From: Micrococcaceae bacterium
GTDB lineage: Bacteria; Actinomycetota; Actinomycetes; Actinomycetales; Micrococcaceae
Assembly (NCBI GenBank): GCA_013393415.1
Contig: JABXHI010000033.1
Location: 62,001-126,000 of the forward strand
DNA length: 64,000 nt
Direction: 5' to 3'
Positions 1 through 64,000 of this stretch are shown piece by piece. The notes below the pieces were generated by a model, which was not told where the DNA came from, ran no database searches, and saw only the letters and a program-made list of their open reading frames with translations. How positions within the stretch are numbered: position 1 is the stretch's first letter; each line of letters begins with the position of its first letter. The translations under genes were made by a program, and so were the position numbers.

Positions 1-2
1 GG

Positions 3-728
3 TTAGCCCTCAGCGGGGCGGAAAGCGCCCTGCCAGCTGTTGTCTTGTGACCCTGTGCGCTCTTGGTGGTTGCCAAAAGCGTGAGACAGTTGCATCGCGC
101 CCCGGTATTGCGCGTGTTGGGCCTCTGTGCCCTCAAACAGCTCAGGGCGGGCCTCTAGCAACTTTGCTAGCTCTTGGGCGTACCGGGTCTCGTCGAGCTG
201 ACTGGTGCCCTCATAGGTGAGGTCCTGAGCTGTCAGGCCGGTCATGCGCTCAAAATCCTCAGGGTGTTTCAGTCTGACCTCAGGGTGACCGCGGCTGATA
301 ATACCGACCGCGCCGTCAATTTTGCCGGCCTGTTCGCGGTCAACGGTCACGGTGGTGTATTTCTCTAGCCGGGTGTTGAATGCCTGTTGTAGCCCGGTCT
401 CGGCGGCAGCTTTTAGTTGTTCAATTTCAGCCTGTGCCTCACGGAGTTGGTGACGGTAATTCGCGGCCTCACGGTTTGCTTTCTTGACCTTATCGCCGTC
501 ACTCATGGCCGCGGTGAGGTCATCGTTTTCTGATTCCTGTCCGGCGTCAGGCTCAGTAGCCGGCTCATCGGCCGGGGCCTGTTCCTGAGCGTTTTCGGGC
601 TGCTCAGTGCCGGCCGGGGCCGGGGTCTCTTCGGTGTGGTCATCATTGCGCGGGGTGATATTTGATTGCTGTTCCATGTTTTCCTTTGCTGTTGTAGTGG
701 TTGCCTTAGTGACGGATTCGGTGGTCAT
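3..728 (-). CDS. Phage capsid scaffolding-like protein
   Basis: This encodes 241 aa. Residues 1-75 are a low-complexity, acidic, Thr/Pro/Glu-rich head, residues 80-110 form a charged coiled coil (KKANREAANYRHQL and onward), and a mixed helical tail follows. That layout resembles the scaffolding proteins that sit just upstream of HK97-type major capsid genes in actinobacterial phages; this is an inference from architecture, not a domain hit. The ATG at 728 follows a GGAG site and overlaps the stop of the 52-aa gene upstream (TAATG). A second start, at 677 (MEQQSN), also has a good AAAGGA site, so the exact N-terminus is open. If the call is right, the next leftward gene, outside the window, should be a capsid protein. 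Confidence 0.5.
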   Translation of the reverse strand: MTTESVTKATTTTAKENMEQQSNITPRNDDHTEETPAPAGTEQPENAQEQAPADEPATEPDAGQESENDDLTAAMSDGDKVKKANREAANYRHQLREAQAEIEQLKAAAETGLQQAFNTRLEKYTTVTVDREQAGKIDGAVGIISRGHPEVRLKHPEDFERMTGLTAQDLTYEGTSQLDETRYAQELAKLLEARPELFEGTEAQHAQYRGAMQLSHAFGNHQERTGSQDNSWQGAFRPAEG

Positions 729-886
729 TAGTAAATCTCCGGGTCAATAATGTCTAGGATCTTGGACAGTTTTTCAGCGTTATTTTTAGCGCGGTTTTCC
801 CATAGACGAGACCGCTTTTTCCACAGTTGAATCTCATCGCGTGCCGCCTCTAGTTCAGTTTTCAGTTGCTCAATTTGGGTGGTCAT
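728..886 (-). CDS. 52-aa coiled-coil microprotein
   Basis: A 52-codon gene starting MTTQIEQLKTEL and ending DIIDPEIY. It is almost entirely a predicted helix with heptad-like Leu/Ile spacing, then a Trp/Arg/Lys-rich middle (LWKKRSRLWENRAK). An AAGGAAA ribosome binding site lies 6-7 nt before ATG, and the stop overlaps the start of the scaffold-like gene (TAATG), so the two are probably translationally coupled. Function is unknown. The position between the replication gene and the capsid-like gene would suit a small head-assembly, DNA-binding or regulatory protein. Confidence 0.6.
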   Translation of the reverse strand: MTTQIEQLKTELEAARDEIQLWKKRSRLWENRAKNNAEKLSKILDIIDPEIY

Positions 887-906
887 GATGTTTCCTTTCT
901 TAGCTG

Positions 907-990
907 TGACGTTAGTGACGTGAGGTCCCAGTGATTCCTTATAATCGTTTTCTCACGAGGAATGACTGGGACCAGACGTCATTAGTGTCA
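907..990. repeat. Large imperfect inverted repeat, 33-nt arms
   Basis: Left arm 907-939 and right arm 958-990 pair at 27 of 33 positions. The inner 16 nt (924-939 with 958-973, GGTCCCAGTGATTCCT) have a single mismatch. The loop (940-957) contains a perfect TATAAT. No T-run follows on either strand, so it is not a standard terminator. It lies between the primase gene and the 52-aa gene. A replication origin, protein-binding site or regulatory site of the mobile element are the likeliest roles. Confidence 0.75.
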
Positions 991-1020
991 TCACCCCTAG
1001 TCAGCGCGGTTTGAGTGGAA

Positions 1021-2478
1021 TCAGTCACAATCATGCTTTAGACCGATTCCGCCTAAACCGCGTGACCCGGCTGTTCTAACGTCATTGATTTCTGGCAGTT
1101 GCCGGACCTGTTTTCCTAGGGCGCGTGACGATAACTGAGCCTCACCATTGACCGCCGCCCACGTGTTATATTCCTGAGTGAGTTTTGCTGTTGTGACGCT
1201 AAACGCCGGACCCATAACGCAGCGGTCATCTATAAACCGGGCTAGCGCGTCATTGTCAGACCTGTAGGCGTTCGTACTAGACCTGACGGCCTCAGGCTCA
1301 TCGAGGCCGGCCTGTTGGTAAGCGCGTAGCCCCTCAACCGCCCAGGTCAATACCCCGGATAATTGAGCCTCTAGCCGCTCTTCTAAGCCGTGATCTTCGC
1401 GGCCCTCAAATGAGACGTTGAACGGTACAACACGTACCCGCGCCCAGGCGGCCTTAGCGTCAGCGTCCATTGCCGGCAAATCATTCGTTTGTAAAAAGAA
1501 TGAGTGTGAGGGCATAAACCTGACAAAATTTTGGCCCATGTGTTTCGCGGTGATTTCGTCACCGCCGGTGAGCGATTTCATCAGGGCCTCGTTCATGCGG
1601 TCGTTTTTGTCTAGCTCAGACATGACCGCAAAACGCGCCCCGCGGAGCTCCATCTGAGCGGCTAGCTCCCCGGCTGTTTTACCGCCGTGACGGCCTGTAA
1701 CTAACAGGTCATTAGTTGCGGTGATTGCGTAGTCACCGAGGGCCTTAGACAGGGTCCTAGCCAATACGCCTTTACCGTTACGGCCGGTGCCTGTTGCTAT
1801 GAGCATGACGTGTTCAATAACCCGGCCGATGAGTGACAGGCCGGCGTAGCGTTGCATAAAGCCCCGGACCGCCGGGTCCGGTAGAGATGAGGTTAGAAAA
1901 TCTGTCCATGACTCTGCCTGAGCGCCGGGGTCATATGAGGCGTTCGTGACCTTAGTTATTCGGTCTGCCGGGTTATGCGGTCTCATCTGTAGGTCATGGA
2001 GATCTAAGGTGCCGTTTTGACAGTTGAGCAAATAGGGGTCCTGGTCTACCTGTTCGGCAAATAGCCGCGGTGACCGTGACGCTAACTCAATGACGCCGTG
2101 AGAGCCGGCGGCGGTGTTAGCTGAGCGGACGTCAGCCTGTAATGCTTTGTCATTCATAGCCTCTGACCATGAGACTTTGAGGAGGTCAGACAGGGTGGCG
2201 TGTATGCGGGCGTTATGCCGGTCCGGCGCCCACCGTTTACCGTCCCAATAGTGCCAGCCTGAGCCGTCTACAAACAGTGAGCCTGTCTCAGCGTATTGAG
2301 CTAAACGGGCGGCCATGCGCTGGTGAGAGCGTAGGTTGTGGTCGTCCCATTCAATAGCTGAGGCGTGCTCATGCAACTCGATTTCAGCCGCCTCACGTGC
2401 CGACGGGGGCGCCGCGTGTTTCATGCCGTCTTGGAGGCCCTGCAAGTAATCATCGGCGTTTACCTGATCGGCCGTCAT
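1021..2478 (-). CDS. D5/P4-family phage-plasmid helicase-primase
   Basis: This encodes 485 aa. A D5_N-like region (about residues 60-200, including the WHYWDGKRW segment) is followed by a superfamily 3 helicase core with Walker A GTGRNGKG at 230-237, then the MSELDKND acidic segment and a sensor-type FLQTNDLP motif. Proteins of this family unwind and prime DNA for replication of satellites, prophages and plasmids. It is short for the family: there is no N-terminal AEP or toprim primase domain, so it may act only as the helicase half. The start overlaps the stop of the upstream 104-aa gene (ATGA). It points to autonomous replication of the element after excision. Confidence 0.88.
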   Translation of the reverse strand: MTADQVNADDYLQGLQDGMKHAAPPSAREAAEIELHEHASAIEWDDHNLRSHQRMAARLAQYAETGSLFVDGSGWHYWDGKRWAPDRHNARIHATLSDLLKVSWSEAMNDKALQADVRSANTAAGSHGVIELASRSPRLFAEQVDQDPYLLNCQNGTLDLHDLQMRPHNPADRITKVTNASYDPGAQAESWTDFLTSSLPDPAVRGFMQRYAGLSLIGRVIEHVMLIATGTGRNGKGVLARTLSKALGDYAITATNDLLVTGRHGGKTAGELAAQMELRGARFAVMSELDKNDRMNEALMKSLTGGDEITAKHMGQNFVRFMPSHSFFLQTNDLPAMDADAKAAWARVRVVPFNVSFEGREDHGLEERLEAQLSGVLTWAVEGLRAYQQAGLDEPEAVRSSTNAYRSDNDALARFIDDRCVMGPAFSVTTAKLTQEYNTWAAVNGEAQLSSRALGKQVRQLPEINDVRTAGSRGLGGIGLKHDCD

Positions 2479-2789
2479 TCCGTATCACCGCCCACCACGG
2501 TCAGACGGGCGAGAATGAGGTGAGCGTCCTTGCCCTGCATGACAGCGCGGTCAACGGCCCGCTGGGCGCTGGGTAGATTCGCATAAAACCGGCGGCGGTA
2601 ACGCGGCTCCGGCCCGGGTGATTTGATCTGAGCAACTACTACGTAACAGCCGCTTAACTCAGCCTCAAAAACTTCACGACCCTTACCCTGGGAGGGTATA
2701 CTAGAGTCATTGGGTGTCGTGACCTTTTGATTTTCCTTTCGGACCCCCGGTGAGTTTTCGCCGGGGGTCTTTTCCTGTCCGCGGCTCAT
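2475..2789 (-). CDS. Hypothetical mobile-element protein (104 aa)
   Basis: This encodes 104 aa with no recognised domain. The first 40 residues are Pro/Gly/Lys/Ser-rich and probably disordered; residues 45-104 look folded, with beta-like AELSGCYVVVAQIKS, an RYRRRFYANL segment and a helix. The chosen ATG at 2789 overlaps the upstream stop (TGATG); an ATG 6 nt earlier is possible. The disordered head is encoded by DNA that forms a perfect 9-bp hairpin (2742-2769). It sits directly before the helicase gene with a 4-nt overlap, so it is probably co-expressed with it and may be a replication accessory factor; that role is a guess. Confidence 0.6.
   Translation of the reverse strand: MSRGQEKTPGENSPGVRKENQKVTTPNDSSIPSQGKGREVFEAELSGCYVVVAQIKSPGPEPRYRRRFYANLPSAQRAVDRAVMQGKDAHLILARLTVVGGDTE
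2742..2769. repeat. Perfect 9-bp hairpin inside a coding region
   Basis: GACCCCCGG at 2742-2750 pairs exactly with CCGGGGGTC at 2761-2769 around a 10-nt loop, followed on the + strand by TTTTCC. On the + strand it resembles a terminator. On the - strand it lies inside the start of the 104-aa gene. No + strand gene in the element would need it, so a role in reading the - strand message or as a protein-binding site is possible. Confidence 0.55.
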
Positions 2790-3010
2790 CAGCAACCACC
2801 GCCCTGGGTGGGGCTGAGTAGCTTAGCTATCCGGTCAGCCTGTTCGGCGGTGAGCGGGGGCGCCTCATTGACAACGTTTCGTACGTGCTCTTCGAGTTTT
2901 AGCGCTTTGAGGTTTTGGCGGGCTTTGATAATTGCCGGGTCATCATCTTTTTTGAAGCGTGAGAGTGACGCAATTTTGGCGCGTTCCTGAGTCCAGGACT
3001 TCGCGGTCAT
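2789..3010 (-). CDS. Small helical mobile-element protein (73 aa)
   Basis: A basic, mostly helical 73-aa protein (MTAKSWTQERAKIASLSRFK...) with the segment PPLTAEQADRIAKLL near the C-terminus. Short proteins of this style occur in actinobacterial integrative elements, but I do not know a function. The start at 3010 is chosen because GGGGG lies about 8 nt upstream; an in-frame ATG at 3046 would add 12 residues but sits inside the hairpin that covers this ribosome binding site. Its stop overlaps the next gene (TGATG). It may be a small DNA-binding or replication-control protein. Confidence 0.6.
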   Translation of the reverse strand: MTAKSWTQERAKIASLSRFKKDDDPAIIKARQNLKALKLEEHVRNVVNEAPPLTAEQADRIAKLLSPTQGGGC

Positions 3011-3017
3011 AAAAATA

Positions 3018-3054
3018 CCCCCTGGGTATGACAAATGATCTGTCATCCGGGGGG
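3018..3054 (-). promoter_or_regulatory. Hairpin that hides a ribosome binding site
   Basis: On the - strand, CCCCC, GG and ATGACA pair with TGTCAT, CC and GGGGG (13 bp, 7-nt loop, two small internal bulges). The distal GGGGG is the likely Shine-Dalgarno of the gene starting at 3010. The inner ATGACA/TGTCAT arms (3028-3046) would also make a repressor half-site pair. Confidence 0.55.
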
Positions 3055-3197
3055 ATGGCGGCGTTTTTGTAGCCTTAGCGCCGTGCGCTCATTGGTGCTG
3101 GGTGTTATCTTTCGAACCCGTTACGCCAGCTAGGGGGGCCTTTTTTCGCCCGGTCAGTCACATCTCGGTGACATAGCAACTACTTTAACAGCTTCAT

Positions 3198-3632
3198 CTA
3201 TAAGGTCAAGTCGTCCGGCCAGCACTGAGGGTTTTCAAGCCCCGCTTTAATATGTGACAGGCGCATTTTGGGGATTCCCAAATCACGCATATTCGTCAGC
3301 GCCGGATAGAGCCTTTCCTGAACTACTGGCACTGAATAACCGCATTTCAAACACGTTAGCTCCCAGGAAATGCGGTGCTTAGCCCGGCGGTGCTCCTTGT
3401 TCCGATGGTCATATTTTTCGTTGCCAATCAGGGACTGTGAGTTACTTTCACCGGCGCGGGCGTTTTTGAGCCACTCAGACTGCACAAAAGGTAGCCAGGT
3501 ATGCCCCTGTTTCCCCGCGCCGTATTCGTGATACCTGTAACTCTGGACCTCGGGGGTGGGGCGTTTTTTGCCGTGCCATTGAGATGTATTGTCGCAAATA
3601 ATCATGATTACGTTAGGCTTTTCAGGCTGCAT
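3198..3632 (-). CDS. Hypothetical mobile-element protein (144 aa)
   Basis: A basic 144-aa protein with no domain I recognise. It contains a single CLKC pair in a beta-like segment (ELTCLKCGYSVPV) and a run of His/Arg/Lys/Asn (KYDHRNKEHRRAKHR). The C-terminus looks like a small helical unit (GIPKMRLSHIKAGL). One CxxC plus nearby His could bind a metal, but a complete zinc-finger pattern is not visible. AGAGGGG lies upstream of ATG, and the gene begins 17 nt after the integrase stop. It could be a control or excision protein by position; nothing in the sequence proves this. Confidence 0.6.
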   Translation of the reverse strand: MQPEKPNVIMIICDNTSQWHGKKRPTPEVQSYRYHEYGAGKQGHTWLPFVQSEWLKNARAGESNSQSLIGNEKYDHRNKEHRRAKHRISWELTCLKCGYSVPVVQERLYPALTNMRDLGIPKMRLSHIKAGLENPQCWPDDLTL

Positions 3633-3649
3633 ATTTGCTACCCCTCTTA

Positions 3650-5140
3650 CTATTTCTCTGTTGTGTGTGGCAATATCTCAGGAGGGAAATTTAGACCCGG
3701 GTCTGCTAGCCAATGAATGATGATTTCCTGATCTATAGGCCGGTCATGTTTGCGGCTAGTCACCGGGCGTATCTCTACCATCATCAGCGCCCGTAGAATT
3801 TCGCGCTGTACCTCTAGCTCGGCGTCTCTAAACGCCTGACCGGGGTTTTCTGCCACCGCTAGTGTTGCTAACGCCGGTGAGCCTGTATGAGCCTTTACGC
3901 GGCCGCTAATTTCTTTGAGCTGAGAGTCAATTTCAGCGCTGCCCTCAATTAGCTGAGCCTCAGAAATTTGCCCTTGTGCAAACATTCGCGTAAGCGTGTT
4001 TTTGCGGTTATTCAACTCAACGACTGACTGTGACTCAACGGGTGTCGCCCGCCGGCGGTTTACCCGCTCGCGTATGGCCTCTACGACCTCAGACCGCTCT
4101 AAGTATTTCACGGCGATTTCAGTCACGTAAGCGTCTACAAACTCTAGGTCGCGGCTAATGTGTTGTACTAACTTTTTACCCGGTTCCTGAGTTGCGGGAC
4201 AGCGGTAGATAAATTGCTTTTTGCCGCTCTGCCATAATCCGAACGCCCGTCTACCGCAGTGGCAATACACAACACCGGATAACAGATATTTGCGTTTATG
4301 CTCTGAGTGTTGGTTTCTTTCCGGCGCGGTGAGTAGCGCCTCTAGCGCCCTAAAGTCCTCTAGGTCAACTACGGCGGGCCAACTGTCTGAGACGGTCTCA
4401 CCGCGGAACGTGACTAGACCGGCGTTTCGCGGCCGTAATAGAAAACGTCTCACCTGGCCTGATTTGAATGTACGGCCTGAGCCTGAGCGGGCGCCCTCAT
4501 CAGCCCAATAACGGGCGACGTCACCTATAGATTTGCCGGATAAAATCATACGGGTGCCCTCGGCTAACAGCCGGGCCGTAAACGGCTCAGGAACGATACG
4601 GCCGCCCCGGGCGCTACCATTGTCGTCTATGTAATGGTCTACCCGCTGCCAGCCGAACGGTACAGGCCCGCCTAGATGCCGGCCGGCGCGGGCAGCCTGT
4701 GCTTTTTGTGCCCTAATGCGGTCGGCCCGGTGCTCAGACTCAAACTGTGCCCACGCGCCGCGTGTGCGTGCTGTAGCGCGGCCGGATGGCGTAGTCAGGT
4801 CCATCATGCCGGCCGTGACCTCATACGTTGCAATATCTAGCGGCTGGCATAGCTCTAAGTATGTTTCGAGTTCCTTAGTTTGCCGTAACAGCCGGTCTAA
4901 ATTCCATACGATTACCGCCTGAATGAGGCCGTCCCGGATACCTGACAACATGCGCTCATAATTTTTACGGATACCCGTCTTATATGCGCTTGTGTCATTG
5001 TCAACGTATATCTCAGCAACCTCAACGCCTAAACGGTCTGCAAGTTGCTGACACGCCTCAATTTGGCGCTGTACGCCTAATGCTTGCCCCTCAATATCGC
5101 GGCTAATACGTGCATAAATAGCGGCCTGAGTTTTGGTCAT
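3650..5140 (-). CDS. Large serine recombinase (element integrase)
   Basis: A 496-aa recombinase. The N-terminal resolvase domain (about 1-150) has the catalytic Ser13 in YARISRD and the conserved VWNLDRLLRQ stretch. A recombinase domain follows (about 160-280), then a zinc-ribbon-like part with CHC and a later Cys (about 290-315), and a C-terminal coiled coil (about 375-415). Such enzymes join attP and attB without host factors and need a recombination directionality factor to excise. It is the outermost gene of the element and faces away from the junction, as expected. TAGTAT ends 6 nt before ATG, with no Shine-Dalgarno, so the mRNA is probably leaderless and its promoter reaches into host DNA. 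Confidence 0.93.
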   Translation of the reverse strand: MTKTQAAIYARISRDIEGQALGVQRQIEACQQLADRLGVEVAEIYVDNDTSAYKTGIRKNYERMLSGIRDGLIQAVIVWNLDRLLRQTKELETYLELCQPLDIATYEVTAGMMDLTTPSGRATARTRGAWAQFESEHRADRIRAQKAQAARAGRHLGGPVPFGWQRVDHYIDDNGSARGGRIVPEPFTARLLAEGTRMILSGKSIGDVARYWADEGARSGSGRTFKSGQVRRFLLRPRNAGLVTFRGETVSDSWPAVVDLEDFRALEALLTAPERNQHSEHKRKYLLSGVVYCHCGRRAFGLWQSGKKQFIYRCPATQEPGKKLVQHISRDLEFVDAYVTEIAVKYLERSEVVEAIRERVNRRRATPVESQSVVELNNRKNTLTRMFAQGQISEAQLIEGSAEIDSQLKEISGRVKAHTGSPALATLAVAENPGQAFRDAELEVQREILRALMMVEIRPVTSRKHDRPIDQEIIIHWLADPGLNFPPEILPHTTEK

Positions 5141-5146
5141 GAATCT

Positions 5147-5152
5147 ATACTA
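5147..5152 (-). promoter_or_regulatory. Integrase -10 box (TAGTAT, leaderless)
   Basis: TAGTAT on the - strand is followed by 6 nt and the integrase ATG. Any -35 element would fall at about 5168-5175, at or beyond the host junction, so integrase expression may change between the integrated and circular forms. Confidence 0.45.
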
Positions 5153-5174
5153 ACTGAGATGGTCACTTGACAAC
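5153..5174. other. Probable attachment junction of the mobile element
   Basis: Element DNA ends just past the integrase start, and host coding sequence (DUF4244) resumes in frame at about 5172-5178. The crossover must lie in or near this stretch. The second junction is outside the window, so the duplicated core cannot be read here. Confidence 0.5.
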
Positions 5175-5300
5175 ATAGCTGAATATTCCATCGTGACACT
5201 GGCAGCAGTTGCATTTGCTGGCGTCCTCGCGGCCGTCATCTCCTCGGGTACCGTCCAGGGCCTGCTGGAAGGGCTCATCGAAAGCGCACTGAGTTTCTAA
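5172..5300 (+). pseudogene. 3' remnant of DUF4244 tad-locus pilin gene
   Basis: The frame ending at TAA 5298-5300 encodes about 42 residues: the AEYSIVTLAAVAFAGVL segment and on to GLLEGLIESALSF. This matches the TAEYA...AAVAFAG hydrophobic helix and short tail of actinobacterial DUF4244 proteins, which lie between the tad secretion genes and tadE. No start codon or 5' part is present; upstream the frame meets TAA at 5151 inside element DNA. The missing 5' part should lie beyond the left end of the element. While the element is integrated the protein cannot be made from here, so pilus assembly may be impaired. Confidence 0.75.
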
Positions 5301-5310
5301 ACACCAACGA

Positions 5311-5342
5311 CGAGAGGCCGGGGCCAACGCCCCGGCCTCTCG
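5311..5342 (+). promoter_or_regulatory. Perfect 14-bp hairpin before tadE
   Basis: CGAGAGGCCGGGGC at 5311-5324 pairs exactly with 5329-5342 around a CAAC loop, ending just before the GGAGG site of the tadE-like gene. No T-run follows. It could protect or separate the pilin message from the downstream minor-pilin message, giving unequal expression. Confidence 0.6.
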
Positions 5343-5352
5343 GGAGGTCATC

Positions 5353-5715
5353 ATGCGCACACGTAACTCATCCTCTGCGGGGTCAGTGACCGCAGAATTT
5401 GCCGTCATCCTGCCCGTTGTGGTCTTGATCATCGCGGTGCTCGTCAATGTTGTCGTGATGGGCATGCATCAATCGAAATTGCACCAGGCCGCCTCCGTGG
5501 CAGCCCGACAACTGGCCCGGGGCGAAGAACAGGGATCCATCGACACCTCCGTGTCTCACATGACATCAACGCAGACCCAGGTATCCACGTCCGTATCAGG
5601 ACAGTGGGCCACCGTTGAGCTCTCCAGCCCGGTGCCCGGACCACTCGGACTGATCCCATCTATCGAATTGACCGCTGAAGCGAAAGCCCCAAACCAATGG
5701 ACCGTAGAACCCTAA
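5353..5715 (+). CDS. TadE-family minor pilin
   Basis: A 120-aa protein with the TadE signature GSVTAEFAVILPVVVLIIAVL (residues 10-30): a Gly-x-x-x-x-E prepilin-like cleavage region followed by one membrane helix. The rest is a Ser/Thr/Val-rich extracellular domain. TadE proteins are minor pilins of the tight-adherence (Flp) pilus and are processed by the TadV-type peptidase. A GGAGG site sits 5-6 nt before ATG. It overlaps the next gene by 19 nt in another frame. The major-pilin-like DUF4244 gene just upstream is broken, so this is the first intact gene of the locus in the window. Confidence 0.85.
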   Translation: MRTRNSSSAGSVTAEFAVILPVVVLIIAVLVNVVVMGMHQSKLHQAASVAARQLARGEEQGSIDTSVSHMTSTQTQVSTSVSGQWATVELSSPVPGPLGLIPSIELTAEAKAPNQWTVEP

Positions 5716-6053
5716 CCGATGACGCCGGAGCATCGACCGCCATGATGCTCACGGTGTTTGCTGCACTGATGCTGCTACTTGCCGCAACACTGGCGCTGGT
5801 GCAGGTGCACGTTGCAGCTTCGCGAGCGGCGGTCGCAGCCGATTTGGCAGCACTCTCGGCAGCCGATGCCGCCCGTGGGCTCATGATCGCAGAGCCGTGT
5901 GCGCTGGCAGACGACACGGTTTCTGCACACGGTGCCACCATGACGGCGTGCAACATTGCCGAACCCGGTGTGGCCCACATCCAGGTCGAGTTGGCCGTGC
6001 CCATCGGCCTGGATGCTACAGCGCAGTCTCGGGCGGGACCGAAGCAGCCCTAG
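5697..6053 (+). CDS. TadE-like pilus-locus protein (Rv3654c type)
   Basis: A 118-aa protein with one N-terminal membrane helix (AGASTAMMLTVFAALMLLLA), then an Ala-rich segment, ASRAAVAADLAALSAADAA, typical of Rv3654c-like proteins that follow tadE in actinobacteria, and a short C-terminal domain with two Cys (PCALAD, TACNIA). It is probably a membrane-anchored pseudopilin of the tad system. The start overlaps tadE by 19 nt, implying translational coupling. Its 3' end overlaps the converging helicase gene by 38 nt. The neighbouring helicase is the usual partner in actinobacterial genomes. Confidence 0.8.
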   Translation: MDRRTLTDDAGASTAMMLTVFAALMLLLAATLALVQVHVAASRAAVAADLAALSAADAARGLMIAEPCALADDTVSAHGATMTACNIAEPGVAHIQVELAVPIGLDATAQSRAGPKQP

Positions 6054-8394
6054 TCAATGCTGACTCCACGTAGCGCAGTACGATGATCGCCCCGGCCTTA
6101 TCCAGCGGCGAGTTCCGATTGCCACATTTCGGAGACTGCACGCACGAGGGGCAACCGTCGGGGCAGCTGCAGTTTTCAATCGCCTCCATCGTGGCCGTAA
6201 TCCAGGTGCTGGCTTGCAGAAAGCCTCGGGTGGCAAAACCGACGCCACCCGGGTGGCCGTCATAGACAAAGACCGTTGGTGCTTCGGTATCCGGATGGAG
6301 CACGAGTGAGACACCTCCGATATCCCACCGGTCATTGGACGCCACCAGCGGCATCATCCCGATCATCGCGTGTTCGGCCGCGTGCAAAGCCCCGGGGAGT
6401 CGATCGGTGGTCAAACCGGCAGCCACAAAATCCTCAGACGGTGCGGTAAACCAGACGGCTTGGGTAAATAATTCACGAGCGCTGAGGTCAAGGGGTTGCT
6501 CATCAATGACGCGACCGCTGGAGATCTCCTTGCGCTGATACGACACCACCTGATTGGTGACCTTCACGGGGCCGTGTACCCATGCGAGCCGGTCTTCGGC
6601 AGAGAAGATGCGGGCGTCTTCGGCCAGTATGTCGACATCGGTGACATCTCGGGCCTGCGTGAAATATTCGGGTTCGGCACGCACGACGACCACGGTGGCA
6701 TTGTCCTCGTCCAAATCCTCGACAACCCAGGTGCGCCCCTGGTGCACATAGACGGCACCGGGATGCGTTTGACCATGCGCTTGTTCTCCACCAATGGAAC
6801 CCAGCACCGCACCTGTTTCACCATCGATAATTTGCATCGGCCCGGAGCCGGAATCTCGCAGACTCACCATGCCGGCCGCATGCTGCTCGTGTGTCCAATA
6901 CCAGCCAGCCGGTCGTCGCCGGAGGTATCCGGTGGCCGTGAGTTCCTCAACGATGTGGCGAATATGGTCGGAGTCGCCAAAGGCACTCAGGTCTTCGGGT
7001 TTGAGCGGAATTTCGGCGGCTGCGGCGCACAGGTGTGCCGACAGGATATGCGGGTTGTGGGCATCGATGACGTGATCTTCGACCGCGAGATCAAAGACCG
7101 CCTGTGGGTGGTGCACCAAGTACGTGTCCATCGGATCATCACCAGCAACATAGAGTGCAACAGATCGTTGTCCAGAACGGCCCGCCCGGCCTAACTGTTG
7201 AAAAAACGAGGCCCGAGTACCGGGCCAACCAGCCACGACGACACCATCGAGCCCGGCAATATCGATACCGAGTTCCAACGCCGGGGTCGTGGAAACCGCC
7301 AAAAGTTTGCCGCTATTGAGCTGTTCTTCGACATCGCGACGTTCTTCGGGTAACAGCCCGGCACGGTAGGCCGCCGCTCGCCCGGGCAACGCCGGATCGA
7401 TTTCTGACAGATTGCGTTTCACCATTTGTGCCATGGCTTCGGCTCCACGACGCGAACGGATAAACGCGACCGATCGAACGGAACGCACGGCTAAATCCGA
7501 GAGCATATCTGCGCCGGTGACGACGAGCGAGCGACGAAGTGGCGCATCGTGTTCCCCGGTCGCTCCCGAAAATTCTGATTCCCAGAATCCCACGACCACT
7601 TCGCCATGTCCCGAGGTATCCTCGTCGATGCCGATGGCGGGTGCGCCGATGAGCTGGGAAAAACTTTGAGCCGGAGTCGAAGAGGTCGCAGAGGCCCCGA
7701 AAAACACGGGGTCATGGTTGCCAAAGCTGGCACAAATCCTGCGTAACCGGGTCAGGACGACGGCGACGTGGGATCCGAAGACACCCCGGTAGGTGTGCGC
7801 TTCGTCGACGATGATGTACTTGAGGTTGCGAAAAAATGTTGCCCAGGCACCATGGTTGGGCAAAATCCCGACGTGTAACATGTCCGGGTTGGTGACCAAC
7901 ACATTGGCATGATCGCGTGCCCAGCGACGGGATTGGGGATCAGTGTCGCCGTCATAGGCACTGGGTCGCAGCCACGAGACGCCTTGTCGTGACAGATACT
8001 GCCAGGAAGCAAGCTGATCTGCCCCCAGCGCTTTCGTCGGGGCGAGATACAGTGCCGTTGATGCCCCGTCGGCCAGGGTAGTCGCCACGGGCATCTGATA
8101 GGCCAAAGATTTCCCAGAAGCCGTACCGGTTGCCAGGACGACGTGTTGCCCCTCGAAAGCGGCCTGAGCCGCGACGATTTGATGTTCGAAGGGCGCTTGG
8201 ACGCCCGTTGAGCCCACCGCGTCAATAAATGCCGTGGGCAGTGTTTCTGGCCAGACAGAAAACCTGGCGGTGCGTTCCGGTAGTACGCGGGTGTGGACCA
8301 ATTGGTCTGGTACACGGGCGTATCCGAGAAGCTCCGCCAGGTAGGCTGCAGCGTCGTCGTGGATGCTTATGGCTCGAACGTCTGGGTTGCCCAC
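6016..8394 (-). CDS. DEAD/DEAH helicase with DUF1998 zinc domain (MrfA/Rv3649 type)
   Basis: A 792-aa superfamily 2 helicase. RecA-1 has Walker A ATGTASGKS (about 88-96) and the DEAH-type VDEAHTYRG; RecA-2 has GRAGRSGQR. A DUF1998-type C-terminus carries a cysteine cluster, CSCPDGCPSC plus KCGN (742-757), which in MrfA-like helicases binds a metal. B. subtilis MrfA unwinds DNA 3'-5' and helps remove mitomycin adducts, so a DNA repair role is likely by family. The start overlaps the end of the acetyltransferase gene by 28 nt. No closer Shine-Dalgarno start was found, so the N-terminus is approximate. Confidence 0.9.
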   Translation of the reverse strand: MGNPDVRAISIHDDAAAYLAELLGYARVPDQLVHTRVLPERTARFSVWPETLPTAFIDAVGSTGVQAPFEHQIVAAQAAFEGQHVVLATGTASGKSLAYQMPVATTLADGASTALYLAPTKALGADQLASWQYLSRQGVSWLRPSAYDGDTDPQSRRWARDHANVLVTNPDMLHVGILPNHGAWATFFRNLKYIIVDEAHTYRGVFGSHVAVVLTRLRRICASFGNHDPVFFGASATSSTPAQSFSQLIGAPAIGIDEDTSGHGEVVVGFWESEFSGATGEHDAPLRRSLVVTGADMLSDLAVRSVRSVAFIRSRRGAEAMAQMVKRNLSEIDPALPGRAAAYRAGLLPEERRDVEEQLNSGKLLAVSTTPALELGIDIAGLDGVVVAGWPGTRASFFQQLGRAGRSGQRSVALYVAGDDPMDTYLVHHPQAVFDLAVEDHVIDAHNPHILSAHLCAAAAEIPLKPEDLSAFGDSDHIRHIVEELTATGYLRRRPAGWYWTHEQHAAGMVSLRDSGSGPMQIIDGETGAVLGSIGGEQAHGQTHPGAVYVHQGRTWVVEDLDEDNATVVVVRAEPEYFTQARDVTDVDILAEDARIFSAEDRLAWVHGPVKVTNQVVSYQRKEISSGRVIDEQPLDLSARELFTQAVWFTAPSEDFVAAGLTTDRLPGALHAAEHAMIGMMPLVASNDRWDIGGVSLVLHPDTEAPTVFVYDGHPGGVGFATRGFLQASTWITATMEAIENCSCPDGCPSCVQSPKCGNRNSPLDKAGAIIVLRYVESALTRAASVPPETAL

Positions 8395-9128
8395 TGATCT
8401 TTCGGATCAACATCGGGGTGGCCCAGCACAACCACATCACCGATGGCCGTCCAACCCAGGTAGGTGTAGAGCGCTTGGCCTTCCAGACCGGCAATCAACA
8501 GGCCGGTTTCGACATCTTGTTCGAGCGCAAGAGAACTCAGGTAGCGCATGGTTAGTGAGCCCAGACCCTGACGGCGGAAGTCAGGGGAAGTCCAAATTTG
8601 GTCGAACACCGCATAGGTGCCATCGACGACGGCCACACGTCCGCGAGCCGCGAGTTTACCGGCACCTGCTTCGGACTCATCGGTGGTTTTGAAAGCTACC
8701 AGATACCAGCCATCGTTGCGTACCACTTCGGCGGTAAACTGCTCCGGCACGATGGGCTCTTCAACGTCCTGCTGCTCCATGTCGGTGACCATCACCAATT
8801 CGTCCACGCCGATGGGGCGCAGGCCGGTTTTCTCCGCGTATCTTTTGGCGGTCGTACCCGATGGCGTGGCTGTCTGGGGCAGATCAGCCGCCACAATCAA
8901 CTGACGCGATGGGTGTTTGATAATCTCATCGGTGACAGCCTTCAATACATCATCCGAGGTATTGGTGACGACGTATTCCCACAGATCTTCGCCGGCTTCA
9001 GCCGATTCTGGAGTGCGCAAGGCGGCATGGATATTTCCCTGCGTGGTCAGGTGATAATTTCGAATCCGCGCACGCCCCGTCAACCAGGCCGTGGCCAGTT
9101 CATCTGTCAGTGAAGTATTGATAGCCAT
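8367..9128 (-). CDS. GNAT-family N-acetyltransferase
   Basis: A 253-aa protein. The C-terminal half (about 130-250) is a GNAT fold: ARGRVAVVDGTYAVFDQIWT, then FRRQGLGSLTMRYLSSLA, where RRQGLG is the acetyl-CoA pyrophosphate loop, and GLEGQALYTYLGWTAIGD. The N-terminal 120 residues resemble a degenerate second acetyltransferase-like domain. The acceptor is unknown. The gene starts 6 nt after TATTCT with no Shine-Dalgarno, so the mRNA is probably leaderless. Its 3' end overlaps the helicase start by 28 nt, which suggests co-transcription. Confidence 0.85.
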   Translation of the reverse strand: MAINTSLTDELATAWLTGRARIRNYHLTTQGNIHAALRTPESAEAGEDLWEYVVTNTSDDVLKAVTDEIIKHPSRQLIVAADLPQTATPSGTTAKRYAEKTGLRPIGVDELVMVTDMEQQDVEEPIVPEQFTAEVVRNDGWYLVAFKTTDESEAGAGKLAARGRVAVVDGTYAVFDQIWTSPDFRRQGLGSLTMRYLSSLALEQDVETGLLIAGLEGQALYTYLGWTAIGDVVVLGHPDVDPKDQWATQTFEP

Positions 9129-9134
9129 AGCCCT

Positions 9135-9140
9135 AGAATA
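9135..9140 (-). promoter_or_regulatory. -10 box TATTCT, leaderless start
   Basis: TATTCT on the - strand is followed by AGGGCT and then the acetyltransferase ATG (9128). No good -35 box was seen. Confidence 0.45.
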
Positions 9141-9261
9141 GCTTTAGTCACGCTCTAAGCCCAGCCAAGGGTCTCCACATTGCACAAGAGTCACCAACTT
9201 GTAACCCTTAAGACACCCGTCACAAGCGATACCGTTAGTTTTGAAACCAGAGATGCCATCG

Positions 9262-10179
9262 ATGAACCCACAGACCAAAATTGCCCTGTACTATCACTTC
9301 GCGCCGATCACAGACCCGCAAGCCATCAAGCTGTGGCAACAAGAGCTGTGTAAACGGCTCGAACTTACCGGGCGGATTATCATCTCCGAACACGGCATCA
9401 ACGGGACCGTAGGCGGCACTATTCAAGCCGTCAAAGAATACGTCAAAATTACTCGGAGCCACGACGCATTCACCGACCTCGAAGTGAAGTGGTCCGAGGG
9501 CTCTGCCGCCGATTTTCCACGCCTCAGTGTCAAGGTCAAACCCGAGCTGGTGGCCTTTGACCGTCCTGAAGAAATTCAAGTCGCCCCGGGAAACCAGGTG
9601 GTGGGCACCGCCACGCATTTGTCTCCGCAACAGGTCAATGAACTGGTGACCCAACGTGAAGCCGAGGGCAATCCGGTGACCTTCTTTGACGGTCGGAACG
9701 CATTCGAAGCCCAAATCGGCAAATTCAAAGACGCCGTCGTCCCCGACACCACGACAACCCGGGACTTCATCGATGAGCTGGAATCTGGGAAATATGACCA
9801 CCTGAAAGACCAACCGGTCATCACCTATTGCACCGGCGGTATTCGCTGCGAAGTCCTCACCGTCTTGATGGCCAACCGCGGCTTCCAAGAGCTCTACCAA
9901 ATTGATGGGGGCATCGTCCGCTATGGTGAAGCATTTGGTGATGAAGGGCTCTGGGAAGGCTCACTCTATGTGTTCGATGAGCGCATGCAGATGAACTTCT
10001 CTGACGACACTAAGGTTATCGGCTCATGTCAGCTGTGTAATACCCCCAGCGCGCAGCTGCGTAACTGCGCGGATCCGGGCTGTAAAACCCTGGCCGTGAT
10101 TTGCGACGGCTGCCAGGCTGAGGATCCCGAACGTATTTGTACCACCTGTGCGACGCGCACCGCGTCGGTAAGGACGTAA
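9262..10179 (+). CDS. trhO: tRNA uridine-34 hydroxylase, rhodanese family
   Basis: A 305-aa protein of the YceA/TrhO family, which uses oxygen to make 5-hydroxyuridine at the wobble position of certain tRNAs. An N-terminal acylphosphatase-like domain ([17 protein letters not shown]) precedes a rhodanese domain with active-site loop YCTGGIRCE. The C-terminal tail holds several Cys pairs (CQLC, CADPGC, CDGC, CTTC) that probably bind zinc. The start at 9262 ([11 protein letters not shown]) is preferred by comparison with the family; TTG 9241 and ATG 9253 are in-frame alternatives. The next gene starts 7 nt after the stop. Confidence 0.88.
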
Positions 10180-10186
10180 GGACATA

Positions 10187-11752
10187 ATGTACCCGGCACC
10201 CGTTGGACAGCCTGCAACCATTGGCGCACTGCACCAAGATCTCACCTCGGCTGGTTACACCACCGACAACGTAGCTGCGTTACTGGGCCCTACCGCGACC
10301 GCAGCCTTGGACCGGGAACAGCACATTCCCGCTCGTCGAGCACTGCGTGACGCGCTTGCAAAGGGCGACCGGTTAGCCGGTATGATCAGTTGCTTTATGC
10401 TAGCTGACCCGATTCATCCCGAGCTCGCCGAGGCCATGTTTCCCACCCTGACGCTGCCAGGCGCCGTGGAACTAAACCTTGTCACCACCACCGATGACGG
10501 CAGGATCGTCGCCACGGTCGATCTTTCGGCATATGCGACCGATTCCGGACATGACATGTGGGTGGCCTCAGACCAGACGGCGCTGCAACTGGGCGCCCCC
10601 TTGCCCGCCGAACACATCCTGGGCGTGGGCAAAGCTTCCATGACCCTTGCAGAAATCACACCCCGTCACCAAGTGGACACCGCCCTGGACATCGGAACCG
10701 GATGCGGCATCCAGGCCCTGTATTTACTCACCCACGTCCAACACGTCACCATTACCGATATTTCACAGCGTGCATTGGATTTTGCCGTCTTCAATATCTT
10801 GCTCAATGCCGTAGCCCTGGACGTCGACCCGGCTCACCTGACAGACCGTGTCAGCGTGGTGGCGGGCAACATGTTGGAACCCGTTGACGGGCAAACCTTT
10901 GACCTGGTGGTCACCAACCCGCCCTTTGTGATTGCTCCATCGCAAGCGACCACCACCCACACGTATCGTGAAACCGGCCAAACCGGTGACCACGTCGTTA
11001 AGGAACTGATCTCCACGCTCGATACGGTCTTGGCACCGGGTGCCCAAGCGGTCATGTTGGCCAATTGGGAAATATTCGGGGAAGGTACCTGGCATGACCG
11101 ATTAGCCACCTGGCCCGCAGAGTCCATGGACATCTGGGCTATTCAACGCTCCAGTTCTGATCCAGCGCAATATGCCGAAATCTGGCTGCAGGACTCCTCC
11201 GAGAACCTGAATCCAGCGGCATATCACGACGCCTATGCGAGGTATCTGGCAGATTTCGAGGCACGTGGGGTGACCCAAATTGGGTTTGGGTGGGTGTGGC
11301 TACGCAAGCGCGATGAGACCGCCCGGCTGCGAAAATTCGAGTATCTGACGTCGGCCGTACACCAGCCGGTGGCTGCAGCATGGGCGTCATCGGTGAGCAA
11401 ATATGACAGTATGTACACTGCCCAAACTCGAGACTGGGCCCTAGCCAATGTGCACCTGGTGGCCCCACAATGGGTAACCTATGAGCAATATCAACGCTTC
11501 GGGGCCCAACACCCAGAGGTCCTGATGGCCCATAGCGGTGCTGGTTTTGGCCGCCATGTTCGCCTGGATACCGCCACCGCTGCGGTGCTCGGTGCGGCCG
11601 ACGGCGAACTGTCGACCGGACAAATTGTTGCGGCCGTGGCAGGATTATTAGAACTAAACGACCAACAGACCAGTGCACTCCAAGACGAAATCACGGCGTT
11701 ATACGTCGACGGATTCTTGGACGTGTTCGAGCCTGCAGCAACGACCAGTTAG
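10187..11752 (+). CDS. SAM-dependent methyltransferase, HemK-like core
   Basis: A 521-aa protein. A helical N-terminal domain (1-150) is followed by a class I methyltransferase with SAM-binding motif DIGTGCGIQAL (168-178) and the catalytic-type VTNPPFVIA motif shared by N-methyltransferases of the HemK/RsmC/N6-adenine groups. The C-terminal 170 residues form an extra domain seen in actinobacterial members, with a winged-helix-like end. The substrate (protein, rRNA or DNA) cannot be named. An AAGGA site precedes ATG. It lies tightly between trhO and topA, and probably in one transcript. Confidence 0.82.
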   Translation: MYPAPVGQPATIGALHQDLTSAGYTTDNVAALLGPTATAALDREQHIPARRALRDALAKGDRLAGMISCFMLADPIHPELAEAMFPTLTLPGAVELNLVTTTDDGRIVATVDLSAYATDSGHDMWVASDQTALQLGAPLPAEHILGVGKASMTLAEITPRHQVDTALDIGTGCGIQALYLLTHVQHVTITDISQRALDFAVFNILLNAVALDVDPAHLTDRVSVVAGNMLEPVDGQTFDLVVTNPPFVIAPSQATTTHTYRETGQTGDHVVKELISTLDTVLAPGAQAVMLANWEIFGEGTWHDRLATWPAESMDIWAIQRSSSDPAQYAEIWLQDSSENLNPAAYHDAYARYLADFEARGVTQIGFGWVWLRKRDETARLRKFEYLTSAVHQPVAAAWASSVSKYDSMYTAQTRDWALANVHLVAPQWVTYEQYQRFGAQHPEVLMAHSGAGFGRHVRLDTATAAVLGAADGELSTGQIVAAVAGLLELNDQQTSALQDEITALYVDGFLDVFEPAATTS

Positions 11753-11788
11753 ATTAGTGTGGAAGCTGCTTCAACGAAAAGGAGCCAC

Positions 11789-14512
11789 GTGAGCGCGAAA
11801 AGTTCTGCACCCACCGATGGTGATACCACCAAATTGGTGATCGTGGAATCCCCGGCCAAGAGCCGTTCCATCGCCAAATTTTTGGGCGACGGCTGGATTG
11901 TGGATTCCTCGGTAGGCCACATTCGAGACCTACCTCGGCCCTCTGATTTGCCGACCGACATGAAAAAAGGTCCCTACGGCAAATTCGCGGTGGATACCGA
12001 TGACGGGTTCGAACCGTACTACGTGGTCGCAGACGACAAGAAAAAGAAAGTCACCGAGCTCCGTAAAGCGCTCAAATCGGCCGACGAACTCTACCTGGCA
12101 ACAGATGCTGACCGGGAAGGCGAGGCGATTGCCTGGCACCTGCTCGAGGTGCTGAAACCCAAGGTCCCGGTCTACCGCATGACGTTTACCGAAATTACTG
12201 AAGAAGGTATTGAGCGCGCGCTCGAAAATATTCGCGAAATCGACACCGACCTCGTCGACGCCCAGGAAACCCGCCGTATTCTGGATCGGCTCTACGGCTA
12301 TGAGATCTCACCGGTGCTGTGGCGCAAGGTCGGCCCCGGCCTGTCGGCCGGCCGAGTACAATCCGTGGCAACCCGCCTGGTGGTTGAGCGTGAGCGTGAA
12401 CGCATGGCGTTTGTGCCGGCATCGTACTGGGATATCACCGCGAACTTTTTCACCGACGCCGAAGAGTCGTTCGCTGCAAAACTGTCTGCCATCGACGACA
12501 CACGAGTCGCGACCGGTCGAGACTTCAACGACGACGGTCAGCTCAAACCCAAGGCAGACGTCACCCACATTGACGCGGCATCGGCGCAGTCCTTGGCTGC
12601 GGGCTTAGAGAGCGCCGAATTCAAGATCACCTCGCTGGAAGATAAGCCGTACCGCCGTCGACCAGCGGCCCCGTTCACAACGTCAACGTTGCAACAGGAA
12701 GCATCACGCCGACTGCGCTTTACCTCTCGTGTGACCATGCAGGTCGCCCAGCGGCTGTACGAAAACGGTTACATCACCTATATGCGTACCGACTCGGTGA
12801 TCCTGTCATCACAGGCCATTTCGGCGGCCCGAAACCAGGCCACCGAACTCTATGGTGGCGACATGGTGCCGGATAAACCGCGCTACTATGCGTCCCGCAA
12901 CGCCGCCGCACAGGAAGCCCACGAGGCCATCCGTCCATCGGGCGACTACTTTCGGACCCCGTCGAAGGTCAAAAATGCGCTGACCGCCGATGAATTCCGC
13001 CTCTACGAACTCATTTGGAAGCGCACCGTCGCCTCCCAAATGATTGACGCCACCGGGTATACCGCGACCGTCAAAGTGGCCGGCACATCGGCCGAAGAAA
13101 CCCCGCGGGTTGCTGAATTCTCCGCATCGGGGACCGTCATCACGGTGCCGGGGTTTATGAAGGCTTATGAATCGGATCAGAAGTCGGTGCCGGGCGAAAA
13201 GAACACTCGCGATGACGCGCGCCTGCCCGATATGGCCGAAGCCCAAATCTTAGAAGCTCGGGATGTTGAAGCTGAGGGGCACGAAACGACCCCGCCGGCA
13301 CGCTATACCGAAGCCTCGATTGTGGCCGAACTCGAAAAACGCGAAATCGGTCGCCCATCCACCTATGCGCCGACCATCTCTACGATTGTCGACCGTGGTT
13401 ACGTACGCAAACGCGGCTCAGCACTCGTGCCGTCGTGGACGGCGTTCTCGGTGATCCGACTGCTCGAAGAACACTTCAGCCGGTACGTGGACTACACCTT
13501 CACCGCCCGTATGGAAGATGACCTTGACCAGATTGCGGCGGGCCAAATGGACCGTCAAGATTGGTTGTCGGGTTTTTACTTCGGCAGTGAAGAATCGGCT
13601 GCGGGGCTCAAGCATACCGTCGAAAACCTCGGCGATATTGATGCGCGAGCCATCAACTCTATTCCGGTGGCTGAAGGTATCACCCTGCGTGTGGGACGAT
13701 ACGGCCCCTATTTGGAACAAGCACTACCTGCCGACGCGCAAGAGGGCACCGACCCGCAGCGCGCCAATGTGCCAGAGGAAATGGCCCCGGATGAACTGAC
13801 CAGTTCCGTGGCCACCGAAATGATTGAGACCGCCGGGCCTTCAGAGCGTTCCTTGGGCACGGATCCAGATACCGGCTACGAGCTGGTGGCCAAAGACGGA
13901 CGCTATGGCCCATACGTCACCCAAATCATTCCGGAGCTCACCGAAGAACAAATCCAGGCGCATAAGGACGCGCAGCCTGACGAGTACTACAAAAACGGGC
14001 GGAAGAAACCGAAGAAGGCCCCGAAGAAGCCGAAGCCCAAAACGGGTTCATTGTTGCAGGGGATGGATATCGCCACGATGACGCTGGACGATGCCCGCAA
14101 GATCCTGTCGCTGCCACGCAGTTTAGGCACCGCAGCAGATGGCGAAGAGATCACCGCCCAAAACGGCCGGTTTGGCCCGTATTTGCGCAAGGGATCGGAT
14201 TCTCGTTCACTGGAATCTGAAGAGCAACTATTCAACATCACCCTGGCACAAGCCGAAGAGATCTACTCGCAACCCAAACAGCGACGCGGTCGCGGCCAAG
14301 CGAAGCCGCCGATGGCAGAGTTCGGTAACGACCCGTCCTCGGGCAAAAAGGTGGTCATCAAAGACGGCCGGTTTGGCCCCTATATTACCGACGGCACCAC
14401 GAACGTGACCGTACCGCGCGGGACTGCGCCCGAACAGGTCACCGAGGGGCACGCCTTCGAATTATTGGCAGAAAAACGGGCCAAAGGTCCAGCTCGGAAA
14501 GCGAAGAAGTAA
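11789..14512 (+). CDS. topA: DNA topoisomerase I
   Basis: A 907-aa type IA topoisomerase, which relaxes negative supercoils. The toprim domain begins KLVIVESPAKSRSIAKFL, with metal-binding DADREGE further on. The catalytic tyrosine is Tyr331 in ITYMRTDS. The C-terminus lacks the four-Cys zinc fingers of E. coli and instead has four repeats centred on GRYGPYL, GRYGPYV, GRFGPYL and GRFGPYI, with a Lys/Pro-rich linker between the second and third, as in other actinobacteria. The GTG at 11789 is chosen because AAGGAG lies 4 nt upstream; an upstream GTG at 11759 would add 10 residues without support. Confidence 0.97.
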   Translation: MSAKSSAPTDGDTTKLVIVESPAKSRSIAKFLGDGWIVDSSVGHIRDLPRPSDLPTDMKKGPYGKFAVDTDDGFEPYYVVADDKKKKVTELRKALKSADELYLATDADREGEAIAWHLLEVLKPKVPVYRMTFTEITEEGIERALENIREIDTDLVDAQETRRILDRLYGYEISPVLWRKVGPGLSAGRVQSVATRLVVERERERMAFVPASYWDITANFFTDAEESFAAKLSAIDDTRVATGRDFNDDGQLKPKADVTHIDAASAQSLAAGLESAEFKITSLEDKPYRRRPAAPFTTSTLQQEASRRLRFTSRVTMQVAQRLYENGYITYMRTDSVILSSQAISAARNQATELYGGDMVPDKPRYYASRNAAAQEAHEAIRPSGDYFRTPSKVKNALTADEFRLYELIWKRTVASQMIDATGYTATVKVAGTSAEETPRVAEFSASGTVITVPGFMKAYESDQKSVPGEKNTRDDARLPDMAEAQILEARDVEAEGHETTPPARYTEASIVAELEKREIGRPSTYAPTISTIVDRGYVRKRGSALVPSWTAFSVIRLLEEHFSRYVDYTFTARMEDDLDQIAAGQMDRQDWLSGFYFGSEESAAGLKHTVENLGDIDARAINSIPVAEGITLRVGRYGPYLEQALPADAQEGTDPQRANVPEEMAPDELTSSVATEMIETAGPSERSLGTDPDTGYELVAKDGRYGPYVTQIIPELTEEQIQAHKDAQPDEYYKNGRKKPKKAPKKPKPKTGSLLQGMDIATMTLDDARKILSLPRSLGTAADGEEITAQNGRFGPYLRKGSDSRSLESEEQLFNITLAQAEEIYSQPKQRRGRGQAKPPMAEFGNDPSSGKKVVIKDGRFGPYITDGTTNVTVPRGTAPEQVTEGHAFELLAEKRAKGPARKAKK

Positions 14513-14515
14513 CGC

Positions 14516-15553
14516 ATGCGTCTGGGAGTGCTGGACATCGGCTCAAATAGCATCCACCTGCTGTTGGTGGATGCGTTTCCCGGAGCGCGTCCAAACGCGT
14601 ACGCCGATCACAAACGTCCCATGTCGTTGATCAAGCACCTCGATAATCACGGGGCGATCACCGAAACAGGACAGCGCAACCTGGTCGAGTTCATCGATGG
14701 AGCCGTCGCATTTGCCAAAGCGAACGGTGCCGTGGACATGATCAGTTTTTGCACCTCGGCCATCCGTGATGCGACCAACGGCAAACAGGTCCTGGAACGG
14801 ATTTGGCAAGAAACCGGCGTCCACCTCACCGTCCTCTCGGGCGACCAGGAAGCCGCAATGACCTATTTCGCGGTGCGACGCTGGCACGGTTGGCACGTCG
14901 AAAACTTGTTGAACTTTGACATCGGGGGCGGCTCGTTCGAAATGTCATTTGGTACCGACGAATTGCCGAGCAAAGCCGTCTCGGTACCGCTGGGTGCCCA
15001 ACGACTGACCAAAGATTTCTTCGATCACCCCGACCCACCAACGAAGAAACAGGTCGCCGCACTGTACGACTACATTCATTCGGTGCTCAAAGACTATCGG
15101 CAGCTGTTCCCTAAAGACCTGCCAGAGAACACCGTGGTCACCGGGACGTCGAAAACATTCCGTTCCCTGGCACGGGTGGCGGGCGCTGCCCCATCCACCG
15201 ATGGTCTCTTTGTGCCACGCAAACTGCGTCGCAAAGACTTGACCAGATGGAATAAGACGCTAGCCAGCATGTCAGCAAAACAACGTGCAGAACTGCCTGG
15301 TATCTCCGACATTCGGGCTCGTCAGGTGTTAGCCGGCGGCATGGTCGCCCACGCCGCGATGGAACGGTTCAAAGTCAAAAAACTCAAGATTTGCCCCTGG
15401 GCGCTACGCGAAGGCCTCATTCTTGGGCGGCTGGATGCCCTGCGCCTCCAAGGCCATGTTGATGAATACGCCGAGAGCCGCTGGGTCGAAGGCGTCGATC
15501 TGGCCACCGACGACCAGCGTCCCGGATTTTCACTAGGAGTAGCCGGTGGTTAA
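14516..15553 (+). CDS. Ppx/GppA-family phosphatase
   Basis: A 345-aa exopolyphosphatase/pppGpp phosphatase-like protein of the ASKHA fold. Visible motifs are the phosphate-1 loop LGVLDIGSNSIHLLLVD (3-19), the STSAIRDA-type segment CTSAIRDATN, and the phosphate-2 loop NFDIGGGSFEMS. It is the short form (two domains) typical of actinobacteria, some of which hydrolyse polyphosphate and others nucleotides; the substrate is not settled here. It starts 3 nt after topA and overlaps the next gene by 8 nt, so an operon with topA, the TIM-barrel protein and proC is likely. Confidence 0.9.
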   Translation: MRLGVLDIGSNSIHLLLVDAFPGARPNAYADHKRPMSLIKHLDNHGAITETGQRNLVEFIDGAVAFAKANGAVDMISFCTSAIRDATNGKQVLERIWQETGVHLTVLSGDQEAAMTYFAVRRWHGWHVENLLNFDIGGGSFEMSFGTDELPSKAVSVPLGAQRLTKDFFDHPDPPTKKQVAALYDYIHSVLKDYRQLFPKDLPENTVVTGTSKTFRSLARVAGAAPSTDGLFVPRKLRRKDLTRWNKTLASMSAKQRAELPGISDIRARQVLAGGMVAHAAMERFKVKKLKICPWALREGLILGRLDALRLQGHVDEYAESRWVEGVDLATDDQRPGFSLGVAGG

Positions 15554-16352
15554 GCCAGAGATACCGGTGACGTTATCGTCGTCGTCGATCTTCTCCCTGT
15601 CGCCCCAACACGTGTTTCCGATGGCCGAAGACCTCGGCTATGATGGGGTCGAAATCATGGTGACCCAGAACCGGTGGACACATCATCCGTCCAAACTCGA
15701 TGAACTTTCGCAACGTCACTCGATGCCCATTCATGCCATCCATGCACCCACCCTGCTGTTTACCCAGCAAGTCTGGGGCTCCGCATGGTCCAAGGTGGCA
15801 CGCAGCGCAGACCTCGCCCGCGAGCTGGGCGCCGAGGTGGTTGTCGTCCATCCACCGTTTCGTTGGCAGGGCTCCTACGCGCGAGACTTTGCCACCGGCA
15901 TCCGCGACATCATGGAAGCCACCGGCGTCACCATTGCGGTGGAAAACATGTACCCGTGGCGGGTGCGGGGCCAAGAAATCGTGATGTATTTGCCACACCA
16001 TGACCCCATCCCACAAGACTACGACCACATCACCTGGGACTTCTCCCACGCGGCCACCTCAAAAATCGATTCGCTGGCCGCCATCAAACTGCTGGGTTCA
16101 CGGCTGAAACACGTCCACCTGACCGACGGGTCGGGTTCGGGTGCTGATGAACACCGGTTACCCGGCCACGGGCACCAACGCGTCGTCGAATCGTTACACC
16201 ACATCGCAGCCAGCGATTATGACGGTGCAGTCTGCGTCGAAGTGTCGACGCGCGGTAAACAGTACCCGGGACATCGTGAAGAAATGCTCGCAGAATCCCT
16301 GGAATTTGCCCGCCGCCACCTCAGCCGCGACCCCGAACATCAAGGAGCGTAA
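15546..16352 (+). CDS. Sugar phosphate isomerase/epimerase-like TIM barrel
   Basis: A 268-aa protein of the xylose isomerase-like / AP endonuclease 2 superfamily. Strand and metal-site segments visible are GYDGVEIMV, AIHAPTL, VVVHPPFRWQ, IAVENMYPW, ITWDFSHA, HVHLTDGSG (with His and Asp) and VCVEVSTRGK; the Glu/Asp/His set would bind a divalent metal. The substrate is unknown. This gene commonly sits between Ppx/GppA and proC in Micrococcales. It starts with GTG overlapping the phosphatase by 8 nt, and its TAA overlaps the proC ATG (TAATG). Confidence 0.8.
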   Translation: MVKPEIPVTLSSSSIFSLSPQHVFPMAEDLGYDGVEIMVTQNRWTHHPSKLDELSQRHSMPIHAIHAPTLLFTQQVWGSAWSKVARSADLARELGAEVVVVHPPFRWQGSYARDFATGIRDIMEATGVTIAVENMYPWRVRGQEIVMYLPHHDPIPQDYDHITWDFSHAATSKIDSLAAIKLLGSRLKHVHLTDGSGSGADEHRLPGHGHQRVVESLHHIAASDYDGAVCVEVSTRGKQYPGHREEMLAESLEFARRHLSRDPEHQGA

Positions 16353-17167
16353 TGCACATCAGTTTTATCGGTTTAGGACACCTGAACTCCGCGATTCTGG
16401 CGGGCCTATTGGCCGGCGGATACGATCGCGAGCACATCACGGCCACCACGCATTCGGTTGCTTCTGCTGCCGCCCGTCGTGCTGAATTTGGGATCGATGT
16501 GATCGCCACCGAGCAGGATCCGCAAGCCAATAATGCTGCCGTAGCCAATGCAGAGATCGTCGTGTTGGGGGTCAAGCCGCCCCAGATGGTCGAAACTGCC
16601 CGCGGGCTTGCCGCGGCGTTGCGACCCGATGCCACCGTTGTCTCGGTTGCTGCTGGTACCACGCTGGCCTCCTTGACTGCAGCACTGCCCGAGGGCCAAC
16701 CGGTGGTCCGCACCATGCCCAACGTAGCGCTGACCGTGGGCAAGGGCGTAGTGGGGATGGCACGCGGTGCCACGGTCACCGATGCACAGGTGTCCCAGGT
16801 CGACTCGGTCTTCGCGGGCTCCGGCACCGTATTTCAGGTCGAAGAAGACCAGCTCAACGCGCTGGCGGCCATGGCCGGCTCTGGCCCCGGCTACGTGTTC
16901 CGGTTTGTGAACTCCTTGGCCAACGCTGGCACCAATCTGGGCCTCGATGCAGACACGGCGCAAGAACTTGCCCGGCTCACCGTCGTGGGCGCGGGCACTA
17001 TGTTGGAACTGCCGGATGCTGATCCGAGCGCACTCGAAAACTCTATTGCCACCCCCGGCGGCACAACCGAAGCAGCCCTGAAATCCTTGGATGCCAGTGG
17101 TTTCAACCAGATCATGGTCGAGGCACTGCAAGCCAATGTGGCCCGCTCCGAAGCACTGGGCGCCTAA
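16352..17167 (+). CDS. proC: Pyrroline-5-carboxylate reductase
   Basis: A 271-aa enzyme for the last step of proline synthesis, reducing pyrroline-5-carboxylate with NAD(P)H. The N-terminus has the dinucleotide motif FIGLGHLNSAILAGLL. The middle has VLGVKPPQM and VRTMPNVA, and the C-terminal dimerisation domain carries GSGPGYVF and the family signature from LARLTVVGAGTMLE to PGGTTEAAL. An AAGGAG site lies 5 nt before ATG. It is the last gene of the topA-ppx operon, and its 3' end overlaps the converging CrtI-like gene by 4 nt. Confidence 0.95.
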   Translation: MHISFIGLGHLNSAILAGLLAGGYDREHITATTHSVASAAARRAEFGIDVIATEQDPQANNAAVANAEIVVLGVKPPQMVETARGLAAALRPDATVVSVAAGTTLASLTAALPEGQPVVRTMPNVALTVGKGVVGMARGATVTDAQVSQVDSVFAGSGTVFQVEEDQLNALAAMAGSGPGYVFRFVNSLANAGTNLGLDADTAQELARLTVVGAGTMLELPDADPSALENSIATPGGTTEAALKSLDASGFNQIMVEALQANVARSEALGA

Positions 17168-18573
17168 CGCTGCAGCTCGGCTAAGGCAGCTTGCGCCGCA
17201 TTGTAGCCGGCCATGCCGTGCGCCCCGGCGCCCGGGGGAGTAGCCGCCGAACACAGATAGGCCCCGGGCACACCCAATGAGTACGGATTGATCGCCGGAC
17301 GGGGCCGAAATAGCAACTGGTCGAAGGCATTTGCACCGGTGACGATATCTCCGCCAACAAAATTCGGGTTCTGCGCTTCGAGTTCCAGCGTCGTTCGGGA
17401 GCTGTGTGCGACGATGCGGTCGCGCACACCGGGTGCGAATCGTTCCAGCTGTTGCACGATCACCTCGGTGGCATCGTGTGGATACCCTGCCGGCACGTGA
17501 GCATAGGCATCCACCGGATGGATGCCGTTGTTGACACGTGACTCATCCGCAACCGATTGTTGTCCCACCAGTACAAACGGGTTGCGGGGCATGATGCCTG
17601 TGGTGATCTGGCGCTCCACAAAGGCGACCTCGGAAGACGAGCCGCCGACATGGACGGTGCCTGCGTGTCGAGCGGGCTTATACGTCCACGGGATGCCGCC
17701 CTCAACTGCCAGACTGACCGTTGCAGCACCTGGACCGTGACGGAACGACTGCAAACGATGCTCGATGGCCCCGGGGATCACTGGCGCCATGAGCTGTGCT
17801 GCAGCCTTCGGGGCGGTATTGAGCATGACGATATCGGCTTCGGGCAGCTCTTGCACAGACTCGATGTGGGTGTTGGTGACGATTTTGCCCTCGTGCGCGT
17901 GCAGTGCGTCCACCATGGCGTTGATGATTGCGGCCGAACCGCCTTTGGCCACCGGCCAACCATACGCGTGCCCTGCGGTTGTCAGCGCTACACCGATCGC
18001 GGCGGAACCAAACGAGTCCAGCGGTCGAAACGCATGGGCGGCCACGCCTGCAAAAAGGGCTTTCGCTTGCTCTGTGCGCATCAGCCCGGTCAAAAGGTGT
18101 GCTGGCAGGCCCGCTCGTAACCCGAAATTGGCAAACGCCAGAGGTGCATCGGGAACACGCAGCATGGGTTGTAAAAAATCTCGAGTGATCTTCGGGAACT
18201 GGTTGGTTAATGAACCAAAAATATGCCGCCACGAAGCATCGCCTACACCCCGGGCAGTCTCGTCCACGCTCTGAACCGCGGCTGCCCCGTCACCATTGTC
18301 TAACGGATGCGCATATTGCACCTCGGGCCAGGCCCATTCCAACCCGTAGTCGGCCAACTGGGCCAAGGTGACAAAGGCGTTGTCGACCGCCAGGGGATGG
18401 AACCCAGAGCAGTGATCGTGCATCAACCCCGGCAGTGTGGCTTCGCCGGAACGGGCCCCGCCACCAGGCGTATCGGCGGACTCATAGACGGTGACCGCGA
18501 CCCCGGCCTTGGCCAGGGTCAGCGCGGCCGCTAAACCATTGGGGCCGGAACCCACCACCACGGCGTGGACCAT
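17164..18573 (-). CDS. CrtI-like FAD-dependent oxidoreductase
   Basis: A 469-aa flavoprotein related to phytoene desaturases and amine oxidases. The N-terminal FAD-binding motif is VVGSGPNGLAAALTLAKAGVAVTVYES, described here from residues 5-32; the C-terminal part has the ASTPPGAGAHGM-type segment (SAATPPGAGAHGM) that closes the FAD site. Members of this branch (PYROXD2-like) have no firmly known substrate in bacteria. No other carotenoid genes are nearby, so carotenoid desaturation is not supported. AAAGGA lies about 12 nt upstream of ATG. It follows trkA by 36 nt and may share its transcript. Confidence 0.85.
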   Translation of the reverse strand: MVHAVVVGSGPNGLAAALTLAKAGVAVTVYESADTPGGGARSGEATLPGLMHDHCSGFHPLAVDNAFVTLAQLADYGLEWAWPEVQYAHPLDNGDGAAAVQSVDETARGVGDASWRHIFGSLTNQFPKITRDFLQPMLRVPDAPLAFANFGLRAGLPAHLLTGLMRTEQAKALFAGVAAHAFRPLDSFGSAAIGVALTTAGHAYGWPVAKGGSAAIINAMVDALHAHEGKIVTNTHIESVQELPEADIVMLNTAPKAAAQLMAPVIPGAIEHRLQSFRHGPGAATVSLAVEGGIPWTYKPARHAGTVHVGGSSSEVAFVERQITTGIMPRNPFVLVGQQSVADESRVNNGIHPVDAYAHVPAGYPHDATEVIVQQLERFAPGVRDRIVAHSSRTTLELEAQNPNFVGGDIVTGANAFDQLLFRPRPAINPYSLGVPGAYLCSAATPPGAGAHGMAGYNAAQAALAELQR

Positions 18574-18609
18574 GTCAGACCAGCTTTCCTTTCGGAGTAC
18601 TCGTCGCCA

Positions 18610-19269
18610 TTATATGCGCTTGGCAAATTCATCGACCTGGTCCGTGGGACCAGCGACAATCATGTATTGTCCCTCGACGAGCTGGGTGTCCGGGTACACG
18701 TTCTGAAATTCGTCATCGTGCTCCACCGCCACCACGGTCACTCCGTAACGATCTTTAATGCGTAGCTCGTGTAGCGGTTTTCCGGCCAGCGCTGCCGGTG
18801 ACGAGATATTGGCCAGTGCATACCCCGGTGAGAACTCGGTGAAGTTTCGCATCGTGCCTGCCAGTAGGTGAGCCGTCCGTTCCCCGGCGTCCTGTTCGGG
18901 GAAGATCACGTGACTGGCACCAATACGAGTCAGGATGGTGCCGTGCGCCCGGGTGATTGCCTTGGCCCAAATGGTCTCTACGCCCAGGTCGACGAGATTG
19001 GCCACCGTGAGCACCGAATTTTCAATCGATGTCCCAATGCCGACCACCGCGACGTCGAACTGACCGGCGCCAAGCTGCTCGAGGGCCGCTATATCGGTGG
19101 CGTCGGCTTGAACTACCGACGTGAACTCTCCCGCATAGCGTTGCACGAGCGCACGGTCATGTTCGACCGCCATCAAGTCCTGACCTGATTCAGTGAGCTC
19201 TTCAGCTAACGCAGCCCCAAAACGTCCCAGGCCGATAACGAGTACCGGGGAATCAGCGTGTTTAACCAA
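18610..19269 (-). CDS. TrkA-type potassium channel regulator (RCK protein)
   Basis: A 219-aa cytosolic gating subunit of a Trk/Ktr potassium uptake system. The RCK_N Rossmann domain begins VLVIGLGRFGAALAEEL and continues through VVGIGTSIENSVLT. The RCK_C domain (about 135-219) ends VEGQYMIVAGPTDQVDEFAKRI. The TTG at 19269 is chosen: AAAGG lies 7 nt upstream and the length then matches the family. Longer in-frame starts run deep into trkH. It overlaps the trkH stop by 8 nt, so the pair is co-translated. Confidence 0.88.
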   Translation of the reverse strand: MVKHADSPVLVIGLGRFGAALAEELTESGQDLMAVEHDRALVQRYAGEFTSVVQADATDIAALEQLGAGQFDVAVVGIGTSIENSVLTVANLVDLGVETIWAKAITRAHGTILTRIGASHVIFPEQDAGERTAHLLAGTMRNFTEFSPGYALANISSPAALAGKPLHELRIKDRYGVTVVAVEHDDEFQNVYPDTQLVEGQYMIVAGPTDQVDEFAKRI

Positions 19270-20653
19270 TGATGGGCCTTTCTGTTGCATGACGATACAG
19301 CGTGGGTTTATGACGTGCCGCCAGGCCGGCAGCAAAGGTAATAGGCCCAACGCGACCAATGAACATCAGCACAATGAGAATCCACTGCCCAGCCGGCGGG
19401 GCATCGTGCGTGAGCCCATTGGTCAAGCCTACGGTGCCGAACGCCGAAAGGGCCTCAAATACGGTGGACTCCAAGTCCTCACCGGTCACTGCGATCAAGG
19501 CAATGACTGCGGTGAGCACGACAAATGCACCCCCGGCGACCACCGCAACGGCCACGCGAACTGTGCTATTTGGGATCTCTCGACGGTGGACGCGAATGTG
19601 CTCGTCACCTCGAACCTCGGCCACAATAGCCAAGACGAGGACCGCCAGCGTGGTGACTTTGATGCCGCCAGCGGTTGACCCGGACCCGCCCCCAATAAAC
19701 ATCAGGACATTGGTCACCAACAGTGACTGCTCAGTCTGGTCCGTGATGTCGAACGTGCTGAACCCACCCGAGCGAGTCATCGATGAGGCAAAGAGTGCGT
19801 TGTGGAGTTTGTCTCCGGTATGCATTGGCCCCAGGGTGTCGGGGTTGTTCCATTCGAAGATCACCATCAGGATCATGCCGAGCAGTAGTAAAAAGATCGT
19901 GACTTCCAGGGTAAGCCGAGTGTGAAGATTCATGCGGCTCTTGTGAAATACCAGCCGGTAGAGCATGTACACCACCGGAAAACCCAGGGCGCCAGCAAAT
20001 GCCCCGACGTGGATGGTGGACATGATCAGCGGGTGGCCCAGCATCTCAGGAGAGAGGCTGAACCCGGCGTTGGAAAATGCCGAGATCGCGTAAAAAATCG
20101 CGTGAAAACTGCCCTCGCCCCACCCCAAGGCAGCGCTGAGTACCGGCAACATCACCGCAGCCAGAACGACTTCGATGGTGAGGGTGAAGACCACCACGGT
20201 GATCAGCAGTGACGGGACTTCACCCATTCCTGACACGCCCATCGACTCGGTCGATAGCATCTTGGAACGCAGCGCCAAGCGTCGGGACAGCAACATGGTC
20301 AACCATGCACCGAGTGTCACAATCCCCAGTCCACCCAGCTGGATCGCGATCAGAATAATGAGCTGGCCGGTGAATGAAAAATAGTCGAGCGGCAGCGACG
20401 TTAAACCGGTGACGGTGACCGCCGACGTGGCCGTGACCGCCGCATCAACCAGGGGCGTCATCGTGCGTTCTGCCGACGAAAAGGGGAGGGAGAGCAGTAC
20501 GGTAAATACCGCGATGGCCAGGACGAACATGGATGCGGCGGAACGGGCCGGTCTGGCAATGAGTGCCCTTGATATTTTGCGCATCATCGGGACTCCACCA
20601 CCATGGTGGAGTCGAGCTCCTGCGCTAGACCGTTGCCGTTTCATTGCTCCCAT
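19262..20653 (-). CDS. TrkH/KtrB-type potassium uptake membrane subunit
   Basis: A 463-aa membrane protein with about eight to ten helices and repeated selectivity-filter-like segments: TSAVTVTGLTSLP, YAISAFSNAGFSL, SSMTRSGGFSTFD and SAFGTVGLTNGLT. These are the four pore loops of the Trk/Ktr/HKT family, which moves K+ (often with Na+) into the cell. AAAGGAGG lies just before the ATG at 20653; a Met three codons later is also possible. With the overlapping downstream trkA it forms a complete two-subunit transporter. It is divergent from acuC across a 114-nt gap. Confidence 0.92.
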   Translation of the reverse strand: MGAMKRQRSSAGARLHHGGGVPMMRKISRALIARPARSAASMFVLAIAVFTVLLSLPFSSAERTMTPLVDAAVTATSAVTVTGLTSLPLDYFSFTGQLIILIAIQLGGLGIVTLGAWLTMLLSRRLALRSKMLSTESMGVSGMGEVPSLLITVVVFTLTIEVVLAAVMLPVLSAALGWGEGSFHAIFYAISAFSNAGFSLSPEMLGHPLIMSTIHVGAFAGALGFPVVYMLYRLVFHKSRMNLHTRLTLEVTIFLLLLGMILMVIFEWNNPDTLGPMHTGDKLHNALFASSMTRSGGFSTFDITDQTEQSLLVTNVLMFIGGGSGSTAGGIKVTTLAVLVLAIVAEVRGDEHIRVHRREIPNSTVRVAVAVVAGGAFVVLTAVIALIAVTGEDLESTVFEALSAFGTVGLTNGLTHDAPPAGQWILIVLMFIGRVGPITFAAGLAARHKPTLYRHATERPIIG

Positions 20654-20753
20654 CTTCCTCCTTTCACGTGAACATCACCAGTATTGTTGGGTCGTGGCGT
20701 CGCGTGAATGCGTCATAAACGTCGCGTTGGGCCACTTTTGGGGCGCAACGTCC

Positions 20754-20759
20754 TACGCT
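20754..20759 (+). promoter_or_regulatory. -10 box TACGCT before acuC
   Basis: TACGCT ends 8 nt before ATG 20768 (5 nt before an in-frame GTG). There is no Shine-Dalgarno, so a leaderless or nearly leaderless mRNA is likely. Confidence 0.35.
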
Positions 20760-20767
20760 AGTCGGTG

Positions 20768-22009
20768 ATGGAAAACACAGCTGAACTTCGTACTGCACTG
20801 GTGTGGGATGAGGCGTTTCTGAACTATCGCTTCTCAGATACCCACCCCATGAATCCGGTGCGTCTGAAACTGACGCATCGGTTAGCGAAATCGCTGGGTG
20901 TGTTGGACCCACAGGTGCTGGCGCGCATTGCTCCACCGGTGGCCACCGACGCAGAATTAGCGACCGTTCACTCCATTGAGTACATTGCTCAAGTCAAAGC
21001 AGCATCATCGGATGCCTCTTCGCAGGACGCTGCCACGCTGGCTAACATTGCTGACGTCTATGAGGCTGTCGGACTGGGCACCGAAGATTGTCCCGTATTC
21101 ACCGACCTGCACGACTCCTCGGCCCGTATTGCTGGGGGATCGCTTGCAGCAGCCAAAGCCATCTGGGCTGGCGAAGTGGACCGGGCCGTCAATTTTGCCG
21201 GTGGTATGCATCATGCACAGCGGTCTGCGGCATCCGGGTTCTGTATTTACAACGATGCTGCAATAGCTATCCAATACATGCTGGATCAGGGTGCAGAACG
21301 GGTCGCCTATGTGGATGTTGATGCCCACCATGGTGACGGGGTCGAACAAGCGTTCTACAACGACCCGCGGGTGTTGACCATTTCGATCCATGAAACCGGG
21401 CTCCTGCTGTTTCCGGGCACCGGATTTGCCAAAGACATTGGCGGCCCTCAGGCCGAAGGGTATGCGGTCAACGTCGCCGTGCCAGCTTCCGTCGGTGATG
21501 CGGGCTTTCTGCGCGCCGTACACGCCGTGGTCCCACAACTCCTGCGAGCCTATGCACCAGAAGTGTTGGTAACTCAACACGGGGCCGACGGCCACCGTCA
21601 CGACCCGCTGGCCGACCTGAACCTCTCGGTCGATGGCCAACGCCAGCTGATGCTCGACGCCTCGGATTGGTCACACGATTTCGCTGGTGGAAAATGGCTA
21701 GCCCTCGGGGGAGGCGGATACAGCCCGATGAAAGTCGTGCCCCGTGCTTGGGCACACCTCATCGCTATCGCGGCCGACACGCCCATCCCGTTAAAAACTG
21801 AGATCCCTGAAGAATGGCGCCAACTGGCCGCAACAGAACTCGGCCTGCCCGACGCGAGCGACGTCGTGAAGACGATGTCCGACGGCGCAGACGTCTGGTG
21901 GCGCTCGTGGGAAGTCGGGTATGATCCGGCAGATTCCACCGACCAGTCGATCATGGCAACCCGCAAGGCGGTGTTCCCATTTCACGGATTAGATCCGTGG
22001 TTCGACTAG
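20768..22009 (+). CDS. acuC: AcuC-type deacetylase (histone deacetylase family)
   Basis: A 413-aa class I-like deacetylase. The zinc and active-site motifs are visible: FAGGMHHAQRSAASGFCIYND, YVDVDAHHGDGVEQAFY, HETG...FPGTG and VTQHGADGHRHDPLADL. AcuC enzymes remove acetyl groups from acetyl-CoA synthetase and other proteins, tying acetate use to acetylation state. The start is ATG 20768, with GTG 20765 as an alternative; TACGCT lies 8 nt upstream and no Shine-Dalgarno is present. A bldC-like gene follows after 123 nt under its own promoter. Confidence 0.9.
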   Translation: MENTAELRTALVWDEAFLNYRFSDTHPMNPVRLKLTHRLAKSLGVLDPQVLARIAPPVATDAELATVHSIEYIAQVKAASSDASSQDAATLANIADVYEAVGLGTEDCPVFTDLHDSSARIAGGSLAAAKAIWAGEVDRAVNFAGGMHHAQRSAASGFCIYNDAAIAIQYMLDQGAERVAYVDVDAHHGDGVEQAFYNDPRVLTISIHETGLLLFPGTGFAKDIGGPQAEGYAVNVAVPASVGDAGFLRAVHAVVPQLLRAYAPEVLVTQHGADGHRHDPLADLNLSVDGQRQLMLDASDWSHDFAGGKWLALGGGGYSPMKVVPRAWAHLIAIAADTPIPLKTEIPEEWRQLAATELGLPDASDVVKTMSDGADVWWRSWEVGYDPADSTDQSIMATRKAVFPFHGLDPWFD

Positions 22010-22016
22010 CTAAGCC

Positions 22017-22045
22017 TTGAAATCTCTTGCGTAAGCTACTATTAA
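22017..22045 (+). promoter_or_regulatory. Sigma-70-type promoter of the bldC-like gene
   Basis: TTGAAA (22017-22022), a 17-nt spacer and TATTAA (22040-22045) make a near-consensus housekeeping promoter. It predicts a 5' leader of about 80 nt before the GTG start at 22133. Confidence 0.7.
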
Positions 22046-22132
22046 TGTAATGGTGGTTGCCGCCTACTTTCTGAACTTCCCCTCAGGCGTAGAAACACCG
22101 ACCTAAGAGGGAACGTTAAAGGAGTATTAAAC

Positions 22133-22336
22133 GTGGCGGAGAATTTCGCAAATGCCAAATTCATGACGGTCACCGAAGTTGCCGGCATGATGCGTGTATC
22201 GCGTATGACCGTATACCGGATGATCCACGCTGGCGACTTACCCGCTGTGCGATTTGGGCGCTCCTATCGTGTCCCGTTGGAGGCAGTAGAAGCCATCGTC
22301 ACTGACACCGACGTCGCGACTGGCACCGACGAATAG
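22133..22336 (+). CDS. BldC-like helix-turn-helix regulator
   Basis: A 67-aa MerR-type DNA-binding protein. The winged helix-turn-helix covers residues 10-56 (FMTVTEVAGMMRVSRMTVYR, then DLPAVRFGRSYRVP). It matches BldC and other excisionase-like small regulators; BldC binds DNA cooperatively as head-to-tail oligomers and controls development in Streptomyces, while its role in non-sporulating actinobacteria is less clear. It starts with GTG after GGAG. It is monocistronic, with its own strong promoter and a terminator at 22358-22385. A phage excisionase is unlikely, since the flanks are core genes. Confidence 0.85.
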   Translation: MAENFANAKFMTVTEVAGMMRVSRMTVYRMIHAGDLPAVRFGRSYRVPLEAVEAIVTDTDVATGTDE

Positions 22337-22357
22337 CCGAAACTTTTTTCACCGCAC

Positions 22358-22385
22358 AAACCGCCTTTTCTTGAGGCGGTTTTGT
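22358..22385 (+). terminator. Rho-independent terminator after the bldC-like gene
   Basis: AAACCGCC (22358-22365) pairs with GGCGGTTT (22375-22382), loop 9 nt, then a short T-rich tail (TGTCTTT). Confidence 0.7.
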
Positions 22386-22411
22386 CTTTGGGTAGGACGA
22401 GAAGAGACAAC

Positions 22412-22657
22412 ATGGATATCAAACTGCTCACCAAGCCCGAGTGCCACCTTTGCGCTGCCGCCAAAACAACCATGGACGAAGTCACCAGCGAATACGGTGT
22501 CGACTGGCAAGAAATTTCGACGACACAGCATCCACAACTGGCCGAACAGTTCGCCGAAGAGATCCCGGTGTTGTTTATCGACGACCGGCAACGCGATTTC
22601 TGGGTCATCGATGCCAGCCGGTTACGTCGCATGATTGAAACCGGCTTGGAGACATGA
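22412..22657 (+). CDS. Glutaredoxin-family protein (DUF836-like)
   Basis: An 81-aa thioredoxin-fold protein: beta strand IKLLTKPECHLCAAAK with a CHLC redox motif (residues 11-14), and the conserved cis-proline segment EEIPVLFID. It probably reduces disulfides or acts as a redox sensor in the cytosol. The ATG at 22412 is used because the fold begins there; the Shine-Dalgarno is weak (GAAGAGA). Its stop overlaps the rex start (ATGA), so it is made together with the NADH/NAD+ sensor Rex, a pairing common in actinobacteria. Confidence 0.85.
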   Translation: MDIKLLTKPECHLCAAAKTTMDEVTSEYGVDWQEISTTQHPQLAEQFAEEIPVLFIDDRQRDFWVIDASRLRRMIETGLET

Positions 22658-23283
22658 CCCAACAACCCGCGAGCAAGAAACTCTCCGGACGCACACTGTC
22701 CCGGCTGCCCCAATACCTGCACTACTTGGAGACGCTGCACGCCGAAGGCCTCGGCTACGTCACCTCTGCACAGCTGGCCACCGCCCTGGGATGTTCGGAT
22801 GCGCTAACGCGCAAAGATGTTGCTGCTCTGGGACACAGCGGCCGCTCGGGCCAGGGCTACTCGGTCGAAGCCCTGCGCTATACCATCGCTCGCATATTGG
22901 GGGTGACCAGCGGTCGACGCGTCCTGCTGGTCGGCGCCGGAAACCTTGGGGCCGCACTGATGTCCTACGAGGGCTTTGCAGAGCGCGGCATGAACATCAC
23001 AGCCGTAGCGGACAACGATCCAACTAAGATCGGTCAGCGCTACGGCGGGTATACGATTTTGGATATACACGACATCGGCACCGACCACGATATGGAACTG
23101 GCCATCGTGACGGTGCCGGGTGAGGTCGCCCAAGACGTAACCGATCTACTGGTCAACGCCGGGATTACCGGGATATTAAATTTTGCGCCCCGGCGACTGC
23201 ACGTGCCGGAACATGTCCATGTGCAAACCGTCGATCTATCCGCCGAGCTGCAGATTTTAGCGTTTCAGCGTGACGGTGCTTGA
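22654..23283 (+). CDS. rex: Redox-sensing repressor Rex
   Basis: A 209-aa regulator that binds DNA when NAD+ is high and lets go when NADH rises, controlling respiratory and fermentative genes. The N-terminal winged helix covers about residues 15-75 (LSRLPQYLHYLETLHAEG, TSAQLATALGCSDALTRKDV). The C-terminal Rossmann domain starts VLLVGAGNLGAALMSY and ends with the domain-swapped helix (SAELQILAFQ). A Rex operator was not found near any respiratory gene in this window. It overlaps glutaredoxin by 4 nt, and its 3' end overlaps the converging membrane-protein gene by 19 nt. Confidence 0.93.
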   Translation: MTQQPASKKLSGRTLSRLPQYLHYLETLHAEGLGYVTSAQLATALGCSDALTRKDVAALGHSGRSGQGYSVEALRYTIARILGVTSGRRVLLVGAGNLGAALMSYEGFAERGMNITAVADNDPTKIGQRYGGYTILDIHDIGTDHDMELAIVTVPGEVAQDVTDLLVNAGITGILNFAPRRLHVPEHVHVQTVDLSAELQILAFQRDGA

Positions 23284-24083
23284 GGGTACATTTTCTTGGC
23301 GGCCTTCTGCCAAGCTTTCTGACGGTAGTACTCGGTGGAAGCCGGCAGCCATGCGTAGACGATTCCCACAATGCCAAGGATGATGGCCAGCCCCGAGAAG
23401 ACGCCGGCCAATGCGCTGACGAATGTGATGTTCAGTAGGGACAGGACCGCAAAGATCGTGCCCAAAATACGCATCGAACGCCAGCCGTTGCGAATCCCCA
23501 GAGCTACGAGGACGTAAGCAACCAAGAAAATCACGGCTTGGCCGATCATCGCGGCAGTCATCATGGGCGAGTTGAGATAGCCCTCGATGCTGTCGAATGG
23601 CATTGTGTCCATCATGGGGCCCAGCATGGACTCCATCATGTCGATATCCTGAGGGCCCATCCCGCGGTTGGGTAGGGCAGCGACGATCAACTGCGCAATG
23701 AGATACGAAATCCCTGCGGCAATGATCGACCAGAACGAAATGTCGACGACCTTTGGCCGGGACGGTTCCTTCGCCATTTCCGGTTGCAACTGTGGCCCAC
23801 CGAATGGCTGACCAGGCTGACCCGGCTGCCCATATGGTGCACCGTATGGTTGCTGGGGGCCGGGCTGCTGTTGGAAACCAGGTTGATAGCCGGGCTGCTG
23901 TTGACTTGGTGGCGGTGGATAGGCCCCGCCCTGTGGCCCGTATTCAGACGCGGCCTGTGCTCCTTGGGGACCATATTCGGATGCAGACTGTCTTGGCTGG
24001 AACCTTTCCTGGTGTGCGGCCAGCTCATCGCCGGTCAGGCGCACGCCATAGTGCGGATTCTCAGGTGGCTTCTTTTCGTCCAT
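23265..24083 (-). CDS. Pro/Gln-rich membrane protein
   Basis: A 272-aa protein. Residues 1-105 are cytosolic-type low complexity, with two copies of SEYGPQG and many PGYQPG/QQPG/YGQPGQPG units; residues 118-250 hold about four membrane helices (SFWSIIAAGISYLIAQLIV, AVIFLVAYVLVALGI, ILGTIFAVLSLLNIT, LAIILGIVGIVYAWL), then a basic tail. No enzymatic motif is seen. Similar proteins are common, lineage-specific envelope proteins in Micrococcales. AAAGG lies ahead of ATG, with TAGGAT further upstream as a possible -10 box. Confidence 0.7.
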   Translation of the reverse strand: MDEKKPPENPHYGVRLTGDELAAHQERFQPRQSASEYGPQGAQAASEYGPQGGAYPPPPSQQQPGYQPGFQQQPGPQQPYGAPYGQPGQPGQPFGGPQLQPEMAKEPSRPKVVDISFWSIIAAGISYLIAQLIVAALPNRGMGPQDIDMMESMLGPMMDTMPFDSIEGYLNSPMMTAAMIGQAVIFLVAYVLVALGIRNGWRSMRILGTIFAVLSLLNITFVSALAGVFSGLAIILGIVGIVYAWLPASTEYYRQKAWQKAAKKMYPQAPSR

Positions 24084-24241
24084 GACAAGCCTTTCGGTAG
24101 ATGCTTTCTTCTATCCTAACGAGTCCACCGGCACGGGTTTGTCATCGGTGACGACAAAAATTCTTGTCCGGTAGCTTAAGCACTCGGCAGGGCCTCATCT
24201 TCAGTCACGGTGTGAGTGAACTTTGTGCAAAAATACAGTGT

Positions 24242-24886
24242 ATGACAGTTAGCGTTCACTTGGTTCGCCACGGCGAAGTATTCAACCCCGACAAGGTGCT
24301 CTACGGCAGGCTGCCCGGTTTCGGTCTGTCCTCGCTGGGCCTCCAAATGGCTCAAGAGCTCGCCGACGGATGGCAAGAGACCCCGACGATGTTGGTGACC
24401 TCGCCCCTGCAACGTGCCCAGGAAACCATCACGCCGCTGGCCAAAAAATTTCAGCTCCCGGTGCGCACAGACAAACGCGTGCTTGAGGCCGGCAATAGCT
24501 TCGAAGGCCTGTCGAATATGCGACGCCAACTGCGCAACCCGAAATATTGGCCACGCGTGCTCAACCCGTGGCGTCCGTCCTGGGGCGAGCCCTATGTCCA
24601 CCAGGCAGCCCGGATGGCCGCCGCAATCCAAGACCTGCGCGATGACCTGATGCGAAACTATGGATCCGGTGCATCGGCCGTCGTCGTGTCGCACCAACTA
24701 CCCATCTGGGTGACCAGACTGTCAGCAGAAGACAAACCCTTGGCACACGATCCACGCCGTCGACAATGCTCGCTGGCCTCGGTCACGAGCTTCGAATTCG
24801 CCCCTGGCCAACGCAAACCAACCGTGCACTACAGCGAACCGGTCAAACATCTGAGCAACCAAGCGGCAGCCCTCCCGGGCGCCTAA
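24242..24886 (+). CDS. Histidine phosphatase (phosphoglycerate-mutase-like)
   Basis: A 214-aa branch-1 histidine phosphatase. The catalytic RHG triplet is in HLVRHGEVFNP (residues 6-16); VTSPLQRAQET carries the second Arg, and VVVSHQLPIW carries the second catalytic His. The substrate is unknown. The ATG at 24242 begins exactly at the first strand; in-frame codons upstream have no family support. No Shine-Dalgarno is visible. It is the usual first gene of the cytochrome c maturation cluster in Micrococcales and is followed by the resA-like gene after 63 nt. Confidence 0.87.
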   Translation: MTVSVHLVRHGEVFNPDKVLYGRLPGFGLSSLGLQMAQELADGWQETPTMLVTSPLQRAQETITPLAKKFQLPVRTDKRVLEAGNSFEGLSNMRRQLRNPKYWPRVLNPWRPSWGEPYVHQAARMAAAIQDLRDDLMRNYGSGASAVVVSHQLPIWVTRLSAEDKPLAHDPRRRQCSLASVTSFEFAPGQRKPTVHYSEPVKHLSNQAAALPGA

Positions 24887-24949
24887 ACACTCAGGATCTA
24901 CTCAGTTACCGGAATTAGACTCTAGCGCGGTATTTGAAAGGGAACATTC

Positions 24950-25534
24950 GTGAGGAACAAGACTACACGCGCACTGATTGGCCTAGCCATTGCGGGGGCC
25001 GGGCTGCTGACAGCGTGTTCAGGTGACGACCCACTGGCTGCCCAAGCCGGCAACTCTGGCGGCAAAAATTACATCGCCGGTGACGGATCGGTCATGGAAG
25101 TTGCCGAGAGCGAACGGGGTGCAGCCGTCGAATTTTCTGGTGACACCTTCGAAGGCGAAACCATTTCCGGTGAAACCCTCGATGGACCCGCGCTGGTGAA
25201 TTTTTGGTACGCAGCCTGCGCACCCTGTCGTGTGGAAGCCCCCCACCTGGTCGACCTGAGTCAAGAATTTGATGACGAGGTCGACTTTTTTGGCGTCAAT
25301 GTCCGCGATGGCGCCGACACAGCAGCAGCCTTCGAACGCAACTTCGGAATCGAATACCCCTCCATTGAAGGTCGGGACGGCCAGGTCCTATCGCAATTCG
25401 CCGACTATGTGCCACCACAGGCAGTCCCCACCACCCTGATTCTCGACGATGAAGGGCGAGTAGCCGCCCGCGTGCTGGGCGCCGTCGAACACTCGACGCT
25501 ACAGTCCTTGCTCAACGGTGTGGTGGATGAATGA
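24950..25534 (+). CDS. TlpA/ResA-like thiol-disulfide lipoprotein
   Basis: A 194-aa membrane-anchored thioredoxin-like protein. Residues 1-23 form a lipoprotein signal ending LLTACSG with Cys23 as the lipid site. The thioredoxin fold has a CAPC active site (WYAACAPCRVEAP) and a cis-Pro segment (QAVPTTLIL). It likely reduces the CXXCH disulfide of apocytochrome c outside the membrane, taking electrons from CcdA. It starts with GTG after AAAGGGAA. The stop overlaps ccdA (ATGA). Confidence 0.9.
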   Translation: MRNKTTRALIGLAIAGAGLLTACSGDDPLAAQAGNSGGKNYIAGDGSVMEVAESERGAAVEFSGDTFEGETISGETLDGPALVNFWYAACAPCRVEAPHLVDLSQEFDDEVDFFGVNVRDGADTAAAFERNFGIEYPSIEGRDGQVLSQFADYVPPQAVPTTLILDDEGRVAARVLGAVEHSTLQSLLNGVVDE

Positions 25535-26283
25535 ATAATCCCTTCGCCGAGATCGCCCTCGACGGGTCCATGTGGCTAGCAATGCCGATCGCAGCGCTAG
25601 CCGGACTCGTCTCCTTTTTGTCACCGTGCGTTCTCCCGCTCGCGCCGGGATACCTCGGCTATGTCTCAGGGCTGTCCGGCGCCAGCGTCGAAGACACTAA
25701 GCGCGGCCGCATGCTCACCGGCACATCATTGTTCGTGCTGGGTTTCACCATCGTCTTTGTCACCGCGGGCCTGCTACTGTCCCGCGTCTTCATCTGGTTA
25801 AAAGGTGACGGCCAATGGCTCACCCAGGTTCTGGGTCTCGTCGTCATCGTCATGGGGATCGTGTTTATGGGCGGTCTGTCGTTTTTCCAACGCGACAGAA
25901 AAATTGAATACAAACCCAATGCGGGACTGTGGGGAGCGCCGCTGCTCGGCATGATCTTCGGACTCGGCTGGGCACCGTGTATCGGCCCGACGATGGCAGC
26001 CGTGATCGCCATGTCGACCGCCGGTACAGACAACATGTGGCGCGGCGGCATTTTGGCCGTGGTCTACTCGCTGGGCCTCGGTGTGCCATTCATCCTGCTG
26101 GCACTCGGCTTCTCTAGCGGCATGAAACGACTCGCATTTTTCCGTACCCACCGCCTGTTCATCATGCGTGCCGGGGGTATCCTGCTGATCCTGCTCGGAC
26201 TGGCTATGGCCACCGGGCTGTGGACTGACTGGACCAACCAGCTACAAGGCTGGTTTGCCAATGAGGTGACACTTCCAATTTGA
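25531..26283 (+). CDS. ccdA: Cytochrome c biogenesis protein CcdA
   Basis: A 250-aa polytopic membrane protein with six helices. It moves electrons from cytosolic thioredoxin to the resA-like lipoprotein. The two redox Cys are in SFLSPCVLPLAPGYLGYVSG (near residue 34) and in GLGWAPCIGPTMAAV (near residue 153), the duplicated Pro-Cys motifs of the family. It overlaps resA by 4 nt at its start and resB by 4 nt at its end. Confidence 0.94.
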   Translation: MNNPFAEIALDGSMWLAMPIAALAGLVSFLSPCVLPLAPGYLGYVSGLSGASVEDTKRGRMLTGTSLFVLGFTIVFVTAGLLLSRVFIWLKGDGQWLTQVLGLVVIVMGIVFMGGLSFFQRDRKIEYKPNAGLWGAPLLGMIFGLGWAPCIGPTMAAVIAMSTAGTDNMWRGGILAVVYSLGLGVPFILLALGFSSGMKRLAFFRTHRLFIMRAGGILLILLGLAMATGLWTDWTNQLQGWFANEVTLPI

Positions 26284-27863
26284 GTACCAAACAACCTACC
26301 CTGCCAAAGCTCGGCTTTGTCGGCACCATGCGGTTCATCTGGACACAACTGACCAGTATGCGCACCGCGTTGATGCTGCTGTTGCTGTTGGCAGTTGCCG
26401 CAGTACCTGGCTCCCTGTTCCCACAGCGCCGCGCCGGGGCCGATATCGTCGAAACCTGGATCGACGATAACCCCACCATTGGGCCCATCCTGGACTTTTT
26501 GGGGATGTTCGACGTCTACTCATCGGTATGGTTCTCCGCCATTTACTTGATGCTATTCGTCTCCCTGGTGGGTTGTTTGTGGCCGCGCGGCCGTCAGCAC
26601 CTCAAAACACTGCGCCAGCCACCGGCACGGACGCCCCGAAACCTCAAACGGCTGCCAGAGTATGGCCAACTCGTGCTGGAAAGCGACGGGCCAACACCCA
26701 AAGAGGCCCTGGTCGATGCCGAAAAAATCCTCAAGAAATCGGGATACCGCACCGAACTGCGTGACGGCTCTGTTGGTGCTGAGCGCGGGTACTTCCGCGA
26801 AGTCGGCAATATTCTCTTCCACTTCGGTCTTTTGGGCGTGATCGTCTTTATGGGGATCGGCGGCCTCTTTAAATACGAGGGCCAAAAGATCATCGTCGAA
26901 GGTGACGGCTTCGCCAACAACCTCGTCTCCTATGACTCGTTTACTCCCGGGACCGCATTCTCCGAAGACCGGCTGTCCCCGTTTTCGATTCAACTCGACG
27001 ACTTCGACGTCGTCTACGACCGCGAATCCGAAACCCATTACGGCCAAGCCCTGGACTACACCGCAGCCATGCAGGTCACCCCTGGACCCGGTGAAGAAAC
27101 CTACCAGGACGCCATCAAGGTCAACGACCCGCTGACCATCGACGGAGTCCGCATCTTTCTAGTTGGTAACGGGTACGCTCCAAATATCACCGTGCGCGAC
27201 GGGAACGATGACATCGCCTACTCGGGTCCCGTCATCGCCCAAATCCAAGATCCCAACACCAACAGCTCACTCGTCGTCCTCAAGGCTCCTGACGCCAAGC
27301 CCGAACAACTTGGTTTTGTGGGCATGTTCCTGCCGACCTCCTATACCGGTGACGACGGTGTCGCCGTCTCGATCGATCCCGATGCGTTTAACCCCGAGCT
27401 GATTCTGAACTCCTATTACGGCGACCTTGGTCTTGACGACGGGACACCACAAAATGTCTACGTGCTTGATACCGACCGGATGACTGAGCTGAACTCACGG
27501 AACAACGACGCCGGCGGCATCACCCTGGGCGTCGGCGACACCCATGAGCTACCCGACGACATGGGTTCCATCACGTTTGACTCCTGGGACCGTTATGTCG
27601 GACTCGACATACACTATGACCCATCCAAATGGGGTGTCGGGTTCTTCTCGGCACTCGCCCTGGTCGCACTGGTGATGTCGCTCTACATTCGTCGTCGCCG
27701 TGCCTGGGTCAAAGCCACGGAGCAAGATGGCCGTACCGTGATCGAATACGGTCTCCTTGCCCGCGGCGAGGCCTTTGGCCTGCGCGATGAAAACATCAAA
27801 CTTCGTCAATCGTTTGACACCACTTGGCCGGTCATCCCGCCAAACACTTCGGAGGATACATGA
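26280..27863 (+). CDS. resB: Cytochrome c biogenesis protein ResB
   Basis: A 527-aa subunit of the system II (Ccs) haem handling complex. Membrane helices lie near residues 20-40 (MLLLLLAVAAVPGSLFPQRR), 80-100, 165-185 and 450-470, and a large extracytoplasmic domain lies between the last two. FHFGLLGVIVFMG holds a conserved His that is likely to contact haem. It starts with TTG after GAGGTGA, overlapping ccdA. Its TGA overlaps the ATG of ccsB, so the four genes are translated as a unit. Confidence 0.92.
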   Translation: MSTKQPTLPKLGFVGTMRFIWTQLTSMRTALMLLLLLAVAAVPGSLFPQRRAGADIVETWIDDNPTIGPILDFLGMFDVYSSVWFSAIYLMLFVSLVGCLWPRGRQHLKTLRQPPARTPRNLKRLPEYGQLVLESDGPTPKEALVDAEKILKKSGYRTELRDGSVGAERGYFREVGNILFHFGLLGVIVFMGIGGLFKYEGQKIIVEGDGFANNLVSYDSFTPGTAFSEDRLSPFSIQLDDFDVVYDRESETHYGQALDYTAAMQVTPGPGEETYQDAIKVNDPLTIDGVRIFLVGNGYAPNITVRDGNDDIAYSGPVIAQIQDPNTNSSLVVLKAPDAKPEQLGFVGMFLPTSYTGDDGVAVSIDPDAFNPELILNSYYGDLGLDDGTPQNVYVLDTDRMTELNSRNNDAGGITLGVGDTHELPDDMGSITFDSWDRYVGLDIHYDPSKWGVGFFSALALVALVMSLYIRRRRAWVKATEQDGRTVIEYGLLARGEAFGLRDENIKLRQSFDTTWPVIPPNTSEDT

Positions 27864-28855
27864 CACCCGTTAATGAAACGCTGGCCCAGTACAGCGAACT
27901 GTTCATGCTCATTGCAGCACTGATCTATCTGGTTGCCTTCTTCTTTTTCTCCTGGGATATGGCAACCGCATCCCGGTCGATTCGAAACCTGGAAGCCGAA
28001 CTCGAAACCGAAAAGTCCAAAGAACTGGTCGGGGCTTCCGGACCGCCCGTTGAAGAACGCGTTGAGGCCCCACACCTGGTCTCTGATGACATGGAATATA
28101 CGGGTGGCATCAAACGCCCGGCCGCGAACATCGGCGTGGCCATCTTCGTGCTCGCCATGCTGGCTCACGCCTTTGCTGTCGTTGCCCGTGCCGTCGCCGC
28201 ATCCCGCGCACCGTGGGGCAACCTGTATGAGTTCATGACCTCCGGCGCGCTCCTCATCTCGCTGGTATACCTGGTGTTCTTGCTGCGCAAAGACCTGCGG
28301 TTCGTAGGTACCTTCGTCTCCGGCGTGGTGCTGTTGATGATGATCGGTGCGACCATTGGTTTCCCAACGCCGGTGGGTAACGTCCAACCGGCACTACAGT
28401 CTTGGTGGTTGATTACCCACGTCTCCGTGGCCGTCGTCGCCTCGGGCATCTTCGCGCTGACCTTCTCGATGTCCGTGTTGCAGCTATTCAAACAGCGTGC
28501 TGAAAAACGCGGTGCGCCGACCGGCTTTATGCGCCTGGTGCCGTCAGCATCTGCCTTGGAAAACTGGTCCTATCGCCTCAATGCCATTGGCTTCGTGATG
28601 TGGACCTTCACCCTGATTGCGGGCGCTATTTGGGCAGAACAAGCCTGGGGACGCTACTGGAACTGGGATGCGAAAGAAGTCTGGACCTTCGTCATCTGGG
28701 TGATCTATGCGGGCTATCTGCACGCACGGGCCACCCGCGGTTGGACAGGCACCCGCTCGGCCTGGTTGAACATCATTGGGTTCCTCGCCCTAGTGTTCAA
28801 CTACACGATCGTGAACTTGTACTTCCCCTCGCTGCACTCTTACGCCGGGTTCTGA
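27860..28855 (+). CDS. ccsB: Cytochrome c biogenesis protein CcsA/CcsB
   Basis: A 331-aa membrane protein with about eight helices, carrying the haem-binding WWD motif (AWGRYWNWDAKEVW) and flanking conserved His residues. With ResB it exports haem and attaches it to cytochrome c. The start at 27860 follows GGAGGA by 3-4 nt and overlaps the resB stop (ATGA). A charged segment between the first two helices (about residues 40-75) is longer than in plastid CcsA. Its 3' end overlaps the converging PLDc_N gene by 16 nt. Confidence 0.93.
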   Translation: MTPVNETLAQYSELFMLIAALIYLVAFFFFSWDMATASRSIRNLEAELETEKSKELVGASGPPVEERVEAPHLVSDDMEYTGGIKRPAANIGVAIFVLAMLAHAFAVVARAVAASRAPWGNLYEFMTSGALLISLVYLVFLLRKDLRFVGTFVSGVVLLMMIGATIGFPTPVGNVQPALQSWWLITHVSVAVVASGIFALTFSMSVLQLFKQRAEKRGAPTGFMRLVPSASALENWSYRLNAIGFVMWTFTLIAGAIWAEQAWGRYWNWDAKEVWTFVIWVIYAGYLHARATRGWTGTRSAWLNIIGFLALVFNYTIVNLYFPSLHSYAGF

Positions 28856-29262
28856 TCCTCGTCAGAGTTGTCCGAGTTTGAGTCGGAATCGGAATCCTCA
28901 TCGAGGTCTTGTTCGCGACGACGAAGTTCCTCCTCACGTTTTCTCAGTTCTTCAGCTTTACGACGCTGAGCGCGTTGAATATCGAGTGAACGGAGGAACT
29001 CGTCGTCATCGTCAGGAGTTGCCGGTCGTTGCGGGCCGGATGCCTTTTTGAAACCCTGGACCGTCGAAGCCAGATACGCATTCTCGTTACCAAACAACAG
29101 CCACAGCACACCACCGATAAGCGGGACAAGAATAATGACCACGATCCACACGCCCTTGGGCATGATGCGAATCCGATCCGATGATGTGGAGATCGTCTCA
29201 ATCAGCGCATAGATCATGACGCCGAGAGCAACGATAATGAGTGGAATTAACAAACGTGGCAT
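28840..29262 (-). CDS. PLDc_N-domain membrane protein
   Basis: A 140-aa protein with two N-terminal membrane helices (LLIPLIIVALGVMIYALIE and GVWIVVIILVPLIGGVLWLLFG) that together form the PLDc_N domain, then a cytosolic charged coiled coil rich in Arg/Glu and an acidic Asp/Ser/Asn tail. No catalytic HKD motif is present; function is unknown. It is conserved at this spot between ccsB and DUF4229/menA in Micrococcales. TAAGAT ends 6 nt before ATG without a Shine-Dalgarno, so it is probably leaderless. Confidence 0.82.
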   Translation of the reverse strand: MPRLLIPLIIVALGVMIYALIETISTSSDRIRIMPKGVWIVVIILVPLIGGVLWLLFGNENAYLASTVQGFKKASGPQRPATPDDDDEFLRSLDIQRAQRRKAEELRKREEELRRREQDLDEDSDSDSNSDNSDEDQNPA

Positions 29263-29268
29263 AGGCCC

Positions 29269-29274
29269 ATCTTA
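29269..29274 (-). promoter_or_regulatory. -10 box TAAGAT, leaderless start
   Basis: TAAGAT on the - strand, then GGGCCT, then the ATG of the PLDc_N gene. Confidence 0.45.
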
Positions 29275-29319
29275 CGAACTCGCCAGCCTTAACGCACACC
29301 TAGCCAGAACGGAGACTTC

Positions 29320-29643
29320 ATGAAATTTTGGCTGTACACCGCGCTGCGGTTTCTGCTCTTTGGAGTCGGATTCCTGATAACGCTCTTCTTTACCAACTCG
29401 CTCATCTTTGCCGTCGTCGTGGGACTGGTGACGGGCTTCGCGCTCACGTACCTCTTTACCCCAAAACTGCGCAAAGACGCGTCAGAAGACCTTATGAAAG
29501 CCCTGGATTCGCGGAAGCGGAGCAAGACGGCGACCGACGATGCCGAGGCAGAGGACGCCTTTACCCACGGTCGGTTTGCTGACCCCGAAGACCTAGAGAA
29601 TAATGCCGAGGGTAAACAAGACGGCGTAGAGGATTCCAAATAA
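29320..29643 (+). CDS. DUF4229 membrane protein
   Basis: A 107-aa protein with two membrane helices (FWLYTALRFLLFGVGFLITLFF and IFAVVVGLVTGFALTYLF) and a charged cytosolic tail rich in Lys/Asp/Glu. It matches the DUF4229 pattern, including LRKDASEDL directly after the second helix. Function is unknown. GGAGA lies 6 nt upstream of ATG. Its last 51 nt overlap the converging menA gene. Confidence 0.85.
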   Translation: MKFWLYTALRFLLFGVGFLITLFFTNSLIFAVVVGLVTGFALTYLFTPKLRKDASEDLMKALDSRKRSKTATDDAEAEDAFTHGRFADPEDLENNAEGKQDGVEDSK

Positions 29644-30462
29644 TCCGGTCATTTTCAACACCGGAATCAGCTCACCGCGTTCTTTAGCTTCCAGCATGAT
29701 CATCGACGGTCGGATCGAAACGAGCAAGAGTAACAGCATCAACCACATCCACTCGTGCTGTGCCACGAAGATCAGCGGTGCCGCAACTGCGGCGGCCAGC
29801 ATGGTCGGGTATGACCAGCGTGCCGCGGTATCGCCGAGCAACACAGCCAGGGTCTTTTTACCTGCTGCAATATCGGTGGGGATATCGCGCACATTATTGG
29901 CCATCAACAGTGCGGTCGAGACCAGCCCGGTGCCGACGGCACCGGCCACGGCGAGTCCGGATATTTCGTCGGCCTGGGTATAGGTTGTTCCCAGCACGGC
30001 GACGAGCCCAAAGAACACGAAGACGAAGAGTTCGCCCAACCCCATATACCCGTAGGGGCGTTTGCCACCGGTATAAAACCAGGCCGCGACGATGGCTGCC
30101 ACTCCGATAAGTATCAGCCACCAGTGTTGCGACCAGATGGTCAGTGCTAGTCCTGCGAGGCCTGCTAGGCCGTAGAAGGTGAACGCCATGGTGCGCACGG
30201 TGGCCGGTGTGGACGCACCTGAGCCAGTCATCCGAAATGGGCCCACGCGGTTATCGTCGGTGCCACGGATCCCATCAGAATAATCATTGGAGTAGTTCAC
30301 TCCGATTTGCAGTGCCAGCGCGACCACGAGCGCCAAGACCGCTTTGCCCGCATGGAAACTGTGCAGATCGGCGGCTGCTGCGCTCCCCACCACCACGGGT
30401 GCGATGGCCATGGGGAGGGTACGTAGGCGGGCGGCTGACACCCACTGTGAAAACGAAGCCAA
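29593..30462 (-). CDS. menA: 1,4-dihydroxy-2-naphthoate polyprenyltransferase
   Basis: A 289-aa UbiA-superfamily membrane enzyme that attaches the polyprenyl tail to dihydroxynaphthoate, giving demethylmenaquinone. The first prenyl-diphosphate site is NYSNDYSDG (NDxxDG-like, near residue 75) and the second is NNVRDIPTD (near residue 190); about nine helices are visible. The TTG at 30462 is preferred: it follows AAAGGA and lies just past the menE stop. An ATG at 30483 inside menE is the alternative. It is the last gene of the menB-menE-menA operon. Confidence 0.92.
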   Translation of the reverse strand: MASFSQWVSAARLRTLPMAIAPVVVGSAAAADLHSFHAGKAVLALVVALALQIGVNYSNDYSDGIRGTDDNRVGPFRMTGSGASTPATVRTMAFTFYGLAGLAGLALTIWSQHWWLILIGVAAIVAAWFYTGGKRPYGYMGLGELFVFVFFGLVAVLGTTYTQADEISGLAVAGAVGTGLVSTALLMANNVRDIPTDIAAGKKTLAVLLGDTAARWSYPTMLAAAVAAPLIFVAQHEWMWLMLLLLLVSIRPSMIMLEAKERGELIPVLKMTGLFGILYAVLFTLGIIL

Positions 30463-30464
30463 TG

Positions 30465-31529
30465 TTATTCCTTTGCTAACCATGTGGTGAGTGTGACCCG
30501 GTCGGGTTTCCCATTGTCTAACATGGGCAACGTGTCGAGTCGCAACCACATTTTGGGTACCGCCGGGGCGCCAAGCGTTGTGCGCACCGCATTCTCCAGG
30601 ACATCTTGTGGCGTATCACCGGTGATCACAGCGCTGATACGTTGGCCCCATTCGGCATCGGGCACCCCGGTGACAAACGCCGTCGGCACGTGCTGCTGAA
30701 GCACACCTTGTACTTGTGCCGCGGAGACCTTGATCCCGCCGGTATTGATGACATCATCCAACCTGCCAGCAACTCGGACCACCTCGTCGACCGAACCGTA
30801 GTCATCGGTGAGAAATGAGCCATCAATAAAATGTGCGGCGGTGAGGTCTGGATCGTCAAAGTAGCCTGCCGCCACCATCGGGCCGGTAATGCGAAGACGA
30901 TCGACCCCGTTGTGCGCCACGGTGTCGACGGTGACCCCGGGCAGGGGAGTGCCGTTGTAAACGCACCCCCCGCAGGTTTCTGACATCCCGTAGGTTTTGA
31001 ACAGCTTGAGATCATAGTTGGCTGCCGCTTGGGTAATGTGTTCGGGGATTGCGGAGCCGCCAACCAGTATTGCCGAATAGGACTGCAGCGCTGCTATGGC
31101 GTCATCGTCGGTCAAGAGTCGGGTGAGCTGGGTCGGGACAAAAGACACCGCAGTGAACTCGTGATCCAGGCGACCCGTTGCTGCAATAAATTCTGCGGCG
31201 CTGAAACCGGGATCAATGACTTCCGGCGTGGTACCGGCGTGGACCGATCGGGAGACCACGGCAAGACCTGCGACGTATTGGGTGTCGACGGCGAGCAACC
31301 ATTGGCCTTGGCCACCGATGCGCTGGGCGGTGGCCTCAGCTGATGCTCTGAGCGCGGTAGCGGTGAGCAGGGTCTGTTTTGGTGTGCCAGTCGAGCCGGA
31401 GGTTCGTACCACTGCGACGGCGTCGGGGTGGCCGCCACGATGGGGATCGGTGAGCTCGGGGCGGTGGATGATGCCCTGTGCCGTTGCTTCAAACGGTGTG
31501 CCGGTGGCGAGTGCTTGGGAAACGTCCAT
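30465..31529 (-). CDS. menE: o-Succinylbenzoate-CoA ligase
   Basis: A 354-aa acyl-CoA ligase of the ANL superfamily, short as in other actinobacterial MenE. Visible motifs are the P-loop VRTSGSTGTPKQTLLT, the YGMSETCGG adenylate-binding motif, and the hinge region AGRLDDVINTGGIKVS. It turns o-succinylbenzoate into its CoA thioester using ATP. The start overlaps the menB stop by one base (TGATG), and menA follows at once. Confidence 0.92.
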   Translation of the reverse strand: MDVSQALATGTPFEATAQGIIHRPELTDPHRGGHPDAVAVVRTSGSTGTPKQTLLTATALRASAEATAQRIGGQGQWLLAVDTQYVAGLAVVSRSVHAGTTPEVIDPGFSAAEFIAATGRLDHEFTAVSFVPTQLTRLLTDDDAIAALQSYSAILVGGSAIPEHITQAAANYDLKLFKTYGMSETCGGCVYNGTPLPGVTVDTVAHNGVDRLRITGPMVAAGYFDDPDLTAAHFIDGSFLTDDYGSVDEVVRVAGRLDDVINTGGIKVSAAQVQGVLQQHVPTAFVTGVPDAEWGQRISAVITGDTPQDVLENAVRTTLGAPAVPKMWLRLDTLPMLDNGKPDRVTLTTWLAKE

Positions 31530-32482
31530 CAGAAGTAGTACGGGAAGTCTGCCCAGTCTGGGTCGCGCTTTTCGAGGAATGCGTCGCGACCTTCGACGGC
31601 TTCATCAGTCATATAGCCCATTCGGGTGGCTTCACCGGCAAAGACTTGCTGGCCCGCCATGCCATCATCGGCGAGGTTGAATGCATATTTGAGCATCCGG
31701 ATGGCCTGTGGTGATTGGCCGTTAATATCTGCCGCGTATTCCAAAGCCACGTTTTCGAGGGTTTCGTGGTCGACCGATTCGTTGATCGCCCCCATCTCCA
31801 ACATGTCATCGGCCGAGTATTCACGGGCAGTGAAGAATATTTCGCGGGCCCGCTTCTGTCCGACGTGACGCGCCAACAATGCAGAGCCATAGCCGGCGTC
31901 GAAGGAACCAACGGTGGCGTCGGTTTGTTTGAACTTCCCATGTTGTTTGGAGGCCAGCGTCAGGTCTGCGACGACGTGCAGTGAGTGGCCGCCGCCCGCT
32001 GCCCAGCCGTTGACCACGGCGATGACAACTTTGGGGAGGGTTCGCATGAGGCGCTGGACTTCCAGAATGTGGAGACGGCCTGCGCGTGCCGGGTCGACAG
32101 ATTCTGCGGTGTCACCTTCGGCGTACCGGTAGCCGTCACGGCCACGAATGCGTTGGTCGCCGCCGGAACAAAACGAGTGGCCTCCGTCTTTGGGCGATGG
32201 GCCATTGCCGGTGAGTAACACGGTTCCGACATCTGAGGTCATGCGCGCGTGATCGATCGCGCGGTAGAGCTCGTCGACGGTTGACGGGCGGAAAGCATTG
32301 CGCACTTCGGGCCGGTCAAAGGCGATGCGCACGGTGCCGAGGTCGCGGACCCAGTTACCATCGCTGTCACGCTCGACATGGCGGTGATAGGTAATGTCTT
32401 GAAAATCGAAGCCTTGGACCTCTCGCCACGTGGGTGCATCGAAGATATCGGAAACTTTTTCTGGAACAGGATAGTTACTCAC
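31529..32482 (-). CDS. menB: 1,4-dihydroxy-2-naphthoyl-CoA synthase
   Basis: A 317-aa crotonase-family enzyme that closes the naphthoquinone ring. Family signatures include FRPSTVDELYRAIDHARMT, CSGGDQRIRGRDGY, AAGGGHSLHVVADL and DAGYGSALLARHVGQKRARE; it ends DPDWADFPYYF. The GTG at 32482 is chosen because TAGACT ends exactly 7 nt upstream, indicating a leaderless mRNA; an upstream ATG at 32503 would place the promoter inside the gene. It is the first gene of menB-E-A and divergent from the phosphatase across 19 nt. Confidence 0.93.
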   Translation of the reverse strand: MSNYPVPEKVSDIFDAPTWREVQGFDFQDITYHRHVERDSDGNWVRDLGTVRIAFDRPEVRNAFRPSTVDELYRAIDHARMTSDVGTVLLTGNGPSPKDGGHSFCSGGDQRIRGRDGYRYAEGDTAESVDPARAGRLHILEVQRLMRTLPKVVIAVVNGWAAGGGHSLHVVADLTLASKQHGKFKQTDATVGSFDAGYGSALLARHVGQKRAREIFFTAREYSADDMLEMGAINESVDHETLENVALEYAADINGQSPQAIRMLKYAFNLADDGMAGQQVFAGEATRMGYMTDEAVEGRDAFLEKRDPDWADFPYYF

Positions 32483-32488
32483 ATCGCC

Positions 32489-32495
32489 TAGTCTA
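32489..32495. promoter_or_regulatory. Shared bidirectional -10 heptamer TAGTCTA
   Basis: On + it reads TAGTCT, ending 7 nt before the phosphatase ATG (32502). On - it reads TAGACT, ending 7 nt before the menB GTG (32482). The 19-nt interval holds no Shine-Dalgarno. One symmetric box appears to start two leaderless mRNAs. Confidence 0.55.
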
Positions 32496-32501
32496 TACAA
32501 C

Positions 32502-33209
32502 ATGGTCTCTTCTACAGTTCAGTATCTTCATCCTGCAGATTGGTCCGGGGCACGTAATGCGTGGCAGGTCAGAGACGGCTTGTGGCGTATGGGTCGTGCC
32601 GAGTGGGTTGACTCCACTGGATGGCGTCAAATGGTCAATGACGGTGTGAGTACAGTGATCGATGTTCGTACCCCGCCGGAGATCAAACGCCGCGAGCTAG
32701 ATCCCGAAGCTGAGGTGCCCGACGAGGTTCGTCAGATTCATGTTCCGGTGGAAGATGTCGATCACGAGCCGTTCTGGGAACGCAACGCACCATATCCTAT
32801 GCACCCAGATGCCTATCACGACACCCTAGCGACCTTCGGTGACCGGGTTGCCGCCGCGGTCTCGACCCTTGTGGACTCTTGGGAAGCCGGAGGAACAGTA
32901 CTGCACTGTACTGCCGGCCGTGATCGCACGAGCCTGATCATGGGACTGGCTTTGCAACTGCCAAATATTCCGGGTGGTGCTGCAGACTGGGAAGAACACA
33001 AACGCGTCTACGCATCGGGTGCCTACGGGATTAATGAGCACCACCGGACATCGCCAATCCCGCATCCGTACGAGTCGTATCTGGAACCCGAAGCTTTTGA
33101 CCGCGAACTGGCAGACCGTCTCGCCAGCTATCGAACATTCCTCAAAGAGTGGCCCGGAGAGCGCGTCCAAGAGCTCTTGGAATGTAGAGCTCAGACGGAA
33201 AAGGCATAG
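32502..33209 (+). CDS. Tyrosine/dual-specificity-type phosphatase
   Basis: A 235-aa protein with the Cys-x5-Arg phosphatase loop HCTAGRDRTSLIMG (Cys near residue 128). This is the Y_phosphatase3 type, which in other bacteria acts on phosphotyrosine or phosphoinositides. A conserved IDVRTPPEIKRRE segment lies near residue 55. The target is unknown. No Shine-Dalgarno is present and the ATG lies 7 nt after TAGTCT, so translation is probably leaderless. Its 3' end overlaps the converging 187-aa hypothetical gene by 19 nt. Confidence 0.82.
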   Translation: MVSSTVQYLHPADWSGARNAWQVRDGLWRMGRAEWVDSTGWRQMVNDGVSTVIDVRTPPEIKRRELDPEAEVPDEVRQIHVPVEDVDHEPFWERNAPYPMHPDAYHDTLATFGDRVAAAVSTLVDSWEAGGTVLHCTAGRDRTSLIMGLALQLPNIPGGAADWEEHKRVYASGAYGINEHHRTSPIPHPYESYLEPEAFDRELADRLASYRTFLKEWPGERVQELLECRAQTEKA

Positions 33210-33754
33210 TGGCGTCCGGTGATGCCATCGACAATCACTTCAGTCGACCCGCTGGCCTCCCGGTTGGTGACCCACCAGTTGGGTTTACCGACACGGATTG
33301 GTGACTCCACCAACTCGAGGTCATCGATGGGAGTCATTCTGCGGCGGCGTAGTACGACCCCGGCCAGCAGTGCGTGAGCGGCGCGCACTGCAGTCGCTTC
33401 TGTCACATGCGGCTCGGGATCTGTAATCGTGCTCGTCTCATCGCGGTGTCCGATGGAAACAAACTCGTGTGGATCCCACGCATCGCTGAGATACGCTCTG
33501 CCGCCGACGAGGTCAACGAGCACATGCGCTCGGACGAGCTCTGTTGGTTGGAGTCTTGTACCCGCGCGAGGAAAGAAGCTCGGCCGCTGACTTTGGCCTT
33601 GGAACACCAACCCGAGAAAGGGATGGTGATACAACGTGGCCGTGAGATCAGCAGGTTCTTTCAGCCGGCGATTTACCAACGCTCGCGCTTCGTGATCCGA
33701 GAACTTCACCGGCCAGGCGAACTCGGGCTGAAGTTGTACTAGTTCAGCTGTCAC
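33191..33754 (-). CDS. Hypothetical protein coupled to a symporter gene
   Basis: A 187-aa soluble protein without signal or membrane segments and with no domain I recognise. Beta-rich and Arg/Pro-rich stretches (TATLYHHPFLGLVFQGQ, NWWVTNREASGSTEVIVDG) recall a peptidase-propeptide-like or small-molecule-binding fold, but this is weak. It starts with GTG that overlaps the symporter stop (GTGA), so it must be made with the symporter. A role in handling or sensing the transported solute is an inference from context only. Confidence 0.6.
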   Translation of the reverse strand: MTAELVQLQPEFAWPVKFSDHEARALVNRRLKEPADLTATLYHHPFLGLVFQGQSQRPSFFPRAGTRLQPTELVRAHVLVDLVGGRAYLSDAWDPHEFVSIGHRDETSTITDPEPHVTEATAVRAAHALLAGVVLRRRRMTPIDDLELVESPIRVGKPNWWVTNREASGSTEVIVDGITGRHYAFSV

Positions 33755-35298
33755 TCTTCTTCCTTTTCACGAGGGCGCTGGGTGGCTAATGTCGTATCCT
33801 CACCGGCGACCATGCGAGCGGGGACTGGAGCCACCCTTGCGGTCTCTTCCACCGCTTGTCGAACATGTTCGGGCACGGGGTTGGAGCGCTGTGTGAGCAG
33901 CGAGGCTACGATCATGGTGATCGTGGAACACGTGATGCCAATGACCATCGGGTCAAATCCAATCCCATCGGTTGAGCCGGACAACTCTGAGATGACGGAG
34001 GCTAACGTCCCGACGATCATCGAGCTAATGGCGCCCACCGTATTGGCTTTCCTCCACCAGACTGCGCAAATATACGCTGGAACGAAAGCGGAGCCGAGCA
34101 CTGATGTAGCAAAGACCACGATGTCGAAGACACCCGGGGGCTCTGCGATCGCGAGCACCACGGCGATCACCGCCAGCAGCAGAATCGTCAGACGCGAGAC
34201 ATTCACTGAGGCGCGTTCACTCATTGAACGCCCAAAAAATCGCGCCCACAGGTCCTGAGATGCAATCGTGCCGGCTTGCAACAGCAACGCATCGGCGGTC
34301 GACATGATCGCACCCATAATCGCTGCCATCACGATACCAACGGCAAATGTAGGCAGCACCGTGTCAGCAACTTCAAAAATTGCTAGTTCGGGATTGTCGA
34401 GGCCTGGGACAATGAGTATGCCCATCATTCCGACGATATAGGCGCCAGGAATAAAGAGCAGATTAAAGATGGTCGCATACAGCCCTGCCTGGCGAGCCAC
34501 CGATGGGCGGCGCATCGCCATGTGGCTGACGTTGACGTGCGGCCAACCGATGTAGCCAATCGAAAAGACTAACAACGCCCCGATGATGATGCCCCACTGA
34601 CCATAGTACTGGCCTTCGGAACCCCACATCGTCAGCAGGTTCTCATTGACGGTGGCTAATGCTTGGTTTGCCTGAGTGAGGCCGCCCACGTACTGCAGGC
34701 TGGCGATCAAGATCCAGAGCATGCCGATAACCATGATGATGGCTTGGAAGAAATCTGTATAGGCAACGGCCAAGTAGCCGCCAAGGAACGTATAGCCGAC
34801 GATGATACCGACGGCGACAATCAGGGCCACGTTCACCGAGAGCCCCGTCACCATGGCTAGTCCCTGACCCCCGGCCAAAAACTGTGCCAACACGTAAAAG
34901 AACATACAGAACAGCGCGATGGGGGCTGCGACCAACCGAGTCCACCGGGACGGATACCGGTTTTCGAGATAGCCAATCGAGGTAATCGAGCCAAGCATTT
35001 GCGACAGCTTGCGCATGCGGCGGCCGATAATAGACAGGTTTAATACGCCACCACCGACGTCGCCCAAGGCGTACCACATGCTGTAGTACCCCTGCGTATA
35101 AGCCAGGGAACCAGCGCCGAGAAACATGTAACCGGACATCGAAGAGCTTTGTAGGCGCAAGGCCGTCACGGCTGGACCGAGGCTGCGATCGGCAAGCAGG
35201 AAGCCCTCTGAAGATTTTGTGCTACGGCGCATGGCCCAGACACCGATACCGAGCATCCCCGCGAAGTAAATGATGAGCAAGATGAGGTCGATATTCAT
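33751..35298 (-). CDS. Sodium:solute symporter family protein
   Basis: A 515-aa transporter with about 13 membrane helices. SSS-family features are GFLLADRSLGPAVTALRLQSSSMSGY after the first helix, the YLENRYPSRWTR loop, and AAIMGAIMSTADALLLQAG (sodium-site helix with Ser-Thr). The solute is unknown; overall it resembles proline/pantothenate-like members. The start at 35298 follows GGAGGA, and its ATG overlaps the stop of the 49-aa gene upstream (ATGA). A 187-aa gene overlaps its end. Confidence 0.88.
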   Translation of the reverse strand: MNIDLILLIIYFAGMLGIGVWAMRRSTKSSEGFLLADRSLGPAVTALRLQSSSMSGYMFLGAGSLAYTQGYYSMWYALGDVGGGVLNLSIIGRRMRKLSQMLGSITSIGYLENRYPSRWTRLVAAPIALFCMFFYVLAQFLAGGQGLAMVTGLSVNVALIVAVGIIVGYTFLGGYLAVAYTDFFQAIIMVIGMLWILIASLQYVGGLTQANQALATVNENLLTMWGSEGQYYGQWGIIIGALLVFSIGYIGWPHVNVSHMAMRRPSVARQAGLYATIFNLLFIPGAYIVGMMGILIVPGLDNPELAIFEVADTVLPTFAVGIVMAAIMGAIMSTADALLLQAGTIASQDLWARFFGRSMSERASVNVSRLTILLLAVIAVVLAIAEPPGVFDIVVFATSVLGSAFVPAYICAVWWRKANTVGAISSMIVGTLASVISELSGSTDGIGFDPMVIGITCSTITMIVASLLTQRSNPVPEHVRQAVEETARVAPVPARMVAGEDTTLATQRPREKEEE

Positions 35299-35444
35299 TG
35301 TGAGTCCTCCGTCTTGTGGTAGTCGACGTCCTCGACCGCCCAATTTCGAGAGATCACGTAGAAGACGCCCGTGTACACGACCCAGAACCCTAGAACGCCT
35401 AGGATAACGATCCACGTTGTTGCCGGAAGCGCAAACATATTCAT
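35295..35444 (-). CDS. Symporter small accessory membrane protein (49 aa)
   Basis: A 49-aa protein with one membrane helix (WIVILGVLGFWVVYTGVFYVI, about residues 11-31) and a short acidic cytosolic tail (NWAVEDVDYHKTEDSQ). Small proteins of this pattern precede SSS-type symporter genes in many bacteria and are thought to assist the transporter. Its TGA overlaps the symporter ATG (ATGA). GGAAAG lies upstream of the first ATG; a second ATG two codons in is possible. Confidence 0.75.
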   Translation of the reverse strand: MNMFALPATTWIVILGVLGFWVVYTGVFYVISRNWAVEDVDYHKTEDSQ

Positions 35445-35811
35445 CACTCAACTTTCCACATGAGAAGTTCTTGCCCAAGGATCAGAAAGATACCAAAGTG
35501 GAGCTTATAGCCCTAAGTGTTGCACATCACATCCCGAGGTGGCTAGGTTATGACGGCGTCCTTGATGCTTGTGATCGGGTGGCACAGCTGGGGATGACAG
35601 ACGTGACCGTAAAACGCTGGATCCACGGCTGGGACTTGCACTTCGGTGAAGGCGCTGAGGCTCGCACAGCACAATAGATTCGAGACGTCGTCCACGTCTG
35701 ATGCGAAAGTAAGACAACCTTCCGGTATGCCAAAACCACCTCCGCATAGAATCACTATTGGTTGAGGTATTGGGCGCTTATCCTGTCCTACCCCCTGGCT
35801 AGGCTGGTGGT
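35445..35811. other. Intergenic stretch (367 nt)
   Basis: It separates the symporter operon (leftward) from the DUF222-HNH gene (rightward). A + strand open frame (to 35677) encodes a plausible-looking tail (VKRWIHGWDLHFGE), but it has mixed codon use, no ribosome binding site and no known relative, so it is not called. A TAGGCT box for the HNH gene lies at 35800-35805. No hairpin or repeat stood out. Confidence 0.5.
35800..35805 (+). promoter_or_regulatory. -10 box TAGGCT, leaderless start
   Basis: TAGGCT, then GGTGGT, then the ATG at 35812 of the DUF222-HNH gene. Confidence 0.45.
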
Positions 35812-37200
35812 ATGACGTATGAAGCAGGTTCAGCAGTAGCAGACATCACGCAGGCTCGTGATGCGCTTGGGATGCTTGAGCTTGCCGAAACTGATGCGGA
35901 ATCGATTGATCGGTTGCAGGCGCTAGAAGAACTCAAGGCTGCCTGTGCTGCTGCGCAAGCTCGTGAAACCGCTGCGTTGCAGGCCCGCCGACGCCAAGCC
36001 GAAGCCGTTCGGGGTGTGCCCGCTGCGCGCCGGTGCAATGGTCTAGGTGCTGAGGTTGGATTGGCTCGTGGTGATTCACCCGCCAGGGGCGCGCGATATC
36101 TGCGTGTGGCCTGCGCCCTGGTGGAGGACCTGCCCAACACGATGCAAGCGTTGCAATCAGGTGGAATCCATGAGGAACATGCTCAGATTGTGGTCAAAGA
36201 AACCAGCTGGCTTGCCGCTGACCACCGTCGGCAGGTCGACGCTCTGATTGCTGATCGGTTAGGCACGCTTGGCCCACGCAAGCTGGCAACGGCGGTGCAA
36301 GGTTATGCCCAGGAGCTCGACCAGCTCACGGCAGTGGAGCAGCGTGAACGAGCCGAATCTGAGCGTCGAGTGTCCATGCGCCCGGCACCGGGCGGGATGG
36401 CGTATCTGTCGGCGCTGGTGCCCATGCAGCAAGCTGTCGGTATTTATGCTGGGTTGCGTCGTGATGCCACGAATATGGTGGGCACCGGTGAGACTGCTGA
36501 TCCGGCTGACCCCTCCGGGCAGCCTCGTACTCGGGACCAGATTATGGCTGATCTGCTGGTTCAGCGTCTGACGGGACAGGCCACTGCACGGGCTGTCCCG
36601 GCCGAGGTGCACGTGGTGATGACTGATGAGGCGTTATTTGGCGATGGGGACACGCCGGCATGGCTGATTGGCCATGGTCCGATTCCAGCTAGCACTGCGC
36701 TGCAATGGATTGCGGATCCTGAAGCAGAGATGTTCCTTCGTAGAGTGTTTACCCGGCCCAAAGAGCACCAGCTGGTGGGGTTGGAATCGCGCTCTCGAAG
36801 CTTTCCTCCGGGACTACGGCGTATGGTGGCGCTTCGAGATGACACATGCAGGACGCCGTATTGCGATGCTGCTATCCAAGATATCGATCACATTCTCGCG
36901 GTCAAAGACGGTGGTACCACCAGCTGGTCGAATGCTCAGGGGCTTTGCGGTGCTTGTAACCAGATCAAAGAAAATACCGGATGGCGACACGAGGCCACCG
37001 CCGACCAACTGACCGTCACCACTCCTACGGGTCATCGATATACGACGAACACAGCACCGATACGTACGGCCAAAGACCCACCTGACCCGGGCTCACGACC
37101 AGATGCCAGGCCACCGGAAAACAACCCGCCGCCAATCACCTTGTCGAGCTGCGCCATGATGCGCAACACGATCCAATACTCCATACGCGTTGCCGCCTAA
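35812..37200 (+). CDS. DUF222 / HNH endonuclease protein (13E12-like)
   Basis: A 462-aa protein. Residues 1-310 form the helical DUF222 domain (Ala/Gln/Arg-rich, with GSAVADITQARDALGMLEL). Residues about 335-395 form an HNH nuclease: LRRMVALRDDTCRTPYCD, then DIDHILAVKDGGTTSWSNAQGLC and CNQIK, giving two Cys pairs and the DxDHI catalytic segment. The tail is Pro-rich and ends with an odd Met/Arg-rich stretch. Such genes occur in many copies in actinobacteria; their biological role is not established. The start lies 6 nt after TAGGCT without a Shine-Dalgarno. Confidence 0.85.
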   Translation: MTYEAGSAVADITQARDALGMLELAETDAESIDRLQALEELKAACAAAQARETAALQARRRQAEAVRGVPAARRCNGLGAEVGLARGDSPARGARYLRVACALVEDLPNTMQALQSGGIHEEHAQIVVKETSWLAADHRRQVDALIADRLGTLGPRKLATAVQGYAQELDQLTAVEQRERAESERRVSMRPAPGGMAYLSALVPMQQAVGIYAGLRRDATNMVGTGETADPADPSGQPRTRDQIMADLLVQRLTGQATARAVPAEVHVVMTDEALFGDGDTPAWLIGHGPIPASTALQWIADPEAEMFLRRVFTRPKEHQLVGLESRSRSFPPGLRRMVALRDDTCRTPYCDAAIQDIDHILAVKDGGTTSWSNAQGLCGACNQIKENTGWRHEATADQLTVTTPTGHRYTTNTAPIRTAKDPPDPGSRPDARPPENNPPPITLSSCAMMRNTIQYSIRVAA

Positions 37201-37302
37201 GGCACGCGACCCTGTTTGCTTCAGTCTCAATGGAGTGGCTGCGCCGCAGAGGGTTAGTTTCACCGCCTACGTCTTTGTGGATGTAACCGGAGGCGCTGAC
37301 GC

Positions 37303-37340
37303 AAAAAGCCCCGCTCCAGAGCAAAGCTCCAGAACGGGGC
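37303..37340 (-). terminator. Rho-independent terminator after ddh
   Basis: On the - strand, GCCCCG (37340-37335) pairs with CGGGGC (37313-37308), with an inner GAGC/GCTC stem, and is followed by TTTTT. It lies 32 nt past the ddh stop. Confidence 0.75.
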
Positions 37341-37371
37341 CGAGATGAGGACACGAAGCCGTTCAATCCAT

Positions 37372-38334
37372 TTAGACGAGCCCGGTTTCCATCATCTCTT
37401 GGTGAGATTGTTGGCTGAGTAAATACGGTGGCACTTCCAGCACCGTATAGGCGCCGGAGTTGCCCTGTTGTTGCAAGCGTGCCGCGGCACGTCCGAATGC
37501 GACCATGGCAGCAGCGGTGAAGTTCGGGTTGGACTCGAGTTTCAAACTGAACTCTACGCTGGCGTTATGGCCTTGCAGTTCGCTGGTCGTAATGACATAG
37601 CCACCGTGTGGGGCGCCTTGGTGGTCGCGCTCAAACTCTTCGTCAGAGACAAAGTGCACCGTGGTGTCATATGGCTCGAAGTAGTCGGGCATCGTGACGA
37701 TCTCGTCGCGAATCCGATCCTGCTCAGACTCGTCGGCCACGATGTACACGATGCGTTCGTGCGAAGCCGTTTTCGATAAGCCCTGACCATTTCCAGCGCG
37801 GGCCTGATCGATCGCAGACTGTGCAGGGATCGTGTACTGCACACCGCGCTGTACACCCGAAACTTGCCGGACGGCGTCGGAATGACCTTGTGACAAGCCT
37901 TTACCCCAAAAGGTGTTCTGTACGGGGTCAGGGAACAAGGATAAGCCCAGCACACGGTTCATGGAGAACAGGCCCGGGTCCCAACCGGTTGAAATGACCG
38001 AAACGTTGTCATTGGCCCGAGCGACCTCGTCCATTTCGGCATAGTGGGTAGCAACTTTGGAATGGTTGTCGTAGGTATCGACCGTCGTGAAGTGCTCGGC
38101 GAAACCGGCGGCCTGTTCGGGGATGTCGGTGGCCGACCCGACGCACAAGAACAACACATCGATCTCATCCTTATACCTCGCGGCATCGGCGACCGGATAA
38201 ATAGCCGCATCGGTGTCGAGTGTGTCCCGGCGTGAAAAAATACCGAAAAGTTCAAAGTCATCGAAGGCGTTAATGAGGTGTTCCACGGCCTGCCCGAGGT
38301 TACCGTAGCCTACAATTGCCGCTTTTATGGTCAT
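37372..38334 (-). CDS. ddh: meso-Diaminopimelate dehydrogenase
   Basis: A 320-aa NADPH enzyme that makes meso-diaminopimelate from tetrahydrodipicolinate and ammonia in one step, serving lysine and peptidoglycan synthesis. The Rossmann motif is AAIVGYGNLGQAVEHL (4-19). Other family segments are LFLCVGSATDIPEQA, VSVISTGWDPGLFSMNR and FWGKGLSQGHSDAVRQV. GGAGA sits 5 nt before the ATG at 38334. It begins 8 nt after the oligopeptidase stop, so the two may be co-transcribed, and it ends in a strong terminator. Confidence 0.95.
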   Translation of the reverse strand: MTIKAAIVGYGNLGQAVEHLINAFDDFELFGIFSRRDTLDTDAAIYPVADAARYKDEIDVLFLCVGSATDIPEQAAGFAEHFTTVDTYDNHSKVATHYAEMDEVARANDNVSVISTGWDPGLFSMNRVLGLSLFPDPVQNTFWGKGLSQGHSDAVRQVSGVQRGVQYTIPAQSAIDQARAGNGQGLSKTASHERIVYIVADESEQDRIRDEIVTMPDYFEPYDTTVHFVSDEEFERDHQGAPHGGYVITTSELQGHNASVEFSLKLESNPNFTAAAMVAFGRAAARLQQQGNSGAYTVLEVPPYLLSQQSHQEMMETGLV

Positions 38335-38342
38335 ACGTTCTC

Positions 38343-40508
38343 CTATTGGTATATGGGGTCTTGGGCGTTGAGTGCGGTCAGGATGAAGGCGTAGTCCCAA
38401 GCACGGTCCTCCCATGCGCGGTACCGACCGGATGCGCCCCCATGGCCGCCCTCCATCTCGGTTTTCAACACGATCGGTGAGCCGCCTTCAGCAAGCGGAG
38501 TGCTCTGGTCCGACGTGACGGTTGCCCGCAGTTCTTGTACCCATTTTGCCGGTTCGACGTAGAGCACACGGGTATCGTGTAGCGACGTGACGGCTGCTAC
38601 TGCCGGATAGTTCGTGGCCGCCACGTTGTGGTACGGGGTGTACTCCAGCATGTAGTCGAAGACGGATTTCTCCTCGATGGGGTTGCCCCATTCTTCCCAC
38701 TCCAGTGCGGTTAACGGCAGATCAGGATCCAGAATAGAGGTCAGTGCATCGACAAAGGGCACCTGGGCAAGGCACACACGGTACAGTTCGGGCGCTAAAT
38801 TCAGCACACCGCCCATGAGCAGTCCTCCGGCGGAGCCGCCCATGGCTGCGATGCGATCGGGATGTACCCAACCGGAGGCCGCGACGAACCGGGTGGCGTC
38901 CACAAAATCGGTGAAGGAATTCTTTTTGGCGAGTTTCTTGCCATTCTCGTACCAAGCGCGGCCGAGTTCACCGCCACCGCGCACATGAGCGACGACGAAC
39001 ACCACACCGCGATCCAGCAGTGAGAGTCGTGACGGACCAAAACCTGGATCCATCGACGCTTCATAGGAGCCGTAACCGTGGATCAGCGCCGGGTTGTTGC
39101 CGTCCCATTCGATATCTTTATGCCGGATGACGGTCAGCGGGATGGCCACGCGTCGGTCGGTGGATTCGGCGGGCGCCCACCAGCGCTCCACCAGATACTG
39201 CTCGGGATCATAACCGGGCACTTCGGTGGCGCGGCGCAGGGTCGATGCGTTGGACACCGGATCGTAGTCCAGGATCTGTGCGGGCGTGATCCAGGAGGTG
39301 TAGGCCAAGCGGATGTAGGGGGAGTCGTAGTGTTGCCCCACCGGAAAGGCCGAGTACAGTTCTTCGGCGAACCCGGGTTCCACAGCGTCAGCTTGTGCCG
39401 CGGTGCCGAGCCCTTCTAACGGCACAACCCACATGCGCGGGGTTGTTTCAGCCCGGACCGCGGCGAACAGGTATTGACGCGTGACCCCCACGCCATCAAG
39501 TTTGACGGTCGGCGAGTGGGCGAACACGGTCTGCCAGGCTGCTCGGTTTCCGATGTCTCCAGCATCGACGATGGCGACTTCGTTATTAGGCAGCGCAGTG
39601 CCGTCGGCTGCACGATTATGCGTGATGAGGTATCGGTCGCCCACGGGCAGCACATCGTGCAGGGAACGCTCATCGCGGCTGATCAGCAGTTGCAGGGATG
39701 CTGCGGGGTCGGTGAGGTCCATGATGTGGGTTTCGGTGACTTCTGAGTTGCCCAGCTCGAACAACAGCTTGGTTTTGTCGGGGCTCAGTCCGAAACCGCT
39801 CCACATCTGCGGGTCGGCTTCCTCGTGCAGCAGGACATCATCGCTCACCGGTGTGCCGATCCGGTGCGATTTGAGCTTATACGGCCGCCAGGATGCATCG
39901 GGTTCCATATAGAACACGCGCTCACCCGCCGGGTCGAAGGCTACCCCGTAGGACAGTCCCGGAATTTCATCTGGCAGTTGTTCCCCGGTGGTCAGGTCAC
40001 GCAATCGCAGGGTGAAGCGCTCGTCGCCGGTCTCATCAACCAGATAGGCCAGCAGGGTGCCGTCGGGGGAGACGGTCATTGCACCCAGCGAGAAAAACGC
40101 GACTTTTTCGGCTTCGACGTTGCCATCCAACAGGACTTGTTCGCCTGCCAGCACGACGCCGGGTTGAATCTGGGGTGGCTCCCAGGAATCACCCTCGACG
40201 GGTACGCGGCAGTGCACTCCGTATTGGGCACCCTCGGACGTGCGGGTGAAATACCACCAGTCGTTGATGCGTGACGGTACCGACATGTCGGTTTCGACGG
40301 TGTGGGATTTGATTTCGGCAAAGATCGCATCGCGCAGTGGCTGCTGGTCGGCGGTCACCGTCTCGGTGTAGGCGTTTTCAGCCTCGAGGTGCGCAATGGT
40401 GTTGGGATCTTGTGGGTCTTTGAGCCAGTCCCAGGAATCGACGAGGTCAACGCCGTGATAGGTGGCGGTGACGGGTTTTCGGGTGGCTTGTGGAGGGGTA
40501 GAAGTCAT
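38343..40508 (-). CDS. ptrB: Oligopeptidase B (S9 family)
   Basis: A 721-aa serine oligopeptidase that cuts short peptides after basic residues. An N-terminal beta-propeller (about 70-420) is followed by an alpha/beta-hydrolase domain with the nucleophile in GGSAGGLLMGG and the catalytic His in MEGGHGGASGR. RGGGELGRAWYENGKKL is a family hallmark. The ATG at 40508 lies 7 nt after TATAGT on the - strand; the nearby GGAG is too close to act as a ribosome site, so a leaderless mRNA is likely. The promoter overlaps the end of the NCS2 permease gene. Confidence 0.93.
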   Translation of the reverse strand: MTSTPPQATRKPVTATYHGVDLVDSWDWLKDPQDPNTIAHLEAENAYTETVTADQQPLRDAIFAEIKSHTVETDMSVPSRINDWWYFTRTSEGAQYGVHCRVPVEGDSWEPPQIQPGVVLAGEQVLLDGNVEAEKVAFFSLGAMTVSPDGTLLAYLVDETGDERFTLRLRDLTTGEQLPDEIPGLSYGVAFDPAGERVFYMEPDASWRPYKLKSHRIGTPVSDDVLLHEEADPQMWSGFGLSPDKTKLLFELGNSEVTETHIMDLTDPAASLQLLISRDERSLHDVLPVGDRYLITHNRAADGTALPNNEVAIVDAGDIGNRAAWQTVFAHSPTVKLDGVGVTRQYLFAAVRAETTPRMWVVPLEGLGTAAQADAVEPGFAEELYSAFPVGQHYDSPYIRLAYTSWITPAQILDYDPVSNASTLRRATEVPGYDPEQYLVERWWAPAESTDRRVAIPLTVIRHKDIEWDGNNPALIHGYGSYEASMDPGFGPSRLSLLDRGVVFVVAHVRGGGELGRAWYENGKKLAKKNSFTDFVDATRFVAASGWVHPDRIAAMGGSAGGLLMGGVLNLAPELYRVCLAQVPFVDALTSILDPDLPLTALEWEEWGNPIEEKSVFDYMLEYTPYHNVAATNYPAVAAVTSLHDTRVLYVEPAKWVQELRATVTSDQSTPLAEGGSPIVLKTEMEGGHGGASGRYRAWEDRAWDYAFILTALNAQDPIYQ

Positions 40509-40515
40509 GGACTCC

Positions 40516-40521
40516 ACTATA
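40516..40521 (-). promoter_or_regulatory. -10 box TATAGT for oligopeptidase B
   Basis: TATAGT on the - strand, then GGAGTCC, then ATG 40508. The box covers the last codons of the upstream permease gene, giving the peptidase its own start within a same-strand pair. Confidence 0.45.
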
Positions 40522-41998
40522 GGGATGAGATGCCGAGCATGTCTTGGAATACGCCCATCCCGAAATACAACACGAACGACGCGGCGACAACCCACAGTAG
40601 CGGGTGGACTTCACGTGCTCGTCCCTGGCCGGTTCTAATGAGTGCGTAGGCGATCATGCCCGCACCAATACCGTTGGCAATTGAATAGGTGAATGGCATC
40701 AGGGCGAAGGTCAAAAACGCCGGCAGGGCGGCACCCATATCGGTCCAGTCAATTTGCCCGACCTGGGAAACCATCATGAACCCGACGACGACGAGCGCCG
40801 GAGCGACCGCTTCGAAGGGCACCAGGTAAATGAGCGGGGTCAAGAACATCGCGGCCAAGAACAGGATACCGGTGACGATGGACGCGAAACCGGTGCGGGC
40901 GCCTTCGCCGATACCGGTGCCGGATTCCACGAAAATTTGTGTTGACGACGCTGAACCGGCACCACCAGCGCTGACGCCGATGGCATCGACGAGCAGAACG
41001 CGGTTAAGGTTCGGGATGGCGCCGGACTTCTGATCGACGTTGCCGGCCTCGCGGGCCAGCCCTACCGAGGTGCCCATCGCGTCGAAGAAAACCGACAGCA
41101 GGATGACGAAGACCAACAGTGAGGCAGCAACGGACCCGATCGAGGTGAAGGCACCGAATGAGAAATTGCCCAGCAGGCTCAGATCCGGAACCGACCACTC
41201 GGGCATCGACGGGGCGACGAGGCTCCAGCCTTCTGGATGTACGTTGCCCGCGTCATCGACCGAGGGGCCGATGTTGAACACGGCTTCCAACACATTCGCC
41301 AGGATGGTGGCTCCGACGATGCCGATGAGGATTGCGCCCGGCACATTGCGAGCAACCAGGATCGCGGTCAGGAAGAACCCGATAACAAAGACCAGGATGG
41401 GCCAGCCGGAGAGCTCCCCGTTGATACCCAGACCCACAGGCACGGTGGTGTCGGCTGAATCGGGGAGGCGACGGACGAATCCGGCGTTGACCAGTCCGAT
41501 CAGGGTGATGAACAGGCCGATGCCCACGACGATTCCGGTTTTGATGCTGTCGGGGACTGCCCGGAAGACCGCCTCACGGAAGCCAGTGAGCACCAGCACG
41601 ACCATCACCAAACCAGCGATGACCACCAGCCCCATGGCTTCGGGCCAGGTGAGGTCAGGCGTGGTGGCAATCGTGATGGCTAACAGAGCATTGACGCCCA
41701 AGCCCGCGGCTAGTCCGAAGGGGTGGTTGGCCCACAGGCCCATCAAAAAGGTGATGACGGCACCCAGGAGTGCGGTCGATGCTGCCACCGCGGAGATACC
41801 CAGGGTGTTCCCTGCGGCATCGGGACCAGACAGCACTAGCGGGTTGAGCACGATGATGTAGCTCATGGCCAAGAAGGTGGCGATGCCACCACGAATCTCG
41901 GCTCCCAGGGTCGAACCACGTCGGGTGATCTTGAAGAATTTGTCGAGCTTATTCTTGGGTTCGAGATCCAGGTGATTCACGGTGCGCAACGAAGACAT
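40517..41998 (-). CDS. NCS2-family purine permease (AzgA-like)
   Basis: A 493-aa membrane protein with about 13 helices, of the adenine/guanine/hypoxanthine permease branch. Signatures are RGGIATFLAMSYIIVLNPLVLSGPD at the N-terminus, GLAAGLGVNALLAI, and DAIGVSAGGAGSASSTQIFVESG in the transport core. It probably takes up a purine base with protons. TAGGAT ends 6 nt before ATG with no Shine-Dalgarno. The next gene (ptrB) begins 9 nt upstream of its end coordinate on the same strand. Confidence 0.9.
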   Translation of the reverse strand: MSSLRTVNHLDLEPKNKLDKFFKITRRGSTLGAEIRGGIATFLAMSYIIVLNPLVLSGPDAAGNTLGISAVAASTALLGAVITFLMGLWANHPFGLAAGLGVNALLAITIATTPDLTWPEAMGLVVIAGLVMVVLVLTGFREAVFRAVPDSIKTGIVVGIGLFITLIGLVNAGFVRRLPDSADTTVPVGLGINGELSGWPILVFVIGFFLTAILVARNVPGAILIGIVGATILANVLEAVFNIGPSVDDAGNVHPEGWSLVAPSMPEWSVPDLSLLGNFSFGAFTSIGSVAASLLVFVILLSVFFDAMGTSVGLAREAGNVDQKSGAIPNLNRVLLVDAIGVSAGGAGSASSTQIFVESGTGIGEGARTGFASIVTGILFLAAMFLTPLIYLVPFEAVAPALVVVGFMMVSQVGQIDWTDMGAALPAFLTFALMPFTYSIANGIGAGMIAYALIRTGQGRAREVHPLLWVVAASFVLYFGMGVFQDMLGISSL

Positions 41999-42004
41999 GG
42001 GAAT

Positions 42005-42010
42005 ATCCTA
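42005..42010 (-). promoter_or_regulatory. -10 box TAGGAT, leaderless start
   Basis: TAGGAT on the - strand, then ATTCCC, then the ATG of the NCS2 permease (41998). Confidence 0.45.
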
Positions 42011-42031
42011 GAACGAAATTTCCCTGAGAGG

Positions 42032-43009
42032 TTAACGAAGACCCACCGGCTCAGGGTCGAGCGCTTCCCGGCCGGCCTCCCAGCGGAAGAAGCTGGCCAG
42101 CAGTGCAAAGATCAGTGATGCCGAACCGGCGATGAGCAGTGCCCCGAAAATGAACCAGCGTGGTGATGGTCCAAAGCCTTCCAGGGTGGTGGGGAGCCCG
42201 TCGAAGCCACCGGAGAGGATAAAGACGGCAATGGCTCCGCCCAGTGCGACAATGCCCAGCAACCACAGCGTGATTTCTGCCATGCCGGCGTGTTGAGCTC
42301 GTGAGTGCGGGGAAACCACGTTCCAATCCGAGGAAAGGCGATAGATGATGAACCCGCCGATCAGCGTCCACATGGCGACCACGAGGTAGGCGGCCACAAT
42401 ATCCGAGGGGCGATGCCAGCCGTCTAAAAAGGTTGCCACGCCCACCGTGGCTGAAAAAATCACGCCGATGAGCGCTACCGACGAACGCCAGCGCGGGGCG
42501 ACCAGCAAAAAGACTGCCGCAAACGCTGCGGTGGCGAAGGTGGCATGACCTGATGGCAACGAATTGCCGGTGTAATAGGGTACGCCGTTTGCTAGCTCTG
42601 GACGCTCGAGGATGACCTTGAGGACCTGGGTGGTGAAATTTGCCGCAGCAAACGTGAGCGCGACAATCAGTGACGCGGCCCAGCGGCGTCGCCACAGCGT
42701 CAAGACGAGGAAACCGACGGCGGCAATACTGGCAACCACGATGGGCAGGTCGGCCAGTAAACTCACGGACGCTTCATGCAGCGTTTCCAGCCGCACTGTG
42801 GCCGAATCGAGTCCGGCCTGATCCAACACCTGACCGCGCGACGCGAGGACAAAAAATCTGTGAGTTGCCCAAATACCGGCGGCCATCGCGATGACGAAGA
42901 GCAGCCACGCCCAGATCCGTGATCCGGGCGCACGAATGACCCGACGCGCACGCCGGGTCGCCGGAAGGTTATCCTCTGGTAAGTGGTGAGCAGGAACGGG
43001 GTGCATCAT
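42032..43009 (-). CDS. PAP2-family membrane phosphatase
   Basis: A 325-aa protein with about eight helices. The three phosphatase motifs are KVILERPEL (K-x-x-x-x-RP-like), LPSGHAT, and ATFLDGWHRPSD with the His-Asp pair. Enzymes of this type remove phosphate from lipid carriers such as undecaprenyl diphosphate or phosphatidic acid at the outer membrane face. A basic N-terminal stretch of about 30 residues precedes the first helix. It is divergent from menC with only 19 nt between starts; TAGTCT ends 8 nt before its ATG. Confidence 0.88.
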   Translation of the reverse strand: MMHPVPAHHLPEDNLPATRRARRVIRAPGSRIWAWLLFVIAMAAGIWATHRFFVLASRGQVLDQAGLDSATVRLETLHEASVSLLADLPIVVASIAAVGFLVLTLWRRRWAASLIVALTFAAANFTTQVLKVILERPELANGVPYYTGNSLPSGHATFATAAFAAVFLLVAPRWRSSVALIGVIFSATVGVATFLDGWHRPSDIVAAYLVVAMWTLIGGFIIYRLSSDWNVVSPHSRAQHAGMAEITLWLLGIVALGGAIAVFILSGGFDGLPTTLEGFGPSPRWFIFGALLIAGSASLIFALLASFFRWEAGREALDPEPVGLR

Positions 43010-43016
43010 TGGGGCC

Positions 43017-43023
43017 TAGACTA
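43017..43023. promoter_or_regulatory. Shared bidirectional -10 heptamer TAGACTA
   Basis: On + TAGACT ends 6 nt before the menC ATG (43029). On - TAGTCT ends 8 nt before the PAP2 ATG (43009). The arrangement matches 32489-32495 at menB, again with no Shine-Dalgarno on either side. Confidence 0.55.
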
Positions 43024-43028
43024 ACTCC

Positions 43029-44039
43029 ATGGTCGCTAACTCACATATCTTACCGCTAGAGACTGATATTGCCCTGGGTGACCTTGCCGCACACGCGGTC
43101 GCTGTGGGCTTGCCGATGAACACCCCGTTCCGCAACACGACACTGCGTGAGGTCATGCTGCTCAAGGGCCCCGCCGGTTGGGCAGAGTTCTCCCCGTTTC
43201 CTGAATATGGCCCCGATGAAGCTGCCCGCTGGCTCTCGGCAACGATCGAGGCAGGTTGGTACGGCTGGCCTGAACAGGTTCGCGAGGTCGTCCCCGTCAA
43301 TGCGACGGTCCCAGCGGTAGCGCCAAACCAGGTCGAGACTGTCCTCGCACGGTTCGGACCTGTGAGTGCGGTCAAAGTCAAGGTCGCCGAGGACGATGTG
43401 GCCACCGATATCGCCCGCGTGACCCGTGTTCGTCGGCTCCTGCCCCACGCCGATATCCGGATCGATGCCAATGCGAAATACACACATGATGAAGCCTTCG
43501 ACGTGATTACCGCACTGCCGTTTCTCGAATATGCAGAACAGCCGGTACCCGGCATCGAGCCACTGGCCCAGCTTCGCGCGGCCTTACGCGATGCCGGTAG
43601 CGAGGTGCTGATCGCCGCTGATGAAGCGGTGCGCAAAGAAACCGATCCGCTGGCCGTCGCGCAAGCTCAGGCGGCAGATCTCATCGTCGTCAAGGTCCAA
43701 CCGCTAGGTGGGGTTCGTCGTGCACTATCGGTCGTCAAGCAAGCCGGCTTAGATGCCGTGGTCTCTTCCGCCCTGGACTCTTCGGTGGGTATTGCCGGTG
43801 GTGTTGCACTGGCTGCGGCATTGCCCCGTCTGAACCACGCATGCGGGTTGGCCACCGCAGCACTGTTTTCTGCTGAACCTGCGACTCCGGCCATTGCCAA
43901 CAACGGATACCTCACCCCGGGACCCGCCCCGGCACCGGATCCGCAGCTCATCGAGCAACTGAAACTGCCCCGTGATCGTCAACTGTGGTGGCAACAGCGT
44001 CTGGCAGAAACGCACAGTCAACTCACAGAGAAAGCGTAG
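43029..44039 (+). CDS. menC: o-Succinylbenzoate synthase
   Basis: A 336-aa enolase-superfamily enzyme that dehydrates SHCHC to o-succinylbenzoate. The catalytic Lys is in AVKVKVAE; metal ligands lie in IRIDANAKYT and EYAEQPV and in IAADEAVRK. The second Lys is in LIVVKVQPLGG. ATG lies 6 nt after TAGACT, so the transcript is probably leaderless. menD starts 2 nt after its stop. Confidence 0.92.
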   Translation: MVANSHILPLETDIALGDLAAHAVAVGLPMNTPFRNTTLREVMLLKGPAGWAEFSPFPEYGPDEAARWLSATIEAGWYGWPEQVREVVPVNATVPAVAPNQVETVLARFGPVSAVKVKVAEDDVATDIARVTRVRRLLPHADIRIDANAKYTHDEAFDVITALPFLEYAEQPVPGIEPLAQLRAALRDAGSEVLIAADEAVRKETDPLAVAQAQAADLIVVKVQPLGGVRRALSVVKQAGLDAVVSSALDSSVGIAGGVALAAALPRLNHACGLATAALFSAEPATPAIANNGYLTPGPAPAPDPQLIEQLKLPRDRQLWWQQRLAETHSQLTEKA

Positions 44040-44040
44040 G

Positions 44041-45816
44041 ATGGGACCCATGGATTCCATGGAAACCGCACGAGCCATCGTCACCGCACTGCGCGACGCC
44101 GGCGTCCGCCACGTCGTCATTGGACCCGGCTCACGATCAGCGCCTCTCGTCTACGCTCTGGCCGAGGCCGCCGACGTCACCAGACTGCGTCTTCATGTTC
44201 GCATCGATGAGCGATCCGCAGCGTTCACCGCACTTGGCATCTCGCTGGCATCGGGCCGGCCAGCAGCCGTGGTGACCACATCGGGCACTGCCACCGGCAA
44301 CCTCATGCCGGCCATGATGGAAGCATCCCACGCTGACGTGCGCCTGGTAGCCGTTACCGCCGACCGCCCGTCAGAAGTGCAATTCACCGGTGCTAACCAA
44401 ACCACCGATCAGCGAGAAATGTTTGGTGTCCATGCCCGATCGGCGATCACCGTCACCGGTGATATCGCAGACTATGCCAAAACCCATGCTTCGGTCATGG
44501 GCGCGCTCGCAGTCGGGGCAGGCACTGACACCTCACCAACCGGGCCGGTGCACATTAATGCTCGCTTCCGAGAGCCGCTCATCCCACAACCTGACGCACT
44601 TGAGGTGGTGCCAGATGCTGAAACCGGTGTGTTACCGGTCATCGAACCCTCGCAAGGCCAACCGCGATTCACCACGGATAAACGCTGGCACGACCGCGGA
44701 CGCTCCTTCCAAGAAGAACTCGTGGAAGCCACCGATTTGCGCGAACGCCACACGGTGGTCGTCGCCGGACACGGTGCCGGCCCCGCAGCCCACGACTTCG
44801 CGCTCGCACTGGGACTGCCACTGTTTGCTGAGCCGTCGTCGAATGCACGGTTTTCCCGCAACGCGATTGCCGCCTACCCGTATCTCCTAGGCCCTGACGG
44901 AGGGCTCGGCGAATCCGCGCACCGGCTGGGCAAACACATCCGTCGCATCGTGCTGTTCGGCCGCCCCACACTGTCCCGGCAACTCCAGGCATTGTTGAAA
45001 CGCGACGATGTGAAATCCGCGATGTATTATCCGGAACCGGTCGGTTGGTTTTCGCCGGGGGCACGCAAAGAACAACTCATCGCAGATCTGCAAGAGCTCG
45101 CCGAATTTGCCGGTAGTGGCCCACCCGGATGGTTGGGATCCTGGCAGTCTGCCGCCCAACGGGCCCAGCGTGCGCTCGAGCAAACACTGACCCAACGTCA
45201 AGAAACCACCGGCAAGCCAGGCGCCATGCGGACGGCGCAACTGGTCTCATCAACCGCGTTGGGACAGCTCGTGCTGGGCTCATCATCCGTGATTCGCGAT
45301 GTCGATTTGGCCTGGCGGCCACCCGCAGAACCCACCTCGACGGTCTTTGCTCACCGTGGGCTGGCAGGTATCGACGGTACGGTCTCGACGGCCACCGGTA
45401 TCAGTTTGGCGACGGGGGAGCGGACCACGCTGATGGTGGGAGACCTGACCTTCCTCTATGACACCAATGGATTACTGCTCGGGCCCATGGAACAGGAACC
45501 CCACCTTGACATCGTGGTGATCAATGACTCCGGGGGTGCGATCTTCCACGGACTGGAACACGGCGAAGTTGCCGAGCGGCCCGGCATGTCATCGGTGGTG
45601 GAACGGTTCTTCGGCACGCCACACACCGTCGATATCGGTGCGCTGTGTGCGGCCCACGGCATCAAACATGAACGTCTCACGTCAGAGCAACAACTCATTC
45701 ACGTGCTGGGTGATCCCGCGGAAGGACGCCGAGTGCTAGAAGTTGTCTCGGACAGGAGTCGACGCCCCGACGTACATGCCGCCGTCCAGGCTGCCGTTCG
45801 TGCCACGTTTGTCTAG
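44041..45816 (+). CDS. menD: SEPHCHC synthase (menaquinone MenD)
   Basis: A 591-aa thiamine-diphosphate enzyme that joins isochorismate and 2-oxoglutarate. The N-terminal domain opens ARAIVTALRDAGVRHVVIGPGSRSAPL and contains HVRIDERSAAFTALG with the catalytic-type Glu. The TPP-binding part has GDLTFLYDTNGLL and IVVINDSGGAIFHGLE. The ATG at 44041 lies one base after the menC stop codon; ATG 44050 is also possible. It forms an operon with menC. Confidence 0.93.
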   Translation: MGPMDSMETARAIVTALRDAGVRHVVIGPGSRSAPLVYALAEAADVTRLRLHVRIDERSAAFTALGISLASGRPAAVVTTSGTATGNLMPAMMEASHADVRLVAVTADRPSEVQFTGANQTTDQREMFGVHARSAITVTGDIADYAKTHASVMGALAVGAGTDTSPTGPVHINARFREPLIPQPDALEVVPDAETGVLPVIEPSQGQPRFTTDKRWHDRGRSFQEELVEATDLRERHTVVVAGHGAGPAAHDFALALGLPLFAEPSSNARFSRNAIAAYPYLLGPDGGLGESAHRLGKHIRRIVLFGRPTLSRQLQALLKRDDVKSAMYYPEPVGWFSPGARKEQLIADLQELAEFAGSGPPGWLGSWQSAAQRAQRALEQTLTQRQETTGKPGAMRTAQLVSSTALGQLVLGSSSVIRDVDLAWRPPAEPTSTVFAHRGLAGIDGTVSTATGISLATGERTTLMVGDLTFLYDTNGLLLGPMEQEPHLDIVVINDSGGAIFHGLEHGEVAERPGMSSVVERFFGTPHTVDIGALCAAHGIKHERLTSEQQLIHVLGDPAEGRRVLEVVSDRSRRPDVHAAVQAAVRATFV

Positions 45817-45861
45817 CGAATCTGCACAGCCACCCATATTCGCCCGAATCAGGAGGCCATA

Positions 45862-46731
45862 GTGCCATCATTACAGCATAGTGAGCACGCTCAAGACGCC
45901 TCGTCCTTGCCCCAGAGTGTACTGCTCGTAGGCTGCGGAAAAGTTGGTACACGCTTGGGTCAGCAGTTGGTTCAAACTGGCGCCGATGTTTTCGCCCTGC
46001 GTCGCGACACCGACTCGTTGCCTTCAACATTCACCACGCTTGCCATAGACCTGTTGGAACCGATTCAACAAACACTGCCGTATGTGGATGCCATGGTCAT
46101 CACGCTGACTCCCGGTATGCAAGATGCTGCGGGAAACAGTGGCTATCTCACGGCGCTACAGCATGTCGCCCAAGCGCTTTCGTCGATTCTACCCCGGGTC
46201 GTATTCGTCTCGTCGACACGCGTATTTGAGGGATATGCGGTGGATCATATTGTCACGGAAGATGATCCTCCGGCGCCAGGTAGCCAGCGAGGTGAAACGC
46301 TGGTCGAAGGTGAACAGCTCGCTACAGAACTGTTTGATGCCCATATCGTTCGTCCAGCTGGCATATACGGCCCGGGTAGACAGATACTGTTACGCAAAGT
46401 ACAGCAGCATGAGCCGGTGCAATACGCTCGGCGTACCAACCGTATTCATGAGACAGACTTGGTCAACGCACTGCACTACATGCTCACCGCGGATACTCCG
46501 CCTACCGTGCTGCATGCCGTGGATCAAGCCCCAGCAACTTTGCTGGGTGATATTGTGACGCATTTAGCTGATCGGCTCGGGGTCGAACCGCCACCCGCGA
46601 TTGAACCAGCTGAGACGAGTGGAAAAACCCTGAGCGGAGCATTGCTGACCAATCTGTTGGGCACACTGGAGTACCCGACATTTGTCGAAGGATACGACCA
46701 GATGCTGGAGCGCGTGACACATCTGGAGTAA
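45862..46731 (+). CDS. NAD-dependent epimerase/dehydratase-like protein
   Basis: A 289-aa extended short-chain dehydrogenase-like protein (YeeZ type). The dinucleotide motif is VLLVGCGKVGTRLGQQLV (19-36). The active-site region has VVFVSSTRVFEGYAVDHI in place of the usual Tyr-x-x-x-Lys, so catalysis is uncertain; VRPAGIYGPGR is the conserved sugar-nucleotide-side segment. An AGGAGG site lies 5 nt before the GTG start. It follows menD by 45 nt but has no evident link to menaquinone. Confidence 0.82.
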   Translation: MPSLQHSEHAQDASSLPQSVLLVGCGKVGTRLGQQLVQTGADVFALRRDTDSLPSTFTTLAIDLLEPIQQTLPYVDAMVITLTPGMQDAAGNSGYLTALQHVAQALSSILPRVVFVSSTRVFEGYAVDHIVTEDDPPAPGSQRGETLVEGEQLATELFDAHIVRPAGIYGPGRQILLRKVQQHEPVQYARRTNRIHETDLVNALHYMLTADTPPTVLHAVDQAPATLLGDIVTHLADRLGVEPPPAIEPAETSGKTLSGALLTNLLGTLEYPTFVEGYDQMLERVTHLE

Positions 46732-46784
46732 CTTTTCAGCCGCGCCATATACACTAGACCGAGTCCTGGCCACTTACTTGAGAT

Positions 46785-47753
46785 ATGGTGTTCATGCGTC
46801 GCGTTTCCAGCGTCATGGCAAGTGTTTTGACCGCTGCGTTATTCTTGGCAGGTTGTACATCTGACCCATCCGCGCAGTCCCCTGACCAGCAGCCTACGAA
46901 TTCGGCAAACAGTCCGACCAACAGTCCATCGCCATCGCCGACGCCCACCGAGGAACCACCAGAACTCGTTGGTGGCGGGACCGAACTGTTTCCAGACAAA
47001 CGCTTTGTGGCGCTCTACGGTCACCCGAATCAACCTGCGTTTGGAGCCCTCGGGGAACAGGGTCCAGAAGAATCGGCGGAACGAGCGATTGAGCTTGCTG
47101 AAATGTATGAGGCGCACAGTGAAGAAGAAGTGCACCCAGCTTTCGAAATTATCGTGACCGTGGCTTCCGAGAGCGCAGGGGCCGACGGCAACTATTCGTC
47201 TGTGACTGCACCGGAAGATATTGAGCCGTTCATTGACGTTGCTGAAGAACACGATGTGTATGTGGTGCTAGATTTGCAGCCCGGTCATGCCGATTTTCTC
47301 AGCCAAGCGAAAATCTATGAAGACCTACTGAAGCGCCCGAATGTTGGCCTTGCCCTGGATCCTGAATGGCGGTTGGCCGAAGGCCAAGTACATATGCAGC
47401 AGATCGGGTCGGTCAGTGCGGCCGAGATTAACGAGACCACCGAGTGGTTAGCGGAACTCACCGCAGAGAACGATCTGCCACAAAAAATGGTGATCCTGCA
47501 TCAGTTCAGACACTCGATGATTCGTGACCGCGAACAGGTCAATACGGACCATGATGAACTTGCCGTGGTGCTCCATGCTGACGGTCACGGCACCCCAGAG
47601 GATAAATTGGAAACCTGGGAGTCATTGCAGGATGGTTTACCCGAGGATATGCATATGGCGTGGAAGAATTTCTTCCGCCAAGATGAGCCGATGTTCTCAC
47701 CGAAACAGACCTTTGAAGTTGAGCCAAAACCCTGGTTTGTGTCCTATCAGTAG
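46785..47753 (+). CDS. Secreted lipoprotein of unknown function
   Basis: A 322-aa protein with a lipoprotein signal: basic start, hydrophobic MASVLTAALFLAGC and lipid Cys at residue 24, then a Ser/Pro/Thr-rich spacer to about residue 60. The remaining 260 residues read like an alpha/beta barrel (RFVALYGHP, IIVTVAS, YVVLDLQPGHADFL, VGLALDPEWRL, KMVILHQF, LAVVLHADGHG), similar in rhythm to glycoside-hydrolase-like or amidase barrels; conserved Asp, Glu, His lie at strand ends. No family name can be given. ATG 46794 (MRRVSS) is an alternative start. Confidence 0.75.
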   Translation: MVFMRRVSSVMASVLTAALFLAGCTSDPSAQSPDQQPTNSANSPTNSPSPSPTPTEEPPELVGGGTELFPDKRFVALYGHPNQPAFGALGEQGPEESAERAIELAEMYEAHSEEEVHPAFEIIVTVASESAGADGNYSSVTAPEDIEPFIDVAEEHDVYVVLDLQPGHADFLSQAKIYEDLLKRPNVGLALDPEWRLAEGQVHMQQIGSVSAAEINETTEWLAELTAENDLPQKMVILHQFRHSMIRDREQVNTDHDELAVVLHADGHGTPEDKLETWESLQDGLPEDMHMAWKNFFRQDEPMFSPKQTFEVEPKPWFVSYQ

Positions 47754-47885
47754 GCTAACGCTCGCTCCTAGATGAGTTGAGCATGTTCGCCACGTCGACG
47801 CCCAGTCCATCTCTTTGGACGCGGGCGTCGACGGCTTTAAAACCCAGTTATATTCAGTGTCGATTACCTGCACTCGATTGTTGTG

Positions 47886-47913
47886 TTACTGTATTAACCA
47901 CCTAGTACAGTAA
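47886..47913. promoter_or_regulatory. Inverted repeat operator of the GntR/ABC operon
   Basis: TTACTGTA (47886-47893) and TACAGTAA (47906-47913) are exact inverted copies 12 nt apart, ending 17 nt before the regulator ATG. A further half-copy TACAG follows at 47914-47918. The position fits autorepression by the YtrA-type GntR protein. Confidence 0.6.
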
Positions 47914-47930
47914 TACAGTCGAGGGGTGAA

Positions 47931-48293
47931 ATGAATTTTGATTCTGCACAGCCAATCTGGCGGCAGCTTGTCGTGGATTTCACACGCCGCATCATTATTG
48001 GTGAATGGGAGCCCGGAATGAAAATCCCATCCACGCGAGAGCTGGCTCTTGAATACCAGGTCAATCCAAATACGGTACAGCGAGCTCTTGCTGAGCTCGA
48101 CCGCACCGGAACCATACAGAGCGAGCGCACATCGGGACGTTTTGTATCCGAAGATGGCGAATCGCTTGAAGCGCTGCGTGGTGAGTCAGCCCAGGAAATT
48201 ATCGACGACGCCATCACCCGACTCAACAGTATCCGGTTCCAGCGAGACGACGCCGTCAAGCTACTGAACCAGCGTTGGAGGACACATGATTAA
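47931..48293 (+). CDS. GntR-family regulator, YtrA subfamily
   Basis: A 120-aa short GntR protein. The N-terminal winged helix (about 10-75) reads PIWRQLVVDFTRRIIIGEW, MKIPSTRELALEYQVNPNTVQRAL and the wing TIQSERTSGRFV. The C-terminal 45 residues are the small helical dimerisation segment of the YtrA group, which usually represses its own ABC transporter operon in response to envelope stress. GAGGGG precedes ATG. It overlaps the ATPase gene by 8 nt. Confidence 0.9.
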   Translation: MNFDSAQPIWRQLVVDFTRRIIIGEWEPGMKIPSTRELALEYQVNPNTVQRALAELDRTGTIQSERTSGRFVSEDGESLEALRGESAQEIIDDAITRLNSIRFQRDDAVKLLNQRWRTHD

Positions 48294-48975
48294 TATTCAA
48301 CATCTGACGAAACGTTTTGGTCATATCACGGCTCTGGATGATGTCTCATTGCAGCTTGAAGGCAACCGCATCGTTGGCCTGCTCGGTGAAAACGGGTGTG
48401 GTAAAACGACGCTTATGAACATCCTGACAGGCATGAATCAGCCAAGCGATGGGTCTGTAGAGATCGCGGGTCATGCACCGGGAGAATATACCAAGAGCAT
48501 CGTGAGCTACTTGCCGGATACTTCGAACTTGCCACCCCGGGCACACGTGAAGTATTTGATCCAGTACTTTGACGATTTCTTCACAGATTTTAAACCTGAG
48601 ACCTGTCGAAATCTTCTGAAGCAATTCGGACTTTCCGTCGATGCTCGTCTCAATGAAATGAGTAAGGGACAACGCGAAAAAGTGCATGTCGCGCTCACGA
48701 TGTCACGAGAAGCATCGGTATATCTACTCGATGAACCTATCAGCGGTGTGGATCCAGCGGCTCGTGACCACACCTTGAAAGCTATTTTGTCTGCGGTACG
48801 GCCCGACGCAGTGATGATCATCGCAACCCATCTCGTCGCGGACATCGAATTCATCCTCGACGATGCGATCTTCATGCGCCACGGCAAAGTGCTCCGCACC
48901 GGAGCTGTTGAGGGCCTGCGAGCAGAGAGCCACCAGTCGCTCAACGAGTACTTCAAGGAGGTATACGCATCATGA
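48286..48975 (+). CDS. ABC transporter ATP-binding protein
   Basis: A 229-aa ATPase. Walker A is GLLGENGCGKTTLMN (near 33-47); the signature is LNEMSKGQREKVHVAL (a variant of LSGGQ, with SKGQR); Walker B is VYLLDEPISGVDP; the switch His is in IIATHLV. The SKGQ form is typical of small two-gene exporters linked to YtrA regulators. It likely drives the membrane protein encoded next, with which it overlaps by 4 nt. Confidence 0.92.
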   Translation: MINIQHLTKRFGHITALDDVSLQLEGNRIVGLLGENGCGKTTLMNILTGMNQPSDGSVEIAGHAPGEYTKSIVSYLPDTSNLPPRAHVKYLIQYFDDFFTDFKPETCRNLLKQFGLSVDARLNEMSKGQREKVHVALTMSREASVYLLDEPISGVDPAARDHTLKAILSAVRPDAVMIIATHLVADIEFILDDAIFMRHGKVLRTGAVEGLRAESHQSLNEYFKEVYAS

Positions 48976-49757
48976 CCGCCACAATTCTGCGACACGAATT
49001 TACCCGTACCATTCGACCGATACTGGTCATCCTTGGACTGGCAGTGTTAGTGATGCTGCTTGGCGATCTCCTAGGCTTATTCTTTGGAATTCTTGGAGTG
49101 GTGTTCGCTGGGCTGGTGGTGACTCTGATGCTTCCGGTCACCCAATTCTTTCTTGCCATCGATTTTTATCGCAGTAGTTACGGGCAAGGTGCCAGACTCA
49201 CGCACTCACTGCCCGTCACGGGCTGGCGATTGTTCTGGACGAAGACGCTATATGCTCTGTTGATGTCGGCTCTCGTCGGACTATTGTCGTTGTTGCTGCT
49301 CTTCGCGCACATCATTTTTGGGCTGAACCTTGTAGGCGTAGACTTGGCAGACGCCTATGCAGACGTTCAGCTCTTCTTCTATTACGTACCGGGCGCGTGG
49401 CCAGCCATCATCTTGGGAATGGCTATGGCGCTGTTTGTGCCTATTTTCTCGATGTTTCCCAGCGTGGTCATCGGCAGTGGCGGTTGGGCCCGCCGGTTGG
49501 GTTTCGGCGGCCCGGTGATTGTATTCGTGGCCTACTACCTGACCACACAGGTATTGGGCGCGGCCTCATTCTTTATCCCGCCGGTCTATGACTTCGTCAC
49601 AGCAGACGTGCAGATGGTCAGTTTGTGGCACAACGTCACTAATAATGTTGACGAGCCCGTTATGCCTCTGAGCGCGGTCGTGATTCAACTTATTGTCCTG
49701 GCGATCCTGACGGTCTGGGCCAGCAGAGATATGCACTCAAAAGTCGAATTGCGGTAG
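48972..49757 (+). CDS. ABC transporter membrane protein
   Basis: A 261-aa protein with about six helices (ILVILGLAVLVMLLGDLLG, GVVFAGLVVTLMLPV, YALLMSALVGLLSLLLL, WPAIILGMAMALFVPIF, PVIVFVAYYLTTQV, VVIQLIVLAILTVWAS). It is an ABC-2-like permease with no substrate clue; the DFYRSSYGQGARLTHSLPVTG segment after the second helix is typical of this group. Its ATG overlaps the ATPase stop, completing a regulator-ATPase-permease operon probably involved in envelope or peptide-antibiotic stress. Confidence 0.82.
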   Translation: MTATILRHEFTRTIRPILVILGLAVLVMLLGDLLGLFFGILGVVFAGLVVTLMLPVTQFFLAIDFYRSSYGQGARLTHSLPVTGWRLFWTKTLYALLMSALVGLLSLLLLFAHIIFGLNLVGVDLADAYADVQLFFYYVPGAWPAIILGMAMALFVPIFSMFPSVVIGSGGWARRLGFGGPVIVFVAYYLTTQVLGAASFFIPPVYDFVTADVQMVSLWHNVTNNVDEPVMPLSAVVIQLIVLAILTVWASRDMHSKVELR

Positions 49758-49768
49758 TGGGGTCGCGC

Positions 49769-51052
49769 TTAGGCGTTGATTCTCAGTGCTTTTTTCATCG
49801 GCCGCAGCTTGGCGTGAGTTTCGGCGAGTTCTTCTTCGGCGTCGGATCCGTCGACGATACCGCCGCCGGCGTAGAGGCGCACGTGGTGTTCATCCTCAAT
49901 GACGCTGCCGCGCAGGGCGATACCGAACTCACCTTGACCGCTGGAGTCGAACCAGCCAACGGCTCCAGCGTAGAGTCCGCGGTCCATGCCGTGGGCCACG
50001 GACTCTAGTTGCCAAATGGCTTCCAACGCAGACTCGCGAGGTGTGCCGCCGACGGCAGCGGTTGGATTGATCTCCGCCACCAGGTCCAAGATTGACGTCG
50101 AGGATGTCAGCTCAGCGGACACATCGGTCGCAAGGTGATAGACGTTTGGCAGTGTCAGGACAAACGGTGTGTTAGAGACCCGCATATCGGTGGCAAATGG
50201 TGCAAGTTTTTCGACTAATGAGTCAACGGCAGCCTGGTGTTCAAAAATCTGTTTCGGACTTTCGGACAGCTGCTCTGCAATGAGGTGGTCGTTGATTGCC
50301 ACATCGCGATCCACGGTGCCCGCAAGCACTCGAGCTTTCGCTGCATTGTTTTGACGCGCGATGAGTAATTCAGGCGTCGAACCAAGAAGCTGTCCGACTT
50401 TATAGGTCCAGGCAGTTGGATTATCGGATGCCAGTGCTCGCATTGTCGCAGGCAGGTGAAAACCCGTTGGTGCGTGTACAAGCTCATCGCGTGCTAGTAC
50501 GACTTTATGCAACGCATCGTTGGCGATCATGTCCACCGCGTCGTGAACTGCCTGGCGGAAATCATCTTGAGACATGTACGCCGAGAGAACATCAACCTCA
50601 CCTGGAGCAGTCCCGGGTGTCTCTGACTGAGTCGATACCTCATCTAAGAACGCGGTGAAGAGTTCCGCAGGTGCTGGCACTGCTTCGTCGATATCGTAGA
50701 TATAGTGCAACCAGCTGGAGTCATGTGAGACGTCAAGAACGAACTTTGGCACCGTGAGCACAGAAGCTTGGGAGGAGCGTGCATCAAAGGTGAAAGCCGC
50801 GAAACAGATGGGGGCGCTCGCCGCGAGCCCGTCAGGCAGACCCACTACCGCAGGAGCGGTCAGTTCTGTCCAGTGGTCGCGAGCGTGTGTGAAACGCTGC
50901 GCGCCGCTGGTGGTAAAGCAGTATCGTTCACCGAAGCCGAGTTTGCCGTGACGGTCGCGAGAAAACGCACTGGTGGCTTGGCTGATGAGTTCATCAGGAA
51001 GTTGTGCTCGTTGTGCGTTCGTCAGTCGAAAGGCTGCAGCGGTAAAAGACAT
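49769..51052 (-). CDS. menF: Isochorismate synthase
   Basis: A 427-aa chorismate-using enzyme. The catalytic domain has KVVLARDELVHA, ARVLAGTVDRDVAINDHLIAEQLSESPKQIFEH, and the conserved end AEINPTAAVGGTPRESALEAI and GLYAGAVGWFDSSGQGEFGIALRG. With menD, menC, menE, menB and menA here it supplies the first step of menaquinone synthesis; use for a salicylate-type siderophore is possible but no such genes are near. The start at ATG 51052 lacks a clear ribosome binding site; TTG 51061 is an alternative. Confidence 0.92.
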   Translation of the reverse strand: MSFTAAAFRLTNAQRAQLPDELISQATSAFSRDRHGKLGFGERYCFTTSGAQRFTHARDHWTELTAPAVVGLPDGLAASAPICFAAFTFDARSSQASVLTVPKFVLDVSHDSSWLHYIYDIDEAVPAPAELFTAFLDEVSTQSETPGTAPGEVDVLSAYMSQDDFRQAVHDAVDMIANDALHKVVLARDELVHAPTGFHLPATMRALASDNPTAWTYKVGQLLGSTPELLIARQNNAAKARVLAGTVDRDVAINDHLIAEQLSESPKQIFEHQAAVDSLVEKLAPFATDMRVSNTPFVLTLPNVYHLATDVSAELTSSTSILDLVAEINPTAAVGGTPRESALEAIWQLESVAHGMDRGLYAGAVGWFDSSGQGEFGIALRGSVIEDEHHVRLYAGGGIVDGSDAEEELAETHAKLRPMKKALRINA

Positions 51053-51213
51053 GATAGGCAATAATGTACCCGCTTTTTGCAGCCAGCCTGAACATCCGGC
51101 AGCGCCCGAGGGTAATCTCGAACTGCACCCATTCGGTGGCGGGTAAGTTAGTTAAGCATGCCAATGTACGTTCTCAAGTCTGTGATTCCAGCTGCCCAAA
51201 CGGGCCGCTAGTG

Positions 51214-51219
51214 TAGGGT
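51214..51219 (+). promoter_or_regulatory. -10 box TAGGGT, leaderless start
   Basis: TAGGGT, then TATACGG, then the GTG at 51227 of the polyprenyl synthase. Confidence 0.45.
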
Positions 51220-51226
51220 TATACGG

Positions 51227-52273
51227 GTGGATATTTCTATTTCGCTGCCTCCGGGTTTTGATGCGCTCCAAAAGCATGAGAAACTTTTCGACGCGCTGTT
51301 GACGAGCCTGGCCAAGATTGAAGAAGATCTTGCAGACGCACTGGTGTATGCGGACGATCTGGCACAAGCCACAACCCGTCATCTCTTGGATGCGGGCGGC
51401 AAACGCGTTCGCCCGATCGTCACCGTATTGTCTTCGATGCTGGCAGATGAAAACGTAGGCACCGGTGAGGTAGAAGAACCCAGCGTCTATATCCGCAAAG
51501 TCGCTGTGGCGATGGAACTGACCCATCTGGCAACGCTGTACCATGACGATGTCATGGATGAAGCAGATCAGCGCCGCGGCGTGACCGCAACCCATCAACA
51601 GTGGTCAAATTCCATTGCGATTCTGGCTGGTGACCTGATTTTTGCTAAGGCCTCCGGCGAACTTGCCGAGCTTGGCACCCGTGCGGTTAAAGAGCATTCG
51701 GTGACCTTTGAAAAACTGGTCATGGGGCAACTCTGGGAAACTATTGGCCCGGAAGAGCAGGATGATCCGCTAGAACACTATCTTCGGGTCATTGACGGCA
51801 AGACAGCATCTCTACTCGCATCCAGTGCGTTGTTGGGCGCTTTGCTCGCCGGTGGTTCTGAAGAGTTGATTCAGATTGCCTCTGCCTACGGAAGCAACGT
51901 CGGTATGGCCTTCCAACTGGCCGATGACATCATCGATGTGACGAGCTCGTCAGATACGTCAGGCAAAGTGCAGGGCACGGATTTGAAAGAACGTGTGCCA
52001 ACCCTGCCCATTCTGTTGCTTCGTCAGGCAGCCAACGAGGCCGATGCCCAGGCAACGTCGATTCTGGAACTCGTGGATGGTCCGCTCGAGACAGATGAAC
52101 AAGTTGATGCCGCGGTCAAGGCCGTTGCATCCCATCCCGTGATTGATCAGGCATGGGAACTCACGGGCCAGTGGGCTGATAAAGCCGTTCGGGCGCTAGA
52201 TGGTCTTGAAGATTCACCCGTGAAGACGGCTCTGACGCAGTTTGCTCAGTACGTCGTGTCTCGCGAACACTAG
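51227..52273 (+). CDS. Polyprenyl diphosphate synthase
   Basis: A 348-aa trans-prenyltransferase. The first Asp-rich motif is LYHDDVMDEADQRRG (near 105-115), the second is QLADDIIDVTSSSDTSGK, and GGKRVRPIV is the substrate-binding start. It makes the long isoprenoid chain, probably the menaquinone tail given the neighbouring menF gene. A demethylmenaquinone methyltransferase (menG/ubiE), often next door, is not in this window. GTG lies 7 nt after TAGGGT and no Shine-Dalgarno is present. Confidence 0.9.
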   Translation: MDISISLPPGFDALQKHEKLFDALLTSLAKIEEDLADALVYADDLAQATTRHLLDAGGKRVRPIVTVLSSMLADENVGTGEVEEPSVYIRKVAVAMELTHLATLYHDDVMDEADQRRGVTATHQQWSNSIAILAGDLIFAKASGELAELGTRAVKEHSVTFEKLVMGQLWETIGPEEQDDPLEHYLRVIDGKTASLLASSALLGALLAGGSEELIQIASAYGSNVGMAFQLADDIIDVTSSSDTSGKVQGTDLKERVPTLPILLLRQAANEADAQATSILELVDGPLETDEQVDAAVKAVASHPVIDQAWELTGQWADKAVRALDGLEDSPVKTALTQFAQYVVSREH

Positions 52274-52803
52274 TCGTTCGGCAAAAACGTCGAGGCAGGG
52301 TCCAACGTGGCTTTAATGTCTTGGGCAATCTGGGCCCGGTATTCCTCGTCCATGGGCTGGCGAAGCTGGCGGTAGAGCATATCGCCCGCATAGCGTGGAA
52401 ACACGTGCAGATGATAGTGCCACACATGCTGATTGCCAGATGGTTCATTGTGCTGACGCGACGAAGTGCCTTCTGGATTCCAAGCGCGTTTCATCGCAAA
52501 CGCAACCTCACGTTCCATTAGAGCAATGCGCATCAGCACGCGATCGGGTACATGATAGAGCGCCTCGTAATGCTCGGTCGGGCTGATCATCACATGTCCT
52601 GCACGAGGACCAAAACCGTCGGCCGCAGCAAAGACGATCAGATCGTCGTCTTGATAGATCACATCGGACACTGCGCACCGGTTATTCGGATCGGCTACGT
52701 CGCCGTCGACGAGACCACAAAATGGACACACGTACCCATCCGGTGCATGCGACTGGATCTGTGGGGGAGTAGGCTGCGGGCCGTGGCCAGTCGGTTCAGT
52801 CAA
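52270..52803 (-). CDS. HIT-domain nucleotide hydrolase/transferase
   Basis: A 177-aa histidine-triad protein. The N-terminus has a Cys pair (CPFCG) and a later Cys in DPNNRC, a possible zinc site as in some HIT proteins. The triad is HVWHYHLHVFPR (about residues 127-138). Enzymes of this kind cleave nucleotide phosphates or phosphoramidates. It starts with TTG after GGAGGA, overlapping the stop of the 165-aa gene upstream by 8 nt, so the two are coupled. Its end overlaps the polyprenyl synthase gene by 4 nt. Confidence 0.88.
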   Translation of the reverse strand: MTEPTGHGPQPTPPQIQSHAPDGYVCPFCGLVDGDVADPNNRCAVSDVIYQDDDLIVFAAADGFGPRAGHVMISPTEHYEALYHVPDRVLMRIALMEREVAFAMKRAWNPEGTSSRQHNEPSGNQHVWHYHLHVFPRYAGDMLYRQLRQPMDEEYRAQIAQDIKATLDPASTFLPND

Positions 52804-53293
52804 GATCTTCCTCCGAGTAGTTCCAGGTTAAAATATCCGCGATTAATTCCGAAACGGTCTCGTCGGTGGACTCCCACTGACCGGTGTCATCGGGTTCATC
52901 AGCAGCAACGGTTCGGCGGTACACGATCGGATCCGGTAGGGAGACCTGATCCATGGGGACGGCCCAGGCGATGGTCTCATCGGCGTCTTCTACGAACATG
53001 ACCATATCGTCACGGATTTCTAACTCATCCGGATCGAAAAAGAAGTGATTTGTTTCCATCATTTCGGAAACGCCAAGAGCCAAATAGAATTCTTGGAGGG
53101 CCAGCGGTGCAATATCGCGCATGGTGGGAGTGTGGCCTGTTTGCTGCAGCTGGTCGGCAGCCACCGAAGCTTGCACTTGTTGTGACAGTTCGTCAGCCCC
53201 CATGCCATCAGCTGAAGTCCATGGTCGGTCTAACAGTTTGGAAGCCAAACCCTGATACGAGGGATAAAATACTTGTGCATTGCGTCGAGCCAT
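52796..53293 (-). CDS. Hypothetical protein upstream of HIT gene
   Basis: A 165-aa acidic, soluble protein with no recognised domain. It has a helical N-terminal half (MARRNAQVFYPSYQGLASKL, QASVAADQLQQTG) and a beta-rich middle (DELEIRDDMVMFVEDADETIAWAVPMDQV) and ends in a strongly acidic tail. The middle is faintly like SUKH/SMI1-type folds, but this is not a firm call. ATG lies 7 nt after TAGACT without a Shine-Dalgarno, so it is probably leaderless; this also fixes the start. It overlaps the HIT gene. Confidence 0.65.
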   Translation of the reverse strand: MARRNAQVFYPSYQGLASKLLDRPWTSADGMGADELSQQVQASVAADQLQQTGHTPTMRDIAPLALQEFYLALGVSEMMETNHFFFDPDELEIRDDMVMFVEDADETIAWAVPMDQVSLPDPIVYRRTVAADEPDDTGQWESTDETVSELIADILTWNYSEEDLD

Positions 53294-53300
53294 AGCCACT

Positions 53301-53306
53301 AGTCTA
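53301..53306 (-). promoter_or_regulatory. -10 box TAGACT, leaderless start
   Basis: TAGACT on the - strand, then AGTGGCT, then ATG 53293. The box is the same symmetric TAGnCTA type as at menB and menC, but no gene starts at the matching distance on the other side. Confidence 0.45.
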
Positions 53307-53436
53307 ACCGTCGTTTTGAGCACAGCTACTGTTGCTTACCGCTGAATTCATAGCTGACAGCCAGGATTAGGCGATACGGTGTTTACGTAATTAACATTGG
53401 AACCACTCGTATGTATTCAACAACAAAGGGAAGTTA

Positions 53437-54858
53437 GTGTCCGAAACTATGCATCGTCCACTGCGGATTGCCATCATCGGTGCCGGTCCGGCCGGTGTGT
53501 ACACCGCCGATTCTCTGCAAAAAGCAGATATCGACTTCGAGGTTTCGATTGATCTCTTCGATCGCTACCCGGCGCCCTTCGGTTTGATCCGATACGGCGT
53601 GGCACCGGACCACCCGCGTATTAAAGGCATCATTAAGGCCTTGCACCGTGTCATGGACCGCGGTGATATTCGGTTCATTGGAAACGTTGAATACGGGACA
53701 GATATCCATCTCGAAGAATTACAGACGTTCTACGATGTGGTTGTGTTCGCAACCGGTGCTATCAAAGACGCTCGCCTGAACATTCCTGGAGTCGAGGCAG
53801 AAGGTTCATTCGGGGCCTCCGACTTCGTCTCCTGGTACGACGGCCACCCGGATGTCGAGCGCCACTGGGACCTATCCGCACGAGAAGTAGCCGTGATTGG
53901 GAACGGCAACGTCGCCTTGGACGTTGCCCGTGTGCTGGCAAAACCAGCAAGCCAAATGTTGGCCACCGAAATCCCAGACAACGTTTATGCGGGCTTGAAA
54001 TCGTCACAGGTGACTGATGTGCATATCTTTGGCCGGCGTGGTCCAGCACAAGTAAAATTCACCCCGCTGGAGTTACGCGAATTGAAATCCGCTGAGGACG
54101 TGGACATCGTCTTATACGAAGACGATTTCGAGTTCGACGAAGCCTCGGAGAAGGCAGCCGAAGAAGTCAACCAGGTCCGCAATATGGTCAATACGTTGAC
54201 CAACTGGTTGTTGGAACAAGATGAAAACCCAGAGGGCACCGGAGCATCGCGTCGTCTGCACCTACACTTCTTAGAAGCGCCCGACGAGATCTTGACGGAA
54301 AACGGGAAAGTCGCCGGCCTTCGTATGGAACGGATGGCCCTGGATGGTACCGGAAACGTAAAGGGTACCGGTGAAAAGAAAATGTATCCGGTCCAAGCCG
54401 TCTACCGGGCAATCGGCTACTTTGGTTCAGCGGTGCCAGACATTCATTTTGACGAGGAGCGCGGCATTATTAGAAATGCTGAGGGCCGTGTCCTCGACGC
54501 AGAGGGGAACCCGGTTCGGGGGCTCTATACATCCGGATGGATTAAACGCGGTCCCGTTGGTCTCATCGGACACACCAAGGGTGACGCGCTTGAGACGATT
54601 GGTCATATTATTGAAGATGTTGACCATCTCTACACCGCTCAAATCCCGGACGAAGACGCGATTCTTGAACTGCTCGACCAGCGTGGCGTTGAATACAGTG
54701 ACTGGCAGGGTTGGCAGGAACTCGATAATCACGAAATCGGCCTGGGTGATCAAGAAAGCCAGACCGGTCCCGTCGAACGCGAACGCGTCAAAGTCGTGGA
54801 CCGTGATGAACAGGTACGAATCTCTCGTGCCAAAGCACGACAGACAGCACAACGCTAG
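53437..54858 (+). CDS. fprA: Ferredoxin/adrenodoxin-NADP reductase, FprA type
   Basis: A 473-aa flavoprotein that passes electrons between NADPH and ferredoxin. The FAD motif is IAIIGAGPAGVYTADSL (9-25); the NADP motif is VAVIGNGNVALDVARVL (about 150-166). DRYPAPFGLIRYGVAPDHP and the C-terminal GWIKRGPVGLIGHTKGDA are hallmarks of the adrenodoxin-reductase branch. It starts with GTG after GGGAAG. No ferredoxin gene is in the window. Confidence 0.93.
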   Translation: MSETMHRPLRIAIIGAGPAGVYTADSLQKADIDFEVSIDLFDRYPAPFGLIRYGVAPDHPRIKGIIKALHRVMDRGDIRFIGNVEYGTDIHLEELQTFYDVVVFATGAIKDARLNIPGVEAEGSFGASDFVSWYDGHPDVERHWDLSAREVAVIGNGNVALDVARVLAKPASQMLATEIPDNVYAGLKSSQVTDVHIFGRRGPAQVKFTPLELRELKSAEDVDIVLYEDDFEFDEASEKAAEEVNQVRNMVNTLTNWLLEQDENPEGTGASRRLHLHFLEAPDEILTENGKVAGLRMERMALDGTGNVKGTGEKKMYPVQAVYRAIGYFGSAVPDIHFDEERGIIRNAEGRVLDAEGNPVRGLYTSGWIKRGPVGLIGHTKGDALETIGHIIEDVDHLYTAQIPDEDAILELLDQRGVEYSDWQGWQELDNHEIGLGDQESQTGPVERERVKVVDRDEQVRISRAKARQTAQR

Positions 54859-54873
54859 AGGAATGAGACCAAC

Positions 54874-55743
54874 ATGCAGCAACGCGTGATGCGAAACCGG
54901 ACCAAGACGTGGTTTCTATTTGCCCTCATGTTGGGCATTTTGGTTGCCATCGGTGGTGCTATTTCTGCTTCCAGTGGCAGCGCTATTTGGATCATCCTGT
55001 TTACCGGTGGTGGTCTCGTGATGACCGCGGTGACGTATTGGAACTCAGATAAGCTCGCGTTGCGTAGCATGCAAGCCTATGCGGCTGACCCGCAACACTT
55101 CAAGGGGCTGTATGACATGGTGCACGACCTGGCACAACGTGCGGGAGAACCTGCACCGCGCATCTATATCGCTCCGTCACAGCAGCCCAACGCGTTTGCG
55201 ACGGGCCGTAATCCGGAGCATGCCGCTATCTGTTTTACCGAGGGCATTATGCACATGCTCAGCCCTCGCGAACTACGAGCTGTAACCGGCCATGAGCTGA
55301 TGCACGTCTACAACCGTGACATCTTGACGTCATCGGTGGCAGCGGCCATTGGGACAGTCATTCAGGGTGCCGCCTACATGCTGATGTTCAACCGCAATAA
55401 CAACAACATTATCTTTGGCCTGTTGGGCGCGATCCTTGCTCCATTGGCCGCCGGGCTGGTCCAAGCAGGTATTTCGCGTGATCGTGAGACCTCGGCTGAC
55501 CATGATGGTGCACACTTGACGGGTGATCCGCTCGCACTAGCCTCGGCTCTGGAAAAGATTTCTGGTGGAGTGCAGCGTCACCCGATACCCGAAGACAATC
55601 ACCGGGTGAAATCTGCCGCGCATATGATGATCGCGAGTCCATTTGCCGGCAAAATCCGCAACTGGTTCTCCACCCACCCGGCCATGGAAGACCGGGTGGA
55701 GCAGTTGACGCAGCTCGCCCGAGATATGGGCCAGCAGCCCTAA
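54874..55743 (+). CDS. htpX: Membrane zinc protease HtpX
   Basis: A 289-aa M48 peptidase that removes damaged membrane proteins. Two N-terminal helices (FLFALMLGILVAIGGAI and AIWIILFTGGGLVMTAV) precede the zinc site HELMH at residues 140-144; the third ligand is the Glu in RDRETSADHDGA. Two more helices lie after the zinc site. GAGGA stands before ATG. The gene follows fprA by 15 nt and ends overlapping a converging hypothetical gene by 4 nt. Confidence 0.93.
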   Translation: MQQRVMRNRTKTWFLFALMLGILVAIGGAISASSGSAIWIILFTGGGLVMTAVTYWNSDKLALRSMQAYAADPQHFKGLYDMVHDLAQRAGEPAPRIYIAPSQQPNAFATGRNPEHAAICFTEGIMHMLSPRELRAVTGHELMHVYNRDILTSSVAAAIGTVIQGAAYMLMFNRNNNNIIFGLLGAILAPLAAGLVQAGISRDRETSADHDGAHLTGDPLALASALEKISGGVQRHPIPEDNHRVKSAAHMMIASPFAGKIRNWFSTHPAMEDRVEQLTQLARDMGQQP

Positions 55744-56207
55744 ACGCCGTGGGTGTCCCAGTGCTTTCTGAGCTGTTCTTGGATCGTACGCTCTAGCAGG
55801 TCACGCCGTGCCGTGTTCGCCCAGTTGAGTGCCTCAGAATGATCCATACGAGCATCACGGGCAATCTGATCCTGTTCACGCTCGAATGAGGCATCTTCAA
55901 CAGATGTTGGGCCGGACTCGAGCTCATCCAGTTGCGCTTCTAACGCCAGTTGCGAAGCTGACGCCTGTTCGAGATGGCGTGGCTTATTCATAATGTCGAC
56001 CAGGCTTGCATCAACAAGCAACCCTGCAGGGTGTTCGAAACCGTTGCGTAACGCTACCTGTAGGACGTCGTCAGGTTTGATCGGATCCTCGACCGGGAAA
56101 AACGTCATGAGGTCCAAGGATTCACCATCTTGGCGATGGACGAGAAACTCACCGACAGTCAGTGATGTGTAGTACAGCTCGTCGTCGAAAGTAATCAGAT
56201 ACAACAT
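55740..56207 (-). CDS. Hypothetical acidic protein (155 aa)
   Basis: A 155-aa acidic soluble protein. The N-terminal half looks beta-rich (MLYLITFDDELYYTSLTVGEFLV), the C-terminal half is helical and charged (ASQLALEAQLDELESG, SFEREQDQIARDARMD). No domain is recognised and no catalytic pattern stands out. It lies 18 nt after the yajQ stop on the same strand, so both may come from one message. CAGGAGG precedes the ATG. Confidence 0.65.
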   Translation of the reverse strand: MLYLITFDDELYYTSLTVGEFLVHRQDGESLDLMTFFPVEDPIKPDDVLQVALRNGFEHPAGLLVDASLVDIMNKPRHLEQASASQLALEAQLDELESGPTSVEDASFEREQDQIARDARMDHSEALNWANTARRDLLERTIQEQLRKHWDTHGV

Positions 56208-56225
56208 CTACAGCCTCCTGGAATG

Positions 56226-56714
56226 TTATTTGAAATTGATGAATTGCAGTGGGGCATCCTCGAAGTCGCGAAGTAACGCGATGACAGACTGCAGATCGTC
56301 ACGGGATTTCGATGACACACGCAGCTGATCGCCTTGAATATTAGCTTTGACCGACTTGGGTGCGTCGTCGCGGATGATCTTGGAGATTTTCTTGGCAGTG
56401 GGCTGGTCGATGCCTTCTTTGATGGTCGCGGCGATCTTAAAGAGCTTGCCGGACGCCACTGGCTCGCCAGCATCCAGGGCTTTCAGTGAGATGCCACGGC
56501 GGACCAACTTAGATTGCAGCACATCGAGTGCAGCCTTGACTCGTTCCTCCGCATTGGCGCTGAGGTTGATGGTGTTTTCGGAGTGTTCGACCGACGCGCC
56601 AGTATCTTTAAAGTCGTAGCGCTGCTGGATTTCCTTGGACGCCTGGTTGACGGCGTTTGCCACTTCCTGCGTGTCCACCTCGGATACGATGTCAAAAGTT
56701 GATTCCTTAGCCAT
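56226..56714 (-). CDS. YajQ-family nucleotide-binding protein
   Basis: A 162-aa protein of the YajQ/DUF520 family with two ferredoxin-like folds. It opens [34 protein letters not shown] (described from residues 4-37) and contains [20 protein letters not shown] and [29 protein letters not shown] segments. Some members bind cyclic di-GMP and alter gene expression; others are thought to bind nucleic acids. AAGGAG precedes ATG by 5 nt. It is divergent from the tRNA-Tyr gene. Confidence 0.93.
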
Positions 56715-56877
56715 TCGGCTCCTTACAGTTCCTCGTGACGATGTTCTGTCCCGAGTTTAGCTTGAAACCCGTGGTGACCGCAGAACGAAAATGCGCGCGA
56801 GAGTATCTTCTGAGGCGTCAAAGACAAGGAATCAGCCGATTCGCAAAAACAAAATAGGGCTGGTAGTGTAGTCAGTC

Positions 56878-56896
56878 GTGCACGGAAGCCGTGCAC
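56878..56896 (+). promoter_or_regulatory. Perfect hairpin just upstream of tRNA-Tyr
   Basis: GTGCACGG (56878-56885) pairs exactly with CCGTGCAC (56889-56896) around AAG. It ends 2 nt before the mature 5' end of the tRNA and may shape the RNase P cleavage leader. Confidence 0.5.
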
Positions 56897-56898
56897 AT

Positions 56899-56983
56899 GG
56901 CAGATTACCCAAGCGGCCAACGGGGGCTGACTGTAAATCAGCTGGCATTGCCTTCACAGGTTCGAATCCTGTATCTGCCACCA
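56899..56983 (+). tRNA. tRNA-Tyr (GTA)
   Basis: Acceptor stem GGCAGAT pairs with ATCTGCC, followed by discriminator A and an encoded CCA. The anticodon stem is GCTGA/TCAGC with loop CTGTAAA, giving anticodon GTA. A long variable arm (around TGGCATTGCC) and T-arm ACAGG-TTCGAAT-CCTGT mark a class II tRNA, as expected for bacterial tRNA-Tyr. Confidence 0.97.
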
Positions 56984-57003
56984 AGTACATATGGAAACAC
57001 AAG

Positions 57004-57030
57004 AACCTCGGTCATGAACCGAGGTTTTCT
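57004..57030 (+). terminator. Terminator after tRNA-Tyr
   Basis: AACCTCGGT (57004-57012) pairs with ACCGAGGTT (57018-57026) around CATGA, then TTCT. It lies 21 nt past the tRNA. Confidence 0.75.
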
Positions 57031-57077
57031 GTTTCCCGACTCGCAATATCGGAGTGAGTGTTTCGGGCGCAGCTGCT

Positions 57078-57824
57078 TCACTCGAGTAGCCGTCCGTGGC
57101 GCTGGACGATGGTGGAAAGCTTGTCCGCCTGTGTCGCAAAACTTTCAGTAGGCAGGTCATGGGTAAAACCGGTAATGGTCACTGCTGCGATCACCTGACT
57201 GTTCACGCCTAAAAGCGGGACGGCAACGGCTGTCATATCGTTATCCCACTCGTTGTCCGAAACGGCCCAACCGCGCTCACGAACCATTGTCAGCTCATCT
57301 CTGAACTGCGCGGGTTCCAGAATTGTGCGATCCGTAAATTGCTCGAGTGGTTGCGCGAGGAGACGTTGTTGAACGGATTCCTCCGCTGCGGCAATGAGCA
57401 CTTTGCCGCTCGAAGTCGCATGCCCCGGGGTGCGTCGACCGACATATTGACGCGGTGTGAAGAATCGTTCTGATGGCGCGGATTGGGCAATGTTGACCGC
57501 GTAGATGTCATCCAGGATGGCCACATTTGCCGTGAGTTTGAACTCGCGCGCGACGTGTTCCACCAATATTTGTGCGGATTTCGTGAGATCGTTTTGCGCA
57601 TTCACTGAGCCAGCCAATTGCAAGATCCCATGACTAAGTTCGTAGGCCTGTGATGTTGGCTGGCGCATCACCAGTTGCTGCCGCTCGAGTGCGGTCAATA
57701 GGCGCGACGCGGTGGATTTGTGAACCTCGAGTTCGGCGGCGACCTCTGTCACGGTGGCACGTTGCATGCCGTTGAGGATCCACAAAATACTCAACGCTCG
57801 ATCAACGGATTGGTTGGCACTCAC
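57078..57824 (-). CDS. IclR-family transcriptional regulator
   Basis: A 248-aa regulator. The N-terminal winged helix (about 5-65) reads DRALSILWILNG, TVTEVAAELEVHKSTASRLLTAL; the C-terminal effector domain (about 85-245) has the family segments GHATSSGKVLIAA and RERGWAVSDNEWDNDMTAVAVPL. It is divergent from the dimethylglycine-dehydrogenase-like gene, and two palindromes lie between them, so it probably controls that gene and itself in response to a methylated amine or a breakdown product. Confidence 0.92.
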   Translation of the reverse strand: MSANQSVDRALSILWILNGMQRATVTEVAAELEVHKSTASRLLTALERQQLVMRQPTSQAYELSHGILQLAGSVNAQNDLTKSAQILVEHVAREFKLTANVAILDDIYAVNIAQSAPSERFFTPRQYVGRRTPGHATSSGKVLIAAAEESVQQRLLAQPLEQFTDRTILEPAQFRDELTMVRERGWAVSDNEWDNDMTAVAVPLLGVNSQVIAAVTITGFTHDLPTESFATQADKLSTIVQRHGRLLE

Positions 57825-57893
57825 TTATCAGCCGCCTTTCAAATTTTCTTCCTGCAATGTCTTGTATGTCACTACGCCACATGACTACAATTT

Positions 57894-57915
57894 GTGCAAC
57901 AGATCACAGTTGCAC
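57894..57915. promoter_or_regulatory. Palindrome 1 in the IclR intergenic region
   Basis: GTGCAAC (57894-57900) and GTTGCAC (57909-57915) are exact inverted copies 8 nt apart. It shares the core TGCAAC/GTTGCA with palindrome 2 and is a likely IclR operator. Confidence 0.6.
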
Positions 57916-57926
57916 TCTATGCATTA

Positions 57927-57943
57927 GTTGCAACATATGCAAC
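57927..57943. promoter_or_regulatory. Palindrome 2 in the IclR intergenic region
   Basis: GTTGCA (57927-57932) and TGCAAC (57938-57943) are exact inverted copies 5 nt apart, ending 17 nt before the oxidoreductase ATG. It is placed to block or position RNA polymerase. Confidence 0.6.
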
Positions 57944-57960
57944 CCGCGGAAGGTTGAAAC

Positions 57961-60465
57961 ATGGCACCCTCGTATACTTCAGAATCCAAAATACTCATCA
58001 TTGGTTCAGGTGTGGTTGGCGCAGCACTAGCCGACGAACTCACGCAACGCGGTGCGAAGCACGTGACGGTAGTGGATCAGGGGCCTCTCTACAAAACAGG
58101 CGGGTCGTCCTCGCACGCACCTGGATTTGTGTTTCAAATTAACCCGTCGAAGGCGATGTCAGAACTCGCCCAACGTACGCTGGACAAGCTAGATCAGCTG
58201 GACCCCGGGGGAGAAGACGACTGGCTACTCAAACGAGTCGGCGGGATCGAGCTGGCCTTTACCGATGATCAAATGCGGGAGCTTAAGCGACGCCACGGTT
58301 TCGCCCAGTCGTGGGGTGTCGAATCCGAACTTATCGACGCTGAGCGTGTTGAAGAACTCTGGCCCGCGATCGACACCACGGACCTCATTGGTGCGCTGCA
58401 CACGCCACACGATGCTGTCGTGCATTCCGTTCGATCCGTGACCGCCCAGGCCCAACGCGCGATCGAACACGGAGCAACATTTCACGGCCACACCCAGGTG
58501 GTTGACCTCGTGACAGACAGTGGCGCAGTGACAGGGGCCAAAGTCATTGACGCGCTCACCGGGGAACATGAGCGCATTCTCGACGCCGATATCGTGGTTG
58601 CTGCCGGAGGTATCTGGGGGCCAACTATCGGTACATGGTTGGGCAAGAATATGCCGATGCAACCGATCGAACACGGTTTTGGTTTCTCACATCCCATGGA
58701 CGAATTTCAGGATGCCGCCACCGATGAGGCATGCAACTTCCCCATGATCCGTCACCAAGGTGCCGGCATATACTTCAGACAGCAGGGCAAAGCCCTAGCC
58801 ATTGGTGCTTATGAACATCGCCCGCTGGAGGTGCGTCAGGATGAGCTCGCCTCTGCGGCCGCTGCCGATCAAACTGGTCGGCAGCCCTCGGTGCACGACT
58901 TTACCTGGGACGAGTTCTCTCCAACGTGGGACGAGATCCAGCGAGTCTATCCAAGCGTGGCCGAAGCTGGACTCGACGAGGCTCGGTCGTTCAACGGCAT
59001 CTTCTCGTTTACCCCAGACGGCGGGCCACTGCTCGGTCCCTCCAACACAGTTGACGGTGTATGGATCGCCCAGGCCGTGTGGGTCACGGCGTCGGCTGGT
59101 GTCGCGCAGGTGGTGGCTGATTGGATCACTACCGGAGAGCCCGGTATTGATACCGCTGCCTTGGACATCGCGCGGTTCGACACGCGTTTGCTCTCGCCAG
59201 AGTTCAGTAGGCAAAAAGGTCTGGAATCCTACGATGAGGTCTACGATATTCGGCACCCGCGTGCTGCGTCCGCAAAGCTGAGGCGCTTGAGGACCTCACC
59301 GTTCTACTTTCATCAGCAGCTTGCGGGAGCGCACTTTGTGGAAGCCAGCGGCTGGGAGCGCCCCCTCTGGTTGGAAGAAAACCGGCGCGTGCTCGAGGAG
59401 GCGAATCTGACCTTCCCGAAAATTCCAGCGTGGGATACCTCAGAGTTTTCACCGATCGCGGTCGCCGAGGCATGGGCCACGCGAAACCGGGTGGCCATGT
59501 ATGACATGACCTCATTGGCCAGGTACCGGGTCGAAGGCCCAGACGCTTCGGCGCTGTTGGAACGTTTGACCACAAATAAGGTATCGAAGGCACCCGGCGC
59601 GGTTACCTTTTCACTCATGCTGGATGCAGCCGGGGGCATTTTCTCAGATATCACGGTCACCAGGGTCAGCGAGGACGAATACTTGATCGGTGCCAATAGC
59701 CATCGAGATCTCATCCACTTGAAAAATCATGTGCGGAAAGATGAGCACGTGTCCATCTCGGATATTTCGCCGGGCACCTGTTGTATTGGGCTCTGGGGTC
59801 CCCACGCTCGGGAGCTGTTGGGGCAGCTGACTGATGAGGACATCTCTCATGAGGGCTTCGGCTATTTCAAGGCCAAGCACCTCTACATCGCGGCGGTCCC
59901 CGTCCTTGCCCTGCGGGTGTCCTATGTTGGTGAACTCGGCTGGGAACTGTATACGACCGCGGATCACGGCGCACGACTCTGGGAAGAGATCTATGCGGCC
60001 GGCACGCAGTACGGTCTGGTGATCGGCGGACGGCTGGCCTTCAATGCCCTCCGGCTCGAAAAAGGGTTTCGCTCATATGGTGCCGACATGACCAGTGAAC
60101 ATCGACCACACCAAGCCGGGCTTGGTTTTGCGGTGTCCAAGACGAAGACGGGCTATCTGGGCTACGAGAGGGTGGCAGAGCAATCAGCGAACGACAAGCG
60201 CATGGTCTCGTTGACGTCTGATTTCCCGTTCGGTGCACCTAACCCCGGGTCGCCGGTACTCAACGCGGCAGAGCAGCTGATTGGCTACACGGCTTCGTCT
60301 GATTTTGGGTACACGATCGGCAAGACCATCACCTTTGCGTGGGTGGATTCCGAATATGCTGCGCCCGAGACCGACGTGATCATCAAACATTTCGACCGGT
60401 CAGTACCGGCCACCGTGGCCCTCGACCCACTCTATGATCCCGAGGGCCACAAGATGCGGCGCTAA
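57961..60465 (+). CDS. Dimethylglycine/sarcosine dehydrogenase-like flavoprotein with GcvT domain
   Basis: An 834-aa two-part enzyme. The N-terminal DAO domain (about 1-390) opens ILIIGSGVVGAALADEL and has GGSSSHAPGFVFQ, the usual FAD-attachment region. The C-terminal half (about 430-834) is a glycine-cleavage T-protein fold that binds tetrahydrofolate: YDMTSLARYRVEGPDA, LTTNKVSKAPG, SYVGELGWELY. Such fusions oxidise N-methyl groups of dimethylglycine or sarcosine and capture the carbon on folate. The exact substrate is open. AAGG lies 7 nt before ATG, just behind the palindromes. Confidence 0.9.
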   Translation: MAPSYTSESKILIIGSGVVGAALADELTQRGAKHVTVVDQGPLYKTGGSSSHAPGFVFQINPSKAMSELAQRTLDKLDQLDPGGEDDWLLKRVGGIELAFTDDQMRELKRRHGFAQSWGVESELIDAERVEELWPAIDTTDLIGALHTPHDAVVHSVRSVTAQAQRAIEHGATFHGHTQVVDLVTDSGAVTGAKVIDALTGEHERILDADIVVAAGGIWGPTIGTWLGKNMPMQPIEHGFGFSHPMDEFQDAATDEACNFPMIRHQGAGIYFRQQGKALAIGAYEHRPLEVRQDELASAAAADQTGRQPSVHDFTWDEFSPTWDEIQRVYPSVAEAGLDEARSFNGIFSFTPDGGPLLGPSNTVDGVWIAQAVWVTASAGVAQVVADWITTGEPGIDTAALDIARFDTRLLSPEFSRQKGLESYDEVYDIRHPRAASAKLRRLRTSPFYFHQQLAGAHFVEASGWERPLWLEENRRVLEEANLTFPKIPAWDTSEFSPIAVAEAWATRNRVAMYDMTSLARYRVEGPDASALLERLTTNKVSKAPGAVTFSLMLDAAGGIFSDITVTRVSEDEYLIGANSHRDLIHLKNHVRKDEHVSISDISPGTCCIGLWGPHARELLGQLTDEDISHEGFGYFKAKHLYIAAVPVLALRVSYVGELGWELYTTADHGARLWEEIYAAGTQYGLVIGGRLAFNALRLEKGFRSYGADMTSEHRPHQAGLGFAVSKTKTGYLGYERVAEQSANDKRMVSLTSDFPFGAPNPGSPVLNAAEQLIGYTASSDFGYTIGKTITFAWVDSEYAAPETDVIIKHFDRSVPATVALDPLYDPEGHKMRR

Positions 60466-60474
60466 AGCATCCTG

Positions 60475-61737
60475 TTAACCAAATGTCGGGTCGGCCGCTT
60501 TTGGTGCGCCCATCCCGGGATCAATTTGGTGCGGTCCCTCCGCAGAGGGGCGCACGTCGAAATCGAAAATGGCGGATGGGATATAGACGGTAGAACACGA
60601 GTTGGGTATATCAACGACTGACGAGAGTCTGCCTTCGATCGGTGCGGCACCCAGCAGGAGGTAGGCCTGTTCTTTGGAATAGCCAAACTTTGATAAGTAC
60701 TCGATCGCGTGCAGAATGGCGCGCTGATAGGACAGGTGGGAATCGAGGTAGCGCTGGTCGCCGTCCAGAGTGACCGAGGTGCCTGAGAATGAAATCCACT
60801 CGCTAAATTGTGGATCCTGCCGACCCGGCATAAAGATTGCGTTTTCGGATACACCATAGGTTTCCATGCCGCCTTTGATGAGATCGACGTGGATATCCAT
60901 GAAGCCACCCATCTCAATACCACCGCAGAACGTGATCTCGCCGTCGCCCTGAGAAAAGTGCAGGTCTCCAATGGAGAAGTTCGCACCTTCAACGAAGACT
61001 GGATAGAACGCTCGGGTGCCTTTCGTGAGGTTCTTGATGTCCTGATTTCCACCATTTTCACGCGGCGGGGCCGTCCGCGCAGCCTCGGCGCTAACGCGAT
61101 CCCAATCGCTTTGGGGCAGACCGCCGAGCACTGCTTCTTGTGGTTCCGGTGGTAGTGCCAGCGGGGGTACCCGGTTCGGATCCGTAGCGATCAGGGCGCC
61201 TTCACGCTTATTCCACTTTGCGAGCAGTTCCGGGCTCGGTGCCGTCGCCATAATGCCTGGATGGGTCAGGCCCTCAAAGCGAACTTCTGGAATGTGCCGC
61301 GATGTCGCCCAAGGCCCCTGGAAGTCCCAGACCGCTTTATATGCGTCGGGGAATTGATCCACGAGGAAGCTTCCGCCGTTGGATTTGGCGAAAATACCGG
61401 TGTAGCCCCATCCTTGGCCCGCCAGTGGTCCCTCTTCTTGGGGAATGGGCCCGACATCAAGGATATCCACGATCAAGAGATCGCCTGGTTGAGCACCTTC
61501 GATCCTGAATGGACCGGTCAGCCCGTGGACCTTGTTCATCGGTGCGTTCAAAATATCATCGGCTGAGTCATCATTTTTGATCGCGCCATCAAACCATTCG
61601 CGTGAATCAACTCGAAAGCTGTCACCGGGTCTCACGGTTTCGACCGGTGGGATTTCTGGATGATAGCGGTTGTGACCAATTTTCTGCTGATCAGTAAATG
61701 GTTTGGACGAGTCGAGTGGAAAAATATTGCCAAGCAT
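60475..61737 (-). CDS. Formamidase/acetamidase (FmdA/AmdA family)
   Basis: A 420-aa amidohydrolase that releases ammonia from formamide or short amides. Family segments visible: SREWFDGAIKNDDSADD, GPFRIEGAQPGDLLIVDILD, GHPGIMATAPSPE-like (THPGIMATAPSPELL), GDLHFSQGDGEITFCGGIEMGG and SYQRAILHAIEYLSKFGYSKEQAYLLLGAAPIEG. Length matches the methylotroph-type enzyme. It follows the fmdB-like gene on the same strand, but a terminator separates them. It converges on the oxidoreductase gene, 9 nt between stops. Confidence 0.93.
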   Translation of the reverse strand: MLGNIFPLDSSKPFTDQQKIGHNRYHPEIPPVETVRPGDSFRVDSREWFDGAIKNDDSADDILNAPMNKVHGLTGPFRIEGAQPGDLLIVDILDVGPIPQEEGPLAGQGWGYTGIFAKSNGGSFLVDQFPDAYKAVWDFQGPWATSRHIPEVRFEGLTHPGIMATAPSPELLAKWNKREGALIATDPNRVPPLALPPEPQEAVLGGLPQSDWDRVSAEAARTAPPRENGGNQDIKNLTKGTRAFYPVFVEGANFSIGDLHFSQGDGEITFCGGIEMGGFMDIHVDLIKGGMETYGVSENAIFMPGRQDPQFSEWISFSGTSVTLDGDQRYLDSHLSYQRAILHAIEYLSKFGYSKEQAYLLLGAAPIEGRLSSVVDIPNSCSTVYIPSAIFDFDVRPSAEGPHQIDPGMGAPKAADPTFG

Positions 61738-61775
61738 GGAAAAGGCTCCTACGTGAGGTGAAGAAATCGGCTATA

Positions 61776-61807
61776 GAAAAAGAAAACCCCGGCCATCAGG
61801 GCCGGGG
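61776..61807 (-). terminator. Terminator overlapping the fmdB 3' end
   Basis: On the - strand CCCCGGCC... reads GGCCGGGG pairing (61807-61800 with 61794-61787), loop CTGAT, then TTTTCTTTTT. The fmdB TGA lies in the loop. It should limit read-through from fmdB into the formamidase gene 50 nt further on. Confidence 0.75.
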
Positions 61808-62089
61808 GAGTTTCTGGTGCAGCGGGTTGCGGGTTATTGCAGTGGGCTGGCGTTTGGTCGTGTGCCTACCCGCTATCGAGTTCACAACCCCAGGTTGGTC
61901 GGCGGTTGCTTTCGCCGCATCGACAATGCGCATGTTTGAAGAATTGCGTTGGGATGGACCAATGGCAGGGATCAGGTTGACAGCATCGCGACCGCAGTGC
62001 GGGCAGGTCACGGTGTCGGGTTTTTGTTGCATCGCAAAGAACGCTTCGACGACTTCGCCATCGGGACATCTAAAATCATAGAGCGGCAT
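61796..62089 (-). CDS. FmdB-type zinc-ribbon protein, one Cys missing
   Basis: A 97-aa protein. The FmdB start MPLYDFRCPDGEVVEAFFAM is followed by the second Cys pair CPHCG (near residue 32-35). In most relatives the first knuckle is C-x-x-C; here it is CPDG, so one ligand is lost and zinc binding may be altered. The rest (residues 45-97) is a basic, disordered tail. FmdB was first linked to regulation of formamidase; direct proof is limited. The start at 62089 follows GAGGAAG by 7 nt. Confidence 0.82.
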   Translation of the reverse strand: MPLYDFRCPDGEVVEAFFAMQQKPDTVTCPHCGRDAVNLIPAIGPSQRNSSNMRIVDAAKATADQPGVVNSIAGRHTTKRQPTAITRNPLHQKLPRP

Positions 62090-62308
62090 GAACATCTTCC
62101 TCTCAGTGACGACGTGCGTGTGATACCGCGAGTCAAACACACGCCGAATGTCGGCACAATAGGTCTGACCTTGGCAAAGTGTTGGGAGCGACGGTACTGC
62201 AGGGCATTCTCGTATGTATCCGCCACTTTGCGACACTAGGCGTGGACCGAGACGATCCAGTACTTCTTTGAACAAAGCGTCGTTCGACGCCCTCGATTAC
62301 ATAGAGTA

Positions 62309-62338
62309 TTGACAGTCCAGTGTTCGATGAGCCAGTCT
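62309..62338 (+). promoter_or_regulatory. Promoter of the DUF488 gene
   Basis: A perfect -35 TTGACA (62309-62314), 18-nt spacer and CAGTCT (62333-62338), which ends 6 nt before ATG 62345. It predicts a leaderless mRNA and supports the short start. Confidence 0.5.
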
Positions 62339-62344
62339 GCTGAT

Positions 62345-62713
62345 ATGAGTCAGCGCAAGATCCAAATCAAACGCATCTACGACGACGCCGCAGACACTGA
62401 TGGTCAGCGTGTGCTGGTGGATAGGATGTGGCCGCGTGGCGTCAGTAAAGAAGCCGCCGACTTAGATCATTGGTTCAAAGACGTCGCACCGAGCCCGGAT
62501 CTGCGTTCCTGGTGGGATCACGATGCAGATCGTATGGACGAATTCGCCAACCGTTATGAGCAAGAGCTTTCCGACGACGACCATGCAGCGGAAGTCGATC
62601 AGCTCATCGACATCATTCACAAACACGACCGGGTCACGCTGTTATTCGCAGCCAAAGATGAATCCGTGAATCATGCCAAAGTCCTGCAGGACTATCTTGG
62701 CAGGCACAGCTAA
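62345..62713 (+). CDS. DUF488-family protein
   Basis: A 122-aa protein matching the short DUF488 group: KIQIKRIYDDAADTDGQRVLVDRMWPRGVSKE at the start (residues 4-35), RSWWDHDADRMDEFANRYEQEL in the middle, and VTLLFAAKDESVNHAKVL at the end. The conserved Arg, Trp and His residues suggest an enzyme, but none is proved for this branch. The ATG at 62345 is chosen because a promoter sits directly in front; ATG 62327 is in frame but falls inside it. The stop overlaps the next small gene (TAATG). Confidence 0.88.
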   Translation: MSQRKIQIKRIYDDAADTDGQRVLVDRMWPRGVSKEAADLDHWFKDVAPSPDLRSWWDHDADRMDEFANRYEQELSDDDHAAEVDQLIDIIHKHDRVTLLFAAKDESVNHAKVLQDYLGRHS

Positions 62714-62868
62714 TGGGCGACCCTGCGTGCTGGCTCGAACAATTATGCCCCGATTGTGGTGCCATGCTTGAAGCGCCAGCAACGGGCGAGCAGACTGTCA
62801 CGTGCTGGCGCTGCGAAGCCGAAATTTACTTCGGCGATGACGGCCCGGAAGTCCGGCGTCGAAAGTAA
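62713..62868 (+). CDS. 51-aa zinc-ribbon microprotein
   Basis: A 51-codon gene whose ATG overlaps the DUF488 stop. The protein has two CxxC knuckles, LCPDCGAML (Cys12/15) and CWRCEAEIYF (Cys31/34), 16 residues apart, a classic small zinc ribbon, plus an acidic loop and a basic end (EVRRRK). No larger domain is attached. Tight coupling suggests it works with the DUF488 protein or binds nucleic acid; both are inferences. Confidence 0.7.
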   Translation: MGDPACWLEQLCPDCGAMLEAPATGEQTVTCWRCEAEIYFGDDGPEVRRRK

Positions 62869-62939
62869 TCTCATTTTGGGCAGGTTCTCGGTACCCGGCC
62901 TACCCCGTATAGAGACGGCAGAGTTCTCCTAACGCTTCT

Positions 62940-62990
62940 CGCGCCCCACAGCGGATTCGCGCTCCGATTTTGGGGCGCGCTTTTGTGTTG
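62940..62990 (+). terminator. Terminator after the DUF488/zinc-ribbon pair
   Basis: CGCGCCCCA (62940-62948) pairs with TGGGGCGCG (62971-62979) with a long 22-nt loop, then CTTTTGTGTTG. It closes the two-gene unit. Confidence 0.6.
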
Positions 62991-63145
62991 TGCGGACGGA
63001 GTACTTGACTGTGATTACTGTCACTCGGTAAATTGACCTGCAACGCTGTTGCGTACATGGCAACTTGTTGAAGTTCAAAACATCCTGTTACCGGAGCTTT
63101 CTCTGGAAGTATTCGCCCTCGATATAGGGGAGTCAAGGAGCACAC

Positions 63146-63940
63146 ATGTCTTCAGTTTTTCTCGAAGACCTCGATGCGGAAACGTACGCCGAGTATCTTA
63201 GTCACCCAGGATCCACCGTGATCATTCCCACCGGTGCGACCGAACAGCACGGGCCACATATGCCACTGGGGGTAGACGCCATGCTGTCTAGTGACATCGC
63301 CGCAGCGGTTGCCCAGCAGATCGGTGCGCTCGTCGCCCCGGTTTTTGCTTACGGGTATAAGTCGCAACCTCGATCAGGCGGCGGGAACCATCGCGTAGGA
63401 ACCACAAGCCTGAGCGCAACCACGCTGATACACCTCGTAGACGACGTGGTCTCCTCGTTCTTGGAGCAAGGGTTTCAACGCGTGGTGGTTCTCAATGGAC
63501 ACTTCGAGAATTACCAGTTCATTTATGAGGGCCTCGATAAGGCCGTGAAACAGGCGACGGATGCGGGTTCGGATGCCCGAGCGGTCCTGATGTCCTATTG
63601 GGACTTCGTCGATGAAGAAACTCTGGACGCCGTATTTCCTGAGGGGTTCTTCGGCTGGGACATCGAACACGGGGGAGTGCTAGAGACTTCGTTGATGCTG
63701 CTCCTGCATCCCGAAAAAGTTGAGATGGACCGCGTCATTGACCATTCACCGGCTGAACTCACCCCGTATGACATCTTCCCCGAAGATCCTGCCCGCACAC
63801 CGGCAAGCGGATGTCTTTCATCGGCACAGGGCGCGACAGCAGCAAAAGGCCAGCAGCTCTTCGACGCGGTCCGCGGCGCGGTAGCCAAGGCGCTCATATC
63901 GGAATTCGGCCTGCCCGATTCCAAGCGAAAGGCAGATTAG
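63146..63940 (+). CDS. Creatininase-family amidohydrolase
   Basis: A 264-aa metal-dependent cyclic amidase-like protein. Metal and active-site segments are IPTGATEQHGPHMPLGVDAM (Glu, His and Asp ligands), VLNGHFENYQFIYEG, and YWDFVDEE...GWDIEHGGVLETSLML (His and Glu). Relatives hydrolyse creatinine, but others act on formylated or peptide substrates. AAGGAG lies 6 nt before ATG. With the dimethylglycine-dehydrogenase-like flavoprotein and formamidase nearby it fits breakdown of N-methylated nitrogen compounds; creatinine as substrate is not proved. Confidence 0.85.
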   Translation: MSSVFLEDLDAETYAEYLSHPGSTVIIPTGATEQHGPHMPLGVDAMLSSDIAAAVAQQIGALVAPVFAYGYKSQPRSGGGNHRVGTTSLSATTLIHLVDDVVSSFLEQGFQRVVVLNGHFENYQFIYEGLDKAVKQATDAGSDARAVLMSYWDFVDEETLDAVFPEGFFGWDIEHGGVLETSLMLLLHPEKVEMDRVIDHSPAELTPYDIFPEDPARTPASGCLSSAQGATAAKGQQLFDAVRGAVAKALISEFGLPDSKRKAD

Positions 63941-63941
63941 C

Positions 63942-64000
63942 GTGGCCAACGGAAAAGAAGTCTCGATGGACCAGGAACCAGAAACACAGTACGCAGGTCA
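63942..64000 (+). CDS. Start of a gene cut by the window edge
   Basis: A GTG start one base after the creatininase stop opens a frame that begins MANGKEVSMDQEPETQYAG and runs past position 64000. The hydrophilic, acidic first 19 residues would suit the cytosolic N-terminus of a transporter, but nothing can be assigned. The closeness suggests one transcript with the creatininase gene. Confidence 0.4.
   Translation, partial: MANGKEVSMDQEPETQYAG

Follow-up and report, generated by a model that had tools for sequence, protein, structure and literature searches.

In the 64,000-nt stretch of DNA analysed here (the window), a gene for a PAP2-superfamily phosphatase on the minus strand (42032-43009; PF01569, 48.4 bits, cut-off 27.2) and menC, encoding o-succinylbenzoate synthase, on the plus strand (43029-44039; NF002782, 370.6 bits, cut-off 288) diverge from a 19-nt intergenic gap (43010-43028). 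The menD ORF follows on the plus strand (43972-45816; TIGR00173, 344 bits, cut-off 244.2), and the codon-use score favours a later start for it, at 44041, over the ORF start at 43972. The gap contains the heptamer TAGACTA (43017-43023), whose sequence and conservation in the genus point to a symmetric -10 element belonging to neither strand alone. Read on the plus strand, its hexamer TAGACT (43017-43022) stands 6 nt before the menC ATG at 43029, a spacing that, with the leaderless -10 peak at 6-7 nt in the same genome, makes it the candidate -10 element of menC. Read on the minus strand, the hexamer TAGTCT (43023-43018) stands 8 nt before the first PAP2 ATG at 43009, behind which a second ATG directly follows; we take it as the candidate -10 element of PAP2 from this spacing, with the transcript start predicted from -10 geometry. 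The -7T and -11A of the two directions are reciprocally paired within TAGACTA, at positions 43018 and 43022. The start codons of menC and PAP2 lie 20 bp apart, and the transcript starts predicted from the geometry, 43011 and 43029, lie 18 bp apart. The menC transcript is thus predicted to begin at the A of its ATG (43029), and that of PAP2 at about 43011-43009, with a leader of 0-2 nt.

A second gap of the same kind separates menB, which is read from a GTG start on the minus strand (31529-32482; NF006186, 554.3 bits, cut-off 378) and is followed downstream by menE (30465-31529) and menA (29593-30549), from a plus-strand gene for a tyrosine-phosphatase-family protein (32502-33209; PF13350, 59.8 bits, cut-off 22.2). 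Here TAGTCTA (32489-32495) stands between the menB GTG (32482) and the phosphatase ATG (32502), and the -7T and -11A positions are again reciprocally paired, at 32490 and 32494. This gap measures 19 nt with the predicted GTG start, the longest ORF in the menB frame beginning at 32503. The first-pass annotation had put TAGACTA in a 19-nt gap at distances of 6 nt from the menC ATG and 8 nt from the PAP2 ATG, which is correct when counted from the two hexamers (the distances from the heptamer edges are 5 nt for menC and 7 nt for PAP2), and its statement that the same design occurs at two menaquinone operons in the window was verified by the menB site.

Other regulatory signals were also sought around the menC gap. 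Inspection of the 19-nt gap by eye revealed no AGGAGG-like run of at least 4 at 5-10 nt from either start, and no known RNA family scored at gathering level in 31000-46000. No sigma-70 promoter with -35 and -10 elements, and no terminator, was found in 42900-43150, the heptamer included, in a scan that also passes over TAGACT.

Leaderless -10 elements and the placement of TAGNCTA

The source genome is a 3.14-Mb draft (98.48% complete, 5.67% estimated contamination) in which genes were called with a simple codon-use script, the start codons of PAP2 and menB being predictions. In a sample of this genome, 36 of 431 genes had TANNNT at 6 or 7 nt upstream of their called start, against about 3 per position elsewhere, and TAGACT was the commonest hexamer at this spacing (8/36). 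The same peak at 6-7 nt was observed in samples of another genome (G004) and of five genomes from other genera. TANNNT is a general leaderless -10 element in this genome. Published work describes a TANNNT some 12 bp ahead of the start codon as the signal of leaderless genes in Actinobacteria (PMC3160421, PMC3898074), and the leaderless genes of Mycobacterium tuberculosis are described as having no conserved -35 element (PMC3898074). The menC site carries TANNNT within the range of about 5-8 nt before the start codon expected of a leaderless gene.

Heptamers are about as numerous in the window as expected: five TAGNCTA sites were counted for 3.03 expected, and 17 of 100 shuffled sequences reached five. 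What is over-represented is their placement. In 459 kb of the genome, 12 of the 58 sides of TAGNCTA had a called start at a distance of 4-9 nt, against 215 of 16,414 sides for the 63 other palindromic heptamers, and called starts flanked both sides in 3/29 cases against 1/8,207, one of the three (L093) depending on a TTG ORF without a coding-like score. Seven genomes contributed 160 divergent pairs in 1.26 Mb, and in three of these pairs, all from this genome, the two hexamers overlapped as one heptamer, each time TAGNCTA; 13 control hexamer classes yielded one case in total. A chance palindrome in a short gap would fit the unremarkable number of heptamers in the window, but this placement, together with the conservation described below, makes it extremely improbable. 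The argument of the first-pass annotation against chance, drawn from the recurrence of the design, thus gains support from the enriched placement.

The genome-wide scan that the annotation had proposed was carried out and took in every one of the genome's 150 TAGNCTA sites, the census being limited to this heptamer among the TANNNTA forms. When flanking starts were classed by codon-use score, 36 sites lay 4-9 nt from a coding-like start, of which 34 were one-sided and two were two-sided, menB/phosphatase and PAP2/menC; the remaining 114 had no such start. Coding-like starts were present on 38 of 300 sides, from which independent sides predict about 2.4 two-sided sites for the two observed, giving no sign of extra selection for two-sidedness.

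These counts also bear on whether the menaquinone operons are under common control through TAGNCTA, acting as an operator or as a special -10 element. In favour of such a role, both two-sided sites, which have no others beside them in the genome, lie at menB and menC, and TAGGCTA is found 7 nt upstream of the menG GTG; menG being a third menaquinone gene with TAGNCTA, a weak menaquinone link is conceivable. However, menG is the single menaquinone gene among the 34 one-sided genes, 26 of which match Pfam families unrelated to menaquinone, with 7 matching none. These genes include polA-like, panB, tgt, cdsA-like and moaE genes, as well as genes for a class II aminoacyl-tRNA synthetase and for TetR and MarR regulators. 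Two of the one-sided sites can be mentioned in their own right. Another TAGTCTA of the window (53300-53306) is separated by 6 nt from the ATG of a minus-strand ORF of 165 aa that matches no Pfam family. The polA-like gene carries a leaderless-type TAGNCTA here, and in another genus polA and a divergent thioesterase gene have a heptamer of this kind in common.

Conservation of the two men sites in the genus and the family

The nearest named relatives of this menC are those of Enteractinococcus coprophilus and E. helveticum (family Micrococcaceae), which suggests that the source genome belongs to the genus Enteractinococcus. At the menC gap, GCCTAGACT is invariant in 9/9 genus genomes, the TAGACT hexamer is present in 9/9, and the last A of the heptamer is kept in 8/9. 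The exception is E. helveticum, with TAGACTT (1489-1495 in L022; 9989-9995 in L005), in which the forward -10 element is intact and the reverse -12T is lost, indicating that a full reverse -10 element is not strictly required. Across the genus, 6-9 nt separate the PAP2 start from the heptamer, in gaps of 18-21 nt, so that PAP2 may have a short leader; the distance of 9 nt occurs in one genome (G007). All eight menB loci found in the genus retain the heptamer; the ninth genome, 71% complete, yielded no close menB. In these loci the phosphatase ATG is at a distance of 5 or 6 nt and the menB GTG at 6 nt. Most other bases of both gaps vary, while the heptamer is conserved. No motif beyond the 7-mer was found to be common to both men sites across the genus genomes. 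Two further features of the menC region were observed. The GCC directly before TAGACT (43014-43016), between the -10 element and the PAP2 start, is invariant in 9/9. Codons 8-10 of menC (43050-43058) read TTA CCG CTA in 7/9 genus genomes and CTA CCG CTA in 2/9; TTA and CTA look rare for the G+C content, an impression from uncounted codons.

The one-way promoter of menG offers a comparison for the seventh base. TAGRCT is kept there in 9/9 genus loci (L401-L409), followed by A in two, G in three and T in four. By contrast, where a divergent start abuts the heptamer, the seventh base is A in 8/9 (menC) and 8/8 (menB) loci; A is common at this position in leaderless -10 elements generally (20/63).

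To place the two promoters in the family, 30 menB and 30 menC loci were compared, two of each 30 coming from the genus. TANNNT stands 5-8 nt before an in-frame start in 30/30 loci for both genes, the next best of the 64 hexamer classes reaching 15 (menB) and 14 (menC). The hexamer itself differs: at menB it is TAGACT in 21/30 loci, and at menC most often TACAGT (8/30), followed by TAGACT (6/30). None of the 28 menB promoters from outside the genus has A as its seventh base, and at menC TANNNTA occurs in 3/28 such loci, none with a divergent start 4-9 nt away. Upstream, menC has a PAP2 homologue in 21/28 of these loci, and menB has the phosphatase gene in 3/28. The gaps between PAP2 and menC are mostly wider there, often some 40-200 nt as judged from candidate starts, with one candidate in L333 leaving 20 nt. 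Among 19 relatives (the 21 loci without L320, which was left out, and L322, which has no candidate start), no leaderless -10 element of PAP2's own was found at the candidate starts listed, up to eight per locus. The PAP2-menC pair thus appears to go back a long way in the family, where the gaps are wider and the -10 element would serve menC only, and the step taken in the genus would have been the closing of the gap to 18-21 nt together with the seventh base A, completing a reverse -10 element. In the family loci compared, menB and menC have a leaderless-type -10 element throughout, and outside the genus they have it without the shared arrangement, which suggests that the men promoters are old and that their two-way form is particular to the genus.

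These comparisons weigh on two other explanations. We reject a motif specific to menaquinone genes in view of the census, in which 26/34 one-sided genes belong to other families, and of the family comparison, in which TANNNTA is found at 0/28 menB and 3/28 menC promoters outside the genus. Since TANNNT is a general element, since most one-sided genes are not menaquinone genes and since the men hexamers differ outside the genus, the shared control of menB-E-A and menC-D hinted at by the first-pass annotation is not supported. The heptamer is not conserved at the men promoters of other genera, and menG has not kept it within this one; no common motif extends beyond it, and we consider a dedicated operator or -10 element for the menaquinone operons very unlikely.

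Alternatively, the heptamer could serve as a one-way -10 element for menC (and for menB), with the promoters of PAP2 and the phosphatase lying inside the partner gene or with their translation starting further in. The family-wide presence of the menC and menB -10 elements without a divergent ORF at leaderless distance, the loss of the reverse -12T in E. helveticum and the lack of a leaderless -10 element at the PAP2 candidate starts in the 19 relatives are all consistent with this possibility. It does not account, however, for the retention of the seventh base A beside divergent starts, in contrast to menG, nor for divergent starts at or near leaderless spacing at both genus sites. The result of the sigma-70 scan of 42900-43150 also argues against it, weakly given that TAGACT itself was missed. 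We regard a one-way element at these sites as unlikely, and a -10 heptamer shared by two divergent genes at leaderless spacing, the central proposal of the first-pass annotation, is supported by the geometry and the above-chance placement.

A probable compact promoter core for two divergent genes

Taken together, the sequence geometry of the heptamer, its placement far above chance, its conservation and the family-wide leaderless-type -10 element at menB and menC are established. We conclude that TAGACTA in the 19-nt gap is probably the promoter core of both divergent genes, whose messages would start at or next to their start codons; transcription in both directions, the 5' ends and competition are deduced from sequence. 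We see in this site a compact example of an established type of promoter, not a switch dedicated to menaquinone genes. The housekeeping RNA polymerase would read one -10 element in either orientation, the TA at each end, on opposite strands, providing the -12T, -11A and -7T for both directions. Transcription of menC would begin at the ATG itself and that of PAP2 within 2 nt of its ATG, while the menB and phosphatase transcripts would each begin 1 nt before the start codon or at it. With transcripts starting at or within about 2 nt of the start codon, the menC-D and PAP2 mRNAs would be leaderless or nearly so. If there are -35 contacts, they would be made within the partner gene. As the site has room for one polymerase at a time, menC and PAP2 would compete. 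The commonest distance between the divergent starts of bidirectional promoters is 18 bp, at which the -7T of each strand faces the -11A of the other (PMC10268837, PMC12825309), and in those of Escherichia coli competition is reported when one direction is activated and not at basal activity (PMC12825309).

To examine whether the arrangement recurs at other gene pairs, the heptamer was searched for at 6/6 spacing in 295 family genomes, which yielded 55 sites in 49 genomes (counted from listings); a 10/10 spacing yielded 15 sites in 13. A backward-pattern control for 6/6 gave about 60 matches, so that the raw 6/6 counts alone show nothing. This control was set aside, because it also reverses the start codons and its heptamer has a quite different frequency (813 occurrences in this genome against 150), and was replaced by the heptamer GATNATC and the 10/10 spacing. 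GATNATC at 6/6 is present in 279/295 genomes, and its listed matches give the impression of stretches within genes, so only the share of sites with ORFs on both sides was compared. ORFs of at least 150 aa flanked both sides in 15 of 30 loci examined among the 55 sites at 6/6, against 1 of 30 examined among the many GATNATC matches and 2/15 at 10/10. The 15 two-ORF loci represent five distinct gene pairs (one locus per pair was scanned): an MgsA/RarA-type ATPase with a VLRF1-type release factor, hisS with an AlkB-like oxygenase, polA with a thioesterase, a dihydrodipicolinate-synthase-family gene with an acyltransferase-like gene, and RDD with SpoIIM. Class-wide, 15 sites were found in 14/296 genomes, 5/15 with ORFs of at least 150 aa on both sides, one of these being menB itself. 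Related genomes are not independent, and these counts therefore indicate recurrence and not its rate.

The proposed core resembles the bidirectional promoters of Warman et al. 2021 (as presented in PMC12825309 and PMC10268837), with the same pseudo-symmetric -10 element, paired -7T and -11A and starts expected 18 bp apart. In contrast to those promoters, as they are presented there, both products are coding here, the core is TANNNTA instead of TATAAT-like, and the case is known from its sequence. Because the start codons here coincide with or adjoin the expected starts, the gap measures 19 nt in total. Hexamer class and spacing are those of leaderless actinobacterial genes (PMC3160421, PMC3898074), with the difference that one heptamer would serve two genes here. 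Likewise, prpD and Rv1129c are divergent genes with leaderless mRNAs, for which a figure legend in PMC3898074 does not state a common -10 element. The lysG/lysE pair of M. tuberculosis is a further likeness, with divergent, overlapping promoters and one leaderless transcript, but differs in its 108-bp intergenic region and LysR-type regulator site (PMC5648196). Among titles and abstract openings, with few subscription papers, we found no bacterial promoter described as common to two leaderless genes.

A broader proposal would be that this is the smallest divergent promoter, a 7-bp -10 element coupling a menaquinone operon and a membrane phosphatase in an either/or, regulator-free manner, in a layout that recurs in leaderless-rich bacteria as divergent genes close up and a single base completes the second promoter; we hold this to be rather unlikely as a whole. 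In its narrower form, the finding unites two known features, symmetric -10 elements and leaderless mRNAs, within 19 nt. Such an element is recognisable by its sequence alone and occurs at further gene pairs. The finding also corrects a tempting but unsupported reading of menaquinone-specific control. Natural variants exist in the seventh-base T of E. helveticum and in relatives with one-way promoters and wider gaps. These variants may be useful for understanding how a one-way promoter turns into a two-way promoter, and whether competition for a single -10 element couples the two genes.
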